DNA from: Bacteroidota bacterium
GTDB lineage: Bacteria > Bacteroidota > Bacteroidia > Chitinophagales > Chitinophagaceae
DNA length: 64,000 nucleotides
Direction of reading: 5' to 3'
NCBI GenBank assembly: GCA_018268035.1
Contig: JAFDXI010000122.1
Location: forward strand, 1 to 64,000
A program made the translations under genes and the position numbers. The notes under the pieces were generated by a model that searched no databases, was not told the DNA's origin, and was given only the letters and a program-made list of their open reading frames with translations. Below are positions 1 through 64,000 of this stretch, one piece after another (the first letter of the stretch is position 1; the number at the start of each line of letters is the position of its first letter).

Positions 1-2
1 AC

Positions 3-116
3 ACGCATACAGTTTATTTATCAACTGCAGATTTCGGCCCTAAAGTAAATGGCGAAAGAAGGCCGCCGATGATACCCGGCAGTTTCCAGGTGTTGGTTGT
101 AAAAAAGAGTTTATGA
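3..116 (+). CDS. C-terminal end of a YncE-like beta-propeller protein (partial)
   Basis: An open frame enters from the left edge and stops at TGA 114-116, giving 37 residues. The peptide contains THTVYLSTADFGP and later RPPMIPGSFQVLVV. The pattern of a Tyr-Leu strand, a Pro/Arg-rich loop and a final PGSFxVLVV strand is how secreted YncE-family (YVTN repeat) proteins usually end. The other two forward frames stop earlier and look non-coding. Family assignment rests on this short tail only, so the function is not established. The next gene is convergent. Confidence 0.65.
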   Translation, partial: THTVYLSTADFGPKVNGERRPPMIPGSFQVLVVKKSL

Positions 117-167
117 TTTTTTATTTCAACCAAAAAATAAAACACAGATCATGAGCGATGAAAGTTT

Positions 168-1883
168 CTACAACTTGTTCATCTCTTCTTTCACAAACTC
201 CATCAGTGTTTTAATATGCTCAGGTGATAAATCAAATTGTAAACCTGCGGCAGCAAATAATTCAGGTAATGTTTTAGTGCCACCGAGGCTCAATGCATTA
301 ATATAATTATTCAGAGCCTGCTGCGGATTTTTTTTGTATTGCATCCACATGCCAATTGCTCCTAATTGTGCAATACCATATTCTATATAATAAAATGGTA
401 CTTCAAACAAATGTAGTTGTCTTTGCCAGCTAATTTGCCTGTATGCTTCCAACCCTGAATAATCAATTGTGTTGGATGAAAATTCATCAGCAATTTTTAT
501 CCAGGCAGCAGTTCTTTCTTCAATAGTATGATTTGGGTTTTCATATATCCAGTGTTGAAATTTATCAATCGTTGCTATCCATGGAAAAATTGTGATCACT
601 CTTTCCAGTTGATGTTCTTTTGCTCTTTTGAGATCATCTGCGTTATCAAAAAATTCATCCCATTTATCCATGGTGAAAAGCTCCATACTCATGCTGGCAA
701 CTTCAGCAATTTCCATAGGGTATTCTTTAAAAGCGCTCAGCTCTAAAGGATGTGCTAAAAATGAATGAATGGCATGGCCGCCTTCGTGTACCATTGTTGT
801 TACATCATCCATCTGCCCTGCTGCATTCATAAAAATAAATGGTGCTCCGCTTTCTGCTAATGGGCAGTTATATCCACCGGGTGCTTTGCCTTTACGGCTT
901 TCGAGGTCAAGGTGTCCCATTGCATCCATTTTTCTCAGGCAGTCAGCAAAAAAAGGATTCAATGCTGAAAAACATTTTTCAGATTTTTCCAATAATTCTT
1001 TGCCAGTATTAAATGGATGCAACGGTTGTATATGTGCAGGTTCTGCTTCGGTATCCCAAGGCCTTAAACTATCAAGTCCTAATTTTTTCTTTTTATGTTC
1101 ATTGATTTTTTCCACTAAAGGCAGCACATGCAGTTTCACTGCTTCATGAAATTGAAAACAATCTTCTTTTGTATAATCAAACCGTCCAAGTTCAACAAAT
1201 TTATAATCACGGTAATTTTTAAATCCTGCATTTTTGGCTACCTGGTCACGCAATGCTACAAGTTTTGTAAAAAGATCATTCAATGCAGCTTTATCCTGTG
1301 ACCTTCTTTCCTGCATTTTTCTATAAACTTCTTCGCGCAGGCTCCGGTCATGTTCCAGTAAAAATTTAGAAGCTTGTTGCAAAGTATATTCCTGCCCTTT
1401 TACTTCTATTGTCATGGCGCCGGTAATAACGCCAAACTGTTGTTGCAAAACACTCAACTCTGCCTGTAAAGGAATGTTTGATTCCCTGAACAATTCAATA
1501 CTCTTTCGCACATTGCGCAGGTAAGTAAAATATTTCTCTTTATCCAGTTCATTGGTAAGAGATGATTGTATAAGTTTTTTATTCAACGCATCAGCATAAG
1601 GTTGCAACCTTGGTTGTATCTCCATGCAGAAATAAGTAAATGCTTCTTCCAATGATTTATCTGTCGTATCACAGGTCATTTTTATTTGCCGCCAGCACGC
1701 ATCCTCACTCACAATAGCTTCTAGTTCACTCATGTCTTTCAGCCATTGCTCCAGGTCAGGTTTAGATTCTATTTTTCTATCCAATAGGTTTTTGAAAAAT
1801 GGTTCCAATGTTTCCCAGGTTGTTACTTTAAAATCTTCAGGAACAAAATGACGTTTTGTTTTTTGTATATCGGCTGTTAACAT
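168..1883 (-). CDS. M3 family oligoendopeptidase
   Basis: A 571-residue zinc metallopeptidase of the M3 (thimet oligopeptidase/PepF) family, which cleaves short peptides, normally in the cytoplasm. The zinc motif HEGGH lies at residues 366-370 (VHEGGHAIHSF), and the downstream helix with EIAEVASMSMELF supplies the third ligand region. The length fits bacterial PepF-like enzymes. No signal peptide is seen; the start ATG at 1883 gives MLTADIQKTKRHFVPEDF, an N terminus typical of the family in Bacteroidota. It is monocistronic and convergent with the fragment at the left edge. A role in general peptide turnover is inferred. Confidence 0.93.
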   Translation of the reverse strand: MLTADIQKTKRHFVPEDFKVTTWETLEPFFKNLLDRKIESKPDLEQWLKDMSELEAIVSEDACWRQIKMTCDTTDKSLEEAFTYFCMEIQPRLQPYADALNKKLIQSSLTNELDKEKYFTYLRNVRKSIELFRESNIPLQAELSVLQQQFGVITGAMTIEVKGQEYTLQQASKFLLEHDRSLREEVYRKMQERRSQDKAALNDLFTKLVALRDQVAKNAGFKNYRDYKFVELGRFDYTKEDCFQFHEAVKLHVLPLVEKINEHKKKKLGLDSLRPWDTEAEPAHIQPLHPFNTGKELLEKSEKCFSALNPFFADCLRKMDAMGHLDLESRKGKAPGGYNCPLAESGAPFIFMNAAGQMDDVTTMVHEGGHAIHSFLAHPLELSAFKEYPMEIAEVASMSMELFTMDKWDEFFDNADDLKRAKEHQLERVITIFPWIATIDKFQHWIYENPNHTIEERTAAWIKIADEFSSNTIDYSGLEAYRQISWQRQLHLFEVPFYYIEYGIAQLGAIGMWMQYKKNPQQALNNYINALSLGGTKTLPELFAAAGLQFDLSPEHIKTLMEFVKEEMNKL

Positions 1884-1985
1884 GGATGAATATTTTCTTT
1901 AGTAATTAAAAATCCGTAACAACATAATTATATAAGTGGTTATATATTTTGTTACGGATTGGAATAGCAAAATATAAGATGCTGT

Positions 1986-2612
1986 TTATTTTTTTGCTGC
2001 TTTCTTTTTCGGTGTGTTTGTTTCGCTTTCAGCACCATCTTCACCTGTTGCTTTTTTAGCTTTTGCAGTTCTTTCTTTTTTTGCAGCAACTGCTATTTCT
2101 CCTTCACCCGCCTGGCTTTTTTTGTTTTCAGCATTTTTTGCTGGTTTTGTTTTTTCAGGAGTAGCTACTACTACTTCTTCTGCTTCCTGTTCGGTTGCAG
2201 CAACTGCTGTTGCTTCTTCATCAGGTTCTTCTGTTAATTTAATTTCAATATTATTTTTCGTCAATACTTCATACCATCTCACCATCTTTTTCATATCACT
2301 TGAATATACCCTTGAGAAATCCATTGAGGGATAAGTTTTTTCAAAATATGCTTTTACTGCTTTAGGATCTTTTTCATCGGGTAATTTTTCGCTGCTGTTT
2401 TGCATGGCATGAAATACATCAACGAGGTTAACATTATCACCTTCAGTATAAACTTCTATACTTTCCAAATGTGAAAAGTTATGTATGCGGGAAGAAACGA
2501 ATCGGGTGCTTTTATCATCAAGTGAGCGCACAATTGCGCCATCGCTTTTACTGGCTATTAATTCATATAATCCGGGTAAGCCGGTAACAGAAACAAGTTT
2601 ACTGTATTCCAT
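1986..2612 (-). CDS. DUF5606 domain protein with lysine/alanine-rich tail
   Basis: A 208-residue protein. Residues 1-135 match the conserved Bacteroidota DUF5606 domain: it opens with MEYSKLVSVTGLPGLYELI and has a helical segment reading MKKMVRWYEVLTKNNIEI. The last 70 residues are low complexity, rich in Ala, Glu and Lys, and end in PKKKAAKK, probably a disordered basic tail that could touch nucleic acid; that is inference. The domain has no known biochemical role. It is divergent from comB across a 330-bp gap. Confidence 0.85.
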   Translation of the reverse strand: MEYSKLVSVTGLPGLYELIASKSDGAIVRSLDDKSTRFVSSRIHNFSHLESIEVYTEGDNVNLVDVFHAMQNSSEKLPDEKDPKAVKAYFEKTYPSMDFSRVYSSDMKKMVRWYEVLTKNNIEIKLTEEPDEEATAVAATEQEAEEVVVATPEKTKPAKNAENKKSQAGEGEIAVAAKKERTAKAKKATGEDGAESETNTPKKKAAKK

Positions 2613-2942
2613 AAATCAAATTTTGAGGGCTGCAAGATAAAATAATTGAACCTTTTACCAACCGTTTTCACAAAGAATGAAGCTTTCAAAACTGCTTCTT
2701 GCATTATACTTAACAAATGTAAAAGAAGAAGGCTGCCTGATAAAAATGAACACGACTGATAAATCATATTTAAGAAAGCAACACTTCGTTAAAATTCTTT
2801 TTCAGATTTTATGATTATTATGGTAGTGCTTCAGAATGGTGAGTGAAAGAGAAGATGTAATGGAATGAAAATTTAAACAAACTAAAAAAAAACGGCTTCA
2901 TAAAATTTTTTACCTGTTGTTTCTTTTTGGCAGGGTCAATTT
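2613..2942. other. 330-bp divergent intergenic region
   Basis: This gap separates the start codons of the DUF5606 gene and comB. I see no convincing gene in it; a short reverse frame is AT-rich with no family resemblance. The right end holds the comB promoter elements. Confidence 0.6.
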
Positions 2943-2958
2943 GTGCACCTTACCTTTG
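2927..2958 (+). promoter_or_regulatory. Predicted Bacteroidota promoter of comB
   Basis: TTG at 2927-2929 is followed after 21 bp by TACCTTTG at 2951-2958, matching the TTG-N17-23-TAnnTTTG consensus. Transcription would start about position 2964, where the comB ATG lies. That argues against the GTG at 2943, which sits inside the promoter, and suggests a leaderless or nearly leaderless transcript. Confidence 0.55.
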
Positions 2959-2963
2959 CGCAC

Positions 2964-3683
2964 ATGCATAAGCCGGTATTGCACACTTTACTTTCGCCAA
3001 GACTAATGGATCTGTATGATGTTTCAAACAGTATTGTTGTAATCATTGATGTGTTCAGGGCCACATCCACTATCACAACTGCATTATATAATGGTGCCGA
3101 AAAAGTTGTTCCTGTTGCTGGTGTGGAAGATTGTATTGCTATAGGGAAAAAGCTGGATGCTGTTACTGCTGGTGAGCGGGATGGAAAAATCATCCCGGGG
3201 CTACAACATGGCAATTCACCTGCAGAATATCCAAGAAGTTTTATTGAAGGGAAAACACTGGTGCTGACTACTACTAATGGTACCCGTTTGCTGCACATGG
3301 CACTGGATAGAAATGTGGCAGAGGTAGTTACTGGATCTTTCCCAAATTTATCTGCTGTTTGCCATCACCTGATTGCATCAGAAAAAAATGTGATTCTCGG
3401 ATGTTCTGCCTGGAAAGACCGATTTAACCTGGAGGATACTTTATTTGCCGGCGCTGTGATCAGCAGGATTAATGAAAATTTCAACATCCGTTGTGATAGC
3501 AGTTTAATGGCTGAAGACATGTACCGTTTACATGCTAATGACATTTATTCCTTCATCAGGAAAACAGCACACTGGCACAGGCTGTCAGCGTATGGATTGG
3601 AAAAAGACCTTGAATATTGTGTTACTGCCGATGTTGCCAATGTATTACCGGTTTTTAAAGACGGGGCGTTGAGAGCGGGATAA
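2964..3683 (+). CDS. comB: 2-phosphosulfolactate phosphatase (ComB family)
   Basis: About 239 residues. It matches the ComB family, which hydrolyses 2-phosphosulfolactate to sulfolactate in coenzyme M biosynthesis of archaea but is widespread in bacteria that lack coenzyme M, where its role is uncertain. Family signatures are VVIIDVFRATSTITTAL near the N terminus, AGERDGKIIPGLQHGNSP in the middle, and TTTNGTRLLH. I chose ATG 2964 over the upstream GTG because the GTG overlaps the predicted promoter. The neighbours are unrelated, so the sequence gives no pathway clue. Confidence 0.85.
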   Translation: MHKPVLHTLLSPRLMDLYDVSNSIVVIIDVFRATSTITTALYNGAEKVVPVAGVEDCIAIGKKLDAVTAGERDGKIIPGLQHGNSPAEYPRSFIEGKTLVLTTTNGTRLLHMALDRNVAEVVTGSFPNLSAVCHHLIASEKNVILGCSAWKDRFNLEDTLFAGAVISRINENFNIRCDSSLMAEDMYRLHANDIYSFIRKTAHWHRLSAYGLEKDLEYCVTADVANVLPVFKDGALRAG

Positions 3684-3929
3684 TCCGGCCATCCTTTTTT
3701 ATACAATTTTGCATTTACACAAATTCATATTTTAACCTGAGTTGCATATCGCCTTTTCAGGAAAATAAAAAGATAACAGTATCCTTTTTTTGTTGTTTTA
3801 TCCACCATAAAATCTTAAACTGATTGTTAAGGTTTTTGCAGGCATCATTTACTGGTTATAATGAATTATTTTTGCTGTTGCTTTTTTTTGAACTACACAT
3901 TGAAAAATCAAAAAACCAGGAAATAAACT

Positions 3930-6900
3930 TTGGCTCTACCATATCTAATTAAGTACATTTATAATAACGGCACTGATGAGGTTATAAGACGTGGAAAAAA
4001 AATTTTCTCTTCCGGATATGTTGAATTAATAGAAAATGATGACCTGATGGCATCAGTGGGTTTCAGGGTGAAGGATGATGCTTATAATATTTATTACAAA
4101 GTGCATCTTGCCCGTTACAACAATATTCAAACGCTGTCACTCCGCTGTACCTGCCCTTACAACCTGGGTGATATTTGCCGGCATGAAGCTGCAGCTTTGT
4201 TTCGTTTGCAGGAAATGATTGACAACAACCAGCTCGGTGAAACAGATACAGAATACAGGCAACAACATACTGTATTAAAGATGAAGCTGCTTGAAATCCG
4301 CACCATCAAATTATATGCTCCACCAGATGCATTAAATGTTGCTGAAGATTATTTGCGTAGCCATAAAGTAAATATCCTTGAAGCTGCCAATGATATAGTG
4401 AAGGCTGAGATGAATTATGAAGGCTCATCATATTCTTTACAATTTCGCAGGAATGAAGAGCGCAACCTCGATACAAGTTGTAATTGTGATTCTGAAACAA
4501 AATTTCCGTTGTGTATCCATAAGACCATCGTTTTGCTGCAATTGCATAACAGTTATGGCCCCGGGTTTTTTGATACCATCAGCAACCGGGACCGTGAAAA
4601 AAATAAACTACTTGCATTGTATGGTTATTCAACAGATGATGACCTGGAAGGAAAGTTTGAGTTTACATTCAGAGATGGCAAACCTTTTTTGAGGGTATTG
4701 GATCCTTCTATCAAACGTGTTGCTGCACCTCCACCTCCACAAAAAAGAGCTTTTCAGATACCAGAGCAAAAAGAAGTTTTGGTAGAAGAAAAAGCACCTG
4801 AAGTCATGCAATACCAAAAACTCGGTGTGGTATTGCGGTATGATACACAGCAATATCCTTTTATTCAGGCCGATGCTATAAAAGGTGAAGCCAATAATGA
4901 ACAAAAAAAGTTTACCGGAAGAACTGAAAAACTTGACCTCACAAAATTTGTCAATACCGAAGACCTTGACGAAGATGATAAAATGCTCATTCAGCACCTT
5001 CGGAAATTATTACCCGCCGAAGTCAACAGGTATTTAAACCGAAATTCACCATTCAGTGGCATTTGGGAAAATATCACTCAACAACATACGGATGACCTGC
5101 CTGAAGAAACAAGGCAGTTAATCGTTGAATACCTGCTTCCGAAATACAAAAAATTATTTTTGGAAATCAGTGAAAGTAATTTCGCATTTACATTGCCTCA
5201 GCAAAAAAATTTTGTAACTGCAAATATTGAACCGGCAGTTTTGTCTAATCAATATATACAACCACAGTTTATTATTTCACATAATGATAATGCATATCAT
5301 ATCAATTGTTTTGTAAAACTATTGAATGTAGTGGTTCCAATTGAGGACAATGAGATTGCATCACCATTAGTGTTTCAACACGAGGATACTTTTTATTTAT
5401 GGCAAAGAACTGAAGATGTTTTATTGGCAGAACGTTTTTTAAAGGGAGGGAAAATTTCTATTGCTGAAGAAGATTGGACGAAACAACTTGCAGGGTTTGT
5501 ATTGCCATTAACCAAACAATATGATGTACAGTTTAGTGGTATCCAGAAAGAAGAGATAAAAAGTATCCGCCCTGAAATGCGGCTGATGATAAAAGAAAAG
5601 AGTGATTATCTTTTGTTCCAGCCCTTCTTCAATTATAATGGTTTTGATGTAAGGCCTGAAGATAAAGACCGCATCTTTATTCCATCTGCAGGTAAGCTCA
5701 TAATTATTTACCGCAATGATGAAGTGGAAAAAGAACTGATGAAAAAAATTGAAAACCTTCATTCATCTTTTATTCATATTGACGACAGCACCCTTGCATT
5801 AAAAGGGAATGATGTTTTAAAAAATAACTGGTTCTTTTTGTTTGCTGATGCAGTGAAGGAAATGAATATACCGGTATATGGTTTTGATGCCTTGAAAAAA
5901 TTCCGTTTTAATACTGCAAAGCCATCTACAAAAATTTTCATCAGCAGTAATACGGATTGGTTTGATGCTAAGATTGATATTCATTTTGGTGAACAAAAGG
6001 TAACAGTAGCTGATGTGAAAAAAGCATTGGCTAATAAACAACAGTTTGTTCCGTTGCAGGATGGTACGCTTGGCATTTTACCGGAAGACTGGATACGGCG
6101 TTACTCCATGTTATTTGCTGTGGGCGAAGGCAAGGCAACTAATATCAAACTCAGCAAATATCATTTTGGCGTCATTGAAGAATTATATGCTCAGCGCAAT
6201 GATGAAGAATTGTTTTTTAAACTGGAAGAAAAATATGAAAGACTGAAAGAACACCATACTGTAAAACAAATAGACCCACCTGCACATCTTTCCAGTATTT
6301 TGAGGCCTTACCAGGTTTCTGGTTTTCAATGGCTGAATTATTTAAGCGAAGTAAACTGGGGTGGTATCCTCGCTGATGATATGGGTTTGGGTAAAACAGT
6401 ACAGGCATTATCTTTCCTTGAATTTTACAAAGCTGAACATGGAAAGTTGAGGGCGCTGGTAGTATGCCCTACCACGTTGATGTTTAACTGGGAAAATGAA
6501 ATTAAAAAATTCACACCTTCATTAAACTGGTACATCCATCATGGAAGTGCCCGTTCGCAACAAATTGCACAATTTGAAAGCGCTGATGTTGTAATAACAA
6601 CGTATGGCACTTTGCGAAGTGATATACAATTGCTCACAGCTACTGCTTTTGATTATGTAGTGCTCGATGAAAGCCAGGCAATCAAAAACCCGCAAAGCAA
6701 GGTTACCAAGGCAGCCAGTTTGCTCGATGCTAAAAACCGTTTGTGCATGAGTGGTACACCATTGCAGAATAATACATTTGATATGTATGCGCAGATGAAT
6801 TTCCTGAATCCCGGTATGCTGGGTAGTATGGAATTTTTCCGCCAGGAATTTGCTGTGCCTATTGATAAGTTTGGTGAGAAAGAACAAAAAGAACATTTAC

Positions 6901-7688
6901 GTAAACTGCTTTATCCATTTATATTGAGAAGGACAAAGGAACAGGTAGCGAAAGACCTGCCTGAAAAAAGCGAAATGATTTTGTTTTGCGAAATGAGTGA
7001 TGAACAACGCAGGATTTATGACGCTTACCGTAATGATTACAGGGATAAAATTTTAGGCGTCGTTGAAGATAAAGGTGTTGGAAAATCACAACTTACCATA
7101 TTACAGGGCCTGATGAAACTAAGACAGATCTGTGACAGCCCGGCAATTATTAATGATGAAGAAAAATACCCGAACGTTTCTGTAAAACTGGAAGAACTGG
7201 GAAGGGAAATTTCTGAAAATATCGGTGATCATAAGGCATTGGTGTTTTCACAGTTTCTCGGTATGCTTTCATTGATCAGGGAGAAGATGGATGAGCTGGG
7301 AATTAAATATACTTACTTCGATGGCAGTACTTCTGCACCCGATCGTGAAAAAGCAATACAACTTTTTCAAAACGATGATACCTGCAGGGTATTTTTAATT
7401 TCTTTAAAAGCAGGTGGCGTAGGCCTTAACCTGACTGCAGCAGATTATGTTTACCTGGTAGATCCATGGTGGAACCCGGCTGTAGAGCAACAGGCTATTG
7501 ACAGGACGCACCGCATCGGGCAGACTAAAAATATTTTTGCTTACCGTATGATTTGTAAGGATACTGTTGAAGATAAAATACTCAAACTGCAAGAACGCAA
7601 AAAAGCACTTGCTGCCGAATTGATTACTGATGATTCTACATTTGTGAAGAGCCTTACTAAAGAAGATGTTGAATATTTATTTAGTTAG
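3930..7688 (+). CDS. SNF2-family ATPase/helicase with two SWIM zinc motifs
   Basis: A 1252-residue Swi2/Snf2-type DNA translocase. The first SWIM zinc finger has C73, C75, C83 and H85 (CTCPYNLGDICRH). A second CxCxnCxH motif has C184, C186, C195 and H197. After a long middle region comes the ATPase: Walker A ADDMGLGKT with K822, a Walker B box reading DESQ, motif III MSGTPLQN, and the C-terminal lobe ending in DRTHRIGQTKN. Such proteins remodel protein-DNA complexes; the bacterial substrates are unknown. The start is a TTG giving MALPYLIKYIYNNG, and no earlier in-frame ATG fits. It stands alone, so a repair or transcription role is inference. Confidence 0.9.
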   Translation: MALPYLIKYIYNNGTDEVIRRGKKIFSSGYVELIENDDLMASVGFRVKDDAYNIYYKVHLARYNNIQTLSLRCTCPYNLGDICRHEAAALFRLQEMIDNNQLGETDTEYRQQHTVLKMKLLEIRTIKLYAPPDALNVAEDYLRSHKVNILEAANDIVKAEMNYEGSSYSLQFRRNEERNLDTSCNCDSETKFPLCIHKTIVLLQLHNSYGPGFFDTISNRDREKNKLLALYGYSTDDDLEGKFEFTFRDGKPFLRVLDPSIKRVAAPPPPQKRAFQIPEQKEVLVEEKAPEVMQYQKLGVVLRYDTQQYPFIQADAIKGEANNEQKKFTGRTEKLDLTKFVNTEDLDEDDKMLIQHLRKLLPAEVNRYLNRNSPFSGIWENITQQHTDDLPEETRQLIVEYLLPKYKKLFLEISESNFAFTLPQQKNFVTANIEPAVLSNQYIQPQFIISHNDNAYHINCFVKLLNVVVPIEDNEIASPLVFQHEDTFYLWQRTEDVLLAERFLKGGKISIAEEDWTKQLAGFVLPLTKQYDVQFSGIQKEEIKSIRPEMRLMIKEKSDYLLFQPFFNYNGFDVRPEDKDRIFIPSAGKLIIIYRNDEVEKELMKKIENLHSSFIHIDDSTLALKGNDVLKNNWFFLFADAVKEMNIPVYGFDALKKFRFNTAKPSTKIFISSNTDWFDAKIDIHFGEQKVTVADVKKALANKQQFVPLQDGTLGILPEDWIRRYSMLFAVGEGKATNIKLSKYHFGVIEELYAQRNDEELFFKLEEKYERLKEHHTVKQIDPPAHLSSILRPYQVSGFQWLNYLSEVNWGGILADDMGLGKTVQALSFLEFYKAEHGKLRALVVCPTTLMFNWENEIKKFTPSLNWYIHHGSARSQQIAQFESADVVITTYGTLRSDIQLLTATAFDYVVLDESQAIKNPQSKVTKAASLLDAKNRLCMSGTPLQNNTFDMYAQMNFLNPGMLGSMEFFRQEFAVPIDKFGEKEQKEHLRKLLYPFILRRTKEQVAKDLPEKSEMILFCEMSDEQRRIYDAYRNDYRDKILGVVEDKGVGKSQLTILQGLMKLRQICDSPAIINDEEKYPNVSVKLEELGREISENIGDHKALVFSQFLGMLSLIREKMDELGIKYTYFDGSTSAPDREKAIQLFQNDDTCRVFLISLKAGGVGLNLTAADYVYLVDPWWNPAVEQQAIDRTHRIGQTKNIFAYRMICKDTVEDKILKLQERKKALAAELITDDSTFVKSLTKEDVEYLFS

Positions 7689-7778
7689 CATTAGTATTGA
7701 TAAAATGCTGACACAATATTTCTTTTAAACAAATCAGACAACTTATATCCTGTTCAAAATTTTGCCATTTCAATCTGA

Positions 7779-8231
7779 TCAGTTGTAATGCTTTTTAAAA
7801 AGTATTGCCATAGGTAGGCCAAACATGCACATCAATATCAGCATGGCCTTTAAAGATTTTATCCAGTTGAATGGAATTTCAGGTGTGTTACTCAATGGCA
7901 CAACAATTAAATTCATAATGATCCAGATAACCATTCCAATGATTATTGCTGTAAGAAAAATATTTATGCGCAGCAATTTTATTTTTGGATACAAAAGAAA
8001 AAACACCAGTGTAAAAATATATGCGATGATAAAATGAAACAGCAGGCCAAACCATGCAACAATCATTCTTTCTGTAAAAGCATCTTTTCCCAACAAACCA
8101 CTTGCTATAAATCTGAGAACACCTTCCGGCTCTTTACCTGTTTGAATATAATAATCTGTAAAAGCAGTAAGGATATCAAGGCTGCCTGCAATCAATCCTG
8201 TTACGATAATTGTTTTTGCTGCATTCATCAT
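7779..8231 (-). CDS. Conserved integral membrane protein, four predicted helices
   Basis: A 150-residue very hydrophobic protein. Four hydrophobic segments are visible, near residues 5-25, 57-82, 88-110 and 127-143, with a polar loop FTDYYIQTGKEPEGVLRF after the first. It resembles small uncharacterised membrane proteins common in Bacteroidota, but I cannot name a domain with confidence. Two adjacent ATG codons (8231 and 8228) could serve as start. It is convergent with the SNF2 gene and divergent from the histidine kinase gene. Confidence 0.75.
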   Translation of the reverse strand: MMNAAKTIIVTGLIAGSLDILTAFTDYYIQTGKEPEGVLRFIASGLLGKDAFTERMIVAWFGLLFHFIIAYIFTLVFFLLYPKIKLLRINIFLTAIIIGMVIWIIMNLIVVPLSNTPEIPFNWIKSLKAMLILMCMFGLPMAILFKKHYN

Positions 8232-8432
8232 TCAATAGTTTTGAATAGCTTAAATTAATATACATGCAGGCGAATTATTTTATATTTCTTCTTACAATAG
8301 TTTTAGTGTTACACTTAGCTGTTGTGAAATGACGTGTTGTATAAATAGGCTTAAAGCTGTTATTCGTATTGTGATGAATGCTGTTTGTAGCATAACTGTT
8401 TTATAAATTTGTTTTGTAGCAATTTTGTAATA

Positions 8433-9494
8433 ATGAAAAGGTTTTTGTTGCACCTGGTTTTCTGGCTTTGCTATTTTGCACAGTTTGCATATATGAGTGT
8501 ATTGTGGGACAGGAGTACTTTTCCTGACTGGCCCTGGGCGATGGTTTTAGAGCGTTCATTGATTGCTTCCGTATTGTTTATGATACCACAAATGCTATTC
8601 CCTTATTACATGATTTATGCAGGCATTGAAAATATTTTAAAGAAGAAAAGAACCCTTACCATCAATATCATTGAGATAATATTTGTGTTATTCATTTGTG
8701 TGGTTATTGACAGGCTCCTTTCTGCTAAAATTGCTTTACCTTATATATATCATGCACCGAAATACATAACTCCCATATTTGATATCAAACGGATATTCAT
8801 GTCGCTCATGTACCTGGGTTTTGCATTCGGCACCATGTATGCAGTAAAGTCAGTAAGGGACCAGTTGAGTGCCAAAGAACGTGAAAAAAACCTCATCAAA
8901 GAAAAGCTGGAAACAGAGCTTAAATTTTTAAAAAATCAAACTAATCCGCATTTCCTGCTGAATACTTTGAATAATATTTATGCACTCGCAAGGAAAAAAT
9001 CAGATCGCACTGCCGAAGTGGTCATGCGCTTATCTGAGTTGTTGCGTTTTATGTTGTATGAATCCAATACTAAACTCATTAAGCTCGCTGCTGAAATAAA
9101 GATCCTTGAAGATTACCTGGAGCTCGAAACAATCCGTTATAACCAAAGGCTTGCAGTGAGTTTTGAAAAAAATATTGATGATGATAAGAACAGCATCACG
9201 CCATTCCTGTTAATCCCTTTCCTGGAAAATGCTTTTAAGCATGGCATCAGTGAAACAAGGTTTGAATCATTTATCAATATTGTGATTTCTGTTTATGATC
9301 ATGTATTGCATTTTGAAATAGAGAACTCAAAAGATATCAATGAACATGAAAAAAATACTGCCAATATAGGGTTGATTAATGTGAAACGCCAGCTTGAATT
9401 AACCTATAGCGATTATAAATTGAATGTTTATGAAAACACTTCTTCTTTTAAAGTAAATTTGAGAGTTAACCTGAATAGTTATGTTGAAATATAA
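8433..9494 (+). CDS. LytS/YehU-type sensor histidine kinase
   Basis: About 353 residues. The N-terminal half carries roughly four membrane segments. A short coiled coil (KEREKNLIKEKLETELKFL) leads to the His_kinase domain with the phosphoacceptor in NPHFLLNTLNN (H173) and a C-terminal ATP-binding part containing PFLENAFKHG. There is no periplasmic sensor domain, as is usual for this class. ATG 8433 is preferred to the upstream TTG 8409 because it starts directly before the first membrane helix. Its stop overlaps the next gene by 14 bp, so the two are translated together as a two-component system. The signal is unknown. Confidence 0.92.
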   Translation: MKRFLLHLVFWLCYFAQFAYMSVLWDRSTFPDWPWAMVLERSLIASVLFMIPQMLFPYYMIYAGIENILKKKRTLTINIIEIIFVLFICVVIDRLLSAKIALPYIYHAPKYITPIFDIKRIFMSLMYLGFAFGTMYAVKSVRDQLSAKEREKNLIKEKLETELKFLKNQTNPHFLLNTLNNIYALARKKSDRTAEVVMRLSELLRFMLYESNTKLIKLAAEIKILEDYLELETIRYNQRLAVSFEKNIDDDKNSITPFLLIPFLENAFKHGISETRFESFINIVISVYDHVLHFEIENSKDINEHEKNTANIGLINVKRQLELTYSDYKLNVYENTSSFKVNLRVNLNSYVEI

Positions 9495-10194
9495 TTGCAT
9501 CATTGTGGAGGATGAGCCCCTTGCTGCCGAAGTGCTTGTTGATTATATACAGCAGGTACCGTTTTTAAAACTGGAAGAAGTATGCACCGATGCCATCTTT
9601 GCCATGCAGATATTACAGGATTCAAAAATTGATTTAATGTTTTTGGATATTCATCTTCCAAAATTGAAAGGGCTTGATTTTTTAGAGTCATTAAAAACGC
9701 CGCCACATGTTATCATAACTTCTGCATATAAAGACTATGCATTGGAAGGCTTTGAATTGAATGTTATTGATTATTTATTGAAGCCAATACGGTTTAACCG
9801 TTTTCTAAAAGCTGTAAATAAACTGGACCAACATAAAGAACTATATTTCCAGGCTTCCGGCAATCCTGTTGTTGCAGAAAGAAAATCTTTCTTTTTTAAT
9901 GTCGGTAAAAAAAGGGTGAAAATCTTTTTAGACGAAATATTGTATATCGAAAGCCTGCGGGAATATGTGCGTATCACTACAAAAGATAAAAGCATCCTTA
10001 CAAAATTTCAATTGAATGAAATTGAAGAGTTGCTTTCAAAAAATAATTTTGTCCGGATCCACCGCTCCTTTATCGCTGCAAAAGATAAGATAACAGCATT
10101 TACTGCAACAGATGTGGAGATTAATAATAAGTCAATACCTATTGGCAGGAGTTATAAAGAACTGGTGTTATCTGTGTTGCGCACAGGGTATTAA
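9481..10194 (+). CDS. LytTR-family response regulator
   Basis: A 237-residue two-domain regulator. The receiver domain has the acidic pair near E10/D11, the phosphoacceptor D56 in LMFLDIHLP and the conserved Lys in DYLLKPIRF. The LytTR DNA-binding domain occupies about residues 135-235, with ILYIESLREYVRI and FVRIHRSFIAAKDKI as its hallmarks. The ATG at 9481 lies within the end of the kinase gene, so this is the kinase's partner. Target genes are not evident; the small secreted peptide downstream is one possible candidate by position only. Confidence 0.93.
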   Translation: MLKYNCIIVEDEPLAAEVLVDYIQQVPFLKLEEVCTDAIFAMQILQDSKIDLMFLDIHLPKLKGLDFLESLKTPPHVIITSAYKDYALEGFELNVIDYLLKPIRFNRFLKAVNKLDQHKELYFQASGNPVVAERKSFFFNVGKKRVKIFLDEILYIESLREYVRITTKDKSILTKFQLNEIEELLSKNNFVRIHRSFIAAKDKITAFTATDVEINNKSIPIGRSYKELVLSVLRTGY

Positions 10195-10399
10195 AACAAA
10201 ATATTTTTTACATCTTTCTACCCACCAACAACAGCTTTTCACCGCTAAAAGTATTTGATACGATTTGTAATACTATTTGTATTTCCAATTATATCATTGG
10301 TCGAATTCATGTTGTCCTGTTGCAACGTTTAAGTAATTTATTTGCTCTATTTAGTATCGGCTTTTTTATCTATGTATGAAACACAGTTAATATAAGGAA

Positions 10400-10558
10400 A
10401 TGATGAGAAAGAGTTTATTCTATATTTTAATATTCGTTTCTGTTTTTGTTATTGCATCATTTGCAAGGGGCAAATGTGATAAGAAATGTGATAATAGTAA
10501 TACTATTCTTATATCTTATGTTATTGTAAAACATAAAATGATATTTTTCTTACAATGA
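10400..10558 (+). CDS. Small predicted secreted peptide, 52 residues
   Basis: A short frame starts with two adjacent ATGs (10400, 10403) preceded by AAGGA at 10394-10398, which sits at better spacing for the second ATG. The peptide begins MMRKSLFYILIFVSVFVIAS, a clear signal-peptide-like stretch, then has a short hydrophilic part with CDKKCD and a hydrophobic end. It is followed within 40 bp by a strong hairpin-plus-T-run terminator, which supports a real transcript. I recognise no family. It could be a small envelope peptide, or a decayed remnant of a longer secreted protein. Confidence 0.5.
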   Translation: MMRKSLFYILIFVSVFVIASFARGKCDKKCDNSNTILISYVIVKHKMIFFLQ

Positions 10559-10595
10559 TTGTGGGGATTTGTTAAGCATCATAGGTGTAACCCTG

Positions 10596-10630
10596 GGCAG
10601 CGGGAATAAAAAACCTGCTGCCTTTTTTTT
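10596..10630 (+). terminator. Rho-independent terminator after the small secreted ORF
   Basis: GGCAGCGGG (10596-10604) pairs with CCTGCTGCC (10614-10622), one G-T wobble, around a 9-nt A-rich loop, followed by eight T at 10623-10630. It terminates rightward transcription from the LytTR/small ORF side before the oppositely oriented LOG gene. Confidence 0.8.
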
Positions 10631-10725
10631 AAACTGTTATAATGGTTGTAAAAATGTTTTTTTATTCGGCAGTTTTAATACAGATTTTTTCCAACATGAA
10701 TAGCGAAGGGCCTCCACTCTTCGCT

Positions 10726-11490
10726 TTATTTTTTTTCAAACAACCACCACCTTGTTTTTCCAGGTCTTATTCTCACCCTATAATTCCTGGTAATATAAGT
10801 TTGAATATGAGTGATAGCTTCATCAATGCTGTCTGTAATTAAAACAAGTTGCAGGTCTTCAGGATTGATGGTTTTTTGTTCAGCCATATCAGCCATCTGA
10901 GTGGCAAGGTCTTTATAAAATTCTTTTCCAAATAAAATAACCGGAAATGTTGTGACAGATTTTGTTTGCACCAAAGTAAGTATTTCAAAAAACTCATCCA
11001 TGGTGCCAAAACCACCAGGCATACAAATAAAAGCATAAGAATATTTGATGAGCAAGGCTTTGCGAACAAAGAAATAGTCAAATGTAATTGTCTTGTTGAC
11101 ATAAGGGTTTACTTTTTGCTCAAATGGTAATTTTATATTACACCCAACAGACATACCACCGTTTTCAAAAGCGCCACGGTTGGCAGCTTCCATGATGCCG
11201 GGGCCACCACCGGTCATTGTGGTAAATCCAAGCTCGGAAATACGCTTGCCAAACTCAACAGCTTTTTGATAATAAAATTGATCTTCTTTTATTCTTGCAG
11301 AACCAAAAACAGTAATACATGGTCCTGCAAAATGTAAGACACGAAAACCCCTGATGAATTCCCAAAACACTTTTAATCCAAATGAAAGTTCATAACTACG
11401 ACTTTTAGGCCCTTCAAGATAGACTGATTCTTTAGCAGGGATAATCCTATTTATTTCACTGACAGGTTTTGTAGATTTTATTGTAGGCAT
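10726..11490 (-). CDS. LOG family protein (TIGR00730-type nucleotide phosphoribohydrolase)
   Basis: About 254 residues. The Rossmann-like LOG fold is shown by GGGPGIMEAANRGAF and by PGGFGTMDEFFEILTLVQ, the conserved catalytic motifs of lysine decarboxylase-like/LOG phosphoribohydrolases. These enzymes release the base from nucleoside 5'-monophosphates; in plants and plant-associated microbes they activate cytokinins, but most bacterial members probably act on ordinary purine nucleotides. The ATG at 11490 (MPTIKSTKPVSEINRI) is chosen; the frame can be opened up to 11649, but that extra part is not family-like and nearly overlaps the divergent gene. Confidence 0.88.
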   Translation of the reverse strand: MPTIKSTKPVSEINRIIPAKESVYLEGPKSRSYELSFGLKVFWEFIRGFRVLHFAGPCITVFGSARIKEDQFYYQKAVEFGKRISELGFTTMTGGGPGIMEAANRGAFENGGMSVGCNIKLPFEQKVNPYVNKTITFDYFFVRKALLIKYSYAFICMPGGFGTMDEFFEILTLVQTKSVTTFPVILFGKEFYKDLATQMADMAEQKTINPEDLQLVLITDSIDEAITHIQTYITRNYRVRIRPGKTRWWLFEKK

Positions 11491-11599
11491 AGGGTAAAAA
11501 TAGCAATCATTAAGGAAAGAAATATGCCTATTAAATTTCATCAATACTGTTTTAACTTTAATACCAAAATATTTTTGGTTTTGTTTTTGTCTTAAATAA

Positions 11600-12214
11600 A
11601 TGCGTATGCTGTTACACCTGAGTACAGATAATCCCAATCCAAGGCACATAAAAACAATTGTTGAATGTTTGCTTGATGGTGGTGTGATTATTTATCCAAC
11701 TGATACTATTTATGGTTTAGGTTGTGATATATTCCAGCATAAAGCCATTGAAAAAATATGTTGGATAAAAAAGATAGAACCACACAAAGCCCAACTGAGT
11801 TTTGTGTGTTATGACCTGAGCGATTTGAGTAAATATACAAAAGGGATTTCCACCCCTTTATACAGGATGCTGAAAGAACATTTACCAGGCGCTTATACTT
11901 TTATTTTACCGGCCAGTAAAGAAGTCCCGAAAATATTGAAGAGTAAGAAAAGTACAATTGGTCTGAGAGTTCCTGATAATAATATTGCAAGGGATATAGT
12001 GTTACAATTGCAACATCCTGTTTTATCCGCATCATTACCTGGTGATATGGTTGAAGAATATACAGACCCTGACCTTATTTACGAAAATTTTAAAAACCTT
12101 GTAGATATTGTTGTTGATGGAGGTATAGGTAGCATGATACCCTCCACAATTATTGATTGCACTAACGAAGAATATAACGTAATCAGAATTGGCGCTGGTG
12201 AATGGGAAAAATAA
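11600..12214 (+). CDS. Sua5/YciO/YrdC family L-threonylcarbamoyladenylate synthase-like protein
   Basis: A 204-residue YrdC-domain protein. YrdC/Sua5 enzymes make threonylcarbamoyl-AMP for the t6A37 modification of ANN-decoding tRNAs. The characteristic PTDTIYGLGCD, a basic residue cluster (ICWIKKIEPHKAQ) and LRVPDN are present. It lacks the extra C-terminal Sua5 domain, so it is of the short YrdC/YciO type; YciO-like paralogues have weaker or different activity, so catalytic function is likely but not certain. It is divergent from the LOG gene by about 110 bp and convergent with the large propeller gene. Confidence 0.87.
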   Translation: MRMLLHLSTDNPNPRHIKTIVECLLDGGVIIYPTDTIYGLGCDIFQHKAIEKICWIKKIEPHKAQLSFVCYDLSDLSKYTKGISTPLYRMLKEHLPGAYTFILPASKEVPKILKSKKSTIGLRVPDNNIARDIVLQLQHPVLSASLPGDMVEEYTDPDLIYENFKNLVDIVVDGGIGSMIPSTIIDCTNEEYNVIRIGAGEWEK

Positions 12215-12298
12215 ATAATTTTTTCCAAAGATTTCTATCAGGAAAAAAGAACAGTTATCCTTAAAAAAAAATTTAAAAGAACAACTGTTCCGAACCGG

Positions 12299-15200
12299 CT
12301 ATTCAACGATGAGTTTTAATTTTTCCTGAGAAGATCCATTTTGTACAAGAATAAAATAATTACCTGCTGCAAGATTTTTTACTGCGAACTGCAATTGTCT
12401 GCCATTAAAATCATTCTTCAGCCAAATAATATTTCCTGCAGTATTGATCAAAGAAATTTTTGCATTGGTAATTGATTTATTAAAATCAACGGTAACTATA
12501 TCCCTTGCAGGATTGGGGAAAATAATTGTTGAGATAGCTGTTGTAGTTTTAATTTTTTCAACTTCAGTTGCAATAACCGGTTGTTGATTTTGCATTTGTC
12601 CACCCAGGTTAAATACTGCAAAATAAGAAGGTGAAACATTTGTACCAAGGCTATTCCATGATCCGCCTGCAAGTAAATATCCATTTCCAATACTTAAGGA
12701 GAGTACAGCCCCGTCTGGTTGTGGATTAAATGATGTAGCCGTATTGTTAGTAACATTTACAGCAGCCAGGCTACCCCTTGAAGCGCCGTTGATTTCATCG
12801 AGTGCAGTAGTGCCAATATATAAATTATTACCACTCAGCGCCAGTGCATTTACCTGTGGTGATCCGTTATTGTATTTTAGCTGTGCATCAAAAGAAGTTA
12901 CAAATCCATTGTTTGAAATAGTATAAGCAGCCAGTGCATTTCTTGTTTTATTTGATATTTTGGTAAAGCCATTTCCGCCAATATAAATGGTACTTGTTGT
13001 TCCTGTAAAACATGAAATAGCCCCGTTTGGATTTGGTGTCCAGCCTAAAGCTTTCCCATTGGTATTGACTCTTGCAAGGTTTTTACGCGAAGCTGTCTTT
13101 ACTAAGTTAAAGCTGCCTCCAATATAAATTCCTTTTGTTGTATTAATGGCATTAACTGCTCCATCGGTTGATGGGTTCCAGGCAGATTTTAAACTGCCAT
13201 TACCTGATGTTGAAACAGTTGCAGCATGCAACCGGCTCACTCCATTGATGATCGTAAATAAACCTCCAAGGTATAAGGTGCTTCCTTTGACTGATAATGC
13301 ATTTACAGTGGAGTCGCTACCCAAATTCCAGGAAGATATAATACTTCCATTTGTCCTATTAATCTTGGCAACAAATTTTCTTGATGTTCCATTAATATTT
13401 TTAAATGCACCTCCCACAAAAATTGAATTTCCCGATATAGCCAATGCATTTACTGTATTATCAGGTGCAGGGTTAAAGGCCAGAATATTTTTAGAACTTA
13501 AATTGATGGCTGCAAGATGGTTCCTGTCAATAACATTCATTAAAGAAAAATTACCACTGGTAACCAGGTTGCCATTTATATCAGTAAACATTCCGTTTAA
13601 TGTATCACTTGCATCATACTGGTTGGATGAAAGTGAATAATCTGTTTGAGAATAGGCTGCAATATTTTTCCTGATGATAGTATTACCATTGTTTAAATTG
13701 TAGAGGTTTGAAAAATTACCACCTACCATCAGTTTGTTATTATAAACACTCAACTGACTAACTAAACCAAGCGGGTATTGTGTAAACAGGTGGCTTATGT
13801 TGCCTGAACCACTGTCTAATGAAAGAAGGTCATATACGGTGTTGTAACCATCAAAATAATTAAAATCTCCACCGATAAAAATATCTGAGCCTACAGGTAA
13901 AATTTTTGAAATTGTATTAACATTAAAAGAAGCTACCCCAGCCCCTGACCAGTTGGTAAACTTGTTAAGTGCTACGTTGATGGCTGCAACATAATTTTTT
14001 TGAATGCCATTTACCAATGTGAAATTCCCGCCGATAACAACATTGGACCCATCACTATAAACAGTTGCAGTATATGCATTGGATACAGGGTTCCAGTTTC
14101 CATCAACTAATTTAGTTGACAGATCAATCCTGCTGATATAACTAAAATTCACACCTTGTATCTGGCTGTAGTTTCCTGCTATATATAATTTATTGGAAGC
14201 GATATTTAAAAAGCTTGGATAATTATTCAGGTCTGCCACAAATGAATTTGGGTTATTGGTTGTAGTATCTACAGCGCCCAAAAAGTTGCGTGCAGTTCCA
14301 TTGATTGTTGAGAAGAACCCTCCTAAATAAATAGTAGCGCCGTTTAAAGCAATAGAATTAACAACGCCATCAGGTTGTGGACGCCAGGAATCAGGGGCAC
14401 CTGTACTATTATTCACTTTAGCAATGTATTCATGTGCGAGGGATTGTATGGTAGTAAAACCACCACAAAGAAATAAAGATGTTCCGTTGCTGTTTGGAAT
14501 AATCTGGTTTACATAATAATCCGGTTCCGGTGCCCATGATTTCAAAATATTATTGTTATCAACAGCAGCAGCAAAATTTCTCGCTGTCGAATTGATTGTT
14601 GTAAACCAGCCACCCAGGTAAATTGTATTGTTTAAAGCAACAAGAGTATTCACTGTACTGTCTGGGTTTGGCGCCCAACTTGTAAGTGAACCGGTTGATT
14701 TTGAAACAGCAGCAACATAATTTCTTGCATTGCTACCAATCATTGTAAAGTTGCCACCAAAGTATAAATTATTGGCATCAGATGTGAGGCATAAAACTGT
14801 ATTATTAACTGAAACATTTATTAATGGATCTACTGTTCCATTGCTGAAAATATGTGCCAGGTTCTTGCGGTTTAAATTAGCAACCTTAGTAAAATTTCCA
14901 CCGATATAAAAACCTCCGCTGCCATCAGGTAAAACTGTCAGCACCGATCCATTTGTCGGCGGAAAATCCGGATTGGCTGATCCATCTGTTACACTCACTT
15001 GTGCCACTCCATAAGCGCCTGGCCCCGCCTGGTTGAAGTTGCCACCAAGGTATAGTAGGTTGCCACTAACAGCAATTGCAGTAATTGTATTGTTGGTAGT
15101 AGGAAAATCATTTACAAAACCACCACCTGAAGTTTTAATTGCCCCAAAATGTGCAGGACAATCATAACCTCCAATATTAGTCATGGTGCTGCCCAATACA

Positions 15201-15790
15201 AAAATCTTATTATTTAATGCTTCAATTTTTTCTATTGGGTTATTTGGTGTGGCAGGCACCCAGCTTCTCAGGCTTCCGGTTACAGGATTGAGTGATGCGA
15301 GGTATGGCATTGTAGTACTTTGAATATTTGTCCATGCGCCACCAACATACAAAACTGTGTCTGCCTTTTTCATACATAAAATATCACCATCAGCAGTTAC
15401 GCTGCCAAAGGATGGATCAATAGTTCCATTGCTCAGAATATGGAGGAGTCTCGTATTGCTGGTGATGGGCGTACCATTAAAATTTTGAAAACTTCCTGCA
15501 ACATAAAACCCGCCATTACCATCTGGTTCAATACAGGTTACTTTACTATTGGCCCCGATTTGTGGAAATGTATTATCCGGAACAGTATTTCCGGGGGTAA
15601 ACCTTGCCAGGCCCTTGGCCTGTAATCCTAACTGTGTAAAATCACCCCCAATATAAGCAGTATCATTTTTTTGAACAATACTACGAACTGCTCCATTGGT
15701 AGTGGGATAAGTTCTGTCAAGCGTTTGTGCAATTAATAAATTACAAGTAAAAAATGCAGCAAGAAAACTCCAAAGTAATTTTATTCTCAT
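12299..15790 (-). CDS. Secreted multi-repeat beta-propeller protein with T9SS sorting domain
   Basis: A 1163-residue exported protein. Residues 1-22 are a signal peptide (LLWSFLAAFFTCNLLIAQ). The bulk consists of about 45-55-residue repeats with the theme IYLGGxFTxINGxxRNxxAAV followed by W-x-P-x-P-D and xVNAI, forming four-stranded blades as in delta-60/kelch-like propellers. The last ~75 residues are a type A T9SS sorting domain: IFPNPARDIVTVDF opens it, LAAGNYFILVQNG follows, and the chain ends KLKLIVE. It should cross the outer membrane by T9SS and be surface-attached or released. No catalytic motif is seen; an adhesive or binding role is inference. It is monocistronic. Confidence 0.88.
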   Translation of the reverse strand: MRIKLLWSFLAAFFTCNLLIAQTLDRTYPTTNGAVRSIVQKNDTAYIGGDFTQLGLQAKGLARFTPGNTVPDNTFPQIGANSKVTCIEPDGNGGFYVAGSFQNFNGTPITSNTRLLHILSNGTIDPSFGSVTADGDILCMKKADTVLYVGGAWTNIQSTTMPYLASLNPVTGSLRSWVPATPNNPIEKIEALNNKIFVLGSTMTNIGGYDCPAHFGAIKTSGGGFVNDFPTTNNTITAIAVSGNLLYLGGNFNQAGPGAYGVAQVSVTDGSANPDFPPTNGSVLTVLPDGSGGFYIGGNFTKVANLNRKNLAHIFSNGTVDPLINVSVNNTVLCLTSDANNLYFGGNFTMIGSNARNYVAAVSKSTGSLTSWAPNPDSTVNTLVALNNTIYLGGWFTTINSTARNFAAAVDNNNILKSWAPEPDYYVNQIIPNSNGTSLFLCGGFTTIQSLAHEYIAKVNNSTGAPDSWRPQPDGVVNSIALNGATIYLGGFFSTINGTARNFLGAVDTTTNNPNSFVADLNNYPSFLNIASNKLYIAGNYSQIQGVNFSYISRIDLSTKLVDGNWNPVSNAYTATVYSDGSNVVIGGNFTLVNGIQKNYVAAINVALNKFTNWSGAGVASFNVNTISKILPVGSDIFIGGDFNYFDGYNTVYDLLSLDSGSGNISHLFTQYPLGLVSQLSVYNNKLMVGGNFSNLYNLNNGNTIIRKNIAAYSQTDYSLSSNQYDASDTLNGMFTDINGNLVTSGNFSLMNVIDRNHLAAINLSSKNILAFNPAPDNTVNALAISGNSIFVGGAFKNINGTSRKFVAKINRTNGSIISSWNLGSDSTVNALSVKGSTLYLGGLFTIINGVSRLHAATVSTSGNGSLKSAWNPSTDGAVNAINTTKGIYIGGSFNLVKTASRKNLARVNTNGKALGWTPNPNGAISCFTGTTSTIYIGGNGFTKISNKTRNALAAYTISNNGFVTSFDAQLKYNNGSPQVNALALSGNNLYIGTTALDEINGASRGSLAAVNVTNNTATSFNPQPDGAVLSLSIGNGYLLAGGSWNSLGTNVSPSYFAVFNLGGQMQNQQPVIATEVEKIKTTTAISTIIFPNPARDIVTVDFNKSITNAKISLINTAGNIIWLKNDFNGRQLQFAVKNLAAGNYFILVQNGSSQEKLKLIVE

Positions 15791-15966
15791 TGGAATAGGT
15801 TTTGAAATTTAATAATTATAATAATATATGATTAGTTACTTATTGTCAGCTTGCTATGATGAATGCAGGAGTAAAATAAAATACTTTCGCTTCCAAATTG
15901 AAAAATAGCAAAAACTGTACAAATAAAAGTAAAACCTGAAATATAATCGGGATGATTAAAATTCGG

Positions 15967-17553
15967 TTATTTATGAATCTCACTGGTAAAATGGAATTCT
16001 ATATCCGTGTTGTTGGTAATCTCCGTATTTAAAAACCATTCGCTCTGTGCTAAATACACCGGGTTACCATCTTTATCTTCTGCGCTGTTTTGTTGTTTAA
16101 ATCTCAGAAATTCTTCCAGCTTCTTTTCGTCTTTACTCGTAAGCCAGCAGGCTTTATAAAAAGGCAAAACCCTGAATTCGCAGGCCGCGCCATATTCATG
16201 CAATAACCTGTATTGTATCACTTCAAACTGGAGCTCGCCCACACAACCGATTATTTTTTTATTCCCGCCAAACTGTGTGAACAGCTGTGCCACTCCTTCA
16301 TCTGTTAACTGGGTTACACCTTTTTCAAGTTGCTTTGTTTTCATCGGGTCTTTGTTCACCAGTTCTTTAAAAATTTCAGGTGAGAAAGAAGGGATGCCTG
16401 TGAAATAAAAATCTTCGCCTTCAGTTAATGTATCACCGATTTTAAAATTACCTGTGTCAAACAAACCAATCACATCACCAGGATATGCATCTTCAATGAT
16501 GTCTTTACTCCTCGCCATAAATGAATAAGGGTTACTGAATCGGAACTCTTTATCCAACCTCACGTGATGGTAATATTTATTTCTTTCAAACCTGCCGCTG
16601 CACACCCGCATAAAAGCAATCCTGTCGCGGTGCCGGGGGTCAAGGTTGGCATGGATCTTAAAAACAAACCCGCAGAGTTTGGGTTCATCAGCTTCTACAA
16701 TTCTCTTATTGGTTTCACGGCTCAGTGGTTCGGGCGCAATTTTGATAAATGTATCCAGCAATTCTTTCACACCAAAGTTGTTAATGGCGCTCCCAAAAAA
16801 TACCGGCGCTACTTTGCCTGATAAATAATCATCAGCTTCTAATTTCCCATAAACCCCATCAATCAACCCAACATCTTCCCGCAAAGTATCTGCGTCTTTC
16901 TCGCCAATCTTTTCATTTAATATTGAATCCTGCAAATCTTCAATCACCAGGCTGTCTTCATCTGATGCTTTAGTGTTCGCAGTGAAGAACAATAAATTTT
17001 TTGCATCCAGGTTATAAACACCTTTAAAATCTTTACCGCTGTTGATGGGCCAGGTCATAGGGTGCAACTGGATTTTTAATTCCTTCTCAATCTCTTCCAG
17101 CAAGTCAAAACGGTTTTTACCATCGCGGTCCATTTTATTGATAAAAACAATCACAGGTGTATTGCGCATGCGGCATACTTCCATCAACCTGCGGGTTTGT
17201 TCTTCCACACCATTTACACTATCCACCACCAACACAACACTGTCCACTGCTGTTAATGTGCGATAAGTATCTTCTGCAAAATCTTTATGGCCGGGCGTAT
17301 CCAATAAATTGATGAGGAAATTTTTATACTCGAAAGTCATCACACTGGTAGCAACAGAAATACCACGCTGTCTTTCTATTTCCATAAAATCACTGGTAGC
17401 ATGTTTTTTTATCTTGTTGCTTTTTACAGCGCCGGCAGTTTGAATGGCGCCACCAAACAACAGGAATTTTTCTGTCAGTGTAGTCTTACCTGCATCCGGG
17501 TGAGAGATGATGGCAAACGTCCTGCGGCGACTTATTTCTTTTGCATAACTCAT
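15967..17553 (-). CDS. prfC: Peptide chain release factor 3
   Basis: A 528-residue translational GTPase that recycles RF1/RF2 from the ribosome after peptide release. G1 is HPDAGKT (residues 18-24), G3 is DTPGHKDF, G4 is NKMDRDGK, and switch I carries the RGISV motif. Domains II and III follow; the length matches E. coli RF3 (529). The divergent partner is tilS, with about 190 bp between the starts containing both promoters. Confidence 0.97.
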
Positions 17554-17641
17554 AGTTCATCATTCATGGGTATCGGCCAAAACTGTCGTTTGTTTTCATC
17601 AAAACATTTTGAAAAGCCTGGCTGTTCCCATATTCGGGGCG

Positions 17642-17669
17642 CAAATGTAATATCATTCGGGCAAAGCAA
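17642..17669 (-). promoter_or_regulatory. Predicted promoter of prfC
   Basis: On the minus strand TTG (complement of 17667-17669) is followed after 17 bp by TACATTTG (complement of 17642-17649), fitting the Bacteroidota consensus. The expected 5' leader to the prfC ATG is about 80 nt. Confidence 0.45.
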
Positions 17670-17708
17670 CAGTATATTACACGGCAGAAGGCTACGGCAG
17701 AATGATAT

Positions 17709-17741
17709 TTGTTATACCTGCCCTTAATCCGCTTAATTTTG
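17709..17741 (+). promoter_or_regulatory. Predicted promoter of tilS
   Basis: TTG at 17709-17711, 22 bp, then TAATTTTG at 17734-17741. The -7 element ends four bases before the tilS ATG at 17746, so transcription should begin at or next to the start codon (leaderless mRNA). Confidence 0.5.
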
Positions 17742-17745
17742 CTTC

Positions 17746-19143
17746 ATGCTGTTGCAACAATTCCAGTCACATTTAAGAACGGAATATCCTTTTATAAAAC
17801 CAGCACAAAAATTCCTGCTTGCTGTAAGTGGTGGCATTGACAGCGTAGTATTATCCCATCTTTTTTTTACATCAGGTTTTGATTTTTCAATTGCCCATTG
17901 CAATTTTTTACTTCGTGATGATGAAAGTATCCGGGATGAATTGTTTGTACGTGAGCATGCAAAAAAATTTGATAAAACTATTTATGTAAAAAGATTTGCT
18001 ACAAAAGAATATGCAGTTGAAAGAAAAATTTCAACCCAGGAAGCTGCGAGGGAATTGAGATATGAATGGTTTGAAGAATTGCTGCAGGAAATGAATGGTT
18101 CTTTGCCGGGTGAGCAACCTCAAAATAATTTACTTGTTACAGCACACAATGCAGATGATAATATTGAAACGGTACTGATGTTCCTGTTTCGGGGCACAGG
18201 TATCCATGGCTTAACCGGGATAAAAAATTTTGATAAGGAAAGAAAAATAATAAGGCCGCTGTTGTTTGCTGCAAGACATGATATTGAAGTATATGCTCAT
18301 GAAAATAAAATTAGCTGGGTGGAAGATTCATCCAACGCCACCAACAAATACACCCGCAATTTTTTCAGGAGAAAAATAATCCCTGCGGTGCAGCAACAAT
18401 ATCCCAACACCAAAAAAAATCTTTTTGATAACATCAAACGGTTTAAAGAAGCGGAAGAATTGTATAACCATGCAATTGATTTGTATAAAAAACAATTGTT
18501 GAAGGTGAATGGGAATGAAGTGCAGTTGCCCATCCTGTTATTGCAAAAATCAAAACCGATTGATACCATCATTTGGGAGATTATCAAACCATATAATTTT
18601 CATGCACACCAGGTGGATGAGATAAAAAAATTATTTGTTGCCGACAACAGCAGTTATGTTGCATCTGCCACACATAAAATTATCAGGAATAGAAAATGGC
18701 TGGTGATAGCGCCCAATGAAATAAATGAAGCAGGTCATATTTTAATTGAACCTGGTGATACCACTGTTGAATTTGCAGCAGGTGTTTTAAAATTTGAAAA
18801 ACATGAAATAGAAAATCCTGGTAACAGTAAGGATAAATTTCATCTGCCAACTGCCAATCATATTGCATGCCTGGATGCAAAGCAGATTCAATATCCATTG
18901 TTGCTGCGAAAATGGAAACAGGGTGATTATTTTTATCCGCTTGGCATGCAGAAAAAGAAAAAACTAAACCGTTTTTTTATTGATAAAAAATTATCTCCTA
19001 CACAAAAAGAAAATATTTGGGTTGTTGAGATGGACAAAAAAATTATCTGGGTTATCGGGCTAAGGATTGATGACCGTTTTAAAATTACAGCTAACACAAA
19101 GGAAACCCTTGAGATAAAATTTGATGCTGAAAAAAATTTTTGA
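17746..19143 (+). CDS. tilS: tRNA(Ile)-lysidine synthetase
   Basis: A 465-residue enzyme that attaches lysine to C34 of tRNA-Ile(CAU), changing its decoding from AUG to AUA. The PP-loop SGGIDS is at residues 28-33, and VTAHNADDNIETVLM and TGI-KNF are typical of the catalytic domain. The C-terminal TilS domain carries LRKWKQGDYFYPLGMQKKKK and FFIDKKLSPTQKENIWVV. It is an essential single-copy function. It is convergent with the rhomboid gene, with only 2 bp between the stops. Confidence 0.96.
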   Translation: MLLQQFQSHLRTEYPFIKPAQKFLLAVSGGIDSVVLSHLFFTSGFDFSIAHCNFLLRDDESIRDELFVREHAKKFDKTIYVKRFATKEYAVERKISTQEAARELRYEWFEELLQEMNGSLPGEQPQNNLLVTAHNADDNIETVLMFLFRGTGIHGLTGIKNFDKERKIIRPLLFAARHDIEVYAHENKISWVEDSSNATNKYTRNFFRRKIIPAVQQQYPNTKKNLFDNIKRFKEAEELYNHAIDLYKKQLLKVNGNEVQLPILLLQKSKPIDTIIWEIIKPYNFHAHQVDEIKKLFVADNSSYVASATHKIIRNRKWLVIAPNEINEAGHILIEPGDTTVEFAAGVLKFEKHEIENPGNSKDKFHLPTANHIACLDAKQIQYPLLLRKWKQGDYFYPLGMQKKKKLNRFFIDKKLSPTQKENIWVVEMDKKIIWVIGLRIDDRFKITANTKETLEIKFDAEKNF

Positions 19144-19145
19144 CC

Positions 19146-19793
19146 CTATTGAAAATATTCCTGTACTGACTGCACAAAATGTGTGAAGGGGTTAAAGCCT
19201 GTGTGCAATGCATAACTCAAAACAATCACAAATGCCGCACCATATAAAGCTCCCCACAGGTGTGCTGAATGATTGATGTTGCCACCACCGCGTTTATCTA
19301 AGTATGCAGTGATGATTAAAAATAAAGGCCCGAAAATAAAACTCGGTATATCAAGGTTGGGCAGGAAAATAAAACCAATCCCACTTGTAGGGTCAACCAC
19401 TAAGTAAGCAAACATCACAGCCGATACAGCGCCGGATGCACCGAGGCTCCTGTAATTATAATTGTCCTTATTTTTTTTATAAGTAGGTATGAGGCACATG
19501 GCCAGTGAAGTTACATACATGATAACATATAACAGTTTTCCACCAGGGCCGAAGATGAATGAAAAAGCAGCTTCAATAGCATCGCCAAAAGAATACAGGC
19601 AAATCATATTAAAAGCAAGGTGGCCGATGTCTGCATGAATAAAGCCACAACTGAAAAAACGATACCATTCATTTTGATTAGCAACAGCAGGCGGATAAAA
19701 TATCAGTTTATCCATGATCGCTGCATTATTAAATGCTGTCAATGAAACTGCTACTGTGATAATAATGATGATAACGGTTATGCTGATGGTCAT
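19146..19793 (-). CDS. Rhomboid family intramembrane serine protease
   Basis: A 215-residue integral membrane protease with about six hydrophobic segments. The catalytic Ser is S120 in the GASGA motif and the catalytic His is most likely H178 in HSAHLWGALYG. The HADIGHLAFNMICLYSFG segment is the conserved helix 2 region with His and Asn that stabilise the oxyanion. It cleaves transmembrane substrates; the substrate here is unknown. It lies just upstream of rlmH on the same strand with a 46-bp gap on the far side, so the two could share a transcript. Confidence 0.9.
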   Translation of the reverse strand: MTISITVIIIIITVAVSLTAFNNAAIMDKLIFYPPAVANQNEWYRFFSCGFIHADIGHLAFNMICLYSFGDAIEAAFSFIFGPGGKLLYVIMYVTSLAMCLIPTYKKNKDNYNYRSLGASGAVSAVMFAYLVVDPTSGIGFIFLPNLDIPSFIFGPLFLIITAYLDKRGGGNINHSAHLWGALYGAAFVIVLSYALHTGFNPFTHFVQSVQEYFQ

Positions 19794-19839
19794 CTGTGAT
19801 TTTTATTTATAAATATTTACACCATTATTTAATTGCACT

Positions 19840-20313
19840 TTAAACATGATGATATTTTTCATTGCGCAAAATAGTGCAAGCCCGGTAAACCTGTTCTGCC
19901 AAAAGTAAACGAACAATCATGTGCGGAAAAACCAATTTTGAAAAACTCCAGGTAAAATTTGCACGTTGTTTAATTTCATCGCTCACCCCAAAAGCGCCAC
20001 CAATCAAAAAGATAATTGTCTTTACTCCAGTGTTGGCTTTCTGTTCAATAAACTTCGACAGTTCAACAGAACTCATTTGTTTCCCGGTTTCATCAAGCAA
20101 AACCAGGAAATCTTCTTTGTTGATTTTTTGTAATAATAATTTTCCTTCCTGTTGTTTCAATGTTATTTCAGATAATGATGCTGCATTTTTTAATGGTGGC
20201 ACCAGCAGCCATTCAGTTGGGTAATAATTATTGGTGCGTTTGGTAAAATCATCAATGGCATTTTTCAAAGTTGCATCATGTGATTTGCCAATATTAATAA
20301 ATTGAAATTTCAT
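19840..20313 (-). CDS. rlmH: 23S rRNA (pseudouridine1915-N3)-methyltransferase
   Basis: A 157-residue SPOUT methyltransferase that methylates pseudouridine 1915 in helix 69 of 23S rRNA. The SAM-binding knot is shown by IFLIGGAFGVSDEIK and by FPHMIVRLLLAEQVYRA, and the chain ends in the family's C-terminal KYHHV. The ATG at 20313 (MKFQFINIGKSHDATL) gives the usual 155-159 residue length; the longer frame to 20340 adds nine unlikely residues. Divergent from the EEP gene by about 45 bp. Confidence 0.95.
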   Translation of the reverse strand: MKFQFINIGKSHDATLKNAIDDFTKRTNNYYPTEWLLVPPLKNAASLSEITLKQQEGKLLLQKINKEDFLVLLDETGKQMSSVELSKFIEQKANTGVKTIIFLIGGAFGVSDEIKQRANFTWSFSKLVFPHMIVRLLLAEQVYRACTILRNEKYHHV

Positions 20314-20357
20314 ACTGCTTCGTTCAAAATTATATAACATTGCCTCAAAAAAAATTT

Positions 20358-21218
20358 ATGCGGACGCTGAAAATTATTTTATTAGTTTCATTGACAATGA
20401 CAGCCATGTTGAATGTAAATGCACAACCACCATTAAATGTGATGACATTTAACCTGCGATTGAATGTAGCCAGTGATAGTTTAAATGCATGGCCATACAG
20501 GAAAGACCTTGTTGCTTCGCAAATAAATTTTTTTGATGTACACATCCTGGGTGTGCAGGAAGCACTGTATGACCAGATGCTGGATATGCAGCATCTTTTA
20601 CCACGGTATAAAAGCGTTGGTGTGGGCCGTGAAGATGGTAAAACCAAAGGTGAATTCAGCGCTATTTTTTATGATACTGCCAGGTTGAAATGTTTGAAAG
20701 ATGAAACCTTCTGGTTGTCACAGACACCATCAGTAGCAGGTTCAATTGGATGGGATGCCGCATTGCCACGAATTGTAACCTGGTGTTATTTTGAAGATAA
20801 AATCACGCACAAAAAATTCTATGCTTTCAACACACATTTTGACCATCTTGGCAAAGTAGCAGGAGCAGAGAGCGCAAGACTATTATTGCAGCAAGTAAAA
20901 ACTATTGCCGGTAAATTACCGGTAATTGTAACCGGTGATTTTAATTCGGCTCCTTCAGATGAACCAATAAAAATTATTGTTGATACAAATAATCCCGACC
21001 ATCTTACAGATTCAAAATTTATATCACAACAGCCACACTATGGTCCTGATGGCACTTTCAATGCATTTGGCCCGAAAGAAGTGGATGACGACCCGATTGA
21101 TTATATTTTTATAAAAAATAATTGCAGGGTTTTAAAACATGGCACTATTTCGGAAAGTTGGAGGGGTAGGTTTTCTTCTGATCATTTCCCGGTGCTGGCA
21201 GAAATTATTATACCATAA
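20358..21218 (+). CDS. Secreted endonuclease/exonuclease/phosphatase family protein
   Basis: About 286 residues. The first ~22 (MRTLKIILLVSLTMTAMLNV, then NAQ) form a signal peptide. The EEP fold is shown by VMTFNLRLN near the start, VQEAL, NTHFDHLG, VTGDFNSAPSDEP and the C-terminal SDHFPVLAEI, covering the metal and catalytic residues. Such secreted members hydrolyse phosphodiesters or phosphomonoesters, often on nucleotides, lipids or inositol phosphates; the substrate cannot be told. ATG 20358 is chosen over a TTG at 20340 because it begins directly at the signal peptide. Confidence 0.9.
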   Translation: MRTLKIILLVSLTMTAMLNVNAQPPLNVMTFNLRLNVASDSLNAWPYRKDLVASQINFFDVHILGVQEALYDQMLDMQHLLPRYKSVGVGREDGKTKGEFSAIFYDTARLKCLKDETFWLSQTPSVAGSIGWDAALPRIVTWCYFEDKITHKKFYAFNTHFDHLGKVAGAESARLLLQQVKTIAGKLPVIVTGDFNSAPSDEPIKIIVDTNNPDHLTDSKFISQQPHYGPDGTFNAFGPKEVDDDPIDYIFIKNNCRVLKHGTISESWRGRFSSDHFPVLAEIIIP

Positions 21219-21273
21219 TTTGCAAATCTTTACACAACTACTAATTATGTGCAGGTAACTTTGTGTTATTGTG

Positions 21274-22167
21274 ATGAAACAATTATGTTTATGCTTCCTG
21301 TTACTATTTTTCGCAACATCATGTGAAAAGTCAATTAGTCTTTCACTGAAAGATGCTACTGCATTGACGGTTGTAGATGCCAGCATTGAAAGCGATGGAA
21401 CGCCGATAGTTGTGTTATCACATTCTTTGAATTATTTCAGCACTATATCTCCTGCAGAATTGTCGGCTTCATTTATACATAATGCTATCGTAACTGTAGG
21501 TGATAGTAGTAAAACCGTTCAACTAAAGGAATACAGTTATACCGACTCCACTGGATTTGCATTTTCATTTTATGGGGTTGATGTTGCCAATCCTGCTGAA
21601 ATGATTTTTGGCGCATTTAATACAACCTATCATTTAAAAATTCAGTTGGCGGACAGTTCAGTTTATACTGCTGAAACAACGATACCGGCTTTGCGAAAAA
21701 CCTGTGATTCATTATGGTGGGTTAAAGCGCCCAATAATCCTGATACCACGCGTTGTGTTTTATATGGATTGTTTGATGATCCTCCCGGCCTTGGCGATTA
21801 TGTGCGTTATTTCACCAGTGTCAACGGACAGTCATTCTATCCAGGCCTTACTTCAGCTTTTGATGACCAGATAACAGATGGCACCATTTACACCTTCCAG
21901 ATACCTAAAGGCTATAGTAAAAATGATTCTATAAAAATTAGCGACGAGGATTATGGTTTCTTTCACAGGGGTGATAGTGTTGTGTTTAAATTTTGTGATA
22001 TAGATAAAGCCACTTTTGATTTTTGGCGCACATGGGAATATGCTTATCAATCCAATGGCAATCCTTTTTCAAACCCGGTAAAGATTATCGGTAATATCAG
22101 CAATGGCGCCCTTGGCGCTTTTTGTGGTTATGCTTCCCAATATCTCTCGCTCAATATACCAAAGTGA
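21274..22167 (+). CDS. DUF4249-type lipoprotein
   Basis: About 297 residues. A lipoprotein signal peptide ends in the lipobox FATSC. The body (LTVVDASIESDGTPIVVLSHS, ATVxVGDSSKTVQL-like strands and YHLKIQLADSSVYTAETTIP) matches the DUF4249 family of Bacteroidota, which are usually encoded beside TonB-dependent receptors. No receptor gene is adjacent here, so its partner is not known. ATG 21274 is used; a GTG one codon earlier is also possible. Confidence 0.8.
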   Translation: MKQLCLCFLLLFFATSCEKSISLSLKDATALTVVDASIESDGTPIVVLSHSLNYFSTISPAELSASFIHNAIVTVGDSSKTVQLKEYSYTDSTGFAFSFYGVDVANPAEMIFGAFNTTYHLKIQLADSSVYTAETTIPALRKTCDSLWWVKAPNNPDTTRCVLYGLFDDPPGLGDYVRYFTSVNGQSFYPGLTSAFDDQITDGTIYTFQIPKGYSKNDSIKISDEDYGFFHRGDSVVFKFCDIDKATFDFWRTWEYAYQSNGNPFSNPVKIIGNISNGALGAFCGYASQYLSLNIPK

Positions 22168-22333
22168 TTTTTACACCTGCGTTTACTATTTTTGCAACCC
22201 ATTATTGGCAAGCCAATAATTTGTTAGATTATTATGTTACCAGCTTTTGCACATTGTGGCGTCATCGTTGTGTCACTCCCTTGTACTGAAGTTTTTCATG
22301 GCGGCATAATTCATCCGGTATAAAAAATTCATT

Positions 22334-23290
22334 ATGGAAAATAAAGAGACAGAAAAAGTACATTGTTTGATTATAGGTTCTGGCCCTGCAGGTTATACAG
22401 CAGCAATTTATGCAGCACGTGCCAATGTGAAACCGGTTTTGTACCAGGGCATTCAACCCGGTGGCCAGTTGACAATTACAACAGAAGTGGAAAATTATCC
22501 CGGTTATGCAGATGGAGTGCAAGGTCCTGAAATGATGGTTGATTTTGAGAAACAGGCAAAGCGTATGGGTGCAGATATCAGGTTTGGGTTAGCAACAAAA
22601 GTTGATTTCACCGGGCCTGTTCATAAAGTCTGGATTGATGATGAAAAAATCATTGAAGCTGATGCTGTCATCATTGCAACAGGTGCCTCTGCCAAATGGC
22701 TCAACCTGGAAAGTGAACAAAGATTGAATGGTTATGGTGTGAGTGCCTGCGCTGTGTGTGATGGTTTTTTCTTCCGTAACAAAGAAGTGGCTATTGTGGG
22801 TGCAGGTGATACAGCCTGTGAAGAAGCATTGTATCTATCCAAACTTTGTACTACTGTGCACATGTTGGTACGCAAAGATGAAAACGGTATGCGCGCCAGT
22901 AAGGTGATGCAGGAAAGAGTAAAAAATACTGCCAACATAAAAGTTTATTGGAATACTGAGACAGTTGAAGTGTTGGGCGAAAATAAAGTGGATGCAGTAA
23001 AAGTAAGAAATACAAAAACCAATGAAGAACAAACCATACCTGTGAGCGCTTTCTTTGTAGCAATAGGACATGAACCCAACAGCCAGGTTTTTAAAGGATG
23101 GCTGGATATGGATGAAGCAGGATATATTAAAACCATACCCGGTACATCAAAGACAAATATCAAAGGTGTGTTTGCGGCAGGTGATGTGCAGGATAAAATT
23201 TACAGGCAGGCAGTTACTGCAGCAGGCAGCGGTTGCATGGCAGCATTGGATGCTGAAAGGTATTTGGGAGAGTTGAGTACCGCTCTTTAA
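22334..23290 (+). CDS. trxB: Thioredoxin-disulfide reductase
   Basis: A 318-residue flavoprotein that uses NADPH to reduce thioredoxin. The FAD motif GSGPAG is at residues 15-20, the redox-active pair is C139/C142 (CAVCDG), the NADPH site is GAGDTACEEA, and the second FAD motif is FAAGDVQDK near the C terminus. Standard length and organisation for a low-molecular-weight TrxB. It is convergent with porX with four bases between the stops. Confidence 0.96.
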   Translation: MENKETEKVHCLIIGSGPAGYTAAIYAARANVKPVLYQGIQPGGQLTITTEVENYPGYADGVQGPEMMVDFEKQAKRMGADIRFGLATKVDFTGPVHKVWIDDEKIIEADAVIIATGASAKWLNLESEQRLNGYGVSACAVCDGFFFRNKEVAIVGAGDTACEEALYLSKLCTTVHMLVRKDENGMRASKVMQERVKNTANIKVYWNTETVEVLGENKVDAVKVRNTKTNEEQTIPVSAFFVAIGHEPNSQVFKGWLDMDEAGYIKTIPGTSKTNIKGVFAAGDVQDKIYRQAVTAAGSGCMAALDAERYLGELSTAL

Positions 23291-23294
23291 AAAT

Positions 23295-24848
23295 TTATTT
23301 ACTACTCATCTTTACAAATGGAATAATCATTTCTTCCATACTCACACCACCGTGCTGAAATGTGTTGCGATAATAGTTTACATAATAGTTATAGTTGTTG
23401 GGATAACACAGGTAATTGTTTTCTCTTGCAAAAATGTAAGATGAATTTACGTTGGGCACTGGCAGGCCTGCTAACCGGGGATCCCTGAATGCTAAAACAT
23501 CTTTGGTTTCGTAATTCAGATTGCGGCCATGTTTATACCTCAGGTTGGCAGTAGTTTGTTTATCACCGATTACTTTACAGGGGTTGTTTACCCGAACACT
23601 GCCATGATCTGTTGCTAAAACAATATTTATTTTCTTGTCTGCAATCTTTTTCAATGCCTGGTGCAATGGGCTATGTTCAAACCAACTTCTTGTGATACTT
23701 CGATAACTGATTTCATCACCGGCTAATTCTTTTAATACTTCCATTTCTGTGCGGGCATGACTCATCATATCTACAAAATTATAAACGATTACATTCAGGT
23801 CGTTTGTTAACAGGTTATGGATATTATTGACAAGTTGTTGCCCATCGTTGTGATTTAAAACTTTTGTATAACTGAATTTGATATCGTCTCTTTTCAGTCG
23901 TTTTAATTGAGCTTTTAGAAATTCTTCTTCATGCAGATTCTTGCTACCTTCATCATCATCATTTTTCCAGAGACCTGGAAAATTTTTTTCAATGTCAATT
24001 GGGAGTAAGCCTGAGAAAATAGCATTCCGGCTATATTGTGTGGCTGTAGGTAAGATGCTGTAAAAACTTTCTTCTTCATTTACCCTGAAGCTCTCTGCAA
24101 AAATTGGTTGGATTGCTTTCCACTGATCAAACCTTAAATTATCTATCAAAACAAAAAATGAAGGCACACCCTTTTCCACTTGTGGTAAGATTTTATTTTT
24201 GAATAATGTATGGCTCATTATAGGTGCATCATTATTTTTTGGGTTTAGCCAGTTCGCATAATTTTTACTGATGTATTTAAAAAATTCAGTGTTGGCTTCC
24301 TGCTTTTGTGTTTGAAAAACTTCCTGCATTTCGGGGCTGTTACTTTTTTCCATTTCCAGTTCCCAAAACACAAGTTTTTTATAAATCTCCATCCATTCGT
24401 TGTAATCAGGATTACTGTTTAGCGCCATAAACAGATTGCGAAACTGTTGCTGATAAGCCGATGTAGTTTTTTCTGCAACCAGCCTTTTATTATCAATAAT
24501 TTTTTTAAGACAGAGTAATACCTGGTTGGGGTTTACAGGTTTTATAAGATAATCTGTAATCTGGCTTCCGATAGCATCATCCATCAAATTTTCTGTTTCA
24601 TTTTTTGTAATCATCACAACAGGGATGTTGCTTACCTCTTTAATCTTTTGTAAAGTTTCCAAACCGGTTATGCCAGGCATAGTTTCATCGAGCAGTACAA
24701 TATCAAGCTGGTTGTCTTTTACAAAATCAACCGCATCAAAACCATTGGTAAGGGTGTGTACTTCATAACCCTTATTTTCCAAAAATATTTTCTGCGATTG
24801 CAGGTTTTCTATTTCATCATCTACCCAAAGTATTGTTGCTACTGCCAT
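23295..24848 (-). CDS. porX: PorX-type response regulator with PglZ domain
   Basis: A 517-residue protein of two parts. The receiver domain (residues 1-125) has the acidic pair D10/D11, phosphoacceptor D54 in VLLDETMPG and K103 in DYLIKPVNP. The rest is a PglZ/alkaline-phosphatase-superfamily domain, with VLIDNLRFDQWKAI and, near residue 415, VLATDHGSVRV as metal-site motifs. This architecture is that of PorX, which together with the kinase PorY controls the type IX secretion system and has been reported to hydrolyse oligonucleotide signals. Two T9SS cargo proteins are encoded in the same window. porY is not present here. Confidence 0.93.
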   Translation of the reverse strand: MAVATILWVDDEIENLQSQKIFLENKGYEVHTLTNGFDAVDFVKDNQLDIVLLDETMPGITGLETLQKIKEVSNIPVVMITKNETENLMDDAIGSQITDYLIKPVNPNQVLLCLKKIIDNKRLVAEKTTSAYQQQFRNLFMALNSNPDYNEWMEIYKKLVFWELEMEKSNSPEMQEVFQTQKQEANTEFFKYISKNYANWLNPKNNDAPIMSHTLFKNKILPQVEKGVPSFFVLIDNLRFDQWKAIQPIFAESFRVNEEESFYSILPTATQYSRNAIFSGLLPIDIEKNFPGLWKNDDDEGSKNLHEEEFLKAQLKRLKRDDIKFSYTKVLNHNDGQQLVNNIHNLLTNDLNVIVYNFVDMMSHARTEMEVLKELAGDEISYRSITRSWFEHSPLHQALKKIADKKINIVLATDHGSVRVNNPCKVIGDKQTTANLRYKHGRNLNYETKDVLAFRDPRLAGLPVPNVNSSYIFARENNYLCYPNNYNYYVNYYRNTFQHGGVSMEEMIIPFVKMSSK

Positions 24849-24997
24849 AAACTAAAATTTTTTGTGTTGCCTGTAGTTCAACACGATTACAAAAACATCA
24901 TCTTTGTAATGAACAGAGTTTGTAAAATTATCTTTTAAAATTCCGTGGTTACATAGCTAAATGTTATTAATCATTGATTTAACAAAGCCTCAACACA

Positions 24998-26215
24998 ATG
25001 TCATCTTACCCAAGAAAAATTATTAATGACCCAATTTACGGGTTCATAACTATTGATGAACCATTGTTGTTTCAAATTATCAATCATCCCTGGTATCAAA
25101 GGTTGCGCCGAATATACCAGATGGCAATGGCGCAAATGGTATATCCGGGTGCTGTTCACACAAGGTTACATCACTCTCTCGGCGCCTATCATTTAATTTG
25201 TCTTGCATTGAATGAATTAAAAGCGAAAGGTATTGAGATTACTCCTGCCGAATGTACTGCTGCAAAAGCTGCAATATTATTACATGATATAGGCCATGGC
25301 CCATTTTCTCATGCATTGGAACATGTGTTGGTACCGGGTGTACATCATGAATCTTTGGGTTTGCAGATCATGCAAAATTTGGACGAAGAATTTGATGGTA
25401 AACTTGAAACAGCAATATCTATTTTCACTAATCAATATTCAAAACTTTACCTGCATCAGCTTATTAGTGGTCAGTTGGATGTTGACAGGATGGATTACCT
25501 GACCAGGGATAGTTTTTTTACAGGTGTGAGTGAAGGTGTTATAGGTTATGATCGTATTTTAAAAATGCTAACCGTGTATGAAGGCCAGTTGATGGTAGAA
25601 GAAAAAGGTATTTACAGTGTTGAAAAATTTCTAGTAGCCAGAAGGCAGATGTACTGGCAGGTATATTTGCATAAAACTGTATTGGCAGCAGAAAAAATGA
25701 TTGTTAAAATTATCGAACGGGCAAGAGAAATTTATGCTCTAAATAACGATTTAAAACTCAATGCAACGCTTGATTATTTTTTTAAAGAATATTATGATAT
25801 GAATGATGAAGCGCTGTACAATTTTTGCCTGTTAGACGACTATGATGTGATGTTTGCCATAAAAAAATGGAGTAATCATCAAGATATAGTTCTTTCCACT
25901 TTATGTACAGCTTTGCTAAACAGAAAATTGTATAAATGCAAGTTGCAGACACATGCATTTGATGAAAATGAAGTGGATGAAAAACGAAGACAATTGGCAA
26001 TGAAAATGAATATTTCACAGGAAGAAGCAGGTTATTTTGTTTTTACCGGAGAAGCGATGAACACAACATACACATTGAAAGATGAAAGGATTAACATTAT
26101 TTCAAAATCCGGGATTTTTACAGATATATCGCAGGTGGATGACCCGTTGATACATAAAACGCTTTCTATGCCTGTTAAAAAATTTTACATTTGTCAATTC
26201 GTTTACTCTGCTTAA
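24998..26215 (+). CDS. HD domain phosphohydrolase (dNTPase-like)
   Basis: A 405-residue HD-superfamily protein. The metal-binding set is visible: H58 or H59 in HTRLHHSLGAYHL, the HD pair H96-D97 in LLHDIGHGPFSH, and the distal Asp in DVDRMDYLTRDS. The overall form resembles SAMHD1/dGTPase-like HD proteins, found next to lpxD in many Bacteroidota. The substrate may be a nucleotide but is not known. It is about 40 bp upstream of lpxD on the same strand and is probably the first gene of that operon. Confidence 0.88.
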   Translation: MSSYPRKIINDPIYGFITIDEPLLFQIINHPWYQRLRRIYQMAMAQMVYPGAVHTRLHHSLGAYHLICLALNELKAKGIEITPAECTAAKAAILLHDIGHGPFSHALEHVLVPGVHHESLGLQIMQNLDEEFDGKLETAISIFTNQYSKLYLHQLISGQLDVDRMDYLTRDSFFTGVSEGVIGYDRILKMLTVYEGQLMVEEKGIYSVEKFLVARRQMYWQVYLHKTVLAAEKMIVKIIERAREIYALNNDLKLNATLDYFFKEYYDMNDEALYNFCLLDDYDVMFAIKKWSNHQDIVLSTLCTALLNRKLYKCKLQTHAFDENEVDEKRRQLAMKMNISQEEAGYFVFTGEAMNTTYTLKDERINIISKSGIFTDISQVDDPLIHKTLSMPVKKFYICQFVYSA

Positions 26216-26255
26216 AAAATTTTCCGGATTTCCGGGTCAATAAAAATTATATAGT

Positions 26256-27308
26256 ATGAAGATCAATGCAGCCAGCATTGCGAGACTTATCAACGGAAAA
26301 ATTGAAGGCGATATTGCTGTTGAAGTAAGTTCCTTTGGAAAAATTGAAGAAGCCGGACATGAGCAACTGGCATTTCTGGCAAATCTGAAGTATGAAGATT
26401 ATTTATATACCACGAAAGCTTCTATCGTGATAATAAATGATTCGCTTGAGTTGAAAGAACCTGTTAAGGCAACACTTATTCGTGTACCTGATGCATACAG
26501 TGCTTTTGCGGGTTTATTGCAGCAATATCAGGCTATGATACAAGATCAGATTTCAGGAATACAGCAGCCGAGTTATATCAGTAGTTCTGCAAAGCTTGGG
26601 ACGGGCATTTTCGTTGGCGCATTTACTTATATTGGAGAAAATGCAGTTATTGGTAATAATGTCAAACTACATCCGGGTGTTTATATTGGCAATAATGTGA
26701 AAGTGGGTGATAACACTATCTTACATCCAGGTGTAAAAATATATTTTGGTTGTGTTGTAGGAAACAACGTTACCATTCATGCAGGTACAGTCATTGGTGG
26801 TGATGGATTTGGCTTTGCACCACAAGGTGATGGCCTTTATCAAAAAGTGCCGCAGATAGGAAATGTGGTAATAGAAGATAATGTAGAAATAGGTTGCAAT
26901 ACCACAATTGACAGAGCTACTGTTGGATCTACCATTATTCATTCCGGTACAAAACTCGATAACCTGATTCAGATTGCGCATAATGTGGAAATTGGTTGTA
27001 ACACAGTAATTGCTGCACAGGCTGGTGTGAGCGGCAGCACTAAAGTTGGGAATAATTCGATGATTGGTGGGCAGGTCGGTATTGTAGGGCATTTACAGAT
27101 TGAAGAAGGCACTAAAATAAATGCACAAAGCGGTGTCACAAAATCTGTTAAACAAAAGAATACTGCTATTACAGGCTCACCGGCTTATGATTATACCAGC
27201 GCTCTAAGGAGTCAGGCCATAGCTCGTAACCTTCCTCAAATGGAAAAACGAATTGCTGAATTGGAAAAATTGGTACAACAACTTTTACAGGAAAGAGTAG
27301 GAATATAA
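26256..27308 (+). CDS. lpxD: UDP-3-O-(3-hydroxyacyl)glucosamine N-acyltransferase
   Basis: A 350-residue left-handed beta-helix acyltransferase that adds the N-linked acyl chain to UDP-3-O-acylglucosamine in lipid A synthesis. An N-terminal uridine-binding domain (LxD) precedes hexapeptide repeats such as IGNNVKLHPGVYIGNNV; the catalytic His lies in NLIQIAHNVEIG, and DGFGFAPQGDGLY is the conserved loop. The C-terminal helix (RIAELEKLVQQLLQ) fits the family. It heads the lipid A block. Confidence 0.96.
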   Translation: MKINAASIARLINGKIEGDIAVEVSSFGKIEEAGHEQLAFLANLKYEDYLYTTKASIVIINDSLELKEPVKATLIRVPDAYSAFAGLLQQYQAMIQDQISGIQQPSYISSSAKLGTGIFVGAFTYIGENAVIGNNVKLHPGVYIGNNVKVGDNTILHPGVKIYFGCVVGNNVTIHAGTVIGGDGFGFAPQGDGLYQKVPQIGNVVIEDNVEIGCNTTIDRATVGSTIIHSGTKLDNLIQIAHNVEIGCNTVIAAQAGVSGSTKVGNNSMIGGQVGIVGHLQIEEGTKINAQSGVTKSVKQKNTAITGSPAYDYTSALRSQAIARNLPQMEKRIAELEKLVQQLLQERVGI

Positions 27309-27587
27309 TGGCTGCATTATTTTTTAAAAATCTGTTGTTACTGAAGTGTTAACATATACCTTATAGACATGAAATTATTCTGATTATCAGTATCCTGATC
27401 CAATTTTCACAATCCTTGTTTTATAATACCAGTACCTTTGCACGCCAAATTATTAAAGGGAGCATGGTTATGAATAGTGATGGTGAATAGAGGAAATTCA
27501 ATTTGCATTGAGGAGAAAGGATTTCAAACTATATTGTATCAAAAGAGATTAATAATTTTTGAAGTTTCACCAAAAAATAATTAGAAA

Positions 27588-28994
27588 ATGGAAGTGAATT
27601 TTAATCCGGATAAACAGCATACTTTGGCAAAAGCAGTCAGTATAAGTGGCACAGGTTTGCACACTGGAGTCATGGTGGATATGAAGCTTAATCCTGCAAA
27701 TCCGGGTTTTGGTATTCAGTTTCAGCGTACCGATATTGCCGGTTCGCATCTTATAAAAGCAGATTGTGAACTGGTTACTGATACCAGCCGCGGCACCACT
27801 TTACAGGTGGGTGATGCAAAAGTGAGCACTGTGGAACACATCCTTGCAGCACTTACAGGTATGGGTATTGATAATGTGCTGATTGAAGTAAATGGCCCGG
27901 AAATACCAATTATTGATGGTAGCTCTATGCCTTTTACAGATCTTATTGTAAAAACCGGTATCATAGAACAAGAAGCAGCAAAAGCCTGGTACAGCCTGGA
28001 TGAAAATATTTATTATTATGATGAACATAAACGGGTTGAGATGACAGCGCTTCCATCCACCTCTTATCAAATCACAACACTGATAGATTTTAATAGCCCT
28101 GTTTTGGGAACCCAACATGCAGGTTTAAAAAATATCCGTGATTTCAAAACTGAAATTGCACCCTGTCGTACATTCTGTTTTTTACATGAATTGGAAATGT
28201 TGCTTGATAATAACTTGATTAAAGGAGGTGATGTAAACAATGCTATTGTGGTAGTGGACAAACCGGTTGATACTAAAGAAATGAACCGGTTGAAAAAAGT
28301 TTTTAAAAGAGAAAATATAGAGGTTAAAAGCGAGGGCTATCTGAATAATCTTGAATTACGTTTTCCCAATGAACCGGCAAGACATAAATTGCTTGATGTG
28401 GTGGGCGATTTGACGCTGATTGGTTATCCTATCAAGGCAAGGATTATTGCCAACAGACCTGGCCACAGCACCAATGTAGAATTTGCTAAAAAAATCAAAC
28501 AATACATTAAGAAAAATAAACATCTCAAAGATGTGCCAGTGTATGATCCTGCACAACCTCCGGTTTTTGGATTTGATTATATTGAAAAGACATTACCTCA
28601 CCGTTTCCCATTTTTATTGGTAGATAAAATTATTGAGCTAAGTGACAATCATATAATTGGTATAAAAAACGTTACATTTAACGAATGGTTTTTTCAGGGC
28701 CATTTTCCCAGTAATCCCGTTATGCCGGGAGTACTACAGGTAGAAGCCCTGGCACAAACGGGTGGCATTTTATGTATCAATTTAATGCCTGAGGGTAAGT
28801 ATGACACCTATTTTGTTAAGATTAACAACTGCAAGTTCAAGCAAAAAGTAGTGCCTGGGGACACGATGATTCTGAAAATGGAGCTGAATGGTCCAATCCG
28901 CCGCGGTCTTTGTGATATGAAAGGCACTGTATATGTAGGTGGCAAAGTGGCTACAGAAGCAGACCTTGTTGCACAACTTGTAAAAGTAGGATGA
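27588..28994 (+). CDS. lpxC-fabZ: Bifunctional UDP-3-O-acyl-GlcNAc deacetylase / 3-hydroxyacyl-ACP dehydratase
   Basis: A 468-residue fusion found throughout Bacteroidota. Residues 1 to about 310 are LpxC, the zinc deacetylase of the first committed lipid A step, with the zinc His in STVEHILAALTGMG and the RPGHSTNVEFAKK motif. From about residue 320 comes FabZ, with LPHRFPFLLVDKI, the catalytic His in GHFPSNPVMPGV and Glu in EALAQTGG. The 279-bp gap after lpxD is long for an operon and could hold an internal promoter; a TACCTTTG at 27433-27440 lacks a well-spaced TTG. Confidence 0.97.
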   Translation: MEVNFNPDKQHTLAKAVSISGTGLHTGVMVDMKLNPANPGFGIQFQRTDIAGSHLIKADCELVTDTSRGTTLQVGDAKVSTVEHILAALTGMGIDNVLIEVNGPEIPIIDGSSMPFTDLIVKTGIIEQEAAKAWYSLDENIYYYDEHKRVEMTALPSTSYQITTLIDFNSPVLGTQHAGLKNIRDFKTEIAPCRTFCFLHELEMLLDNNLIKGGDVNNAIVVVDKPVDTKEMNRLKKVFKRENIEVKSEGYLNNLELRFPNEPARHKLLDVVGDLTLIGYPIKARIIANRPGHSTNVEFAKKIKQYIKKNKHLKDVPVYDPAQPPVFGFDYIEKTLPHRFPFLLVDKIIELSDNHIIGIKNVTFNEWFFQGHFPSNPVMPGVLQVEALAQTGGILCINLMPEGKYDTYFVKINNCKFKQKVVPGDTMILKMELNGPIRRGLCDMKGTVYVGGKVATEADLVAQLVKVG

Positions 28995-29078
28995 TGTTTA
29001 GCAGAATATTAATATGAAGAATTAACTTTGTCGCGTTTTTTAAAAAAACAAGATCCTGCGATAATCAAGCAGATACAC

Positions 29079-29876
29079 ATGATCCATCCACACACGTACA
29101 TACATCCCAATGCCAAACTAGCAGACAACGTAAAAGTTGATCCGTTTTCAGTGATACATCAAAATGTAATTATTGGCGAGGGCACCTGGATAGGCAGCAA
29201 TGTAACCATTATGGAAGGAGTGCGTATAGGTAAAAACTGCAGAATCTTTCCCGGAGCAGTTTTAGGCGCTATCCCCCAGGACCTTAAGTTTAAAGGTGAA
29301 GATACTACTGTAGAAATAGGTGATAATACCAACATCCGTGAATTTGTAACCATCCACCGGGGCACCAGTGACCGCTGGAAAACAAGTGTTGGTAATAACT
29401 GTCTTATCATGGCTTACAGTCATATTGCACATGATTGTATTGTAGGTAACAACTGCATTATGAGCAATAACAGCCAGATGGCTGGTCATGTGGTGATGGC
29501 TGATTATGCTTGGGTGGCTGGATTTACCGCAATACATCAATTTGTAAAAATTGGCCAGAATGCTTTCATTGCAGGGGGCAGCCTCGTGAGAAAAGATGTG
29601 CCACCTTTTATTAAAGCCATCAGGAATCCGTTGAGTTATGGTGGCGTAAACAGTGTTGGTCTGAAAAGAAGGGGATTTTCACTTGAAAAAATCAATCAGA
29701 TATTAGACATCTACCGCATCATTTACAATAAAGGCCTTAACACTACCAAGGCACTCGAATACATTGAAGAAGAATTGCCTGCCAGTGATGAACGTGATGA
29801 AATAGTAAGCTTCATCCGTGATAGCGAAAGGGGCATCATTAAAAGATATTCCAAATCTGAGCCTGAAGAAGAATAA
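29079..29876 (+). CDS. lpxA: Acyl-ACP--UDP-N-acetylglucosamine O-acyltransferase
   Basis: A 265-residue left-handed beta-helix enzyme that performs the first step of lipid A synthesis. Hexapeptide repeats run from IHPNAKLADNVKVDPF onward; the catalytic His is in MAYSHIAHDCIVGN, and IRNPLSYGGVNSVGLKRRGF is the conserved C-terminal junction. ATG 29079 gives the normal length; an in-frame TTG at 29028 would add 17 residues without family support. A TAACTTTG at 29023-29030 may be a promoter -7 element. Confidence 0.96.
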   Translation: MIHPHTYIHPNAKLADNVKVDPFSVIHQNVIIGEGTWIGSNVTIMEGVRIGKNCRIFPGAVLGAIPQDLKFKGEDTTVEIGDNTNIREFVTIHRGTSDRWKTSVGNNCLIMAYSHIAHDCIVGNNCIMSNNSQMAGHVVMADYAWVAGFTAIHQFVKIGQNAFIAGGSLVRKDVPPFIKAIRNPLSYGGVNSVGLKRRGFSLEKINQILDIYRIIYNKGLNTTKALEYIEEELPASDERDEIVSFIRDSERGIIKRYSKSEPEEE

Positions 29877-29902
29877 CTACCTTCGGCCTGTTTCTTTTAT
29901 TC

Positions 29903-30553
29903 ATGAAAATTATACTTTCACAGGCAGGCAAGCGATTTCAAAGGGAATGGATTTTTCGAAACCTTGATTATGAATTTATGCCTGGTAGCAAATATGCTGT
30001 TACAGGTCCCAATGGCAGTGGAAAAAGCACCCTTTTGCAGGTTTTATCCGGAGCTTTAACTTTAAATGAAGGCACTTGTGAGTGGTATCAAAATGAAATA
30101 AAAATACTACCTGAAAAAATCCAGCAATATATTTCTATTGCAGCTCCTTATCTTGAGTTGATAGAAGAGATGACTGCTACTGAGTTCCTCCATTTTCATA
30201 ATCATTTCAAACCTTTTGTTCAAAATTTGCCCGTTGATTTTATATTAAATGAAGTGGGCCTCCATCATGCTGCCGGTAAACAAATCAGGCTTTACAGCAG
30301 TGGCATGAAACAAAGACTGAAACTGGCTCAGGCTGTTTTTTCTGATGTACCAATGATTTTTTTGGACGAACCCTGTACAAACCTGGATGTAAATGGATTT
30401 GATTTGTATTACAGGTTGATTGATCATTATTGTAAAAACAGGATGGTGATAGTTTGCAGTAATGATGCAAATGAATTCAATTTTACAAAAGCCAATCTGA
30501 ATATCATGGATTATAAAGTGAAAACACCACTTCCTTCAAAAGCAGCAGAGTGA
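29903..30553 (+). CDS. ABC transporter ATP-binding protein (orphan ATPase)
   Basis: A 216-residue ABC ATPase. Walker A GPNGSGKST is at residues 35-43, the signature YSSGMKQ at 131-137 and Walker B MIFLDEP at 151-157. No permease or membrane-spanning partner is encoded next to it. Its position 26 bp after lpxA is conserved in many Bacteroidota and suggests a link to envelope lipid or polysaccharide export, but this is inference. It ends the lipid A block. Confidence 0.9.
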   Translation: MKIILSQAGKRFQREWIFRNLDYEFMPGSKYAVTGPNGSGKSTLLQVLSGALTLNEGTCEWYQNEIKILPEKIQQYISIAAPYLELIEEMTATEFLHFHNHFKPFVQNLPVDFILNEVGLHHAAGKQIRLYSSGMKQRLKLAQAVFSDVPMIFLDEPCTNLDVNGFDLYYRLIDHYCKNRMVIVCSNDANEFNFTKANLNIMDYKVKTPLPSKAAE

Positions 30554-30851
30554 TTGATTGTTTAGATGAAAGTTGCGCAAATACCTGTAAGGTTATTAAC
30601 CTGTAATTCCCGGGCATCTATCTGTAGAAACCCTAAAATTATTTTTCGGTTTTGTGCCACTTTTCTTTCTGGATTATTTTGAAGGAAGTAATTCTTGAAT
30701 TTTTTTGCTGGCTACAATTAGTACATCCCAGTTCATAAAGTTTTTGAAATACCTGTAAATAGTTAGTAATGGCACACAGGTTGCATTTTGAAAAGTACTT
30801 CATTCGCCAATACGTTAAGGTTAATAATGAATAGAATGAAATTCTAATGAA

Positions 30852-31730
30852 CTATTCTACCTGCCTCATATAACTTGCTACATATTCTTTTGGCGATTTT
30901 TTTACAACACTTTTAAACACCCGGTTGAAATTGGTGATACTGTTAAAACCGGTGTTATATGCTATACAGGCAATAGTATCGTTATTATTTTCCATTAACT
31001 GTTTGCAAGCCTCGTTTACCCTCACCTGGTTTACAAAGCCCACAAGTGTGTTGTGGGTATGTTTTTTAAAATACCGGCAAAATGCTGGCGGCGTCATGTA
31101 AGCCAGTTTTGCTACTTCTTCCAGTGTAATTTGTTCCCGGTAATTTTTAAAAACATAATTGTAAATATTAGCGATACGCTGGCTTTCTGAGTCATTGCTC
31201 TGGATTGAATCATGCACTGACGATAATGGCTCTTTATTTTCAAATGATACAAACAGCTTTAATAAGTCAATAAAATTTAAAAACTTTTCCATGCTGTCTG
31301 AGTTTTTTATCTGCAGAATTTTTTTGGTTACCAGGGATACTTTTCCTGCAGGTACCTTGAAACCATTTTGATGCTGATCAACAAATGCTTTCAGAGAACT
31401 CATTTCTGGAAGTGAAAAGAATGATGCTAACTGAGCATCCATATTGAAAAAAATGTCAATAGAATGGGTCCCATTTTTCAGATGTTGTGCGGTTTCACAA
31501 TCTTTACTTTTGAAGACATGTGATTGTTTGGCACCAATCCAGAATATATCATTACTTCTGAAGTGATGCATACTATTACCTGCAATCAATGTGCCTTCAC
31601 CTTCTATAATCCATTTCAACTGGATTTCATTGTGCCTGTGAAGATGAGGATAAAAATGGGGCAGCTTTTCTTCTTTTATAATAATTGAATTATTCGCTGC
31701 AACCGGCAATGTGAATTCAAGTACTTTCAT
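30852..31730 (-). CDS. AraC family transcriptional regulator
   Basis: A 292-residue one-component regulator. The N-terminal half is a cupin-like sensor (PHLHRHNEIQLKWIIEGEGT). The C-terminal ~100 residues hold the double helix-turn-helix of the AraC family: ITLEEVAKLAYMTPPAFCRYF and then IACIAYNTGFNSITNFNRVF, ending KSPKEYV. It is transcribed away from the susC gene, with 294 bp between the starts, so it is the natural regulator of the catabolic locus. CAATTATA is repeated directly in tandem at 31748-31763 just before its start, which may be an autoregulatory site. The inducer could be hydroxyproline, arabinose or a glycopeptide; the sequence does not decide. Confidence 0.9.
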   Translation of the reverse strand: MKVLEFTLPVAANNSIIIKEEKLPHFYPHLHRHNEIQLKWIIEGEGTLIAGNSMHHFRSNDIFWIGAKQSHVFKSKDCETAQHLKNGTHSIDIFFNMDAQLASFFSLPEMSSLKAFVDQHQNGFKVPAGKVSLVTKKILQIKNSDSMEKFLNFIDLLKLFVSFENKEPLSSVHDSIQSNDSESQRIANIYNYVFKNYREQITLEEVAKLAYMTPPAFCRYFKKHTHNTLVGFVNQVRVNEACKQLMENNNDTIACIAYNTGFNSITNFNRVFKSVVKKSPKEYVASYMRQVE

Positions 31731-32024
31731 ACGTCAAGAATAAATGTCAATTATACAATTATAAAAATTTCGCGATGTAATTTACATTATTTTATCATGA
31801 ATTGCCAAAGAAATTTCTTTTCCGGGTTAAAATCCTGCTATGATTGATGAAAATCAGGCAACAAAAACTTATTAAAATAGGCACATTTAAAATAATTAGA
31901 ACAGACTTGTTTTATAAGTTAAAAAAGTGATTTGTAAAAGAAGTTAAAATCAGTCCAGGGCAGGTTAATTTATATAAACTGGCAGCTCATTAAAGCGGAT
32001 AGTTTCGCTTTAAATTTTCAGAAT

Positions 32025-35000
32025 ATGCAGAACACACTAAAACAATTATTTCAACAAATCTTATTTTGTTGCATCGTCTTTTTGTTGCTGCCTTTTGCAG
32101 CTCTTGCGCAGCAGGAATTGCAGGGAAAAATTGTTGATACATCAGGCGTACCTATTGCAGGTGCGACTGTTCATTTAAAAAACAGTAAGGCATCTGTAAT
32201 TACAAAAGCAGATGGTAGTTTTTCTATTAATGGAGATGCAAACAGCATCCTCATTATTAAAAGTATCGGTTTTTCTGATAAAGAAATTACTGCCGGCAAT
32301 TCATCAAACATTATCATAACACTGGTGCCTGTTTCAGCTACTTTGAATGACGTAGTAGTAACTGCATTGGGAGTAAAAAGGGAGAAAAGAAATCTTACAT
32401 ATAGCACCCAACAGGTGAGTGGTGATGAAATCACCAAAACCCATGAGCCAAACCTGGTTAATGCTGTTGCCGGCAAAGTAGCAGGTGTTCAGATTACAAG
32501 TTCATCTGGTACCGCAGGCGCTTCCTCAAGAATTGTCATACGTGGTAATAGTTCTGCTACCGGTGATAATCAGGCTTTATTTGTTGTGGATGGTGTGCCC
32601 ATCAATAATGATGAAACAGGTAATGCAGGGGGTAATGCTGCAGGATCAGGCATTAACCGTGTAATAGATATTGATCCTTCCACTATTCAAAGTATCAACG
32701 TTTTAAAAGGCGCAGCTGCCACAGCTTTATATGGATCTTCTGGTGCAAGGGGTGTTGTTCTGATCACAACAAAAAACGGAAGCGTAAATAAGCCACCGGT
32801 ATTCACTTTGTCATCAGACCTTTCATTTGAAAAACCTTTATTACCTGAAAGACAAACAACTTATGCCCAGGGCAATAATGGCGTTTTTGCAGATGGAGAT
32901 ATTATTAAGCAAAGTACTTCATGGGGTCCAAGAATGGATACACTGAAAATTAATGGTAAGCCTGCACCAAAATATAACCCTTATGATTTCTTCCGCACAG
33001 GTGTTACAAGTAATTCCACAATTTCTGTTGCAGGAGGTGGGAGTCAATCAAGTTATTTCGTTAGCTATTCTTATTATGACCAGAAAAGTATCATGCCGGG
33101 GAATGATTTCAAACGGCATTCATTTTTTGGAAAGTATAATACTAAGATGGGCGAATATGTCAATACTACTTTTCAACTCGGTTATAGTAATTCAATACAA
33201 GATCGTTTACCAGAAGGTGCCAGCAACGGTCCACTGTTTGTTTTGTATGGACAACCTGTTTCCTGGAACCCTTATCCGGTACTGGATTCAAACGGAAACA
33301 TGCGTTTATACCGTTATTCAAGAAATGCACCACTATGGACACTGGATAACATGAAGAATCATGATGCGGTAAATCGGTTCCTCCCCGTATTCACAATCAA
33401 TATCACACCAGCAAAATGGTTGACGATTACAGAAAGAATAGGTGCTGATATTTATACTGACCAGGATAAGTATTTTGAAAATCCCCAACCTGCAATTGGT
33501 TTAAATGGAAAGGTAGTGGACAACAATGTCAACTTCAGGCAATTTAACAACGACCTTATCATCAATGCCACTAAAACATTCGGAAAATTCAATGTCAACT
33601 TATTACTGGGAAATAATATTTTTTCTACCTATTACCAAAGTGTAAATCTCACAGGTAACGGTTTAACTGTAGAACAGTTTTATAATTTATCTGCAGGCAG
33701 TACAATTAGTTCTTCAGAATATCATTCACTCCAAAGAAAAGTTGGCTTTTATACCCAGGCAAATATTGAGTACAACCGTTTTCTTAACCTTTCACTTACA
33801 GGCAGGTATGATGGCAGCTCAGTTTTATCAAAAGAAAATAATTTTTATCCTTATGGTTCTGCTGCAGCCAGTTTTATTTTCTCTGAATTTTTGAAAGGAA
33901 ATATTAAAGATGTATTGAGCTTCGGCAAGATCAGGTTTTCTGCTGCTACTGTTGGTAATGATGGTGTAGGGCCTTACTCATTATCTACTCCTAATATCCA
34001 GGCTGGAAGGAATACTAATGCCGGATATTTTCTTTATCCATACCAGGGGCAACCCGGGTTTTTGTTAAGTTCAACTTTGGGTAATCCTAATCTTAAAAAT
34101 GAAAGGTTACGGGAATATGAGGCAGGCCTTGAATTCCGACTCTTTCAAGACAGGATAAGCTTTGAAGGCTCATATTTTTATCGTAGATCTTATGATGGAA
34201 TTATCCCCGGTGTAAGTATTTCAAATGCTACCGGCTTTAGCGGCACCACTGTAAATTCTGCCAGCATTGAAAATAAAGGTGTTGAAATTTTGTTAAGTGC
34301 AACTCTTGTAAAAGCCCATGATTTCAGTTGGGATTTGACATTGAATTTTACCAAAATTAAAAATAACGTATTGGCATTGTCGCCGGGAATAACACAGTTG
34401 GGTAGAATTATTGTTGGTCAGCCATACAATGTATTTTATGGTACACAATATAAGCGTACCACTGATGGACAATTATTAATTGATGCTAATGGTCTGCCTG
34501 TTGTTGGTGACCAGGGTATTGTAGGTAATGCTACTCCTGATTGGTTGGCGGGATTGGAAAACTCTTTAACCTACAAACAATTTTCTTTGTCATTCTTTTT
34601 TGATATGAAGAAAGGTGGTGATGTGGAAAATGGCGTGGATAGTTATGGATTTTTCTATGGCAGTTCCAAAGCAACAGAAAACCGGGAGCCATTTGTTGTA
34701 CCTGGAATCAGTGAAGTGGACAACAAACCCAATACAGTTAAAGTGGACCCGCAAACATATTGGCAAAGCAGGCAATATGAATCTATCATCCAGGATGGAA
34801 CTTATATCAAATTGCGCAACGTAACATTGGCATACACTGTAAAGCCGGCATTATTATCAAAGACTCCATTCAAATCTGCTTCAATTGTTTTATCAGGCAG
34901 AAACCTTTGGATATACAGTCCGCATTTTACAGGCGCTGACCCTGAAGTGAGTTCTTATGGTAGCAGTAATGGAGCACAGGGCATTTATGCTTTCTCCACT

Positions 35001-35045
35001 CCTACTTCACGTTCTTTAGATATTTCATTAAAACTGAGTTTTTAA
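32025..35045 (+). CDS. SusC/RagA-type TonB-dependent outer-membrane transporter
   Basis: A 1006-residue outer-membrane receptor. A signal peptide ends near LPFAALAQQ; then a carboxypeptidase-like regulatory domain (LQGKIVDTSGVPIAGATVHL), a plug domain with the SusC marker (GNSSATGDNQALFVVDGVPI, then INVLKGAAATALYGSSGARG), and a 22-strand barrel that ends in a C-terminal LDISLKLSF. Together with the SusD protein it imports oligosaccharides, glycopeptides or peptides into the periplasm. By context the substrate is inferred to be a hydroxyproline/arabinose compound. Confidence 0.95.
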   Translation: MQNTLKQLFQQILFCCIVFLLLPFAALAQQELQGKIVDTSGVPIAGATVHLKNSKASVITKADGSFSINGDANSILIIKSIGFSDKEITAGNSSNIIITLVPVSATLNDVVVTALGVKREKRNLTYSTQQVSGDEITKTHEPNLVNAVAGKVAGVQITSSSGTAGASSRIVIRGNSSATGDNQALFVVDGVPINNDETGNAGGNAAGSGINRVIDIDPSTIQSINVLKGAAATALYGSSGARGVVLITTKNGSVNKPPVFTLSSDLSFEKPLLPERQTTYAQGNNGVFADGDIIKQSTSWGPRMDTLKINGKPAPKYNPYDFFRTGVTSNSTISVAGGGSQSSYFVSYSYYDQKSIMPGNDFKRHSFFGKYNTKMGEYVNTTFQLGYSNSIQDRLPEGASNGPLFVLYGQPVSWNPYPVLDSNGNMRLYRYSRNAPLWTLDNMKNHDAVNRFLPVFTINITPAKWLTITERIGADIYTDQDKYFENPQPAIGLNGKVVDNNVNFRQFNNDLIINATKTFGKFNVNLLLGNNIFSTYYQSVNLTGNGLTVEQFYNLSAGSTISSSEYHSLQRKVGFYTQANIEYNRFLNLSLTGRYDGSSVLSKENNFYPYGSAAASFIFSEFLKGNIKDVLSFGKIRFSAATVGNDGVGPYSLSTPNIQAGRNTNAGYFLYPYQGQPGFLLSSTLGNPNLKNERLREYEAGLEFRLFQDRISFEGSYFYRRSYDGIIPGVSISNATGFSGTTVNSASIENKGVEILLSATLVKAHDFSWDLTLNFTKIKNNVLALSPGITQLGRIIVGQPYNVFYGTQYKRTTDGQLLIDANGLPVVGDQGIVGNATPDWLAGLENSLTYKQFSLSFFFDMKKGGDVENGVDSYGFFYGSSKATENREPFVVPGISEVDNKPNTVKVDPQTYWQSRQYESIIQDGTYIKLRNVTLAYTVKPALLSKTPFKSASIVLSGRNLWIYSPHFTGADPEVSSYGSSNGAQGIYAFSTPTSRSLDISLKLSF

Positions 35046-35065
35046 ATAACAAACAATTATTCAAG

Positions 35066-36451
35066 ATGAAAAAGATTTTTTATATACTGACAATAACAGT
35101 TGCAGTTTTAACTACAGGCTGTCAGAAGTTTTTAGATGTAAATAAAGACCCAAACAATCCTACAGATGTGCAGGAGTCTTTATTGCTTTCACCTGTAGAA
35201 CAGAATATTTCCGATAACATACAGGGTGGAAATGCCAGTATCAATATACAAAATTATGTACAGGATATTGCTGCTAATCAAACAAACCCGGGGTTGTGGA
35301 ATTATCAGTCATTCAATATTGATTTTGATGGCGATTGGTACAACTTCTATGTAGTTTGTCTGAATAACCTGAAAATATTAAATGATAAAGCAGAGGCTAA
35401 TGGAAATTATAACTATGCGGCAATTGCGAAGATCTTAACTGCATATACTTTAGGTACTGCAACTGATTATTGGAATGATATTCCTTATTCCAAAGGATTT
35501 GATAAATCAAATTTCTTAGTGCCTTATGATAGCCAGGAAAGTATTTATGACACAGTACAGTCTTTGCTTTCCCATGCAGTATCAGATATAGATAAAAACA
35601 CAGGCGTTGTACCGGGAACAGATGATTATTTTTATGGGGGAAATATGGACCTGTGGCGCAAGGCGGCCTGGGCTTTCAAAGCAAGATATGCCATACACCT
35701 CACTAAAGCGCCCGGGCACAATGCAGAACAACAGGCGGACGAAGCATTAACAGATTTGCAAAATGCAATGCAGTCGAATGATGATGATTTGAAATTTTCT
35801 TATGAAGGAAATACTGGCTCTGAAAATATCTGGAACCTGACCTTCTCGCCAGTAACCACTTATGTGTTGAATGAAACATTGGTGGATACTTTAGTGAAAA
35901 GAAATGACCCGCGTTTACCGGTTATAGTGTTACCTTCAGAGAATACCGGTTTGTACAACGGCAGGCGCATTGGCGCTGATATAGATGAACTGGCTAATTA
36001 TTCTTACCCGGGCAATTTTTACGCTGGCACAGCATCTTCTAATTACATCATTACATACAATGAATGTTTGTTTATAAAAGCAGAAGCAACTTTAATTAAA
36101 TCTGGTTATGCAGCAGCGCAACCGATATATGAAGATGCTGTCAAATCAAATTTTTCAAAACTCGGTATTGACCCTTCGTCTGCTGCAGCAACAACTTATC
36201 TGAACAAACGTGAGTTATCTTCAGGCAATGCATTACAACGCATTATGGAAGAAAAAGCAGTAGCCAATATTTTTAATTTCGAAACATATAACGACTGGCG
36301 CCGCACAGGATTCCCATTATTACAGCCTGTGGATGGAGCTTTATCTGCTATACCCCGCCGTTTATTGTATCCACAAAGTGAGATATTAACGAATGCACAA
36401 CCACAACAATCAGCTAAACTTACAGACCGGGTATGGTGGGATACTGAATAA
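35066..36451 (+). CDS. SusD/RagB family substrate-binding lipoprotein
   Basis: A 461-residue lipoprotein whose lipobox Cys is C19 (LTTGCQKFLDVNKDPNNPT), the classic start of a SusD_RagB protein of the SusD-like_2 type. TPR-like helices with AWAFKARYAIHLTKAPG and C-terminal FNFETYNDWRRTGFP are typical. It forms the lid of the SusC barrel and captures substrate at the cell surface. It follows susC by 20 bp. Confidence 0.94.
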   Translation: MKKIFYILTITVAVLTTGCQKFLDVNKDPNNPTDVQESLLLSPVEQNISDNIQGGNASINIQNYVQDIAANQTNPGLWNYQSFNIDFDGDWYNFYVVCLNNLKILNDKAEANGNYNYAAIAKILTAYTLGTATDYWNDIPYSKGFDKSNFLVPYDSQESIYDTVQSLLSHAVSDIDKNTGVVPGTDDYFYGGNMDLWRKAAWAFKARYAIHLTKAPGHNAEQQADEALTDLQNAMQSNDDDLKFSYEGNTGSENIWNLTFSPVTTYVLNETLVDTLVKRNDPRLPVIVLPSENTGLYNGRRIGADIDELANYSYPGNFYAGTASSNYIITYNECLFIKAEATLIKSGYAAAQPIYEDAVKSNFSKLGIDPSSAAATTYLNKRELSSGNALQRIMEEKAVANIFNFETYNDWRRTGFPLLQPVDGALSAIPRRLLYPQSEILTNAQPQQSAKLTDRVWWDTE

Positions 36452-36617
36452 TTTTTTGCAATATTAAAATGATGCGTTTTAAATTTCATTGCGTACAATT
36501 TATGAATGAAATGCATGAAGCAATTTTATTAAAACACTAAAGAATCTAAACAATAAAAATTTTTTCTCTATATTGTTAAATACAAAAAATAAATTTGAAA
36601 AAATAAATCCATTTTTT

Positions 36618-37553
36618 ATGGCAATAGATTGGAAAGGCGTTTTCCCTGCGCTTACAACTAAATTTGATGAACAGGAACAACTCGACCTGCCTGCATTTGA
36701 AAAGAATCTTACTGCACAACTGGATGCGGGTGTTGATGGCATCATCCTCGGCGGCACATTAGGCGAATCAAGTGTGTTAACCCTCGAAGAAAAAGAAACC
36801 CTTGTAAAATTTTGTGTTGAAAAAGTTGAGGGTAAAGTACCTGTTGTAATGAACATTGCGGAAGGCTCAACCCGTGAAGCTGTGAAGCAGGCAACATTGG
36901 CAAAAGAATGGGGCGCTGAAGGATTGATGTTGCTGCCGCCAATGCGGTATAAAAGTGATCACCGCGAAACAATAACCTATTTCAAAGCAGTTGCATCTGC
37001 TACTGACTTGCCCATTATCCTGTATAATAACCCGTTTGATTATAAAGTTGAGATTACAATACCCATGTTTGATGAACTCGTAGATGTGCCTTCCATACAG
37101 GCTGTAAAAGAATCAACGAGAGATGTAACCAATGTAACCAGAATGATTAACCGCTTTGGTGAACGTTTTAAATTATTATGCGGTGTTGATACTTTGGCGA
37201 TGGAAGAAATGTTGCTCGGTGCAAAAGGTTGGGTAGCAGGATTGGTGTGTGCATTTCCTGCAGAAACTGTTGCCATTTACAAACTGGTGAAAGCAGGCAG
37301 GATTGATGAAGCTGTTGCTATTTACCGTTGGTTCATGCCTTTGCTTGAACTGGATATCCTGCCGAAACTGGTACAATATATTAAGCTGGCCGAAGCACAA
37401 TCAGGCATAGGCACAGAATATGTGCGTGCACCCCGCCTCACACTTGTTGGAAAAGAAAGGGAACAGACACTCAACGTCATTAACAGTGCATTAGCAGTGC
37501 GACCTGTATTACCTGATTACCTTTCTCTGGAAGAAAAAACATTAGCGGTTTAA
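36618..37553 (+). CDS. DapA-family 1-pyrroline-4-hydroxy-2-carboxylate deaminase (predicted)
   Basis: A 311-residue class I aldolase-fold enzyme of the dihydrodipicolinate synthase/N-acetylneuraminate lyase superfamily. The Schiff-base Lys is K164 in IQAVKESTRD, and LYNNP carries the conserved Tyr. The GGTLGESSVLTLEEK loop differs from the GTTGE of true DapA. In hydroxyproline pathways a member of this family deaminates pyrroline-4-hydroxy-2-carboxylate to alpha-ketoglutarate semialdehyde. Placement between susD and a semialdehyde dehydrogenase, with the epimerase next, supports that role. ATG 36618 is chosen; the TTG at 36573 adds an unlikely leader. Confidence 0.88.
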   Translation: MAIDWKGVFPALTTKFDEQEQLDLPAFEKNLTAQLDAGVDGIILGGTLGESSVLTLEEKETLVKFCVEKVEGKVPVVMNIAEGSTREAVKQATLAKEWGAEGLMLLPPMRYKSDHRETITYFKAVASATDLPIILYNNPFDYKVEITIPMFDELVDVPSIQAVKESTRDVTNVTRMINRFGERFKLLCGVDTLAMEEMLLGAKGWVAGLVCAFPAETVAIYKLVKAGRIDEAVAIYRWFMPLLELDILPKLVQYIKLAEAQSGIGTEYVRAPRLTLVGKEREQTLNVINSALAVRPVLPDYLSLEEKTLAV

Positions 37554-37563
37554 AAAAAATATT

Positions 37564-39072
37564 ATGCAGGAAACATTAAGCGAAAAAGTGATAGATGCAG
37601 ATGTGTTTATTAATAGTGTAATGCAGCAATCATTCAATGCTTTCAATCAATATAAAAAAATAGCTCCGCAAAAAAGGGCTGCATTTTTAGAAACTATTGC
37701 TGCTGAAATTGAAAAGTTGCGGGAACAATTAGTGACAGTTGCACATGAAGAAACCAACCTTCCTGCAGCAAGATTAAATGGTGAAATCACCCGTACTGAA
37801 AACCAGCTTGCCATGTTTGCAGCTTTGATTAAAGAAGGTAGTTGGGTGGAAGCCAGTATTGATACTGCAGATAATAAACGCACACCACCAAAGCCTGATA
37901 TCAGGAAGATGTTGGTACCAGTTGGACCGGTAATTGTTTTTGGAGCCAGTAATTTTCCATTTGCATTTTCTACTGCAGGTGGAGACACTGCAAGTGCTTT
38001 GGCATCGGGCTCAACTGTTGTTGTGAAAGGACATTCTGCACATGCAAGAACTTCAGCGCTTGTTTTTTCTGCCATCAAAAAAGCGATAGACATTTCAGGT
38101 GTTCCTGAACATACTGTGCAGCATGTTTTAGGAAAAGGGAATACAGTTGGTAAGGCATTAGTGATGCACCCGTTTACAAAAGGTGTTGGCTTCACCGGTT
38201 CTTATGCAGGCGGAAAATCTTTGGTTGAATATGCTAATCAACGTGAAATTCCTGTTCCGGTTTTTGCAGAGATGAGCAGCATCAACCCGGTAGTATTTTA
38301 CCCGGATACTTTATCAAAAAATGCAGCACAACTGGCAACAATGTTTGCAGGCTCCGTTACTTTAGGAGCAGGCCAGTTCTGCACCAATCCCGGATTGTTG
38401 TTTGGAATAAAAGGCGAATCCTTCGATCATTTTTTAAAATTGCTTGGTAAAGAAATTTCAAAAGTGCAACCGCAGAAAATGTTGCACAGCGGTATCTGTT
38501 CATCATATAATAAAGGGTTATCGGAAATGTTGGAACAGCATGGTCTGCAGATTATTGCACAATCGGAAACTGATGTCGGTGATATGGAAGCAGGCGCTTT
38601 GGTAGCTACTGTTACTGCAGAAAATTTTCTCAGCAACAAACATTTTGTAGAAGAAGTATTTGGCCCTTATTCACTGGCAATTATTTGTGATGATAAAAAC
38701 CAGTTGATGCAATGTTTGCAAAGCCTGAAAGGCCAGCTCACTTCATCCATCATCGCGACAGAAAAAGATATTGAAACATATCCTGACGTGATTGAATTGC
38801 AACATGCACTTGCGGGGAGGATATTATTAAACAATGCTCCAACAGGTGTGGAAGTTTGTGCGGCTATGGTGCATGGCGGACCATATCCGGCCACAACAGA
38901 TGCAAGGTTTACATCGGTAGGTGCAACTGCAATCAAACGTTGGGTGAGGCCTGTTGCATTGCAGCATTTTAATGACAACATGTTGCCGGATGAATTAAAA
39001 AATGAAAACCCTTTAAATATTTTACGGCTGGTAAATAATGTTTATACAAGAGATGCTGTTAAGGCAGTTTGA
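37564..39072 (+). CDS. Alpha-ketoglutaric semialdehyde dehydrogenase (predicted)
   Basis: A 502-residue NAD(P)-dependent aldehyde dehydrogenase. The catalytic Cys is C273 in GAGQFCTNPG and the general base Glu is E236 in FAEMSSINP. The segment VGPVIVFGASNFPFAFSTAG is typical of the KGSADH branch that oxidises 2,5-dioxopentanoate to alpha-ketoglutarate. It follows the deaminase gene by 10 bp, so the two are surely co-expressed. The same intermediate also arises in oxidative pentose pathways, but no dehydratases for those are encoded here, so the hydroxyproline route is the better reading. Confidence 0.92.
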   Translation: MQETLSEKVIDADVFINSVMQQSFNAFNQYKKIAPQKRAAFLETIAAEIEKLREQLVTVAHEETNLPAARLNGEITRTENQLAMFAALIKEGSWVEASIDTADNKRTPPKPDIRKMLVPVGPVIVFGASNFPFAFSTAGGDTASALASGSTVVVKGHSAHARTSALVFSAIKKAIDISGVPEHTVQHVLGKGNTVGKALVMHPFTKGVGFTGSYAGGKSLVEYANQREIPVPVFAEMSSINPVVFYPDTLSKNAAQLATMFAGSVTLGAGQFCTNPGLLFGIKGESFDHFLKLLGKEISKVQPQKMLHSGICSSYNKGLSEMLEQHGLQIIAQSETDVGDMEAGALVATVTAENFLSNKHFVEEVFGPYSLAIICDDKNQLMQCLQSLKGQLTSSIIATEKDIETYPDVIELQHALAGRILLNNAPTGVEVCAAMVHGGPYPATTDARFTSVGATAIKRWVRPVALQHFNDNMLPDELKNENPLNILRLVNNVYTRDAVKAV

Positions 39073-39337
39073 GATATTGATATAATGGTAACAACTTGTA
39101 ATTATTTTTTGAATGATTGATAGTGCATGAATATGTTGAATTGATAGAAATATGAAACAACAGTCGCACAAAAAACATCAGTACAAGTAAGTGATCCACC
39201 ACGGCTGACAAGCTACAACGAAGCTCATTAGAATTCCTCCCGTTGATTAAAAAAAATAATTAGCTCAAAAAGTATCATAAATTGTAAATAGGATATTGTG
39301 AATTTTTCAATTTTAATTAAAAAGGGCAATGAGATAA

Positions 39338-40339
39338 ATGAAGAAAACTTTTTTTTGTATTGATGCGCATACCTGCGGCAATCCCGTAAGGTTAGTTGCC
39401 GGTGGTGGTCCGGTGCTGCTAGGAAAAAATATGAGTGAAAAGCGGCAGCATTTTTTAAAAGAATATGACTGGATTCGTAAAGGTTTGATGTTTGAACCAC
39501 GTGGCCATGATATGATGAGTGGAAGTATTTTGTATCCGCCTCACGACCCGGCCAATGATGTGGCAGTTTTATTTATTGAGACAAGTGGATGCCTGCCTAT
39601 GTGTGGCCATGGAACAATTGGAACGATTACTATTGCAATTGAAGAAGGTTTGATACAACCTAAGACACCTGGTATAGTACGTATGGAAGCGCCGGCGGGT
39701 TTGGTTGAGATTAGTTATAAACAGGAAGGAAAAAAAGTAAAGTCTGTGAAGTTGATAAATGTGCCCTCATATCTTGCTGCTGAAAATATTGATGTGGAAT
39801 GTCCTGAACTTGGCTTATTAAATGTTGATGTGAGTTATGGGGGAAATTTTTATGCGATTGTTGATGTACAGGAAAATTTTAAAGGACTTCAACATTACAA
39901 CGCAGATAAATTGATTGCGTGGAGCCGTATCATGCGCAATCGCATCAACGAATCCAACACTTTTATTCACCCGGAAAATCCAACTATTAATGGCTGCTCA
40001 CACATCCTGTGGACTGGTGAAGTGTTGGATAAAACATCTACTGCACGTAATGCAGTTTTTTATGGCGATAAAGCCATTGACCGTTCACCCTGCGGCACCG
40101 GTACTTCTGCACGCATGGCACAATGGTTTACAAAAGGACTGCTGAAAAAAGGCGATAAGTTTATTCATGAAAGTATCATTGGTTCAAAATTCGTTGGCAC
40201 AATTGAAGAAGAATTATCTATCGGTGGCAAACCTGCAATCCGTCCGGGCATTGAAGGTTGGGCAAGGATTTATGGATACAATACTATCACCATTGACCCC
40301 GACGATGACCCCTATGCTTACGGGTTCCAGGTCTTGTAA
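39338..40339 (+). CDS. 4-hydroxyproline 2-epimerase (proline racemase family)
   Basis: A 333-residue member of the proline racemase family. Both catalytic cysteines are present: C89 in MCGHGT and C252 in DRSPCGTGTSARMA. Having two cysteines indicates an epimerase/racemase; trans-3-hydroxyproline dehydratases have Thr in the second position. 4-Hydroxyproline 2-epimerase converts trans-4-hydroxy-L-proline to cis-4-hydroxy-D-proline, the first step of catabolism. RKGLMFEPRGHDMMSGSIL resembles the substrate loop of hydroxyproline epimerases. It is followed by an amino-acid permease gene after about 40 bp. Confidence 0.92.
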   Translation: MKKTFFCIDAHTCGNPVRLVAGGGPVLLGKNMSEKRQHFLKEYDWIRKGLMFEPRGHDMMSGSILYPPHDPANDVAVLFIETSGCLPMCGHGTIGTITIAIEEGLIQPKTPGIVRMEAPAGLVEISYKQEGKKVKSVKLINVPSYLAAENIDVECPELGLLNVDVSYGGNFYAIVDVQENFKGLQHYNADKLIAWSRIMRNRINESNTFIHPENPTINGCSHILWTGEVLDKTSTARNAVFYGDKAIDRSPCGTGTSARMAQWFTKGLLKKGDKFIHESIIGSKFVGTIEEELSIGGKPAIRPGIEGWARIYGYNTITIDPDDDPYAYGFQVL

Positions 40340-40381
40340 TTTTTTCATTTGAAAAACAAGAGCAACAAATTAAATTTTTGC

Positions 40382-41815
40382 ATGTCATCTTCTCCTGCAC
40401 AAAAACAGTTTAAACAATCTTTTAGTTTGCTGGATGCAACCATGATTGTTGCCGGCTCTATGATTGGCTCCGGGATTTTTATTGTGAGCGCTGACATGAC
40501 AAGAACAGTTGGTTCTGCAGGATGGCTCATTTTACTGTGGTTGCTAACCGGTGTTTTAACTGTGCTCGCAGCATTGAGTTATGGTGAGTTAAGTGCTATG
40601 TTTCCAAAAGCCGGCGGGCAATATGTTTATTTAAAAGAAGCCTATAACCCACTGACAGGTTTTTTATATGGATGGAGTTTTTTTGCTGTGATACAAACTG
40701 GTTCTATCGCTGCGGTGGGTGTTGCTTTCAGCAAATTTGCTGCCTATATTTTTCCAGTGTTGAGTGAAAATAATATTCTGATACACGCTGGGTTTTTAAA
40801 AATATCTGCGGCACAAATTACATCTATCCTGCTCATCGTTTTTTTATCTGCTGTAAATACTTTGGGTGTAAAAGAGGGTAAATGGATACAGACATTTTTT
40901 ACGATAGTAAAGATTGTTGCTTTGCTTGGGCTTACCATTTTTGGTTTTATGGCTGCCAGTAAAACAACATGGGATGTCAATTGGTCAACAGGTTTTTCAT
41001 TTGGAAAAATGGATGGTGATGCGTTGATACCATATTTTGGATTTGCTGCAATTGGTGCTATATCAGGTGCGATGGTTGGCAGCCTTTTCAGCAGTGATAG
41101 CTGGAACAATGTAACTTTTATTGCTAATGAAATAAAAAATCCTAAGCGCAATATCGGCCTTGCACTTTTTCTTGGCACTCTTATCGTTACGATGACCTAC
41201 ACTGCAACTAACCTGATGTACCTCGCGGTAATGCCATTGCAAAATATTGCTCATGCTGCTAATGACAGGGTAGGAGTAGAAGCTGCAAAAATTATTTTCG
41301 GCAGCGATGGTACAATTATAATTGCTGTGTTATTGATGATTTCTACTTTCGGTTGTAATAACGGTCTGATATTATCCGGTGCAAGGGTGTATTATACAAT
41401 GGCAAATGATGGATTGTTTTTTAAGCAGGCAGGTAAACTCAATAACAATGCTGTTCCAGCACGTGGCCTGTGGATTCAATGTTTGTGGGCTAGTGTTTTA
41501 TGCCTGAGCGGTAAATACAACGACCTGCTTGATTATATCATTTTTACAGTATTGATTTTTTATATCCTCACTATCATTGGTATATTTATTTTAAGAAAAA
41601 AACGCCCCGATATACCGCGTAGTTACAAGGCTTTCGGTTACCCGGTATTGCCATTGTTGTATGTGATAGCTGCCTGCATTATTTGTGTTTCACTATTAGT
41701 GTATAAACCAACTTTTACTTTCCCGGGTCTTGCCATAGTGTTGCTCGGTATCCCTATTTATTATTTTGTCTGGAAACAAAAACATGTAGTGGAAGAAGCT
41801 CCCGGTGATGTTTAA
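40382..41815 (+). CDS. APC-superfamily amino acid permease
   Basis: About 477 residues with around twelve membrane helices. The APC signature is at the N terminus, ATMIVAGSMIGSGIFIVSAD, and GALYGELSAMFPKAGGQYVYL-like helix 3 follows (LSYGELSAMFPKAGGQYVYL). It is an inner-membrane transporter for amino acids. Its position straight after the epimerase gene suggests it brings hydroxyproline, or short hydroxyproline compounds, from periplasm to cytoplasm. ATG 40382 is preferred to an in-frame TTG at 40349. Confidence 0.9.
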   Translation: MSSSPAQKQFKQSFSLLDATMIVAGSMIGSGIFIVSADMTRTVGSAGWLILLWLLTGVLTVLAALSYGELSAMFPKAGGQYVYLKEAYNPLTGFLYGWSFFAVIQTGSIAAVGVAFSKFAAYIFPVLSENNILIHAGFLKISAAQITSILLIVFLSAVNTLGVKEGKWIQTFFTIVKIVALLGLTIFGFMAASKTTWDVNWSTGFSFGKMDGDALIPYFGFAAIGAISGAMVGSLFSSDSWNNVTFIANEIKNPKRNIGLALFLGTLIVTMTYTATNLMYLAVMPLQNIAHAANDRVGVEAAKIIFGSDGTIIIAVLLMISTFGCNNGLILSGARVYYTMANDGLFFKQAGKLNNNAVPARGLWIQCLWASVLCLSGKYNDLLDYIIFTVLIFYILTIIGIFILRKKRPDIPRSYKAFGYPVLPLLYVIAACIICVSLLVYKPTFTFPGLAIVLLGIPIYYFVWKQKHVVEEAPGDV

Positions 41816-41926
41816 ACTTTTATGAAGCGTTAATCTCGTTTGAAATGCAGCTTGTTAATAACAGCAAACAAACGGTTAATTACTGCTAACTTCCGCAATG
41901 GATACTGTAATACTTTCACACAATTT

Positions 41927-41949
41927 ATAATTGTTTATATTACAAATAA
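41927..41949. promoter_or_regulatory. Inverted repeat, candidate operator before the DUF5695 gene
   Basis: ATAATTGT (41927-41934), 7 bp, ACAAATAA (41942-41949). It has the same arm and spacer layout as the two perfect or near-perfect copies before araB, with two mismatches in the right arm. It ends 11 bp before the ATG at 41961. Confidence 0.4.
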
Positions 41950-41960
41950 AAATTGTTGAT

Positions 41961-44708
41961 ATGGATATGCTGGTTAAAGTGAAGACATCATTTGCTTTTT
42001 TATTGTTGCTGTTATGCAGTAGTGTGATAGTGTGTGCCCAATCACCCTGGGAAAGGCTTGCAAAAAAACATTCCACATTACAACTTGAAAAAGGTTTTGA
42101 ATCTTACAATACTTCATCATTTATATTGAAACTGGTGCGGTCATCACAAACAGTTGCAGCATTGAAACCGGTTTCAGAAAAAGATTATGATTTCACTCCC
42201 GGTGATAGTTTAAAAATCCGCAGCAGCAATGGCATGTATCATTTAGGTGATATCAATCTTCGTTTAAAAACTACAGGTGATACAGGTTGGAAAAATTATT
42301 CCACCGCTGCAGACCGTAAGCCTGTATTACCATTAAAAGCAAACGGTAATATTTTAGCAGCTGCTGATTTGAGTGCAACACTGCCTGCTGATATTCCTGT
42401 TGATGTGCAACGATTCTGGGAAGAAAAAGATGGTAAACTTGTATTGCGCTTTGAGTTAATCAATAAATCATCACAACCTGTTGAAATCGGTTCACTCGGA
42501 ATCCCAATGATTTTTAATAACCTGCTTGATGGAAAGACTTTGGAAGAAGCACATAAACAAAATGTTTTTTATGACCCGTATATCGGGCTTGATGCAGGAT
42601 ACCTGCAGGTAACAAGATTGAATGGTCATGCTCCCACATTGCTTGTGCTGCCATATAACAAAACACCTTTTGAAGCATATAACCCTTTGCTTGATGACCC
42701 CACACCACGTGGTATTGTGTTTGAAGGTTTTTATGAATGGATGGTGCATAGCAAAGCTTATGCAGAAAACGAATGGAAAAATGCGCAACCGTGGAATACG
42801 CCAACATCAGAAATTTTGCAACCCGGTGAAAAGTGCAGTTATGGTGTGGAGTTTATTTTATCAGGCACACCAAAAGATATTGAGACAACTCTTGAAAAAA
42901 ATAACATGCCTGTTGCAGTGGGCATCCCTGGTTATGTGTTGCCACAGGATGTGAACGGCACATTGTTTCTTCAATATAAAAGCAAGGTAAAAGAACTGAA
43001 AGTAGAACCACAGGGTGCTCTTCAGTTAACTAAAATACAATCACCCAATGCCGCATTACAAACATATTCTATTCATGGAAAAACATTCGGACGTGCCAGG
43101 CTGACTATAGTATATGAAGATGGGTTAGTACAAACTATTCAATATAAAGTCACACAGCCTGAATCAGAAGTTATAAAAAATTTTGGTCATTTTCTAACCA
43201 CAAAACAGTGGTATGAAAACAACAACGACCCGTTTCACCGCAGCCCGGGTATTATTACTTATGATTATGAAAAACAACAACAGGTGGTGCAGGACAACCG
43301 TGCATGGATTTGCGGACTCAGCGACGAAGGCGGAGCCGGTGGCTGGCTGGGTGCAGTAATGAAACAATTGGTGATGCCCGATAAAGATGAAATAGAAAAA
43401 TTAGAACGTTTTGTTGATACCACTTTATGGGGACATCTACAATACAGTGATGGCGTACACAAATACGGTGTACGAAAAAGCTTATTTTATTATGCGCCTG
43501 ATTCAATGCCTGCAGGCACTTATGATCAGTCAATCAATTTCAAAACCTGGTCTGCATGGCCACAACAGGAAGCTGCATCAGTAGAAAGGGCATATAATTA
43601 TCCGCATGTTGCTGCAGCTTACTGGGTATTATACAGGATTGCAAGAAACCATGATGGGCTTGTAACCAATCATACATGGAACTGGTACCTCACGCAGGCT
43701 TATCATACTACGATGGCGATGATGCAACAGGCGCAGTATTACACACAGTTTGGTTTGATGGAAGGCTCTGTATTTTATTTTATACTGAAAGATTTGAAAG
43801 CAGAAGGAATGATTGATATGGCAACAACAATGGAAGCCGAAATGAAAACAAGGGCATTGCATTGGGACAACCTTGAATTTCCTTTTGGCAGCGAAATGCC
43901 ATGGGATTCTACAGGCCAGGAAGAAGTGTATATCTGGTGTCTGTACTTTGGTTATACTGATAAAGCAGAAGTTACTTTAAATGCAATCTTAGGTTATATG
44001 CCCGCTATACCTTCATGGGCATATAATGGCAACGCTCGTCGCTACTGGGATTTTTTATATGGAGGGAAAACACAGCGCATCGAAAGAATGATACATCATT
44101 ACGGTTCAGAGCTGAATGCTATTCCTGTTTTAACGGAATACCGCAACCATCCTGATGATTTGTATTTGTTGCGGTTAGGTTATGGTGGCACATTAGGGGG
44201 TATCTCAAACATGACTGAAGATGGTTTTGCTCCCTGTGCATTTCATTCTTTTCCATCCACGTTGAAAAATGATGGCATCAATGGTGATTATGGTTCCGGT
44301 TTTTATGGTTATGCAATTAATACTGCTACATATTTAGTGCATGATAAAAAATTCGGATGGCTTTCATTTGGCGGCAATCTTAATATTAAAAATGATTGGA
44401 TAAATGTTGATATCACTACAGCATCAAAACAAAAAATTTTTATTGCGCCTGCCGGTATATGGATTACTCTGGCAGCAGGTCAGTTGCAAAAAGCTTCTTA
44501 TAATCTTAATTCAAAAAAGATTCAACTTTTGCTTGCAGCTAAAGATAGTTATACACCAACAGCCTATATTAAAATTGAACAACCTGCTTTGCAAAAAGTA
44601 ACAGGAAATTATGTTGTGAAAAATAACGCTGTTGACAAACGTGGATTTTATCCTGTAACATTAAACAGCACAAATACAACTGTTGAACTTGAAGTGAGTG
44701 GTCAATAA
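41961..44708 (+). CDS. DUF5695-type secreted protein, candidate glycoside hydrolase
   Basis: About 915 residues. A signal peptide (VKTSFAFLLLLLCSSVIVCAQ region) leads into an N-terminal beta-rich part to residue ~430, then a helical, aromatic-rich C-terminal part with GLSDEGGAGGWLGAVMKQL, NYPHVAAAYWVLYRIARNH and LEFPFGSEMPWDSTGQEEV, the pattern of an (alpha/alpha)6 barrel. I associate it with the uncharacterised DUF5695 family. The Asp/Glu-containing MPWDSTGQEEVYIW is a possible active-site region, but I cannot assign catalytic residues. It sits among arabinose and hydroxyproline genes, so a role in glycan trimming is inferred. ATG 41961 or 41967 is the start; the frame itself opens at a TTG inside the inverted repeat. 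Confidence 0.75.
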   Translation: MDMLVKVKTSFAFLLLLLCSSVIVCAQSPWERLAKKHSTLQLEKGFESYNTSSFILKLVRSSQTVAALKPVSEKDYDFTPGDSLKIRSSNGMYHLGDINLRLKTTGDTGWKNYSTAADRKPVLPLKANGNILAAADLSATLPADIPVDVQRFWEEKDGKLVLRFELINKSSQPVEIGSLGIPMIFNNLLDGKTLEEAHKQNVFYDPYIGLDAGYLQVTRLNGHAPTLLVLPYNKTPFEAYNPLLDDPTPRGIVFEGFYEWMVHSKAYAENEWKNAQPWNTPTSEILQPGEKCSYGVEFILSGTPKDIETTLEKNNMPVAVGIPGYVLPQDVNGTLFLQYKSKVKELKVEPQGALQLTKIQSPNAALQTYSIHGKTFGRARLTIVYEDGLVQTIQYKVTQPESEVIKNFGHFLTTKQWYENNNDPFHRSPGIITYDYEKQQQVVQDNRAWICGLSDEGGAGGWLGAVMKQLVMPDKDEIEKLERFVDTTLWGHLQYSDGVHKYGVRKSLFYYAPDSMPAGTYDQSINFKTWSAWPQQEAASVERAYNYPHVAAAYWVLYRIARNHDGLVTNHTWNWYLTQAYHTTMAMMQQAQYYTQFGLMEGSVFYFILKDLKAEGMIDMATTMEAEMKTRALHWDNLEFPFGSEMPWDSTGQEEVYIWCLYFGYTDKAEVTLNAILGYMPAIPSWAYNGNARRYWDFLYGGKTQRIERMIHHYGSELNAIPVLTEYRNHPDDLYLLRLGYGGTLGGISNMTEDGFAPCAFHSFPSTLKNDGINGDYGSGFYGYAINTATYLVHDKKFGWLSFGGNLNIKNDWINVDITTASKQKIFIAPAGIWITLAAGQLQKASYNLNSKKIQLLLAAKDSYTPTAYIKIEQPALQKVTGNYVVKNNAVDKRGFYPVTLNSTNTTVELEVSGQ

Positions 44709-44779
44709 ATATTTTTTTATTGTTGTCAGACAGAAGTTATTCAAAATTTCTGAAATCCTTTGCCAGCAAGGGTTTTAAG

Positions 44780-44812
44780 CTCCTCTCCTTTGGAGAGGGG
44801 TTGGGGTGAGGT
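44780..44812. repeat. Intergenic palindromic repeat of a type common in Bacteroidota
   Basis: CTCCTCTCC (44780-44788), TTT, GGAGAGGGG (44792-44800), then TTGGGGTGAGGT. This hairpin followed by a G-rich tail recurs between genes in many Bacteroidota genomes, from memory of such genomes; only one copy is in this window. It lies between the DUF5695 and GH51 genes and is far more GC-rich than the flanking DNA. Confidence 0.6.
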
Positions 44813-44890
44813 TGTGAGGAACAAATATTTATTATCAATTGTCGGACAATAATGATTAATTTTTTCACCCAGTATATTCAGACAAAAAAT

Positions 44891-47452
44891 ATGAGCAACA
44901 TCAAATATAGCTTCACCTCATTGTTATTATTTATCATGGCTGTAGTACAGGCACAAACATCTGCTACTGTCACAATTGATGTATCAAAAAAAATGGCTAT
45001 TGTTTCTCCAATGTTGCATGGAATTTTTTTTGAGGAAATTAGTCACGCAGGCGAGGGAGGTCTATATGCAGAGCTGATACAAAACCGTGGATTTGAAGAA
45101 GCCAATATCCCGTCGGGAATGACATTGGTTAATGATTTTATTGTTCCACCACAAACACCCGGTTTTACTTTGCCCAACAATGAAGTGAGTGATTGGAAAA
45201 TGCCCTGGGGAATAAAAACTGAATATCCTGCATGGAGCTACAAAGCCAATGACAACGCGGTTTTGCAGGTTTCAAGAACAACTGAATCACCTTTAAATGC
45301 TGCCACGCCTCATTCATTACAGGTTGATATTTCAAAAGCGGATAATTATAATAAAGTTGACATCATCAATGAAGGTTTTTGGGGCATCAATGTTGTGAAA
45401 GGTGATGATTATCTTTTGAATTTTTATTTCCACAGTAATAATTATTCAGGAAATATTTCTGCTCAATTACTAGCTGCTGATGGAAAAGTATTGGCCTCTC
45501 ATATTTTTTCTTCAGCTAACAATAACGAATGGAAAAAATACAGTGCGGTATTGCATGCAACTGCAACAGACAGCAAAGCAAAATTTGTTTTATCATTTAA
45601 TAACACAGGGACAATATGGTTGGATTTTGTTTCATTGTTTCCTGCAAAAACTTTTAAGAACAGAGCGAATGGATTAAGACAAGACCTGGCTCAATACATT
45701 GCAGATTTAAAGCCCGCATTCATTCGATGGCCGGGTGGTTGTTTTGTTGAAGGCATCACTATTCAATCTGCACCTGACTGGAAACAAACAATCGGGCCTG
45801 TTGAACAAAGAACCGAAACTTACAGTCCTTGGGGATATTATACAAGCAATGGTTTTGGCTATCATGAATACCTGCAGTTTTGTGAAGATATTGGTGCTGC
45901 TGCATTATATGTTTTTAATGCAGGTGTTTCCTGTGAATACCGCAGCGGCACTTATGCAACGGATGATAGTCTGCAGCCTTATATTCAAAGTGCATTGGAT
46001 GCAATTGAATATGCTATTGCTCCTGTTACAAGCAAATGGGGAAAACTGCGTGCAGCCAATGGCCACCCAAAACCTTTTCCATTGAAATATGTAGAAGTTG
46101 GTAATGAACAAAGCGGGCCCAGATATGCAGAACGTTACAATAAATTTTATGATGCCATCAAAACAAAATATCCGCAGGTAATCATCATAGCAAGCATGGG
46201 TATTGGCGATGTGAATGAATTCACCACAAAGCAAATGCAACACATAGATTATGTAGATGAACATGCATATAAAGCAGCAGGTTGGGCATTTACTCATTAC
46301 GATCATTTTGATAAATATCCACGGGATAAATGGAAAATGTATGTGGGTGAATATGCAACTAATGCAGGCGTGGGCAATGGTGATATGGAAGCATCTTTGA
46401 GCGATGCAGTGTATATGATGGCGATGGAAAAAAACAGTGACCTGGTAAAGATGAGCAGTTATGCTCCATTGCTGGTGAATGATAATGATGTGGACTGGCC
46501 TGTCAACCTCATTCATTTTGATAATGCAAAAAGTTTTGCACGCATATCCTATTATGCCATCAAAATGTTTAATGAAAACAAACCAACTTATAATCTTACA
46601 ACCAGTGTAAAAATTTTACAGCAGGAATCAAAGCAACCGCAATTTAGCGGCGGCATCGGACTTGCCACCTGGGATACAAAAACAGCATACAAAGACATTG
46701 AAGTAATTAAAGATGAAAAAACCATTTTCAATAGTGATTTTATACATGATTTAAAAAATTGGGAAATGCTTCGAGGTCAATGGCAAGCCAGTGACAGTGC
46801 ATTATCACAAACGGCTTTAGGCGCACAAACATTTGCCATGTTGAAAAATAAAAACTTCGATACTTACACATTAAAATTGAAAGCAAAAAAACTGGAAGGG
46901 TATAATGCGTTCATCATCCCTTTTGCTGTGAAAGACAGCAATACTTTTTATAGGGCACATATTGGCGCATGGGTAAATAAAATTGCAGTGTTTGAAAAAG
47001 TAACCAATGGAGATGATGTTAGTAATATTTCATCTGCCGTTAATTTGCCCGATACTATTCAACCGGGAAGATGGTATGATATAGAATTGCAAGTTGGTGT
47101 TGATACAGTGAAATGTTATTTGAATGGAAAATTATTAATGAGCTATACAGAGCCGGATAAATTCTTTGCTATCTCAGGTAAAGATGAAACAAGTGGCGAT
47201 ATCATTGTAAAAATGGTGAATGCATATAACAATGAAATGCCAGTGCAGATTGATTTTAAAAATATTGTATCCCTGCAACCCAATGCAGAAATAGTTACAC
47301 TATCTGCACCGCATCTTACTGATGAAAATTCATTTCAGCAACCCACACAATATGTTCCTGAAAAAAAATCTATTTATTTAAACAGTAAAAATCCCGCTTT
47401 CAAAATAAAGCCTTATTCCATTAATGTTTTGAGGATAAAATACCGGAGATAA
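44891..47452 (+). CDS. Alpha-L-arabinofuranosidase, GH51, with additional lectin-like domains
   Basis: About 853 residues. The signal peptide ends near MAVVQAQ. The GH51 catalytic barrel has RWPGGCFVEG, the acid/base E406 in VEVGNEQSG and the nucleophile E487 in VGEYATN. An N-terminal carbohydrate-binding-like insertion (residues ~100-250) and a laminin-G-like C-terminal part (NWEMLRGQWQASDSALSQ onward, with CYLNGKLLMSY) give the long form of GH51 seen in plants and Bacteroidota. It removes alpha-L-arabinofuranose from arabinans, arabinoxylan or arabinosylated glycoproteins. ATG 44891 is favoured over 44852, since it opens the signal peptide. It should be periplasmic or surface-exposed. Confidence 0.93.
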   Translation: MSNIKYSFTSLLLFIMAVVQAQTSATVTIDVSKKMAIVSPMLHGIFFEEISHAGEGGLYAELIQNRGFEEANIPSGMTLVNDFIVPPQTPGFTLPNNEVSDWKMPWGIKTEYPAWSYKANDNAVLQVSRTTESPLNAATPHSLQVDISKADNYNKVDIINEGFWGINVVKGDDYLLNFYFHSNNYSGNISAQLLAADGKVLASHIFSSANNNEWKKYSAVLHATATDSKAKFVLSFNNTGTIWLDFVSLFPAKTFKNRANGLRQDLAQYIADLKPAFIRWPGGCFVEGITIQSAPDWKQTIGPVEQRTETYSPWGYYTSNGFGYHEYLQFCEDIGAAALYVFNAGVSCEYRSGTYATDDSLQPYIQSALDAIEYAIAPVTSKWGKLRAANGHPKPFPLKYVEVGNEQSGPRYAERYNKFYDAIKTKYPQVIIIASMGIGDVNEFTTKQMQHIDYVDEHAYKAAGWAFTHYDHFDKYPRDKWKMYVGEYATNAGVGNGDMEASLSDAVYMMAMEKNSDLVKMSSYAPLLVNDNDVDWPVNLIHFDNAKSFARISYYAIKMFNENKPTYNLTTSVKILQQESKQPQFSGGIGLATWDTKTAYKDIEVIKDEKTIFNSDFIHDLKNWEMLRGQWQASDSALSQTALGAQTFAMLKNKNFDTYTLKLKAKKLEGYNAFIIPFAVKDSNTFYRAHIGAWVNKIAVFEKVTNGDDVSNISSAVNLPDTIQPGRWYDIELQVGVDTVKCYLNGKLLMSYTEPDKFFAISGKDETSGDIIVKMVNAYNNEMPVQIDFKNIVSLQPNAEIVTLSAPHLTDENSFQQPTQYVPEKKSIYLNSKNPAFKIKPYSINVLRIKYRR

Positions 47453-47520
47453 TTATAAATGTCTTTAATACAATTCAACTATAAGATAGTAAAATTTCAT
47501 TAATAACATTGCATAAAAAA

Positions 47521-47546
47521 ACACTGGTGAATCCAGTGTGTTTTTT
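47521..47546. terminator. Bidirectional terminator between the GH51 and GH127 genes
   Basis: ACACTGG (47521-47527) pairs with CCAGTGT (47533-47539) around TGAAT, with an A run before and T6 after. It serves the two convergent genes. Confidence 0.7.
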
Positions 47547-47601
47547 ATTCTATCAGTTTATGAGGATAAAATATTGAGTTTGATTAATCAGTATTTTTTC
47601 A

Positions 47602-49965
47602 TTACTCCTTTATCGTCCTCACACCAAAAACCCTTCCGGCAGTTTTCCCGTTTACTGACTGAACCCTTACCTTGATGATTGTTTTGTCTTTCAGCAATGC
47701 AGCAGGTATTGAATATTCTTCGTCATAAAATTTACCTGCTTCTTTGCTATCTAAATTTACTGTTGCAATTTTTTCTCCATCCACCAGTATATCAAAACTG
47801 CGGTTCCTGTCATCACCATTATATGTGAACAATAAACCTGTGGGTTTATTGGGTTCCACTTTCATATCAAATGAAAAAAAGCCGTTGCGTGATTCACGTC
47901 CTGAACGACCATAAGCATCACCTACATAAGATTGTTCACTTGCTTCTAAATTATGGTCGCGTTCAGGCTGCATTTCACCAATGCGGAAATTATCAATTGT
48001 CTTTGCTTCTAATTCCTGTTGATATTTTTTGTCTGCTTCATATTGTGCTTGTTTCGCATCCCAGTCTGCATTGGTAAAATAATCCCAGTAAACACTATAA
48101 TGATTGTCTATATTCTGATAAAAAGGTGTCAGTGTTACATCAAATGGTTTACCTGTATTTTTTGTATAAAATGTGAGTGGTTTGTTTTCATCTTTCACAA
48201 CCCAGTCATTTATATTACGATTGTCTGTTAAGAAAACAGGTGTACCATAAACAGGGTCGGGCATGGTGTCGCCCAAATTACCTGCGAGTACAAGCGGGCC
48301 ATACAACAATGCTACTCGGTTTTTGTTGTCGGGCATACTTTCAGTATATAAACTTATATCAAATTCTGTTTCTATTGTATCGCCATCGTTCCATGATTTA
48401 TTGATGACAAGAAAACCATCTTTATCTTTTATTGTATTAAAAACTTTTCCGTTCACTTTTATAACACCTGTATTTTTTGCCCACCAGGGTTGACGAATTT
48501 TTACAGGAAATGCAATTGTATTTTTTGTTGAAATGATAATTGTCGTTACACCGTTTTCAGGATATTTTGTGTGTTGTGTGATGGTTACATTTTTGTCTTT
48601 CCAGTTGAGTTGTGAAGGAATGAAAAGGTTTACATATAAACTGCCATCAGTGCCTTCAAAATATATATCCTCCGTGTATTTGCTGTGGTTCTCCATACCG
48701 GTACCCACGCAACAGGTGAATGTGTTGAATGAATCGCTGAATTGTTTTTTACCACCCATCCGCAATGGTTCAAAATATAAAGTCATTGCATTTTTTGGAT
48801 TTTGCGAAGCCAGTATATCATTATACAATGTGCGTTCATAATAATCGCCCAGTTTTGCTGATGGTTGCCAGGTAAACAATTGCCCTGTAAGTTTGAGCAT
48901 GTTATATGCACAGCAACTTTCAGTATTGTTATCACTTAGAGTATTATTGAGTTTATCAGGCTCTCCTAAATATTCATAATTGCCATTGCCGCCGGTTACA
49001 TAAGCATGATGAAGTGCCAGCAAATCCCAACCACGTGAGGCGATTGTTGCATCACTTTTATTCGCTGTCAGTTCATATTGACGGGCACTGCCTATAATCT
49101 TAGGGATATTGGTGTTGGAATGTTTACCAGCCAGCGGATCTGGCTTACCTTCAGCTAAAGGTTGCATGACAAAATCATCATGAAATTTATATGAAAGGTC
49201 AAGATATTTTTTATTGCCGGTGATAGCATAAATATTTGCCAATACATCATTCATGCCACCAAATTCACAACGCAACATTTTATGTCGTTGTTCATCGGTG
49301 AGCGGGTCAACAATTGTTGCCACCCAGTCAGCCATTTTCTTTACAATATCTAATGCTTTTAAATTATCGCAATACAAAAAAGCATCCACTAAACCAGCCA
49401 TCACTTTATGTGTTGTGTACCAGGGAACCCATCCGCCATTGAGGTCAAACCCGCCTGTCCTGATATCACCTCTCTGCACCTGGTGAAAAATAGAATCTTC
49501 ATTAGGAATAGCGCCAACATACCCGGTCTTGCGGGCAGCCTGGCATTTTGCTAATTCGTTCACGATATATGCAACCCTTTCCTTGAACCTGATATCACCT
49601 GTGGAAGCATACATCATTGAACAGGCAGACAAATAATGCCCCAATGTATGACCGGAAATCCCTTCAACTTCCCATCCGCCATAAGCGCTGTCTTTTGGCG
49701 GCAGGCCTGCATTTTTATCAAAACGGTTGAGCAACCTGTCTGCACTTAATGACAACAGGTAACCGCCATCAATTTCCATTGCATGTTTAAACGGGCTGTT
49801 GTCAATCAACCTCACATCTTTTAAATTAAAAGCATAAGCCTGTAATTTCACTTCAGGTTGCACTTTAAACTTGCTGTTATTTTTTTCAGGGAGATATGAT
49901 TGCGAAGACGCAACATGAAAAATGCTGAAAGCAATAATTGTAAAAAAAATATTCTTGATTTGCAT
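47602..49965 (-). CDS. Beta-L-arabinofuranosidase, GH127-type (DUF1680)
   Basis: About 787 residues, with a signal peptide (NIFFTIIAFSIFHVASSQ). The catalytic (alpha/alpha)6 barrel contains GWEVEGISGHTLGHYLSAC and GGWVPWYTTHKVMAGLVDA. The metal and nucleophile site known from the Bifidobacterium longum enzyme HypBA1 (E338, C340, C417, C418) is intact: E349 and C351 in NTESCCAYNMLK, C418 and C419 in FTCCVGTGMENHS. HypBA1 removes beta-L-arabinofuranose from hydroxyproline-linked beta-arabinooligosaccharides of extensins. The related family GH146 shares this fold and activity, so the exact family number should be checked. It is divergent from the DUF885 gene. Confidence 0.88.
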   Translation of the reverse strand: MQIKNIFFTIIAFSIFHVASSQSYLPEKNNSKFKVQPEVKLQAYAFNLKDVRLIDNSPFKHAMEIDGGYLLSLSADRLLNRFDKNAGLPPKDSAYGGWEVEGISGHTLGHYLSACSMMYASTGDIRFKERVAYIVNELAKCQAARKTGYVGAIPNEDSIFHQVQRGDIRTGGFDLNGGWVPWYTTHKVMAGLVDAFLYCDNLKALDIVKKMADWVATIVDPLTDEQRHKMLRCEFGGMNDVLANIYAITGNKKYLDLSYKFHDDFVMQPLAEGKPDPLAGKHSNTNIPKIIGSARQYELTANKSDATIASRGWDLLALHHAYVTGGNGNYEYLGEPDKLNNTLSDNNTESCCAYNMLKLTGQLFTWQPSAKLGDYYERTLYNDILASQNPKNAMTLYFEPLRMGGKKQFSDSFNTFTCCVGTGMENHSKYTEDIYFEGTDGSLYVNLFIPSQLNWKDKNVTITQHTKYPENGVTTIIISTKNTIAFPVKIRQPWWAKNTGVIKVNGKVFNTIKDKDGFLVINKSWNDGDTIETEFDISLYTESMPDNKNRVALLYGPLVLAGNLGDTMPDPVYGTPVFLTDNRNINDWVVKDENKPLTFYTKNTGKPFDVTLTPFYQNIDNHYSVYWDYFTNADWDAKQAQYEADKKYQQELEAKTIDNFRIGEMQPERDHNLEASEQSYVGDAYGRSGRESRNGFFSFDMKVEPNKPTGLLFTYNGDDRNRSFDILVDGEKIATVNLDSKEAGKFYDEEYSIPAALLKDKTIIKVRVQSVNGKTAGRVFGVRTIKE

Positions 49966-50368
49966 AGTAAAAGGAATATAATACAAAATGAAAAAAATGC
50001 AGGAAGAAATCCTACACGTATTTTAACTGATTGAATAATGGATTTATCTTTTATAAAAATTTTATTGCAACTAAATGATCAATCTGCCTTTCAAAATGTT
50101 TGAATGCAAACTATTTGATGATGCTGCAGCTTTATGACAAAATGATAATTTATTGTGCCAATATTAATTCATTGTAAATAGAAAAATTTGATTATTTGTG
50201 ATAATATAACGCTATCACATTTTGCGTTAAAGACAAATTTTATCAATCACTTTAGTAAGTACATTGCCTTTCAGGTTAATTTATTAATTCACTACAACAA
50301 AAGGTTAATAATCGTAAATAACTATTCATTGCTTGTTTTTAATTTCACGCCTGAACATAAAAATAGTT
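49966..50368. other. 403-bp divergent regulatory region
   Basis: No gene seen between the starts of the GH127 and DUF885 genes. It is very AT-rich and holds the inverted repeat listed at 50197-50219. It probably contains two promoters. Confidence 0.55.
50197..50219. promoter_or_regulatory. Perfect 7-bp inverted repeat, possible operator
   Basis: TGTGATA (50197-50203), nine bases, TATCACA (50213-50219). The half sites look like those of CRP/FNR-type regulators but the gap is too long for the classical 22-bp CRP site. It is 150 bp before the DUF885 start. Confidence 0.35.
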
Positions 50369-52117
50369 ATGCATTTCAAAAATTGCTTTGTGAAATTATT
50401 TGTATGCAGTGGTATAATTTTTTCAATTGCAATACAAGCGAAAGCACAGCCGGCACCAGAGCCACCTTTGTACCAGCAGACCAGCGAAGTGAACAATGTG
50501 ATGGTTCAGTACTATGCAGATTATGGCAACCTTTCCCGCTTTTATGTTATTGAAAATTCTCCCGAAAGAAGGCAGAAGTTACTGGCAACAGTAAACAGGT
50601 ATATTGATACTTTAGATAAACTCGATTTTGATAAACTCAACACAGGGACAAAAGTTGATTATATCTTATTCAACCGTGATTTGCATGAACAACAATACCA
50701 GTTAAACAAAGAAGCTAAAGAATACGATGCAACCAAACAGTGGTTCCCTTTTGCAGATAGTATTTATGCTTATGAAAAATTACGCAGGCGTGGAGCAATG
50801 CTGAATGCACAAAAACTGGCTGCTGACTTAACTATCTGGAGCGGCCAAATAAACAAGTTGCAGAAAAAATTAGCACAACAAACGTCCATTAGTTTTGATT
50901 TGGCAGAGCGTGCAATAGGTACTACAGATGGTTTGCGGGATGCATTAAAAAGTATTTATGATTTTTATAATGGCTATGATCCATTATTCACATGGTGGGT
51001 GCCACAACCGTATGCTGTTACTGATAGTTTGCTGAAAATTTATGGCAACACCATCAAAGCAAAAGAAAGATCTGAAACTGTTCAACAAAAAGATAGCAGT
51101 GGTATAAAAGGCAACCCTATTGGTTTGGAAGAATTAAAAAGCAGGCTGAAATATGAAATGATTGATTACACACCTGATGAACTGATTGCGATTGCTAATA
51201 AAGAATTTAGCTGGTGTCAACAGGAAATGCTGAAAGCAAGCAGGCAAATGGGTTATGGTGATAACTGGAAAGCGGCATTGGAAAAAGTAAAAGAAAGTTA
51301 TGTGCCACCAGGTGAACAACCTACTGCAATGCTTGACATTTATAACGCGTCATTAAACTTTATTAAACAACATAATTTAATTACCATTCCACCATTAGCT
51401 GAAGAAACCTGGCGTATGCGCATGATGACCCCTGAACAACAAAAGATAAATCCATTTTTCACAGGCGGGGAAGAATTCAGTATTTCATATCCTACTGATA
51501 GTATGAGTGAAGATGACAAGCTGATGAGTATGCGTGGCAACAACCCGCATTTTTCAAGAGCTACTGTACATCATGAATTATTTGCCGGCCATGCGTTGCA
51601 GGAATTTATGTCAGCACGATATAAAACATACCGGCATTTTCCAACAGCATTTTGGATTGAAGGCTGGAGCCTGTATTGGGAAATGCTGCTGTGGGATGAA
51701 GGCTTTGCGCAAACACCAGAAGATAAAATAGGAATGTTGTTTTGGCGGATGCACCGTTGTGCAAGAATTATTTTTTCAATCAATTACCACACGGGCAAAT
51801 GGTCACCACAACAGTGCATTAATTTTTTGGTAGATAGTGTAGGGCATGAACGTGCTAATGCTGAAGGTGAAATACGCAGGTCTTTTGAAGGTGGTTATGA
51901 CCCATTGTACCAGATAGGTTATATGATTGGCGGTTTACAGATTATGCAACTGAAACATGAATTGGTTGACACTGGTAAAATGTCTTACAAACAATTTCAT
52001 TATTTATTCATCCGGCAAAATATGATGCCAATTGAAATGGAGAGAGCGATACTTGAAGATTTACCTTTGACCAAAAATTATACAATTCAATGGAGGTTTT
52101 ATAAACTGAAAAATTAA
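50369..52117 (+). CDS. Secreted DUF885 family zinc metallopeptidase (predicted)
   Basis: About 582 residues. A signal peptide (LFVCSGIIFSIAIQAKAQ) targets it to the periplasm or outside. The DUF885 metal motif is present in modified form: H402, E403 and H408 in HHELFAGHALQEF, where the usual form is HExxPGHHLQ, and the third ligand motif EGWSLYWE follows. DUF885 proteins are related to carboxypeptidase/dipeptidase-like gluzincins. Its stop codon overlaps the start of the hydroxyproline dehydrogenase gene in TAATG, so the two products are made together; it most likely frees hydroxyproline from peptides. That is inference. Confidence 0.88.
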   Translation: MHFKNCFVKLFVCSGIIFSIAIQAKAQPAPEPPLYQQTSEVNNVMVQYYADYGNLSRFYVIENSPERRQKLLATVNRYIDTLDKLDFDKLNTGTKVDYILFNRDLHEQQYQLNKEAKEYDATKQWFPFADSIYAYEKLRRRGAMLNAQKLAADLTIWSGQINKLQKKLAQQTSISFDLAERAIGTTDGLRDALKSIYDFYNGYDPLFTWWVPQPYAVTDSLLKIYGNTIKAKERSETVQQKDSSGIKGNPIGLEELKSRLKYEMIDYTPDELIAIANKEFSWCQQEMLKASRQMGYGDNWKAALEKVKESYVPPGEQPTAMLDIYNASLNFIKQHNLITIPPLAEETWRMRMMTPEQQKINPFFTGGEEFSISYPTDSMSEDDKLMSMRGNNPHFSRATVHHELFAGHALQEFMSARYKTYRHFPTAFWIEGWSLYWEMLLWDEGFAQTPEDKIGMLFWRMHRCARIIFSINYHTGKWSPQQCINFLVDSVGHERANAEGEIRRSFEGGYDPLYQIGYMIGGLQIMQLKHELVDTGKMSYKQFHYLFIRQNMMPIEMERAILEDLPLTKNYTIQWRFYKLKN

Positions 52118-53382
52118 TGGATATGAAAACAGTCGTTGTCATCGGTGGCGGTATAATTGGTTTAAGCAGTGCTCTGTATTTAAAGCGTTCTGGTAATAAT
52201 GTAATTGTCATTGACAGGGAGGGTTTTACTGATAATTGTTCTTATGGTAATATGGGTTATGTGTGCCCAAGCCATTTTATTCCATTGGCTTCTCCGGGCA
52301 TTGTATGGCAGGGCTTGAAATGGATGTTCAACAGCCGAAGCCCTTTTTATGTACAACCCTCTCTCAATCCTTCTTTGATTGACTGGGGTTTGAAATTTAT
52401 GCGTAGCGCTACAAAGAAAAATCTTGAAACTGCAGCAACACCATTAAAAGATATTGCAGTTCTCAGTCAGAGTGAATATGCTGAATGGACAAAGATTGAA
52501 AATTTTGATTTTGCTTTTGAAAAAAAAGGTATACTCGAAATATTCAAGACAGAAAAAGTTGCTGAGCATGCTGTACATACTGTTGAGACAGGAAAGAAAT
52601 TAGGATTGGATGTTGATTTGCTGGATGCAAAGGGATTGCAGCAGGCAGAACCACAAACTACGATTGATGCACTGGGCGCCATCTATTTTAAATGCGATGC
52701 ACATTTATATCCCAATAAATTAATGTCTGTTCTTAAAAATTACCTGCCGCAACAAGGTGTACAGATGATACATGATGAAGTAACCGGTTTTGAAAAAACC
52801 GGTGATAAAGTGCAACAGGTATTGACAAAGACAAAACAAAGTTATGCTGCTGATGAAGTGATTGTGGCCACTGGCTCGTGGAGCAAGGGAGTTGCATCAA
52901 TGCTCGAAACGAAAATACCATTGATGCCTGGCAGAGGATATTCCTTTACTTTAGACCAACCCAAGGATAAGCTCATTCATCCCGCAATTCTTGCTGAGGG
53001 AAGGGTTGCCATTACACCATTTGAGAGTGGAAATAAAATGCGGTATGGTGGCACCATGGAAGTGGTAAGCACAAACACTCCTCCCCGGTATCAACGTGTC
53101 GAAGGGATTGTGCAGGCAGTAAAAAGCTTTTTACCAGAGTTTGATATTGAATTACCTGCAAAGGATAAAATATGGTATGGATATCGGCCCACTTCGGCTG
53201 ATGGTCTGCCTTATATCGGTAGAATAAAAAAATATAAAAATGTAATCGTTGCTACAGGGCATTCTATGCTGGGCCTGAGTTTAGGTGCAGGCACAGGCAG
53301 GCTCGTGAGTGAGCTGTCCAATGGGCAACCAACCAGTATTGACGTACAAGCATTTTCAGTGGAAAGGTTTAATAAAAAATAA
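52117..53382 (+). CDS. FAD-dependent D-hydroxyproline dehydrogenase/oxidase (DadA-like)
   Basis: A 421-residue flavoprotein of the DAO family. The FAD-binding Rossmann motif VVVIGGGIIGLSSALYLK begins at residue ~5; YGNMGYVCPSHFIPLASPG and C-terminal GYRPTSADGLPYIGRI and TGHSMLGLSLGAGTGRLV are typical of D-amino acid dehydrogenases and hydroxyproline-specific members. In this context it should oxidise cis-4-hydroxy-D-proline to 1-pyrroline-4-hydroxy-2-carboxylate, the step between the epimerase and the deaminase. It completes the four-enzyme route within the window. A second ATG lies two codons in. Confidence 0.9.
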   Translation: MDMKTVVVIGGGIIGLSSALYLKRSGNNVIVIDREGFTDNCSYGNMGYVCPSHFIPLASPGIVWQGLKWMFNSRSPFYVQPSLNPSLIDWGLKFMRSATKKNLETAATPLKDIAVLSQSEYAEWTKIENFDFAFEKKGILEIFKTEKVAEHAVHTVETGKKLGLDVDLLDAKGLQQAEPQTTIDALGAIYFKCDAHLYPNKLMSVLKNYLPQQGVQMIHDEVTGFEKTGDKVQQVLTKTKQSYAADEVIVATGSWSKGVASMLETKIPLMPGRGYSFTLDQPKDKLIHPAILAEGRVAITPFESGNKMRYGGTMEVVSTNTPPRYQRVEGIVQAVKSFLPEFDIELPAKDKIWYGYRPTSADGLPYIGRIKKYKNVIVATGHSMLGLSLGAGTGRLVSELSNGQPTSIDVQAFSVERFNKK

Positions 53383-53394
53383 AAAATAAAAAAA

Positions 53395-54519
53395 ATGAAA
53401 GCAACCAGATTACAAATTCTTATTTGTGTAATTATTTTATTTACTGCATGCAACCAGGGTGTAAAGGAAAATGGCGCCAATAAAAAGGGTGTTACAAAAA
53501 AGGAATGGGGAACGGTAGATGATAAACCTGTTTATTTATTTACGCTTACAAACAGTAAAGGTGATTATGTAACCATCTCAAATTATGGGAGCACAGTTAC
53601 ATCTTTTGTAGTGCCGGACAAGAACGGAAATAAATCCGGAATCATTATTGGCTTTGATAGTTTAAGCACTTATCTTAAACACCCACCATATTTTGGAGCA
53701 ACAATTGGAAGGTATGGCAACAGGATTGGCAATGCACAATTTAAATTGGGCGACAGCACTTATCACCTCGCAGCTAATGATGGTAAAAACAGTTTGCATG
53801 GTGGATTGAAAGGTTTTGATAAAGTGGTTTGGGATGCGATGGTTGCCGATAGCACAAGCCCTGAATTATCTCTTACTTACCTGAGTAAAGATGGCGAAGA
53901 AGGTTATCCCGGGAATTTAAAAGTTACAGTTACCTATACTTTTACTGATAGTGATGAATTGAAAATACAATATGCTGCTGAAACCGATAAACCAACCCCT
54001 GTTAATCTTACCAACCATAGTTATTTTAATTTATCAGGTGATGTGAATAATACCATTCTGGATCACACATTAATGATAGATGCAGATGCCTACACACCTG
54101 TTGATTCAACATTGATTCCAACCGGAGAAATTAAACCAGTTAAAGGCACACCTTTTGATTTTACAACTGCAAAAAAAATAGGCCTTGATATCAGTGCAGT
54201 GCCGGGAGGATATGACCACAACTGGGTATTGAATAACAAAAATGGAGCTTTGGCAAAAGTGGCTGTCTTATCAGATGTTGTTAGCAGGCGCTCCCTTGAA
54301 GTGTTTACAACAGAGCCTGGCCTTCAATTTTATGCCGGCAATTTTTTAGACGGAAGTTTTATCAACCGTGATGGTAAGCCGATACAACTTCGCACTGCAC
54401 TTTGTCTTGAAACGCAACATTTTCCTGATTCGCCCAACAAACCGGGGTTCCCTTCAACAATCTTGCAACCTGGGCAACAGTATAGTAGTACAACAATTTA
54501 TAAAGTAATTGTACAGTAG
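53395..54519 (+). CDS. galM: Aldose 1-epimerase, lipoprotein
   Basis: A 374-residue mutarotase with a lipobox at C19 (LFTACNQG), so it is anchored in the periplasm or outer membrane. Family motifs are GATIGRYGNRIGNAQF, NDGKNSLHGGLKGFDKVVW, TNHSYFNLSG and the Glu near LCLETQHFPDSPNKPGF. It interconverts alpha and beta anomers of free sugars, here most likely arabinose, which is released in a fixed anomeric form. It is 12 bp after the hydroxyproline dehydrogenase gene, which ties amino acid and sugar catabolism in one operon. Confidence 0.93.
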   Translation: MKATRLQILICVIILFTACNQGVKENGANKKGVTKKEWGTVDDKPVYLFTLTNSKGDYVTISNYGSTVTSFVVPDKNGNKSGIIIGFDSLSTYLKHPPYFGATIGRYGNRIGNAQFKLGDSTYHLAANDGKNSLHGGLKGFDKVVWDAMVADSTSPELSLTYLSKDGEEGYPGNLKVTVTYTFTDSDELKIQYAAETDKPTPVNLTNHSYFNLSGDVNNTILDHTLMIDADAYTPVDSTLIPTGEIKPVKGTPFDFTTAKKIGLDISAVPGGYDHNWVLNNKNGALAKVAVLSDVVSRRSLEVFTTEPGLQFYAGNFLDGSFINRDGKPIQLRTALCLETQHFPDSPNKPGFPSTILQPGQQYSSTTIYKVIVQ

Positions 54520-54608
54520 CTGATAAATTAAGGTAAGGACATAAATAAAAACGGCGTTCAAGCAAAACAGTGATAGCAGATGAACACAACATCTTTTATA
54601 ATTGAGTG

Positions 54609-54631
54609 ATAATTGTTTGTATGACAATTAT
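54609..54631. promoter_or_regulatory. Inverted repeat upstream of araB, copy 1
   Basis: ATAATTGT (54609-54616), TTGTATG, ACAATTAT (54624-54631): perfect 8-bp arms with a 7-bp spacer. Candidate operator for the arabinose operon. Confidence 0.55.
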
Positions 54632-54716
54632 ATATTTTTTACCTGACGCTGTTTCAAATCTGATGCCCTAAATGCGAAATGCTGATTTTGGGTGAGATTA
54701 GTATTTTCAAAAAAAA

Positions 54717-54739
54717 ATAATTGTAAAAATGACAATTAA
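54717..54739. promoter_or_regulatory. Inverted repeat upstream of araB, copy 2
   Basis: ATAATTGT (54717-54724), AAAAATG, ACAATTAA (54732-54739). Same layout as copy 1 with one end mismatch; the spacers share a final ATG. Its centre is 108 bp from that of copy 1 and it ends 43 bp before the araB ATG. Confidence 0.55.
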
Positions 54740-54782
54740 AATAAAATTCTCCTTATCTTCACTTTTCATTTAACGATGCAAT

Positions 54783-56447
54783 ATGAAACAAGCTGACAAA
54801 TTTGTAATTGGAGTTGATTATGGAACAGATTCGGTTAGGTCTGTTATATTAAATGCAGTATCGGGTGATGAAGTTGCAGCTTCTGTATTTTATTACCCGA
54901 GATGGAAGGATGGTTTGTATTGCAGCCCACAGCAAAACCAGTTTCGTCAACATCCGAAAGATTATATAGAAGGGCTTGAAACCACAATAAAAGACTGTAT
55001 TCATAAAGCAGGACTGAATGTTGCAGAAAATATTGTTGCACTTTCAGTTGATACCACCGGTTCCACTCCTGTTTCAGTTAATCAGCAGGGTGTGCCTTTA
55101 GCTTTGTTGCCTCAGTTTGAAAACAATCCAAATGCGATGTTTGTTCTTTGGAAAGATCACACTTCGGTAAAAGAAGCGGCAGAGATAAATGATCACGCAA
55201 AAAAATTTGATGTGAACTACCTGCAATATGTGGGCGGCATTTATTCTTCAGAATGGTTTTGGAGTAAGCTTTTACATATTGTAAGGATTGATGAAGATGT
55301 TCGCAGCGCCTGTTATTCATGGGTAGAACATTGTGACTGGATACCTTTTCTTTTAACTGGTGGCAACGATGTAAGCCAGATGAAACGCAGTGTGTGTGCT
55401 GCAGGTCACAAAGCATTGTGGGCTGCTGAATTTGGCTTGCCTCCGAATAATTTCTTTAGTTCGCTTGATCCATTGCTGAATGGTTTTTCTTCAAGACTAT
55501 TTGCTGAAACATATACATCTGATAAAGCCGCAGGGCATCTCTCAGGTCAATGGGCTGAACGATTAGGTTTATCCACAAACGTTATCATTGGTGTTGGCGC
55601 ATTTGATGCACACATGGGTGCTGTTGGTGGACAGATAGAGCCTTATCATTTAAGCAAAGTGATGGGCACATCCACCTGTGATATGCTGGTAGCGCCGATG
55701 GATGAAGTAAAAAATATTTTGGTTAAAGGTATTTGTGGACAGGTGCCTGGTTCTGTAATTCCGGGCATGATGGGTATGGAAGCAGGACAAAGCGCATTTG
55801 GTGATGTGTATGCCTGGTTCAGGAATTTGATTACAACCCCTGTAAAAAACCTGTTGAAAAATTCTGCTGTTATTGATGCTGGTGTTGCAGCATTATTGAT
55901 GAAAGAATTAAATGATAAACTCATCTCACATCTTTCATGTGAAGCTGCAAAAATTAGTTTGAATGAACATGATGAGCTCGCTGTTGACTGGTTAAACGGA
56001 AGAAGGACACCCGATGCCAACCAGGAGTTGGAAGCTGCAATCATGCATTTAAGCTTGGGTACCGATGCACCACATATTTTTAAAGCATTGGCAGAAGCAA
56101 CCTGCTTTGGCGCCAGGGCAATTGTTGAAAGATTTATCCGTGAAGGTATCAGTGTAAAAGGTTTGATTGGTTTAGGTGGTGTTGCAAAAAAATCACCTTA
56201 TATTATGCAGGTTATGGCTGATGTTATGAACATGCCAATCCGCATCCATAAAAGTGAACAGACCTGTGCAATAGGTGCTGCTATGTTTGCCGCTACTGCT
56301 GCAGGTGTTTATGATAAAGTGGAAAACGCGATGCAGGCAATGGGGCAAGGCTTCGACGCTGAATATAAACCCGATAATAAGAATATTGACTTATATAATA
56401 AACGGTTTGAAAAATATAAAGCATTAGGAAAATTTATTGAACAATAA
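54783..56447 (+). CDS. araB: Ribulokinase
   Basis: A 554-residue FGGY-family kinase that phosphorylates L-ribulose at O5. The N-terminal ATPase motif is FVIGVDYGTDSVRSVILN; the segment WKDHTSVKEAAEIND and the C-terminal GLIGLGGVAKKSPYIMQVM are specific to ribulokinases. Length matches AraB (about 560). It is the first gene of a five-gene arabinose operon and is preceded by two inverted repeats. Confidence 0.95.
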   Translation: MKQADKFVIGVDYGTDSVRSVILNAVSGDEVAASVFYYPRWKDGLYCSPQQNQFRQHPKDYIEGLETTIKDCIHKAGLNVAENIVALSVDTTGSTPVSVNQQGVPLALLPQFENNPNAMFVLWKDHTSVKEAAEINDHAKKFDVNYLQYVGGIYSSEWFWSKLLHIVRIDEDVRSACYSWVEHCDWIPFLLTGGNDVSQMKRSVCAAGHKALWAAEFGLPPNNFFSSLDPLLNGFSSRLFAETYTSDKAAGHLSGQWAERLGLSTNVIIGVGAFDAHMGAVGGQIEPYHLSKVMGTSTCDMLVAPMDEVKNILVKGICGQVPGSVIPGMMGMEAGQSAFGDVYAWFRNLITTPVKNLLKNSAVIDAGVAALLMKELNDKLISHLSCEAAKISLNEHDELAVDWLNGRRTPDANQELEAAIMHLSLGTDAPHIFKALAEATCFGARAIVERFIREGISVKGLIGLGGVAKKSPYIMQVMADVMNMPIRIHKSEQTCAIGAAMFAATAAGVYDKVENAMQAMGQGFDAEYKPDNKNIDLYNKRFEKYKALGKFIEQ

Positions 56448-56505
56448 CATTGAAATTTTACAAGGTTGAAAGAATTAATATTATCAAAATAATAAATCAT
56501 TTGCT

Positions 56506-58044
56506 ATGAATATAAAAAGACTGTTTGCTTTTGCAGCATTTATCTTAACCATAAAAGCTTTGTCAGCACAACAGGTGCAGATGACGATGACTGATACTTC
56601 GCACCAGGTAATCAGCAAATATATTTATGGCCATTTTGCAGAAGATCTTGGTCGTTGTATTTATGGTGGTTTCTGGGTTGATTCCAATCTTGATGTTGCA
56701 AAGAATGACAGGTTGCGTTTAGATGTAATTGATGCTTTAAAAAAATTGCATATCCCTGTCCTGCGTTGGCCGGGTGGTTGTTTTGCAGACCAGTATCATT
56801 GGGAAGATGGTATTGGTGACCGTAGCAAAAGACCAGTGCGTGTTAATACTACCTGGGGCATGGTGCCTGATGATAATAGTTTTGGTACAGATGAATTTTT
56901 GAAGCTCTGCAAACTGCTGGGCACTGAACCATACATTGCAGGTAATGTGGGCACAGGCACACCAAAGGAAATGGAAGACTGGTTGGAATATTTGAATTAC
57001 AATGGCGAAAGTACATTGGCTGATATGCGACGTAAAAATGGACACGATGCGCCCTACAATGTTTCTTTTTGGGGAGTGGGTAATGAGAGCTGGGGTTGTG
57101 GTGGAAATATGACACCAGAATATTATTCAGATCTCTATAAACGCTATTCAGAATTCTGTAAAGATTATCCCGGCACTAAATTGAAAAAGATTGCGAGTGG
57201 CGCTAATTCGGATGATTATCACTGGACAGAAGTGTGCATGAAAAATATTCCTGTATCAAATATGTGGGGCATTTCAATGCATTACTATACAATTGTAAAC
57301 ACCTGGAATGAAAAAGGCTCTGCTACCAATTTTGGAGAAGATGGATATTTTAATGGAATGAAAAAATGCCTCGATATAGAAACCCTGATTAATAAGCACA
57401 GTGCAATAATGGATAAATATGACCCGCAGAAAAAAGTTGCATTGGTTGTAGATGAATGGGGTATATGGACAGATGCTGAACCAGGCACCAATCCTGCATT
57501 TTTATACCAGCAAAACAGCCTGCGTGATGCATTGATTGCAGCATCTACTTTGAATATTTTTAATATTCACAGCGACAGGATAAAGATGGCTAACCTGGCA
57601 CAGATAGTGAATGTGTTGCAGGCATTGGTGCTGACTGATAAAGAAAAGATGTTGCTTACACCAACCTATTATATTCTTGACATGTATCAATATCACCAGG
57701 ATGCCACTTTGATCCCTTTAAAATTTCAGAGCCCGCTTTATGCGTATGGAAATGAAAACATACCGGCTATCAATGCATCGGCATCAAGAGATAGTAACGG
57801 CGCTGTGCATATCACTTTGGTAAATCTTGATCCGAGAAAAGAAATAACAATCAATACAACAGTACCCGCATCATTAAAATCTGTTACAGGTGAAATATTA
57901 AATTCAGATAAATATACCGACATCAACACGTTCGACAATCCGGGAAAGGTTAAGCTGAAAGCCTTTACCGGTGCGGCGTTGAAAGGTTCTGCATTGAGTG
58001 TAAAGATGCCTGCACATTCTGCAGTAATGCTGGAACTGAAATAA
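56506..58044 (+). CDS. Alpha-L-arabinofuranosidase, GH51 (short form)
   Basis: A 512-residue GH51 enzyme with a signal peptide (LFAFAAFILTIKALSAQ), so probably periplasmic. YGHFAEDLGRCIYGGFWVD and LRWPGGCFADQYHW are characteristic; the acid/base is E194 in GVGNESWG and the nucleophile E317 in VDEWGIW. It lacks the added domains of the other GH51 in this window. Being located inside the araB-araD operon, it probably finishes off short arabino-oligosaccharides to free arabinose. Confidence 0.94.
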   Translation: MNIKRLFAFAAFILTIKALSAQQVQMTMTDTSHQVISKYIYGHFAEDLGRCIYGGFWVDSNLDVAKNDRLRLDVIDALKKLHIPVLRWPGGCFADQYHWEDGIGDRSKRPVRVNTTWGMVPDDNSFGTDEFLKLCKLLGTEPYIAGNVGTGTPKEMEDWLEYLNYNGESTLADMRRKNGHDAPYNVSFWGVGNESWGCGGNMTPEYYSDLYKRYSEFCKDYPGTKLKKIASGANSDDYHWTEVCMKNIPVSNMWGISMHYYTIVNTWNEKGSATNFGEDGYFNGMKKCLDIETLINKHSAIMDKYDPQKKVALVVDEWGIWTDAEPGTNPAFLYQQNSLRDALIAASTLNIFNIHSDRIKMANLAQIVNVLQALVLTDKEKMLLTPTYYILDMYQYHQDATLIPLKFQSPLYAYGNENIPAINASASRDSNGAVHITLVNLDPRKEITINTTVPASLKSVTGEILNSDKYTDINTFDNPGKVKLKAFTGAALKGSALSVKMPAHSAVMLELK

Positions 58045-58149
58045 AACTGGTTATAGGAATGAATATTTTGAAAAGAATTTTTGTAATTAACAAGAGATAT
58101 AAACGCCGAAACAATTTTTTGATGAAAGATCATAATAATACATTCAAAT

Positions 58150-58848
58150 ATGAATAAATATGCCCACATACAACAAGAAGCTTTTGAAGCAAACATGCAG
58201 TTGCCTGAATTGAAATTGGTTTTATACACGTTTGGAAATGTGAGTGCTGCAGACAGGAGCAAAGGAGTATTTGCAATAAAGCCAAGTGGTATCCCTTATC
58301 ATGATCTGACCCCTGAAAAAATGGTAGTGGTTGATTTTGATGGAAAAGTTGTTGAAGGGAGTCTTAGGCCATCATCAGACACATTAACACATGCTGTGTT
58401 GTATAAACATTTCATAACTGTTGGCGGTATTGCGCACACCCATTCTACTTATGCAACAGGTTGGGCGCAAAGCCTGCGTGATATACCGATTTATGGAACT
58501 ACACATGCAGACCATACCACCTGCGACATACCTTGTGCAGCGCCAATGAGTGATGAAATGATACAGGGTGATTATGAATACCAGACCGGCTTCCAGGTTA
58601 TTGATGCTTTAAAAGAAAGACAGTTGAATTATACTGATGTTGAAATGATTTTAGTGGGCAACCATGCACCGTTTACCTGGGGAGCTACTGCAGCAAAAGC
58701 AGTTTATAACAGTGCAGTGCTGGAAGAAATTGCAAAAATGGCTTTTATTACTGAAACAGTGAATGCTGATGCGAGGCGTTTGAAAAATGCTTTGATAAAA
58801 AAACATTATGATAGAAAACATGGCAGTGGCAGTTATTATGGGCAATAA
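58150..58848 (+). CDS. araD: L-ribulose-5-phosphate 4-epimerase
   Basis: A 232-residue class II aldolase-fold epimerase. The zinc ligands are in GGIAHTHSTYATGWAQ and the distal His in LVGNHAPFTWG; THADHTTCDIPCA is an AraD signature. It converts L-ribulose 5-phosphate to D-xylulose 5-phosphate, which enters the pentose phosphate pathway. It lies between the short GH51 gene and araA. Confidence 0.96.
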   Translation: MNKYAHIQQEAFEANMQLPELKLVLYTFGNVSAADRSKGVFAIKPSGIPYHDLTPEKMVVVDFDGKVVEGSLRPSSDTLTHAVLYKHFITVGGIAHTHSTYATGWAQSLRDIPIYGTTHADHTTCDIPCAAPMSDEMIQGDYEYQTGFQVIDALKERQLNYTDVEMILVGNHAPFTWGATAAKAVYNSAVLEEIAKMAFITETVNADARRLKNALIKKHYDRKHGSGSYYGQ

Positions 58849-58916
58849 ATTTTAAACAATAATGCATTGCAAAATGTATTTGATTCATTAATAAATAAAA
58901 GATTAAAAAAATAACA

Positions 58917-60413
58917 ATGACAGATCTTAAACAGTTTGAAGTCTGGTTTATCACAGGCAGCCAGCACCTGTATGGTGAAGAAACTTTAAAGCAGGTATCG
59001 GCACATGCAGAAGAAATTTCAAAATACCTCAACGCATCAAAAGCAATCAGTACAAGCATTGTATTTAAACCTATTGTTACCACACCGGACGAAATTACTG
59101 CCTTGTGCAGGGAAGTGAATGCTAATCAAAAATGCATTGGTATCATTTCCTGGATGCATACTTTTTCGCCGGCAAAAATGTGGATCAACGGATTGAAAAT
59201 TTTGCAAAAACCTTTACTGCATTTGCATACACAATACAACCGCGATATCCCATGGAGCAGTATAGATATGGATTTTATGAACCTGAATCAAAGCGCACAT
59301 GGCGACAGGGAGTTTGGCTTTATAGTTAGCCGTTTGCGTAAGGAAAGAAAAGTGGTGGTGGGCCATTGGAAGGATAAGGATGTGATAAAAAATATTGATG
59401 CATGGTGCCGAGCCGCAGCAGGTTGGAATGATTGGCAGGGTGCAAAGTTTGTGCGCTTTGGCGACAACATGCGTTATGTAGCAGTAACTGATGGTGATAA
59501 GGTAGAAGCAGAATATAAATTTGGATTTTCTGTAAACACACATGGCATTGGCGATTTGGTTAAAGTAATCAATACAATCAGTGATGCTGAAGTGGATGCT
59601 TTGATAAAAGAATATGAAAATGCTTATACATTAAGTGCATCATTGCAGAAAAAAGGAAAGAAAAGACAATCATTAAAGGATGCTGCAAGAATTGAGCTTG
59701 GCCTGAAAGCCTTTCTTGAAGATGGAAATTTTAAAGGCTTTACTGACACTTTCGAAGACTTGTATGGCATGAAACAACTACCCGGCATTGCCGCACAGCG
59801 GATCATGGAAGCAGGTTATGGTTTTGCAGGCGAAGGTGACTGGAAAACATCTGCACTGGTTAGGGCAATGAAAGTAATGGGTAGTGGTTTAAAAGGCGGC
59901 AACAGTTTCATGGAAGATTACACCTATCATTTTGAACCGGGTAATGAAATGGTCCTGGGTGCACACATGCTTGAAATTTGTTCCTCTATTGCAGACGGAA
60001 AACCTGCTTGTGAAATTCACCCTCTTGGTATTGGTGGAAAAGAAGACCCTGTGCGGTTGGTGTTTAATGTTGCAGGTGGCAATGCATTAAATGCATCAAT
60101 CATTGATATGGGCAATCGCTTCAGGTTGTTGGTAAATGAAGTGCAGGCAGTAAAACCAAAAAATAAATTACCAAAACTTCCTGTTGCAAGGGTATTATGG
60201 AAACCATTACCTGATATGAAAACCGGATGTGCTGCATGGATCTATGCAGGTGGTGCACACCATACTTGTTACAGCCAAAACCTAAGCAGTGAACAGTTGC
60301 AGGATTTTGCTGACATAGCTGGAATTGAGTGTGTCCTGATTAACCGAGATACCAGGCTCAACCAGCTCAGGAATGAATTGAGGTGGAGTGAATATTATTG
60401 TCAAAATAAATAA
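58917..60413 (+). CDS. araA: L-arabinose isomerase
   Basis: A 498-residue isomerase that turns L-arabinose into L-ribulose. It begins with the family's [20 protein letters not shown] and contains [20 protein letters not shown], the catalytic Glu regions [21 protein letters not shown]-like and the final [14 protein letters not shown]. Length equals E. coli AraA (500). It is followed by the symporter gene after 26 bp. Confidence 0.97.
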
Positions 60414-60439
60414 TCATCTAACATTAAAAAACGGTTGTT

Positions 60440-62128
60440 ATGAAAAATCAGCTTACTGCCATAGACTATGTTGTTTTTATAATCTACTTCATAATTGTAG
60501 CCATATATGGTTATTCTGTTTACCGCAAACGCAGGAGCAAAGAACATGATGCGAAAGCATTTTTTCTTGCAGAAGGATCTTTGACATGGTGGGCTATTGG
60601 TGCTTCTTTAATTGCTTCAAATATTTCTGCCGAACAGTTTGTTGGTATGAGTGGTGAAGGATTTTTTTTGGGTATTGCAGTATCTGCTTATGAGTGGATT
60701 GCAGCAGTGGCGCTGATTATTATTGCTATTTGGTTTATACCGGTTTACCTGAAGAATAAGATTTATACCATGCCACAGTTTTTAACGACAAGATATAATG
60801 AATCTGTGGCGTTGATTATGGCAGTTTTCTGGTTGTTTTTATATGTGTTTGTCAATCTCACATCTATTTTATACCTCGGTGCTGTAGCCATTAATGGGCT
60901 TCTTGGTGGAGAATACCTGCACCCTATCATGATTGGCTTATCCATTTTTGCATTGCTGATTTCACTGGGTGGTATGAAAGTAATTGGATACACTGATGTG
61001 ATACAGGTTGCGGTTTTAATCATCGGCGGGTTGGCTACAACGTACATGGCATTGGTGATTGTAGGTGAAAAACTGGGAGTAGGCAGTGATGTTGTTTCAG
61101 GGTTCAGGGCTTTAATGGCGCATGCACCTGATCATTTTCACATGATTATTCCTAAACCCAATGCTACCTCTTCTCAAAACGATATTGACAGGTACCTTAC
61201 ATTTCCAGGCCTTGCCTCTTATCTTGCCGGTATCTGGATCATCAATCTTAATTATTGGGGATGTAACCAATACATTACACAACGTGCACTGGGTGCAGAC
61301 CTGCAGACAGCAAGGACAGGGATTTTGTTTGCCGGCTTTCTTAAATTACTGATGCCTGTTATTGTAATGTTGCCGGGCATAGCAGCCTTTGTATTGTATA
61401 AAAACGGGCAGCTTCCGCAATTGATTGATGGAAGAAAAGATTATGCATATTCTTCAGTCCTCAGCTTTTTACCTAATGGATTAAAAGGGTTGTCTATTGC
61501 GGCATTGACTGCTGCCATTGTTGCTTCACTTGCTGGCAAGGTGAATAGTATTTCTACCATTTATACGCTTGATGTCCATAAAAAATATATTAATAAAAAT
61601 GCGGATGAAAGGAAACAGGTAATAACAGGCAGGATTGCTGTTTTCGTCGCAATGATACTTGCCATACTTTTTACCTGGAAAGATTTATTGGGGATTGGAG
61701 GAACGGGTGGCTTCACTTATATTCAAAAATATACAGGCTTTATCAGTCCGGGTGTTTTTGCTATGTTCCTGTTGGGCATGTTTTGGAAAAGAACAACAGG
61801 CGCTGCAGCATTTGTAGGTGTGATTGTTGGCTTTCTGTTGTCAGTTTTCTTTAATGAGATGGCGCCACATGTTTTAGGTAATGAAACATTTATGTACACA
61901 GCCTATCCAAATGCGAACGGCGTTTATGAAATACCTTTTCATATTTGTATGGGCCTTGCCTTCCTGTTTACTATGATAATAATGGTTGCTGTTAGCCTTG
62001 CCGGGCCGAAAGTAAATCCAAAAGCATTTGCACTTGACAAAGAAATGTTTAAACTTAAACCATCATCAATCGTTTTAATTCTGATAACATTTTTGATATT
62101 AACTGCTTTGTATGTGAAGTTTTGGTAA
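60440..62128 (+). CDS. Sodium:solute symporter (SSS family), predicted arabinose transporter
   Basis: A 562-residue inner-membrane transporter with about 13-14 helices, of the SGLT-like branch: AIGASLIASNISAEQFVGMSG carries the sodium site and GLKGLSIAALTAAIVASLAGKVNSIST is the matching conserved helix. Last gene of the araB-GH51-araD-araA run, so it very likely carries arabinose (or arabinosides) with Na+ into the cytoplasm. Confidence 0.93.
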   Translation: MKNQLTAIDYVVFIIYFIIVAIYGYSVYRKRRSKEHDAKAFFLAEGSLTWWAIGASLIASNISAEQFVGMSGEGFFLGIAVSAYEWIAAVALIIIAIWFIPVYLKNKIYTMPQFLTTRYNESVALIMAVFWLFLYVFVNLTSILYLGAVAINGLLGGEYLHPIMIGLSIFALLISLGGMKVIGYTDVIQVAVLIIGGLATTYMALVIVGEKLGVGSDVVSGFRALMAHAPDHFHMIIPKPNATSSQNDIDRYLTFPGLASYLAGIWIINLNYWGCNQYITQRALGADLQTARTGILFAGFLKLLMPVIVMLPGIAAFVLYKNGQLPQLIDGRKDYAYSSVLSFLPNGLKGLSIAALTAAIVASLAGKVNSISTIYTLDVHKKYINKNADERKQVITGRIAVFVAMILAILFTWKDLLGIGGTGGFTYIQKYTGFISPGVFAMFLLGMFWKRTTGAAAFVGVIVGFLLSVFFNEMAPHVLGNETFMYTAYPNANGVYEIPFHICMGLAFLFTMIIMVAVSLAGPKVNPKAFALDKEMFKLKPSSIVLILITFLILTALYVKFW

Positions 62129-62142
62129 AAGGGTATTTTTTC

Positions 62143-62188
62143 AAAAAGAGAGACTGCCTCATTTAATTGAGGCAGTCTCTCTTTTTTT
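62143..62188. terminator. Strong bidirectional terminator after the arabinose operon
   Basis: A 19-bp perfect stem: AAAAAGAGAGACTGCCTCA (62143-62161), six-base loop, TGAGGCAGTCTCTCTTTTT (62168-62186), continuing in T to 62188. A runs on one side and T runs on the other allow function in both directions, for the operon and for the convergent LRR gene. Confidence 0.9.
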
Positions 62189-62311
62189 ATTTAGTTAATG
62201 GCGAAATTGTTTTCAGTTTAAACCGTTCATTTTGACTGATACTTTTTCAATAATGTGTTGATTTAAGATTTTATCCGTCAGTAATTTTAATATGAACAAT
62301 AATATGAAAAT

Positions 62312-63998
62312 TTATTCTTTTATAAAATTGATTGAAGATGTTCCGTTTTCATTTTTCACATTCAATATATAACTACCCGGTTTTAATTTATCAATATTAA
62401 TACTATAAGTGGGTACTTTGACTGCATTTAATTCGAGTCTTTTGTTTCCACCAATATCTGTTATGGTTATCATATTATTACCTATTAAGGATAAGCTGTT
62501 AACAGTAAGAGTATTTTTTACAGGGTTGGGATAAATATACATTTGCTTTGCTTCTTGTTTTGTAAAGCTACCAGTATAAGATACTGTATCCGTTTTAAGA
62601 GTAAGACCTGTGGCAATTGAGTTTGATATTTCGGCGTAATAATTACCAGTTTCAGTGGGTTGAAATGTAGAGTCACCAATTATTATAGTTGGTGTAGTCT
62701 CTCCTTCTTTATACCATTTATAGGTGTTATTACTAAGGGTGCCGCCAGCAGAAACAGCAAGCATATTTCCGTTCTGGTGAATATGAATATTTGCCTGGGG
62801 AGAATATATAAAGTCTTCTTTTGTCTTTTGGACTATGCCTTCAATCATGTTAAAAGTAAAATAGTTATTTGATACGTTTCCTGATAAAGGGGAATACTCG
62901 GAATTAATAATAGAGAAATTTCTATTATCAGTCATTAAATTATTAGAGACATCAATATATCGAAGAGTTTTCACTTGTAATATTGATCTCGGAAGGCTAC
63001 CTGTTGGTTGGTTATAGCTTAGCACCAATTTGTTTAGGTATATCATGTTGCTTATAGATGCAGGGATACTTCCACTTAACTGGTTATCAAAAAGCGATAT
63101 ATTTTGTATATAGATGCAGTTCCCGATAGATGCGGGTATAGTACCACTGAGTTTATTGCTGAACAGTATAAGCCTACCTAAATTGATTAGGTTACCAATT
63201 GTTTTTGGAATGCTTCCAGAGAGTGAATTTTGACTAAGGTTTAAGATATAAAGATTTATTAGGTTTCCAATAGAAGCCGGTATGCTGCCGCTAAAATTGT
63301 TTTTATTTAGATAAAGGTTCCATAGATTTGTTAATCCTGTGATGAATGCAGGAATAGGGCCATTGAGATTATTATAGCTTAGGTACAGGTAATTCAATTT
63401 TGTAAGCTTACTAAATGATTTAGGAATGGTTCCGGTAAATGCATTATTATTAAGCATTAGAGTTTGAAGATTTGGAATAATTCCAATAGAAGCCGGTATG
63501 CTACCGCTAAATTTGTTATTATCAAGATATAACTGATACAGGCTAGTCATATTTGCGAAAGATTCGGGTATAGGCCCATTAAGGTTGTTATGACTTAAAT
63601 AAAGAAATTTCAAATTTGTAAGGTTACCTATAGTATCGGGAAATGAACCGGAAAATTCATTATTACTCAGGTTTAATTCTATCAGATTTACAAAATTGCC
63701 GATAAAAAGTGGGATTCTTCCTCTAAAACTGTTACTATTTAAAAAAAGGTAATTCAAATTTGTAAGGTTACCAATTGAATCTGGAATCATTCCGGAAAGT
63801 TCATTATTATGCAGGTCTAAAAATGTCAGGTTTATAAGATTGCCCAAGGAAGCTCGTAGTGTACCGGTTAAATAATTATTTTCTAATCTTAAATTAATGA
63901 GTGCAGTCAAATTGCCTATTGAGGTGGGGGAGTGTTCCATTCAAATTATTGCCATCTAAAATAAGGTAAATTACCCTAGAACCAGTTATATCAACAGT
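62312..63998 (-). CDS. Plant-type leucine-rich-repeat protein with T9SS sorting domain (partial, frameshifted)
   Basis: The gene enters from the right edge and ends at 62312. About fourteen 24-residue repeats of the form LxLxxNxLSGxIPxSIGNLxNL are readable. They are followed by a linker, a PKD/Ig-like segment (NTYKWYKEGETTPTI) and a T9SS type A sorting domain beginning YIYPNPVKNTLTVNSL and ending SSINFIKE. The ATG at 63940 is not a real start: another repeat (VIYLILDGNNLNGTLP) continues upstream to 63998 in a different frame, and one base too many in the G5 run at 63926-63930 explains the break. Predicted to be a surface adhesin or binding protein; whether it is intact depends on the frameshift. 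Confidence 0.8.
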
Positions 63999-64000
63999 AA

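Follow-up and report, generated by a model that had tools for sequence, protein, structure and literature searches.

The window, a stretch of 64,000 nucleotides from a bacterium of the Chitinophagaceae, contains three closely spaced genes for a DUF885 metallopeptidase-like protein, an FAD-dependent dehydrogenase and an aldose-1-epimerase, in this order (Table 1). The stop codon of the first (52115-52117) overlaps the ATG of the second (52117-52119) as TAATG, and a spacer of 12 bp separates the stop of the second, which ends at 53382, from the ATG of the third at 53395. A preliminary description had reported these reading frames, their overlap and spacing, and the motif HELFAGHALQ in the first product, all of which were found again in the sequence; it had left unconnected the 31-kb island in which this core is embedded (30852-62128). 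The island carries the full set of 4-hydroxyproline (Hyp) pathway families with a permease, the full L-arabinose pathway (araB, araD, araA) with a sugar symporter, a DUF5695 protein, two GH51 enzymes and one of GH146 type; with its SusC/SusD pair, glycoside hydrolases and AraC regulator it has the composition of a Bacteroidota polysaccharide utilisation locus.

Table 1. Genes and operator-like sites of the island, with positions in the window.
Feature	Position	Strand	Evidence or remark
AraC-family regulator	30852..31730	-	PF12833 64 bits, PF02311
AraR-operator-like palindrome AAATGTCAATTATACAATT, 1 mismatch	31742..31760	.	AraC/SusC divergent promoter region
SusC-like TonB-dependent transporter	32025..35045	+	family match; relatives in L186, L027
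SusD-like lipoprotein	35066..36451	+	PF12771 230 bits
DapA-family, predicted Delta1-pyrroline-4-hydroxy-2-carboxylate deaminase	36573..37553	+	PF00701 204 bits, below dapA equivalog cut-off; context
Aldehyde dehydrogenase, predicted alpha-ketoglutarate semialdehyde (alpha-KGSA) dehydrogenase	37564..39072	+	PF00171 138 bits
4-Hydroxyproline epimerase (HypE)	39338..40339	+	NF010578 equivalog 589.7 bits, cut-off 376 (NCBIfam curated)
APC amino-acid permease, predicted Hyp importer	40349..41815	+	PF13520 196 bits
AraR-operator-like palindrome, 1 mismatch	41929..41947	.	immediately 5' of DUF5695 start
DUF5695 secreted protein, predicted glycosidase of arabinosyl-Hyp pathway	41961..44708	+	PF18951 1330 bits; ORF opens TTG 41931
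GH51-type alpha-L-arabinofuranosidase, secreted	44852..47452	+	PF22848 175 bits, PF06964 77 bits
GH146-type beta-L-arabinofuranosidase, secreted	47602..49986	-	PF07944 383 bits; top PDB match 5opj 455 bits
DUF885 metallopeptidase-like	50369..52117	+	PF05960 157 bits, cut-off 32.4; N-terminus signal peptide-like; ORF opens TTG 50333
FAD-dependent oxidoreductase, predicted cis-4-hydroxy-D-proline dehydrogenase (HypDH)	52117..53382	+	PF01266 DAO 216 bits
Aldose-1-epimerase lipoprotein, predicted AraM-like L-arabinose mutarotase	53395..54519	+	PF01263 Aldose_epim 317 bits
Perfect palindrome AATTGT-N7-ACAATT, predicted AraR operator 1	54611..54629	.	araB promoter
Perfect palindrome AATTGT-N7-ACAATT, predicted AraR operator 2	54719..54737	.	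araB promoter
AraB ribulokinase	54783..56447	+	NF003154 706 bits, cut-off 428
GH51-like alpha-L-arabinofuranosidase, secreted	56506..58044	+	PF06964 162 bits
AraD L-ribulose-5-phosphate 4-epimerase-like	58150..58848	+	PF00596 148 bits
AraA L-arabinose isomerase	58917..60413	+	PF02610, PF24856, PF11762
SSS sodium/sugar symporter, predicted AraP-like arabinose importer	60440..62128	+	PF00474 197 bits

Hydroxyproline and arabinose genes

The epimerase gene, the sole PF05544 gene of the genome, combines its equivalog score with two catalytic-type cysteine motifs, MCGHGT and CGTGT, which identifies its product by sequence as a 4-hydroxyproline epimerase. It is accompanied, here as in most relatives examined, by genes of the DAAO (PF01266), DHDPS (PF00701) and aldehyde dehydrogenase (PF00171) families, so that each of the four enzyme families is present that make up the described pathway, in which an epimerase is followed by an oxidase of the DAAO family, a deaminase of the DHDPS family and an alpha-KGSA dehydrogenase (PMC4113996); the island differs in that its genes form two groups, joined to a glycan-degrading locus and to DUF885. 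Hyp catabolism is predicted from these families and their context: the top NCBIfam match of the aldehyde dehydrogenase is alpha-KGSA dehydrogenase, at a score far under the cut-off, and orthologues of the permease (62-74% identity) occur in other Hyp islands.

The names hydroxyproline dehydrogenase and arabinose mutarotase, as first proposed for the second and third core genes, derive from context, whereas the sequence models alone return a D-amino-acid dehydrogenase-like protein (below cut-off) and a galactose mutarotase-like one. In the majority of Hyp islands, the dehydrogenase gene has HypE or DUF885 as a direct neighbour. The mutarotase, with its lipobox-like LFTAC, belongs to the arabinose module; its orthologue in another locus (L093) lies within an operon araB-araD-GalM-araA-DUF885; its AraM role is predicted from family PF01263 and this context. 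DUF885 and the Hyp dehydrogenase lie in the same direction at most about 150 bp apart in 21 of 80 homologous loci, far beyond chance; the strict trio with the mutarotase was met in the window only. A scan for sigma-70-like promoters and terminators around the operon gave background level only, with a model that is not of the Bacteroidota promoter type. Separate promoters alone would not overturn the idea of a glycopeptide substrate, because the island clearly holds several transcription units.

Among solved structures, the GH146-type protein matches 5opj (455 bits), which we take to be BT0349 of GH146, ahead of 8k7x (222 bits) and 3wkw (39 bits), presumably GH146 and GH127 structures, respectively; this places it in GH146 rather than GH127. 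Its cysteine active-site motifs, TESCC at 355 and CCVG at 425 (CCVGTGM), align with 5opj and may bind zinc. BT0349 sits in a rhamnogalacturonan-I (RG-I) locus of Bacteroides thetaiotaomicron (PMC10850190), so that the arabinose half of the island, taken alone, could serve pectin; activity on Ara-Hyp is known for GH146 and GH127 enzymes (PMC10850190, PMC6085000). The first GH51 enzyme (44852-47452) has a 57% orthologue in a Hyp island of another genome (G585), and the symporter adjoins araA in two further instances (G260, L053).

In most of the loci examined, DUF5695 is found together with either Hyp genes or genes for GH127, GH43, GH27 or DUF885. A constant association with Hyp genes, seen in five of five cases of a first sample, was given up when wider sampling reduced it to about half. 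An AlphaFold2 model built from two sequences reached a pLDDT of 36, and a profile search of seven DUF5695 proteins against the PDB, together with a weak Pfam search, returned nothing usable.

The AraC regulator has orthologues next to Hyp genes in G014, G015, L027, L034, L052, G585 and others, and the SusC protein is 82% identical to one that in L027 stands beside DUF885-HypDH. The tandem TGT-N7-ACA palindromes at araB (54611 and 54719) resemble those of an AraR (NrtR-type) regulon; an NrtR-type gene lies elsewhere in this genome, on contig C101, where matching tandem palindromes precede a nearby arabinan-type SusC gene. The window itself holds no AraR gene, and there is no AraR-like site directly 5' of DUF885. 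AraR/NrtR control of the palindrome sites is putative, predicted from the sites and the presence of the gene.

The DUF885 subfamily and its genomic company

Both its PF05960 score and its fold assign the first core protein to DUF885: the structure model (pLDDT 89.8) matches the DUF885 structures 3u24, 3iuk and 3o0y, in which its HE...H motif and downstream glutamate align with HE...GH and EGW. H402, E403, H408 and E431 are invariant in 42 sequences and are the likely metal ligands. HELFAGHALQ had been singled out as an altered metal motif, an argument that is not supported, since the putative ligands are invariant and the Pro-to-Ala change is subfamily-wide (76 of 81 homologues, with Hyp genes nearby or not). 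At the variable position that follows, 11 of the 81 homologues have alanine in place of histidine, eight of them near Hyp genes, which amounts to just two independent phylogenetic contrasts; the first change is rejected as a mark of Hyp-linked DUF885 proteins, and the second is unsupported after phylogenetic correction.

In a sample of 295 genomes of the class, the Hyp epimerase occurs in 22 and this DUF885 subfamily in 13, all 13 falling within the 22 (hypergeometric 3e-17; by genus 4e-10), and the two genes lie within about 23 kb in seven of the 13. Of 80 loci, 29 have two or more Hyp genes within 10 kb of DUF885, with at least five families represented, and the Hyp-neighbour label switches at least ten times on the DUF885 tree. 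This co-occurrence supports the suggested role of the subfamily in the use of Hyp peptides, with peptidase activity predicted from the family. The enzyme might instead be a general periplasmic peptidase without Hyp preference, found with Hyp genes through a common plant-material lifestyle; the family is broad and many of its loci lack Hyp neighbours (none within the flank read at 48 of 81, nor at G005, G009 and G010), but the confinement of the subfamily, in the class sample, to genomes with so rare an epimerase and the tight adjacency to the dehydrogenase make this rather doubtful.

The arabinose side recurs as well. Nine GH127/146 genes were counted at distances of up to about 20 kb from a Hyp epimerase where 0.36 were expected, an enrichment of about 25-fold, and DUF885 accompanies GH127/GH146 even where the Hyp genes lie elsewhere (G309, G143). 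A genome of another family (G260) has the arrangement symporter-AraA-GH27-AraD-AraB-DUF5695-DUF885-HypDH-HypE-ALDH-HypD with an AraR-type gene adjoining, and L186 has SusC(63%)-SusD(62%)-GH127-GH146-AraC-DUF885-GH27 alpha-galactosidase-DPP4, DPP4-like genes being repeated neighbours of DUF885. The complete union of arabinose and Hyp genes was met in few genomes only. GH27 alpha-galactosidases suit the Ser-O-alpha-galactose of extensin; the window holds no alpha-galactosidase.

Hydroxyproline-rich glycoproteins as predicted substrate

The proposal that a glycopeptide unites proteolysis, Hyp oxidation and arabinose use gains strong support from the surrounding island and from its independent recurrence in relatives. 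We consider the island probably a Bacteroidota utilisation locus for beta-arabinosylated Hyp-rich plant glycoproteins, most likely of the extensin type, with Ser-Hyp4 repeats that bear one to four arabinoses on Hyp. Glycopeptides would be imported via SusC/SusD; in the periplasm, arabinose would be removed from Hyp by the GH51 and GH146 enzymes (alpha-arabinofuranosidases and beta-L-arabinofuranosidase, respectively) and probably also by DUF5695, and DUF885 would cut the Hyp/Pro-rich peptides. The freed arabinose would be equilibrated by the AraM-like mutarotase and pass through the symporter to AraA, AraB and AraD, while Hyp would enter via the APC permease and proceed through epimerase, FAD dehydrogenase, DapA-like deaminase and semialdehyde dehydrogenase to 2-oxoglutarate. 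The three core genes would form the peptide and Hyp-oxidation centre of the locus, and the AraR/NrtR repressor, through the palindromes before araB, near SusC and at DUF5695, would together with the AraC regulator couple both halves. Observed in this scheme are the content and order of the genes, their families, their co-occurrence and the palindromes, whereas substrates, compartments, all reactions and the regulation are predicted.

A different arabinosylated target from plants, for instance arabinogalactan proteins (AGPs) or arabinosylated peptide hormones, seems unlikely, as galactanase-type AGP enzymes are absent among the 18 island proteins and the GH27 partners in relatives fit the Ser-alpha-Gal of extensin. 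In its favour, the Araf-beta1,3-Araf of AGPs is within reach of GH146 members (PMC10850190), and GH43-like neighbours, judged from N-terminal sequence only, occur at some DUF5695 loci. Less probable still is a chance joining or ordinary clustering of two unrelated modules, one for Hyp peptides of any source (e.g. collagen or gelatin debris) and one for pectic arabinan, which would fit the Spirosoma, Rufibacter and Pontibacter loci with Hyp genes and DUF885 free of arabinose genes, and the separate arabinan-type locus with its AraR-type gene on another contig of this genome, but not the enrichment of beta-arabinofuranosidases at Hyp epimerase loci, the pairing of DUF885 with GH127/GH146 in G309 and G143, or the independent island of G260 that unites arabinose, Hyp, DUF885 and DUF5695 genes.

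Relation to known systems

In Bifidobacterium longum, a hypBA1/hypBA2/hypAA cluster handles the beta-arabino-oligosaccharides of Hyp-rich glycoproteins (PMC7263609, PMC6085000). Both systems would remove arabinose from Hyp-linked arabino-oligosaccharides by a DUF1680-clan (GH127/GH146) beta-L- and an alpha-L-arabinofuranosidase, an activity that is predicted for the island; it imports by SusCD where Bifidobacterium uses an ABC importer, has DUF885 and DUF5695 in addition, and is predicted to use peptide and Hyp too. No HypAA (GH43)- or HypBA2 (GH121)-type protein was recognised among the 18 island proteins, whose Pfam matches include no GH121-named family, and none of the 18 is an ABC sugar importer. 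The XeHypBA1/BA2/AA genes of Xanthomonas euvesicatoria, as described in the accessible part of their report, comprise a GH146 enzyme active on Ara-Hyp and an adjoining broken prolyl oligopeptidase gene (PMC6085000); the GH146 enzyme and the neighbouring peptidase gene are common to both, whereas the island's peptidase is of a different family, and Hyp catabolism and araBAD, both present in the island, are not among what that part reports. With the Bacteroides araMPRDAB operon, which has an NrtR-type AraR and, in B. theta, AraM (PMC4666351), the island shares mutarotase, symporter, kinase, epimerase, isomerase and the tandem TGT-N7-ACA palindromes; it differs in placing the mutarotase in the DUF885-HypDH operon and an AraC regulator at SusCD, with no AraR gene in the window. 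BT0349, the best solved match of the GH146-type protein, differs in lying in its RG-I locus, the island's substrate being predicted. No published description of such a locus was found in the open-access literature.

Few plant wall proteins resist proteases as strongly as the Hyp-rich glycoproteins do. The known bacterial systems, in Bifidobacterium and Xanthomonas, are described as takers of arabinose, whereas for the island, use of peptide and Hyp is also predicted. More tentatively, it may represent a widespread Bacteroidota system that consumes the whole arabinosylated glycoprotein, sugar and imino acid, in which the DUF885 subfamily is a Hyp-peptide metallopeptidase, possibly tolerant of arabinosyl-Hyp, and DUF5695 a new family of glycoside hydrolases acting on Hyp arabinosides, both as dedicated parts of the system. 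The island points to functions for two families, which could become tools for extensin analysis, and a locus of this kind, recurring in many Bacteroidota, would, if the reading is true, explain the recycling of the carbon and nitrogen of Hyp-rich glycoproteins.

Gene content of the island

The three coupled genes of the preliminary description are present on re-reading of the sequence, with their TAATG overlap, 12-bp gap and HELFAGHALQ motif, and form the middle of a 31-kb island. Their families stand (DUF885, PF05960; dehydrogenase, PF01266; aldose-1-epimerase, PF01263). Sequence models alone would not call the latter two hydroxyproline dehydrogenase or arabinose mutarotase: the dehydrogenase scores under the cut-offs for D-amino-acid dehydrogenase, while the epimerase resembles galactose mutarotase in its model scores. 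Both names are used here because of gene context. One flank carries an AraC regulator, SusC/SusD, a DapA-family protein, an aldehyde dehydrogenase, a 4-hydroxyproline epimerase (589.7 bits against a curated cut-off of 376 bits), an amino-acid permease, DUF5695, GH51 and a GH146-type β-L-arabinofuranosidase; the other carries araB, GH51, araD, araA and a sodium/sugar symporter. These families cover the whole epimerase route of hydroxyproline (Hyp) breakdown (enzyme families in PMC4113996) and the whole AraA-AraB-AraD route; β-arabinose on Hyp is the hallmark of plant Hyp-rich glycoproteins, for example extensin (PMC6085000, PMC7263609). Just past the island end lies a gene for a leucine-rich-repeat protein that bears a Por secretion tail.

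Features of the window and of compared loci (L numbers; G000 is the window's own genome)
Feature	Position	Context
Island	30852-62128	
DUF885	50369-52117	
Dehydrogenase	52117-53382	
Aldose-1-epimerase	53395-54519	
DUF5695	41961-44708	
Leucine-rich-repeat protein	62312-63940	
Perfect palindromes, two	54611 and 54719 (span 54611-54737)	upstream of araB
One-mismatch palindrome	31742	AraC/SusC promoter
One-mismatch palindrome	41929	immediately upstream of DUF5695
One-mismatch palindrome	47457	between two convergent genes
One-mismatch palindrome	51978	within DUF885
Second DUF885 (L025)	G000:C174:23443-25146	
GH27 α-galactosidases	L186:13527-15764, L119:8595-9992, L167:16086-18332	DUF885 or DUF5695 loci
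DPP4-like S9 peptidases	L086:6572-8890, L027:7607-9916, L186:15864-18158	adjoining DUF885
AraR/NrtR-type regulators	L144:15218-15925, L093:3715-4422, L119:4499-5251	adjoining Hyp islands

Association of DUF885 with Hyp genes

Among 295 Bacteroidia genomes, 22 encode the Hyp epimerase and 13 the DUF885 subfamily of the island, and all 13 fall within the 22 (hypergeometric test: 3e-17 over genomes and 4e-10 by genus, the latter fairer because genomes are related). The two genes lie at most about 23 kb apart in 7 of the 13; in genomes G143 and G309, DUF885 is instead near GH127/GH146 genes. At least two Hyp genes occur within 10 kb of DUF885 at 29 of 80 loci from named genomes, and at 21 of the 80 the Hyp dehydrogenase gene runs in the same direction as DUF885 and no more than about 150 bp from it, these gaps being approximate, as ORF starts were set by the longest frame. 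DUF885 loci span Chitinophagaceae, Sphingobacteriaceae, Flavobacteriaceae, Hymenobacteraceae and others. Mapped onto an 81-sequence DUF885 tree, the presence of Hyp neighbours switches at least 10 times, so the neighbourhood is not one inherited block. The window's genome has a second DUF885 of this subfamily (44% identity, motif HELIPGHNLQ), near which no Hyp or arabinose genes were found.

The metal motif, previously held to be specially altered, proves ordinary. AlphaFold2 models the protein with confidence (pLDDT 89.8), and this model matches only uncharacterised DUF885 structures; the putative metal-site residues H402, E403, H408 and E431 do not vary across 42 sequences. Alignment did not bear out Ala changes common to Hyp-linked proteins: Ala replaces Pro in 76/81 homologues, with Hyp neighbours or none, and Ala at the next variable position occurs in 11/81, 8 of them near Hyp genes, and gives too few independent contrasts to matter. 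With the putative site invariant and the Ala changes not tied to Hyp, the motif argument falls, and the enzyme is predicted to be active.

Arabinose genes and DUF5695 in relatives

Around 21 Hyp epimerase genes, counting about 20 kb in each direction, there are nine GH127/146 genes, where their genome-wide number predicts 0.36. In G260, a genome of another family, a single run reads symporter-AraA-GH27-AraD-AraB-DUF5695-DUF885-HypDH-HypE-ALDH-HypD (the last four being the Hyp dehydrogenase, the Hyp epimerase, an aldehyde dehydrogenase and a predicted DapA-type deaminase), with one extra small ORF between AraB and DUF5695; in G585 the order is HypDH-GH146-permease-HypE-ALDH-HypD-AraC-DUF5695-GH51-SusC, and in G065 the four Hyp genes adjoin DPP4-GH146-DUF885-GH127-SusD-SusC. 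Locus L186 comprises SusC, SusD (this pair 62-63% identical to the window's), GH127, GH146, AraC, DUF885, a GH27 α-galactosidase and a DPP4-like peptidase.

Extensin Ser bears a single α-galactose, and GH27, β-arabinofuranosidases and proline-directed peptidases are for this reason expected of an extensin locus. GH27 genes at relatives' loci (see table) fit this sugar. DPP4-like S9 peptidases repeatedly adjoin DUF885 in relatives; the window contains none.

DUF5695 is rare, being above cut-off in 5 of the 295 genomes, each time near a Hyp epimerase; in wider sampling about half of the examined loci are near Hyp genes, and several others have GH127, GH43-like, GH27 or DUF885 genes nearby. The most fitting reading is a secreted enzyme that acts on glycans or glycopeptides of the arabinosylated Hyp-glycoprotein class; we infer a glycosidase, a candidate for a new glycoside hydrolase family.

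Candidate AraR operators and standing of the island

The two perfect AATTGT-N7-ACAATT palindromes, in tandem upstream of araB, match AraR-type operator architecture, Bacteroides AraR sites being tandem with a TGT-N7-ACA core (PMC4666351). Of the one-mismatch copies, those between convergent genes and within DUF885 are probably functionless. AraR-like sites also lie upstream of araB and araR (L093) and of SusC (G065 island), and AraR-type genes adjoin the islands of G065, L093 and G260; in the window's own genome, contig C101 has the same tandem pair upstream of a SusC in an arabinan-type locus, and also an NrtR-type regulator gene. The AraR/NrtR-type genes beside relatives' Hyp islands are tabulated. 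By their match the window's palindromes are candidate AraR operators; A+T-rich palindromes can arise otherwise, and when up to three mismatches are allowed, the window has no more matches to the pattern than shuffled sequence does.

The open-access literature, with most subscription papers and preprints outside its scope, yielded no description of a locus for sugar, peptide and imino acid together. As predicted, the island is recognisably a Bacteroidota utilisation locus, a type of system already known; what would be new is the combination, predicted to serve the sugar, the peptide and the imino acid from one plant glycoprotein.
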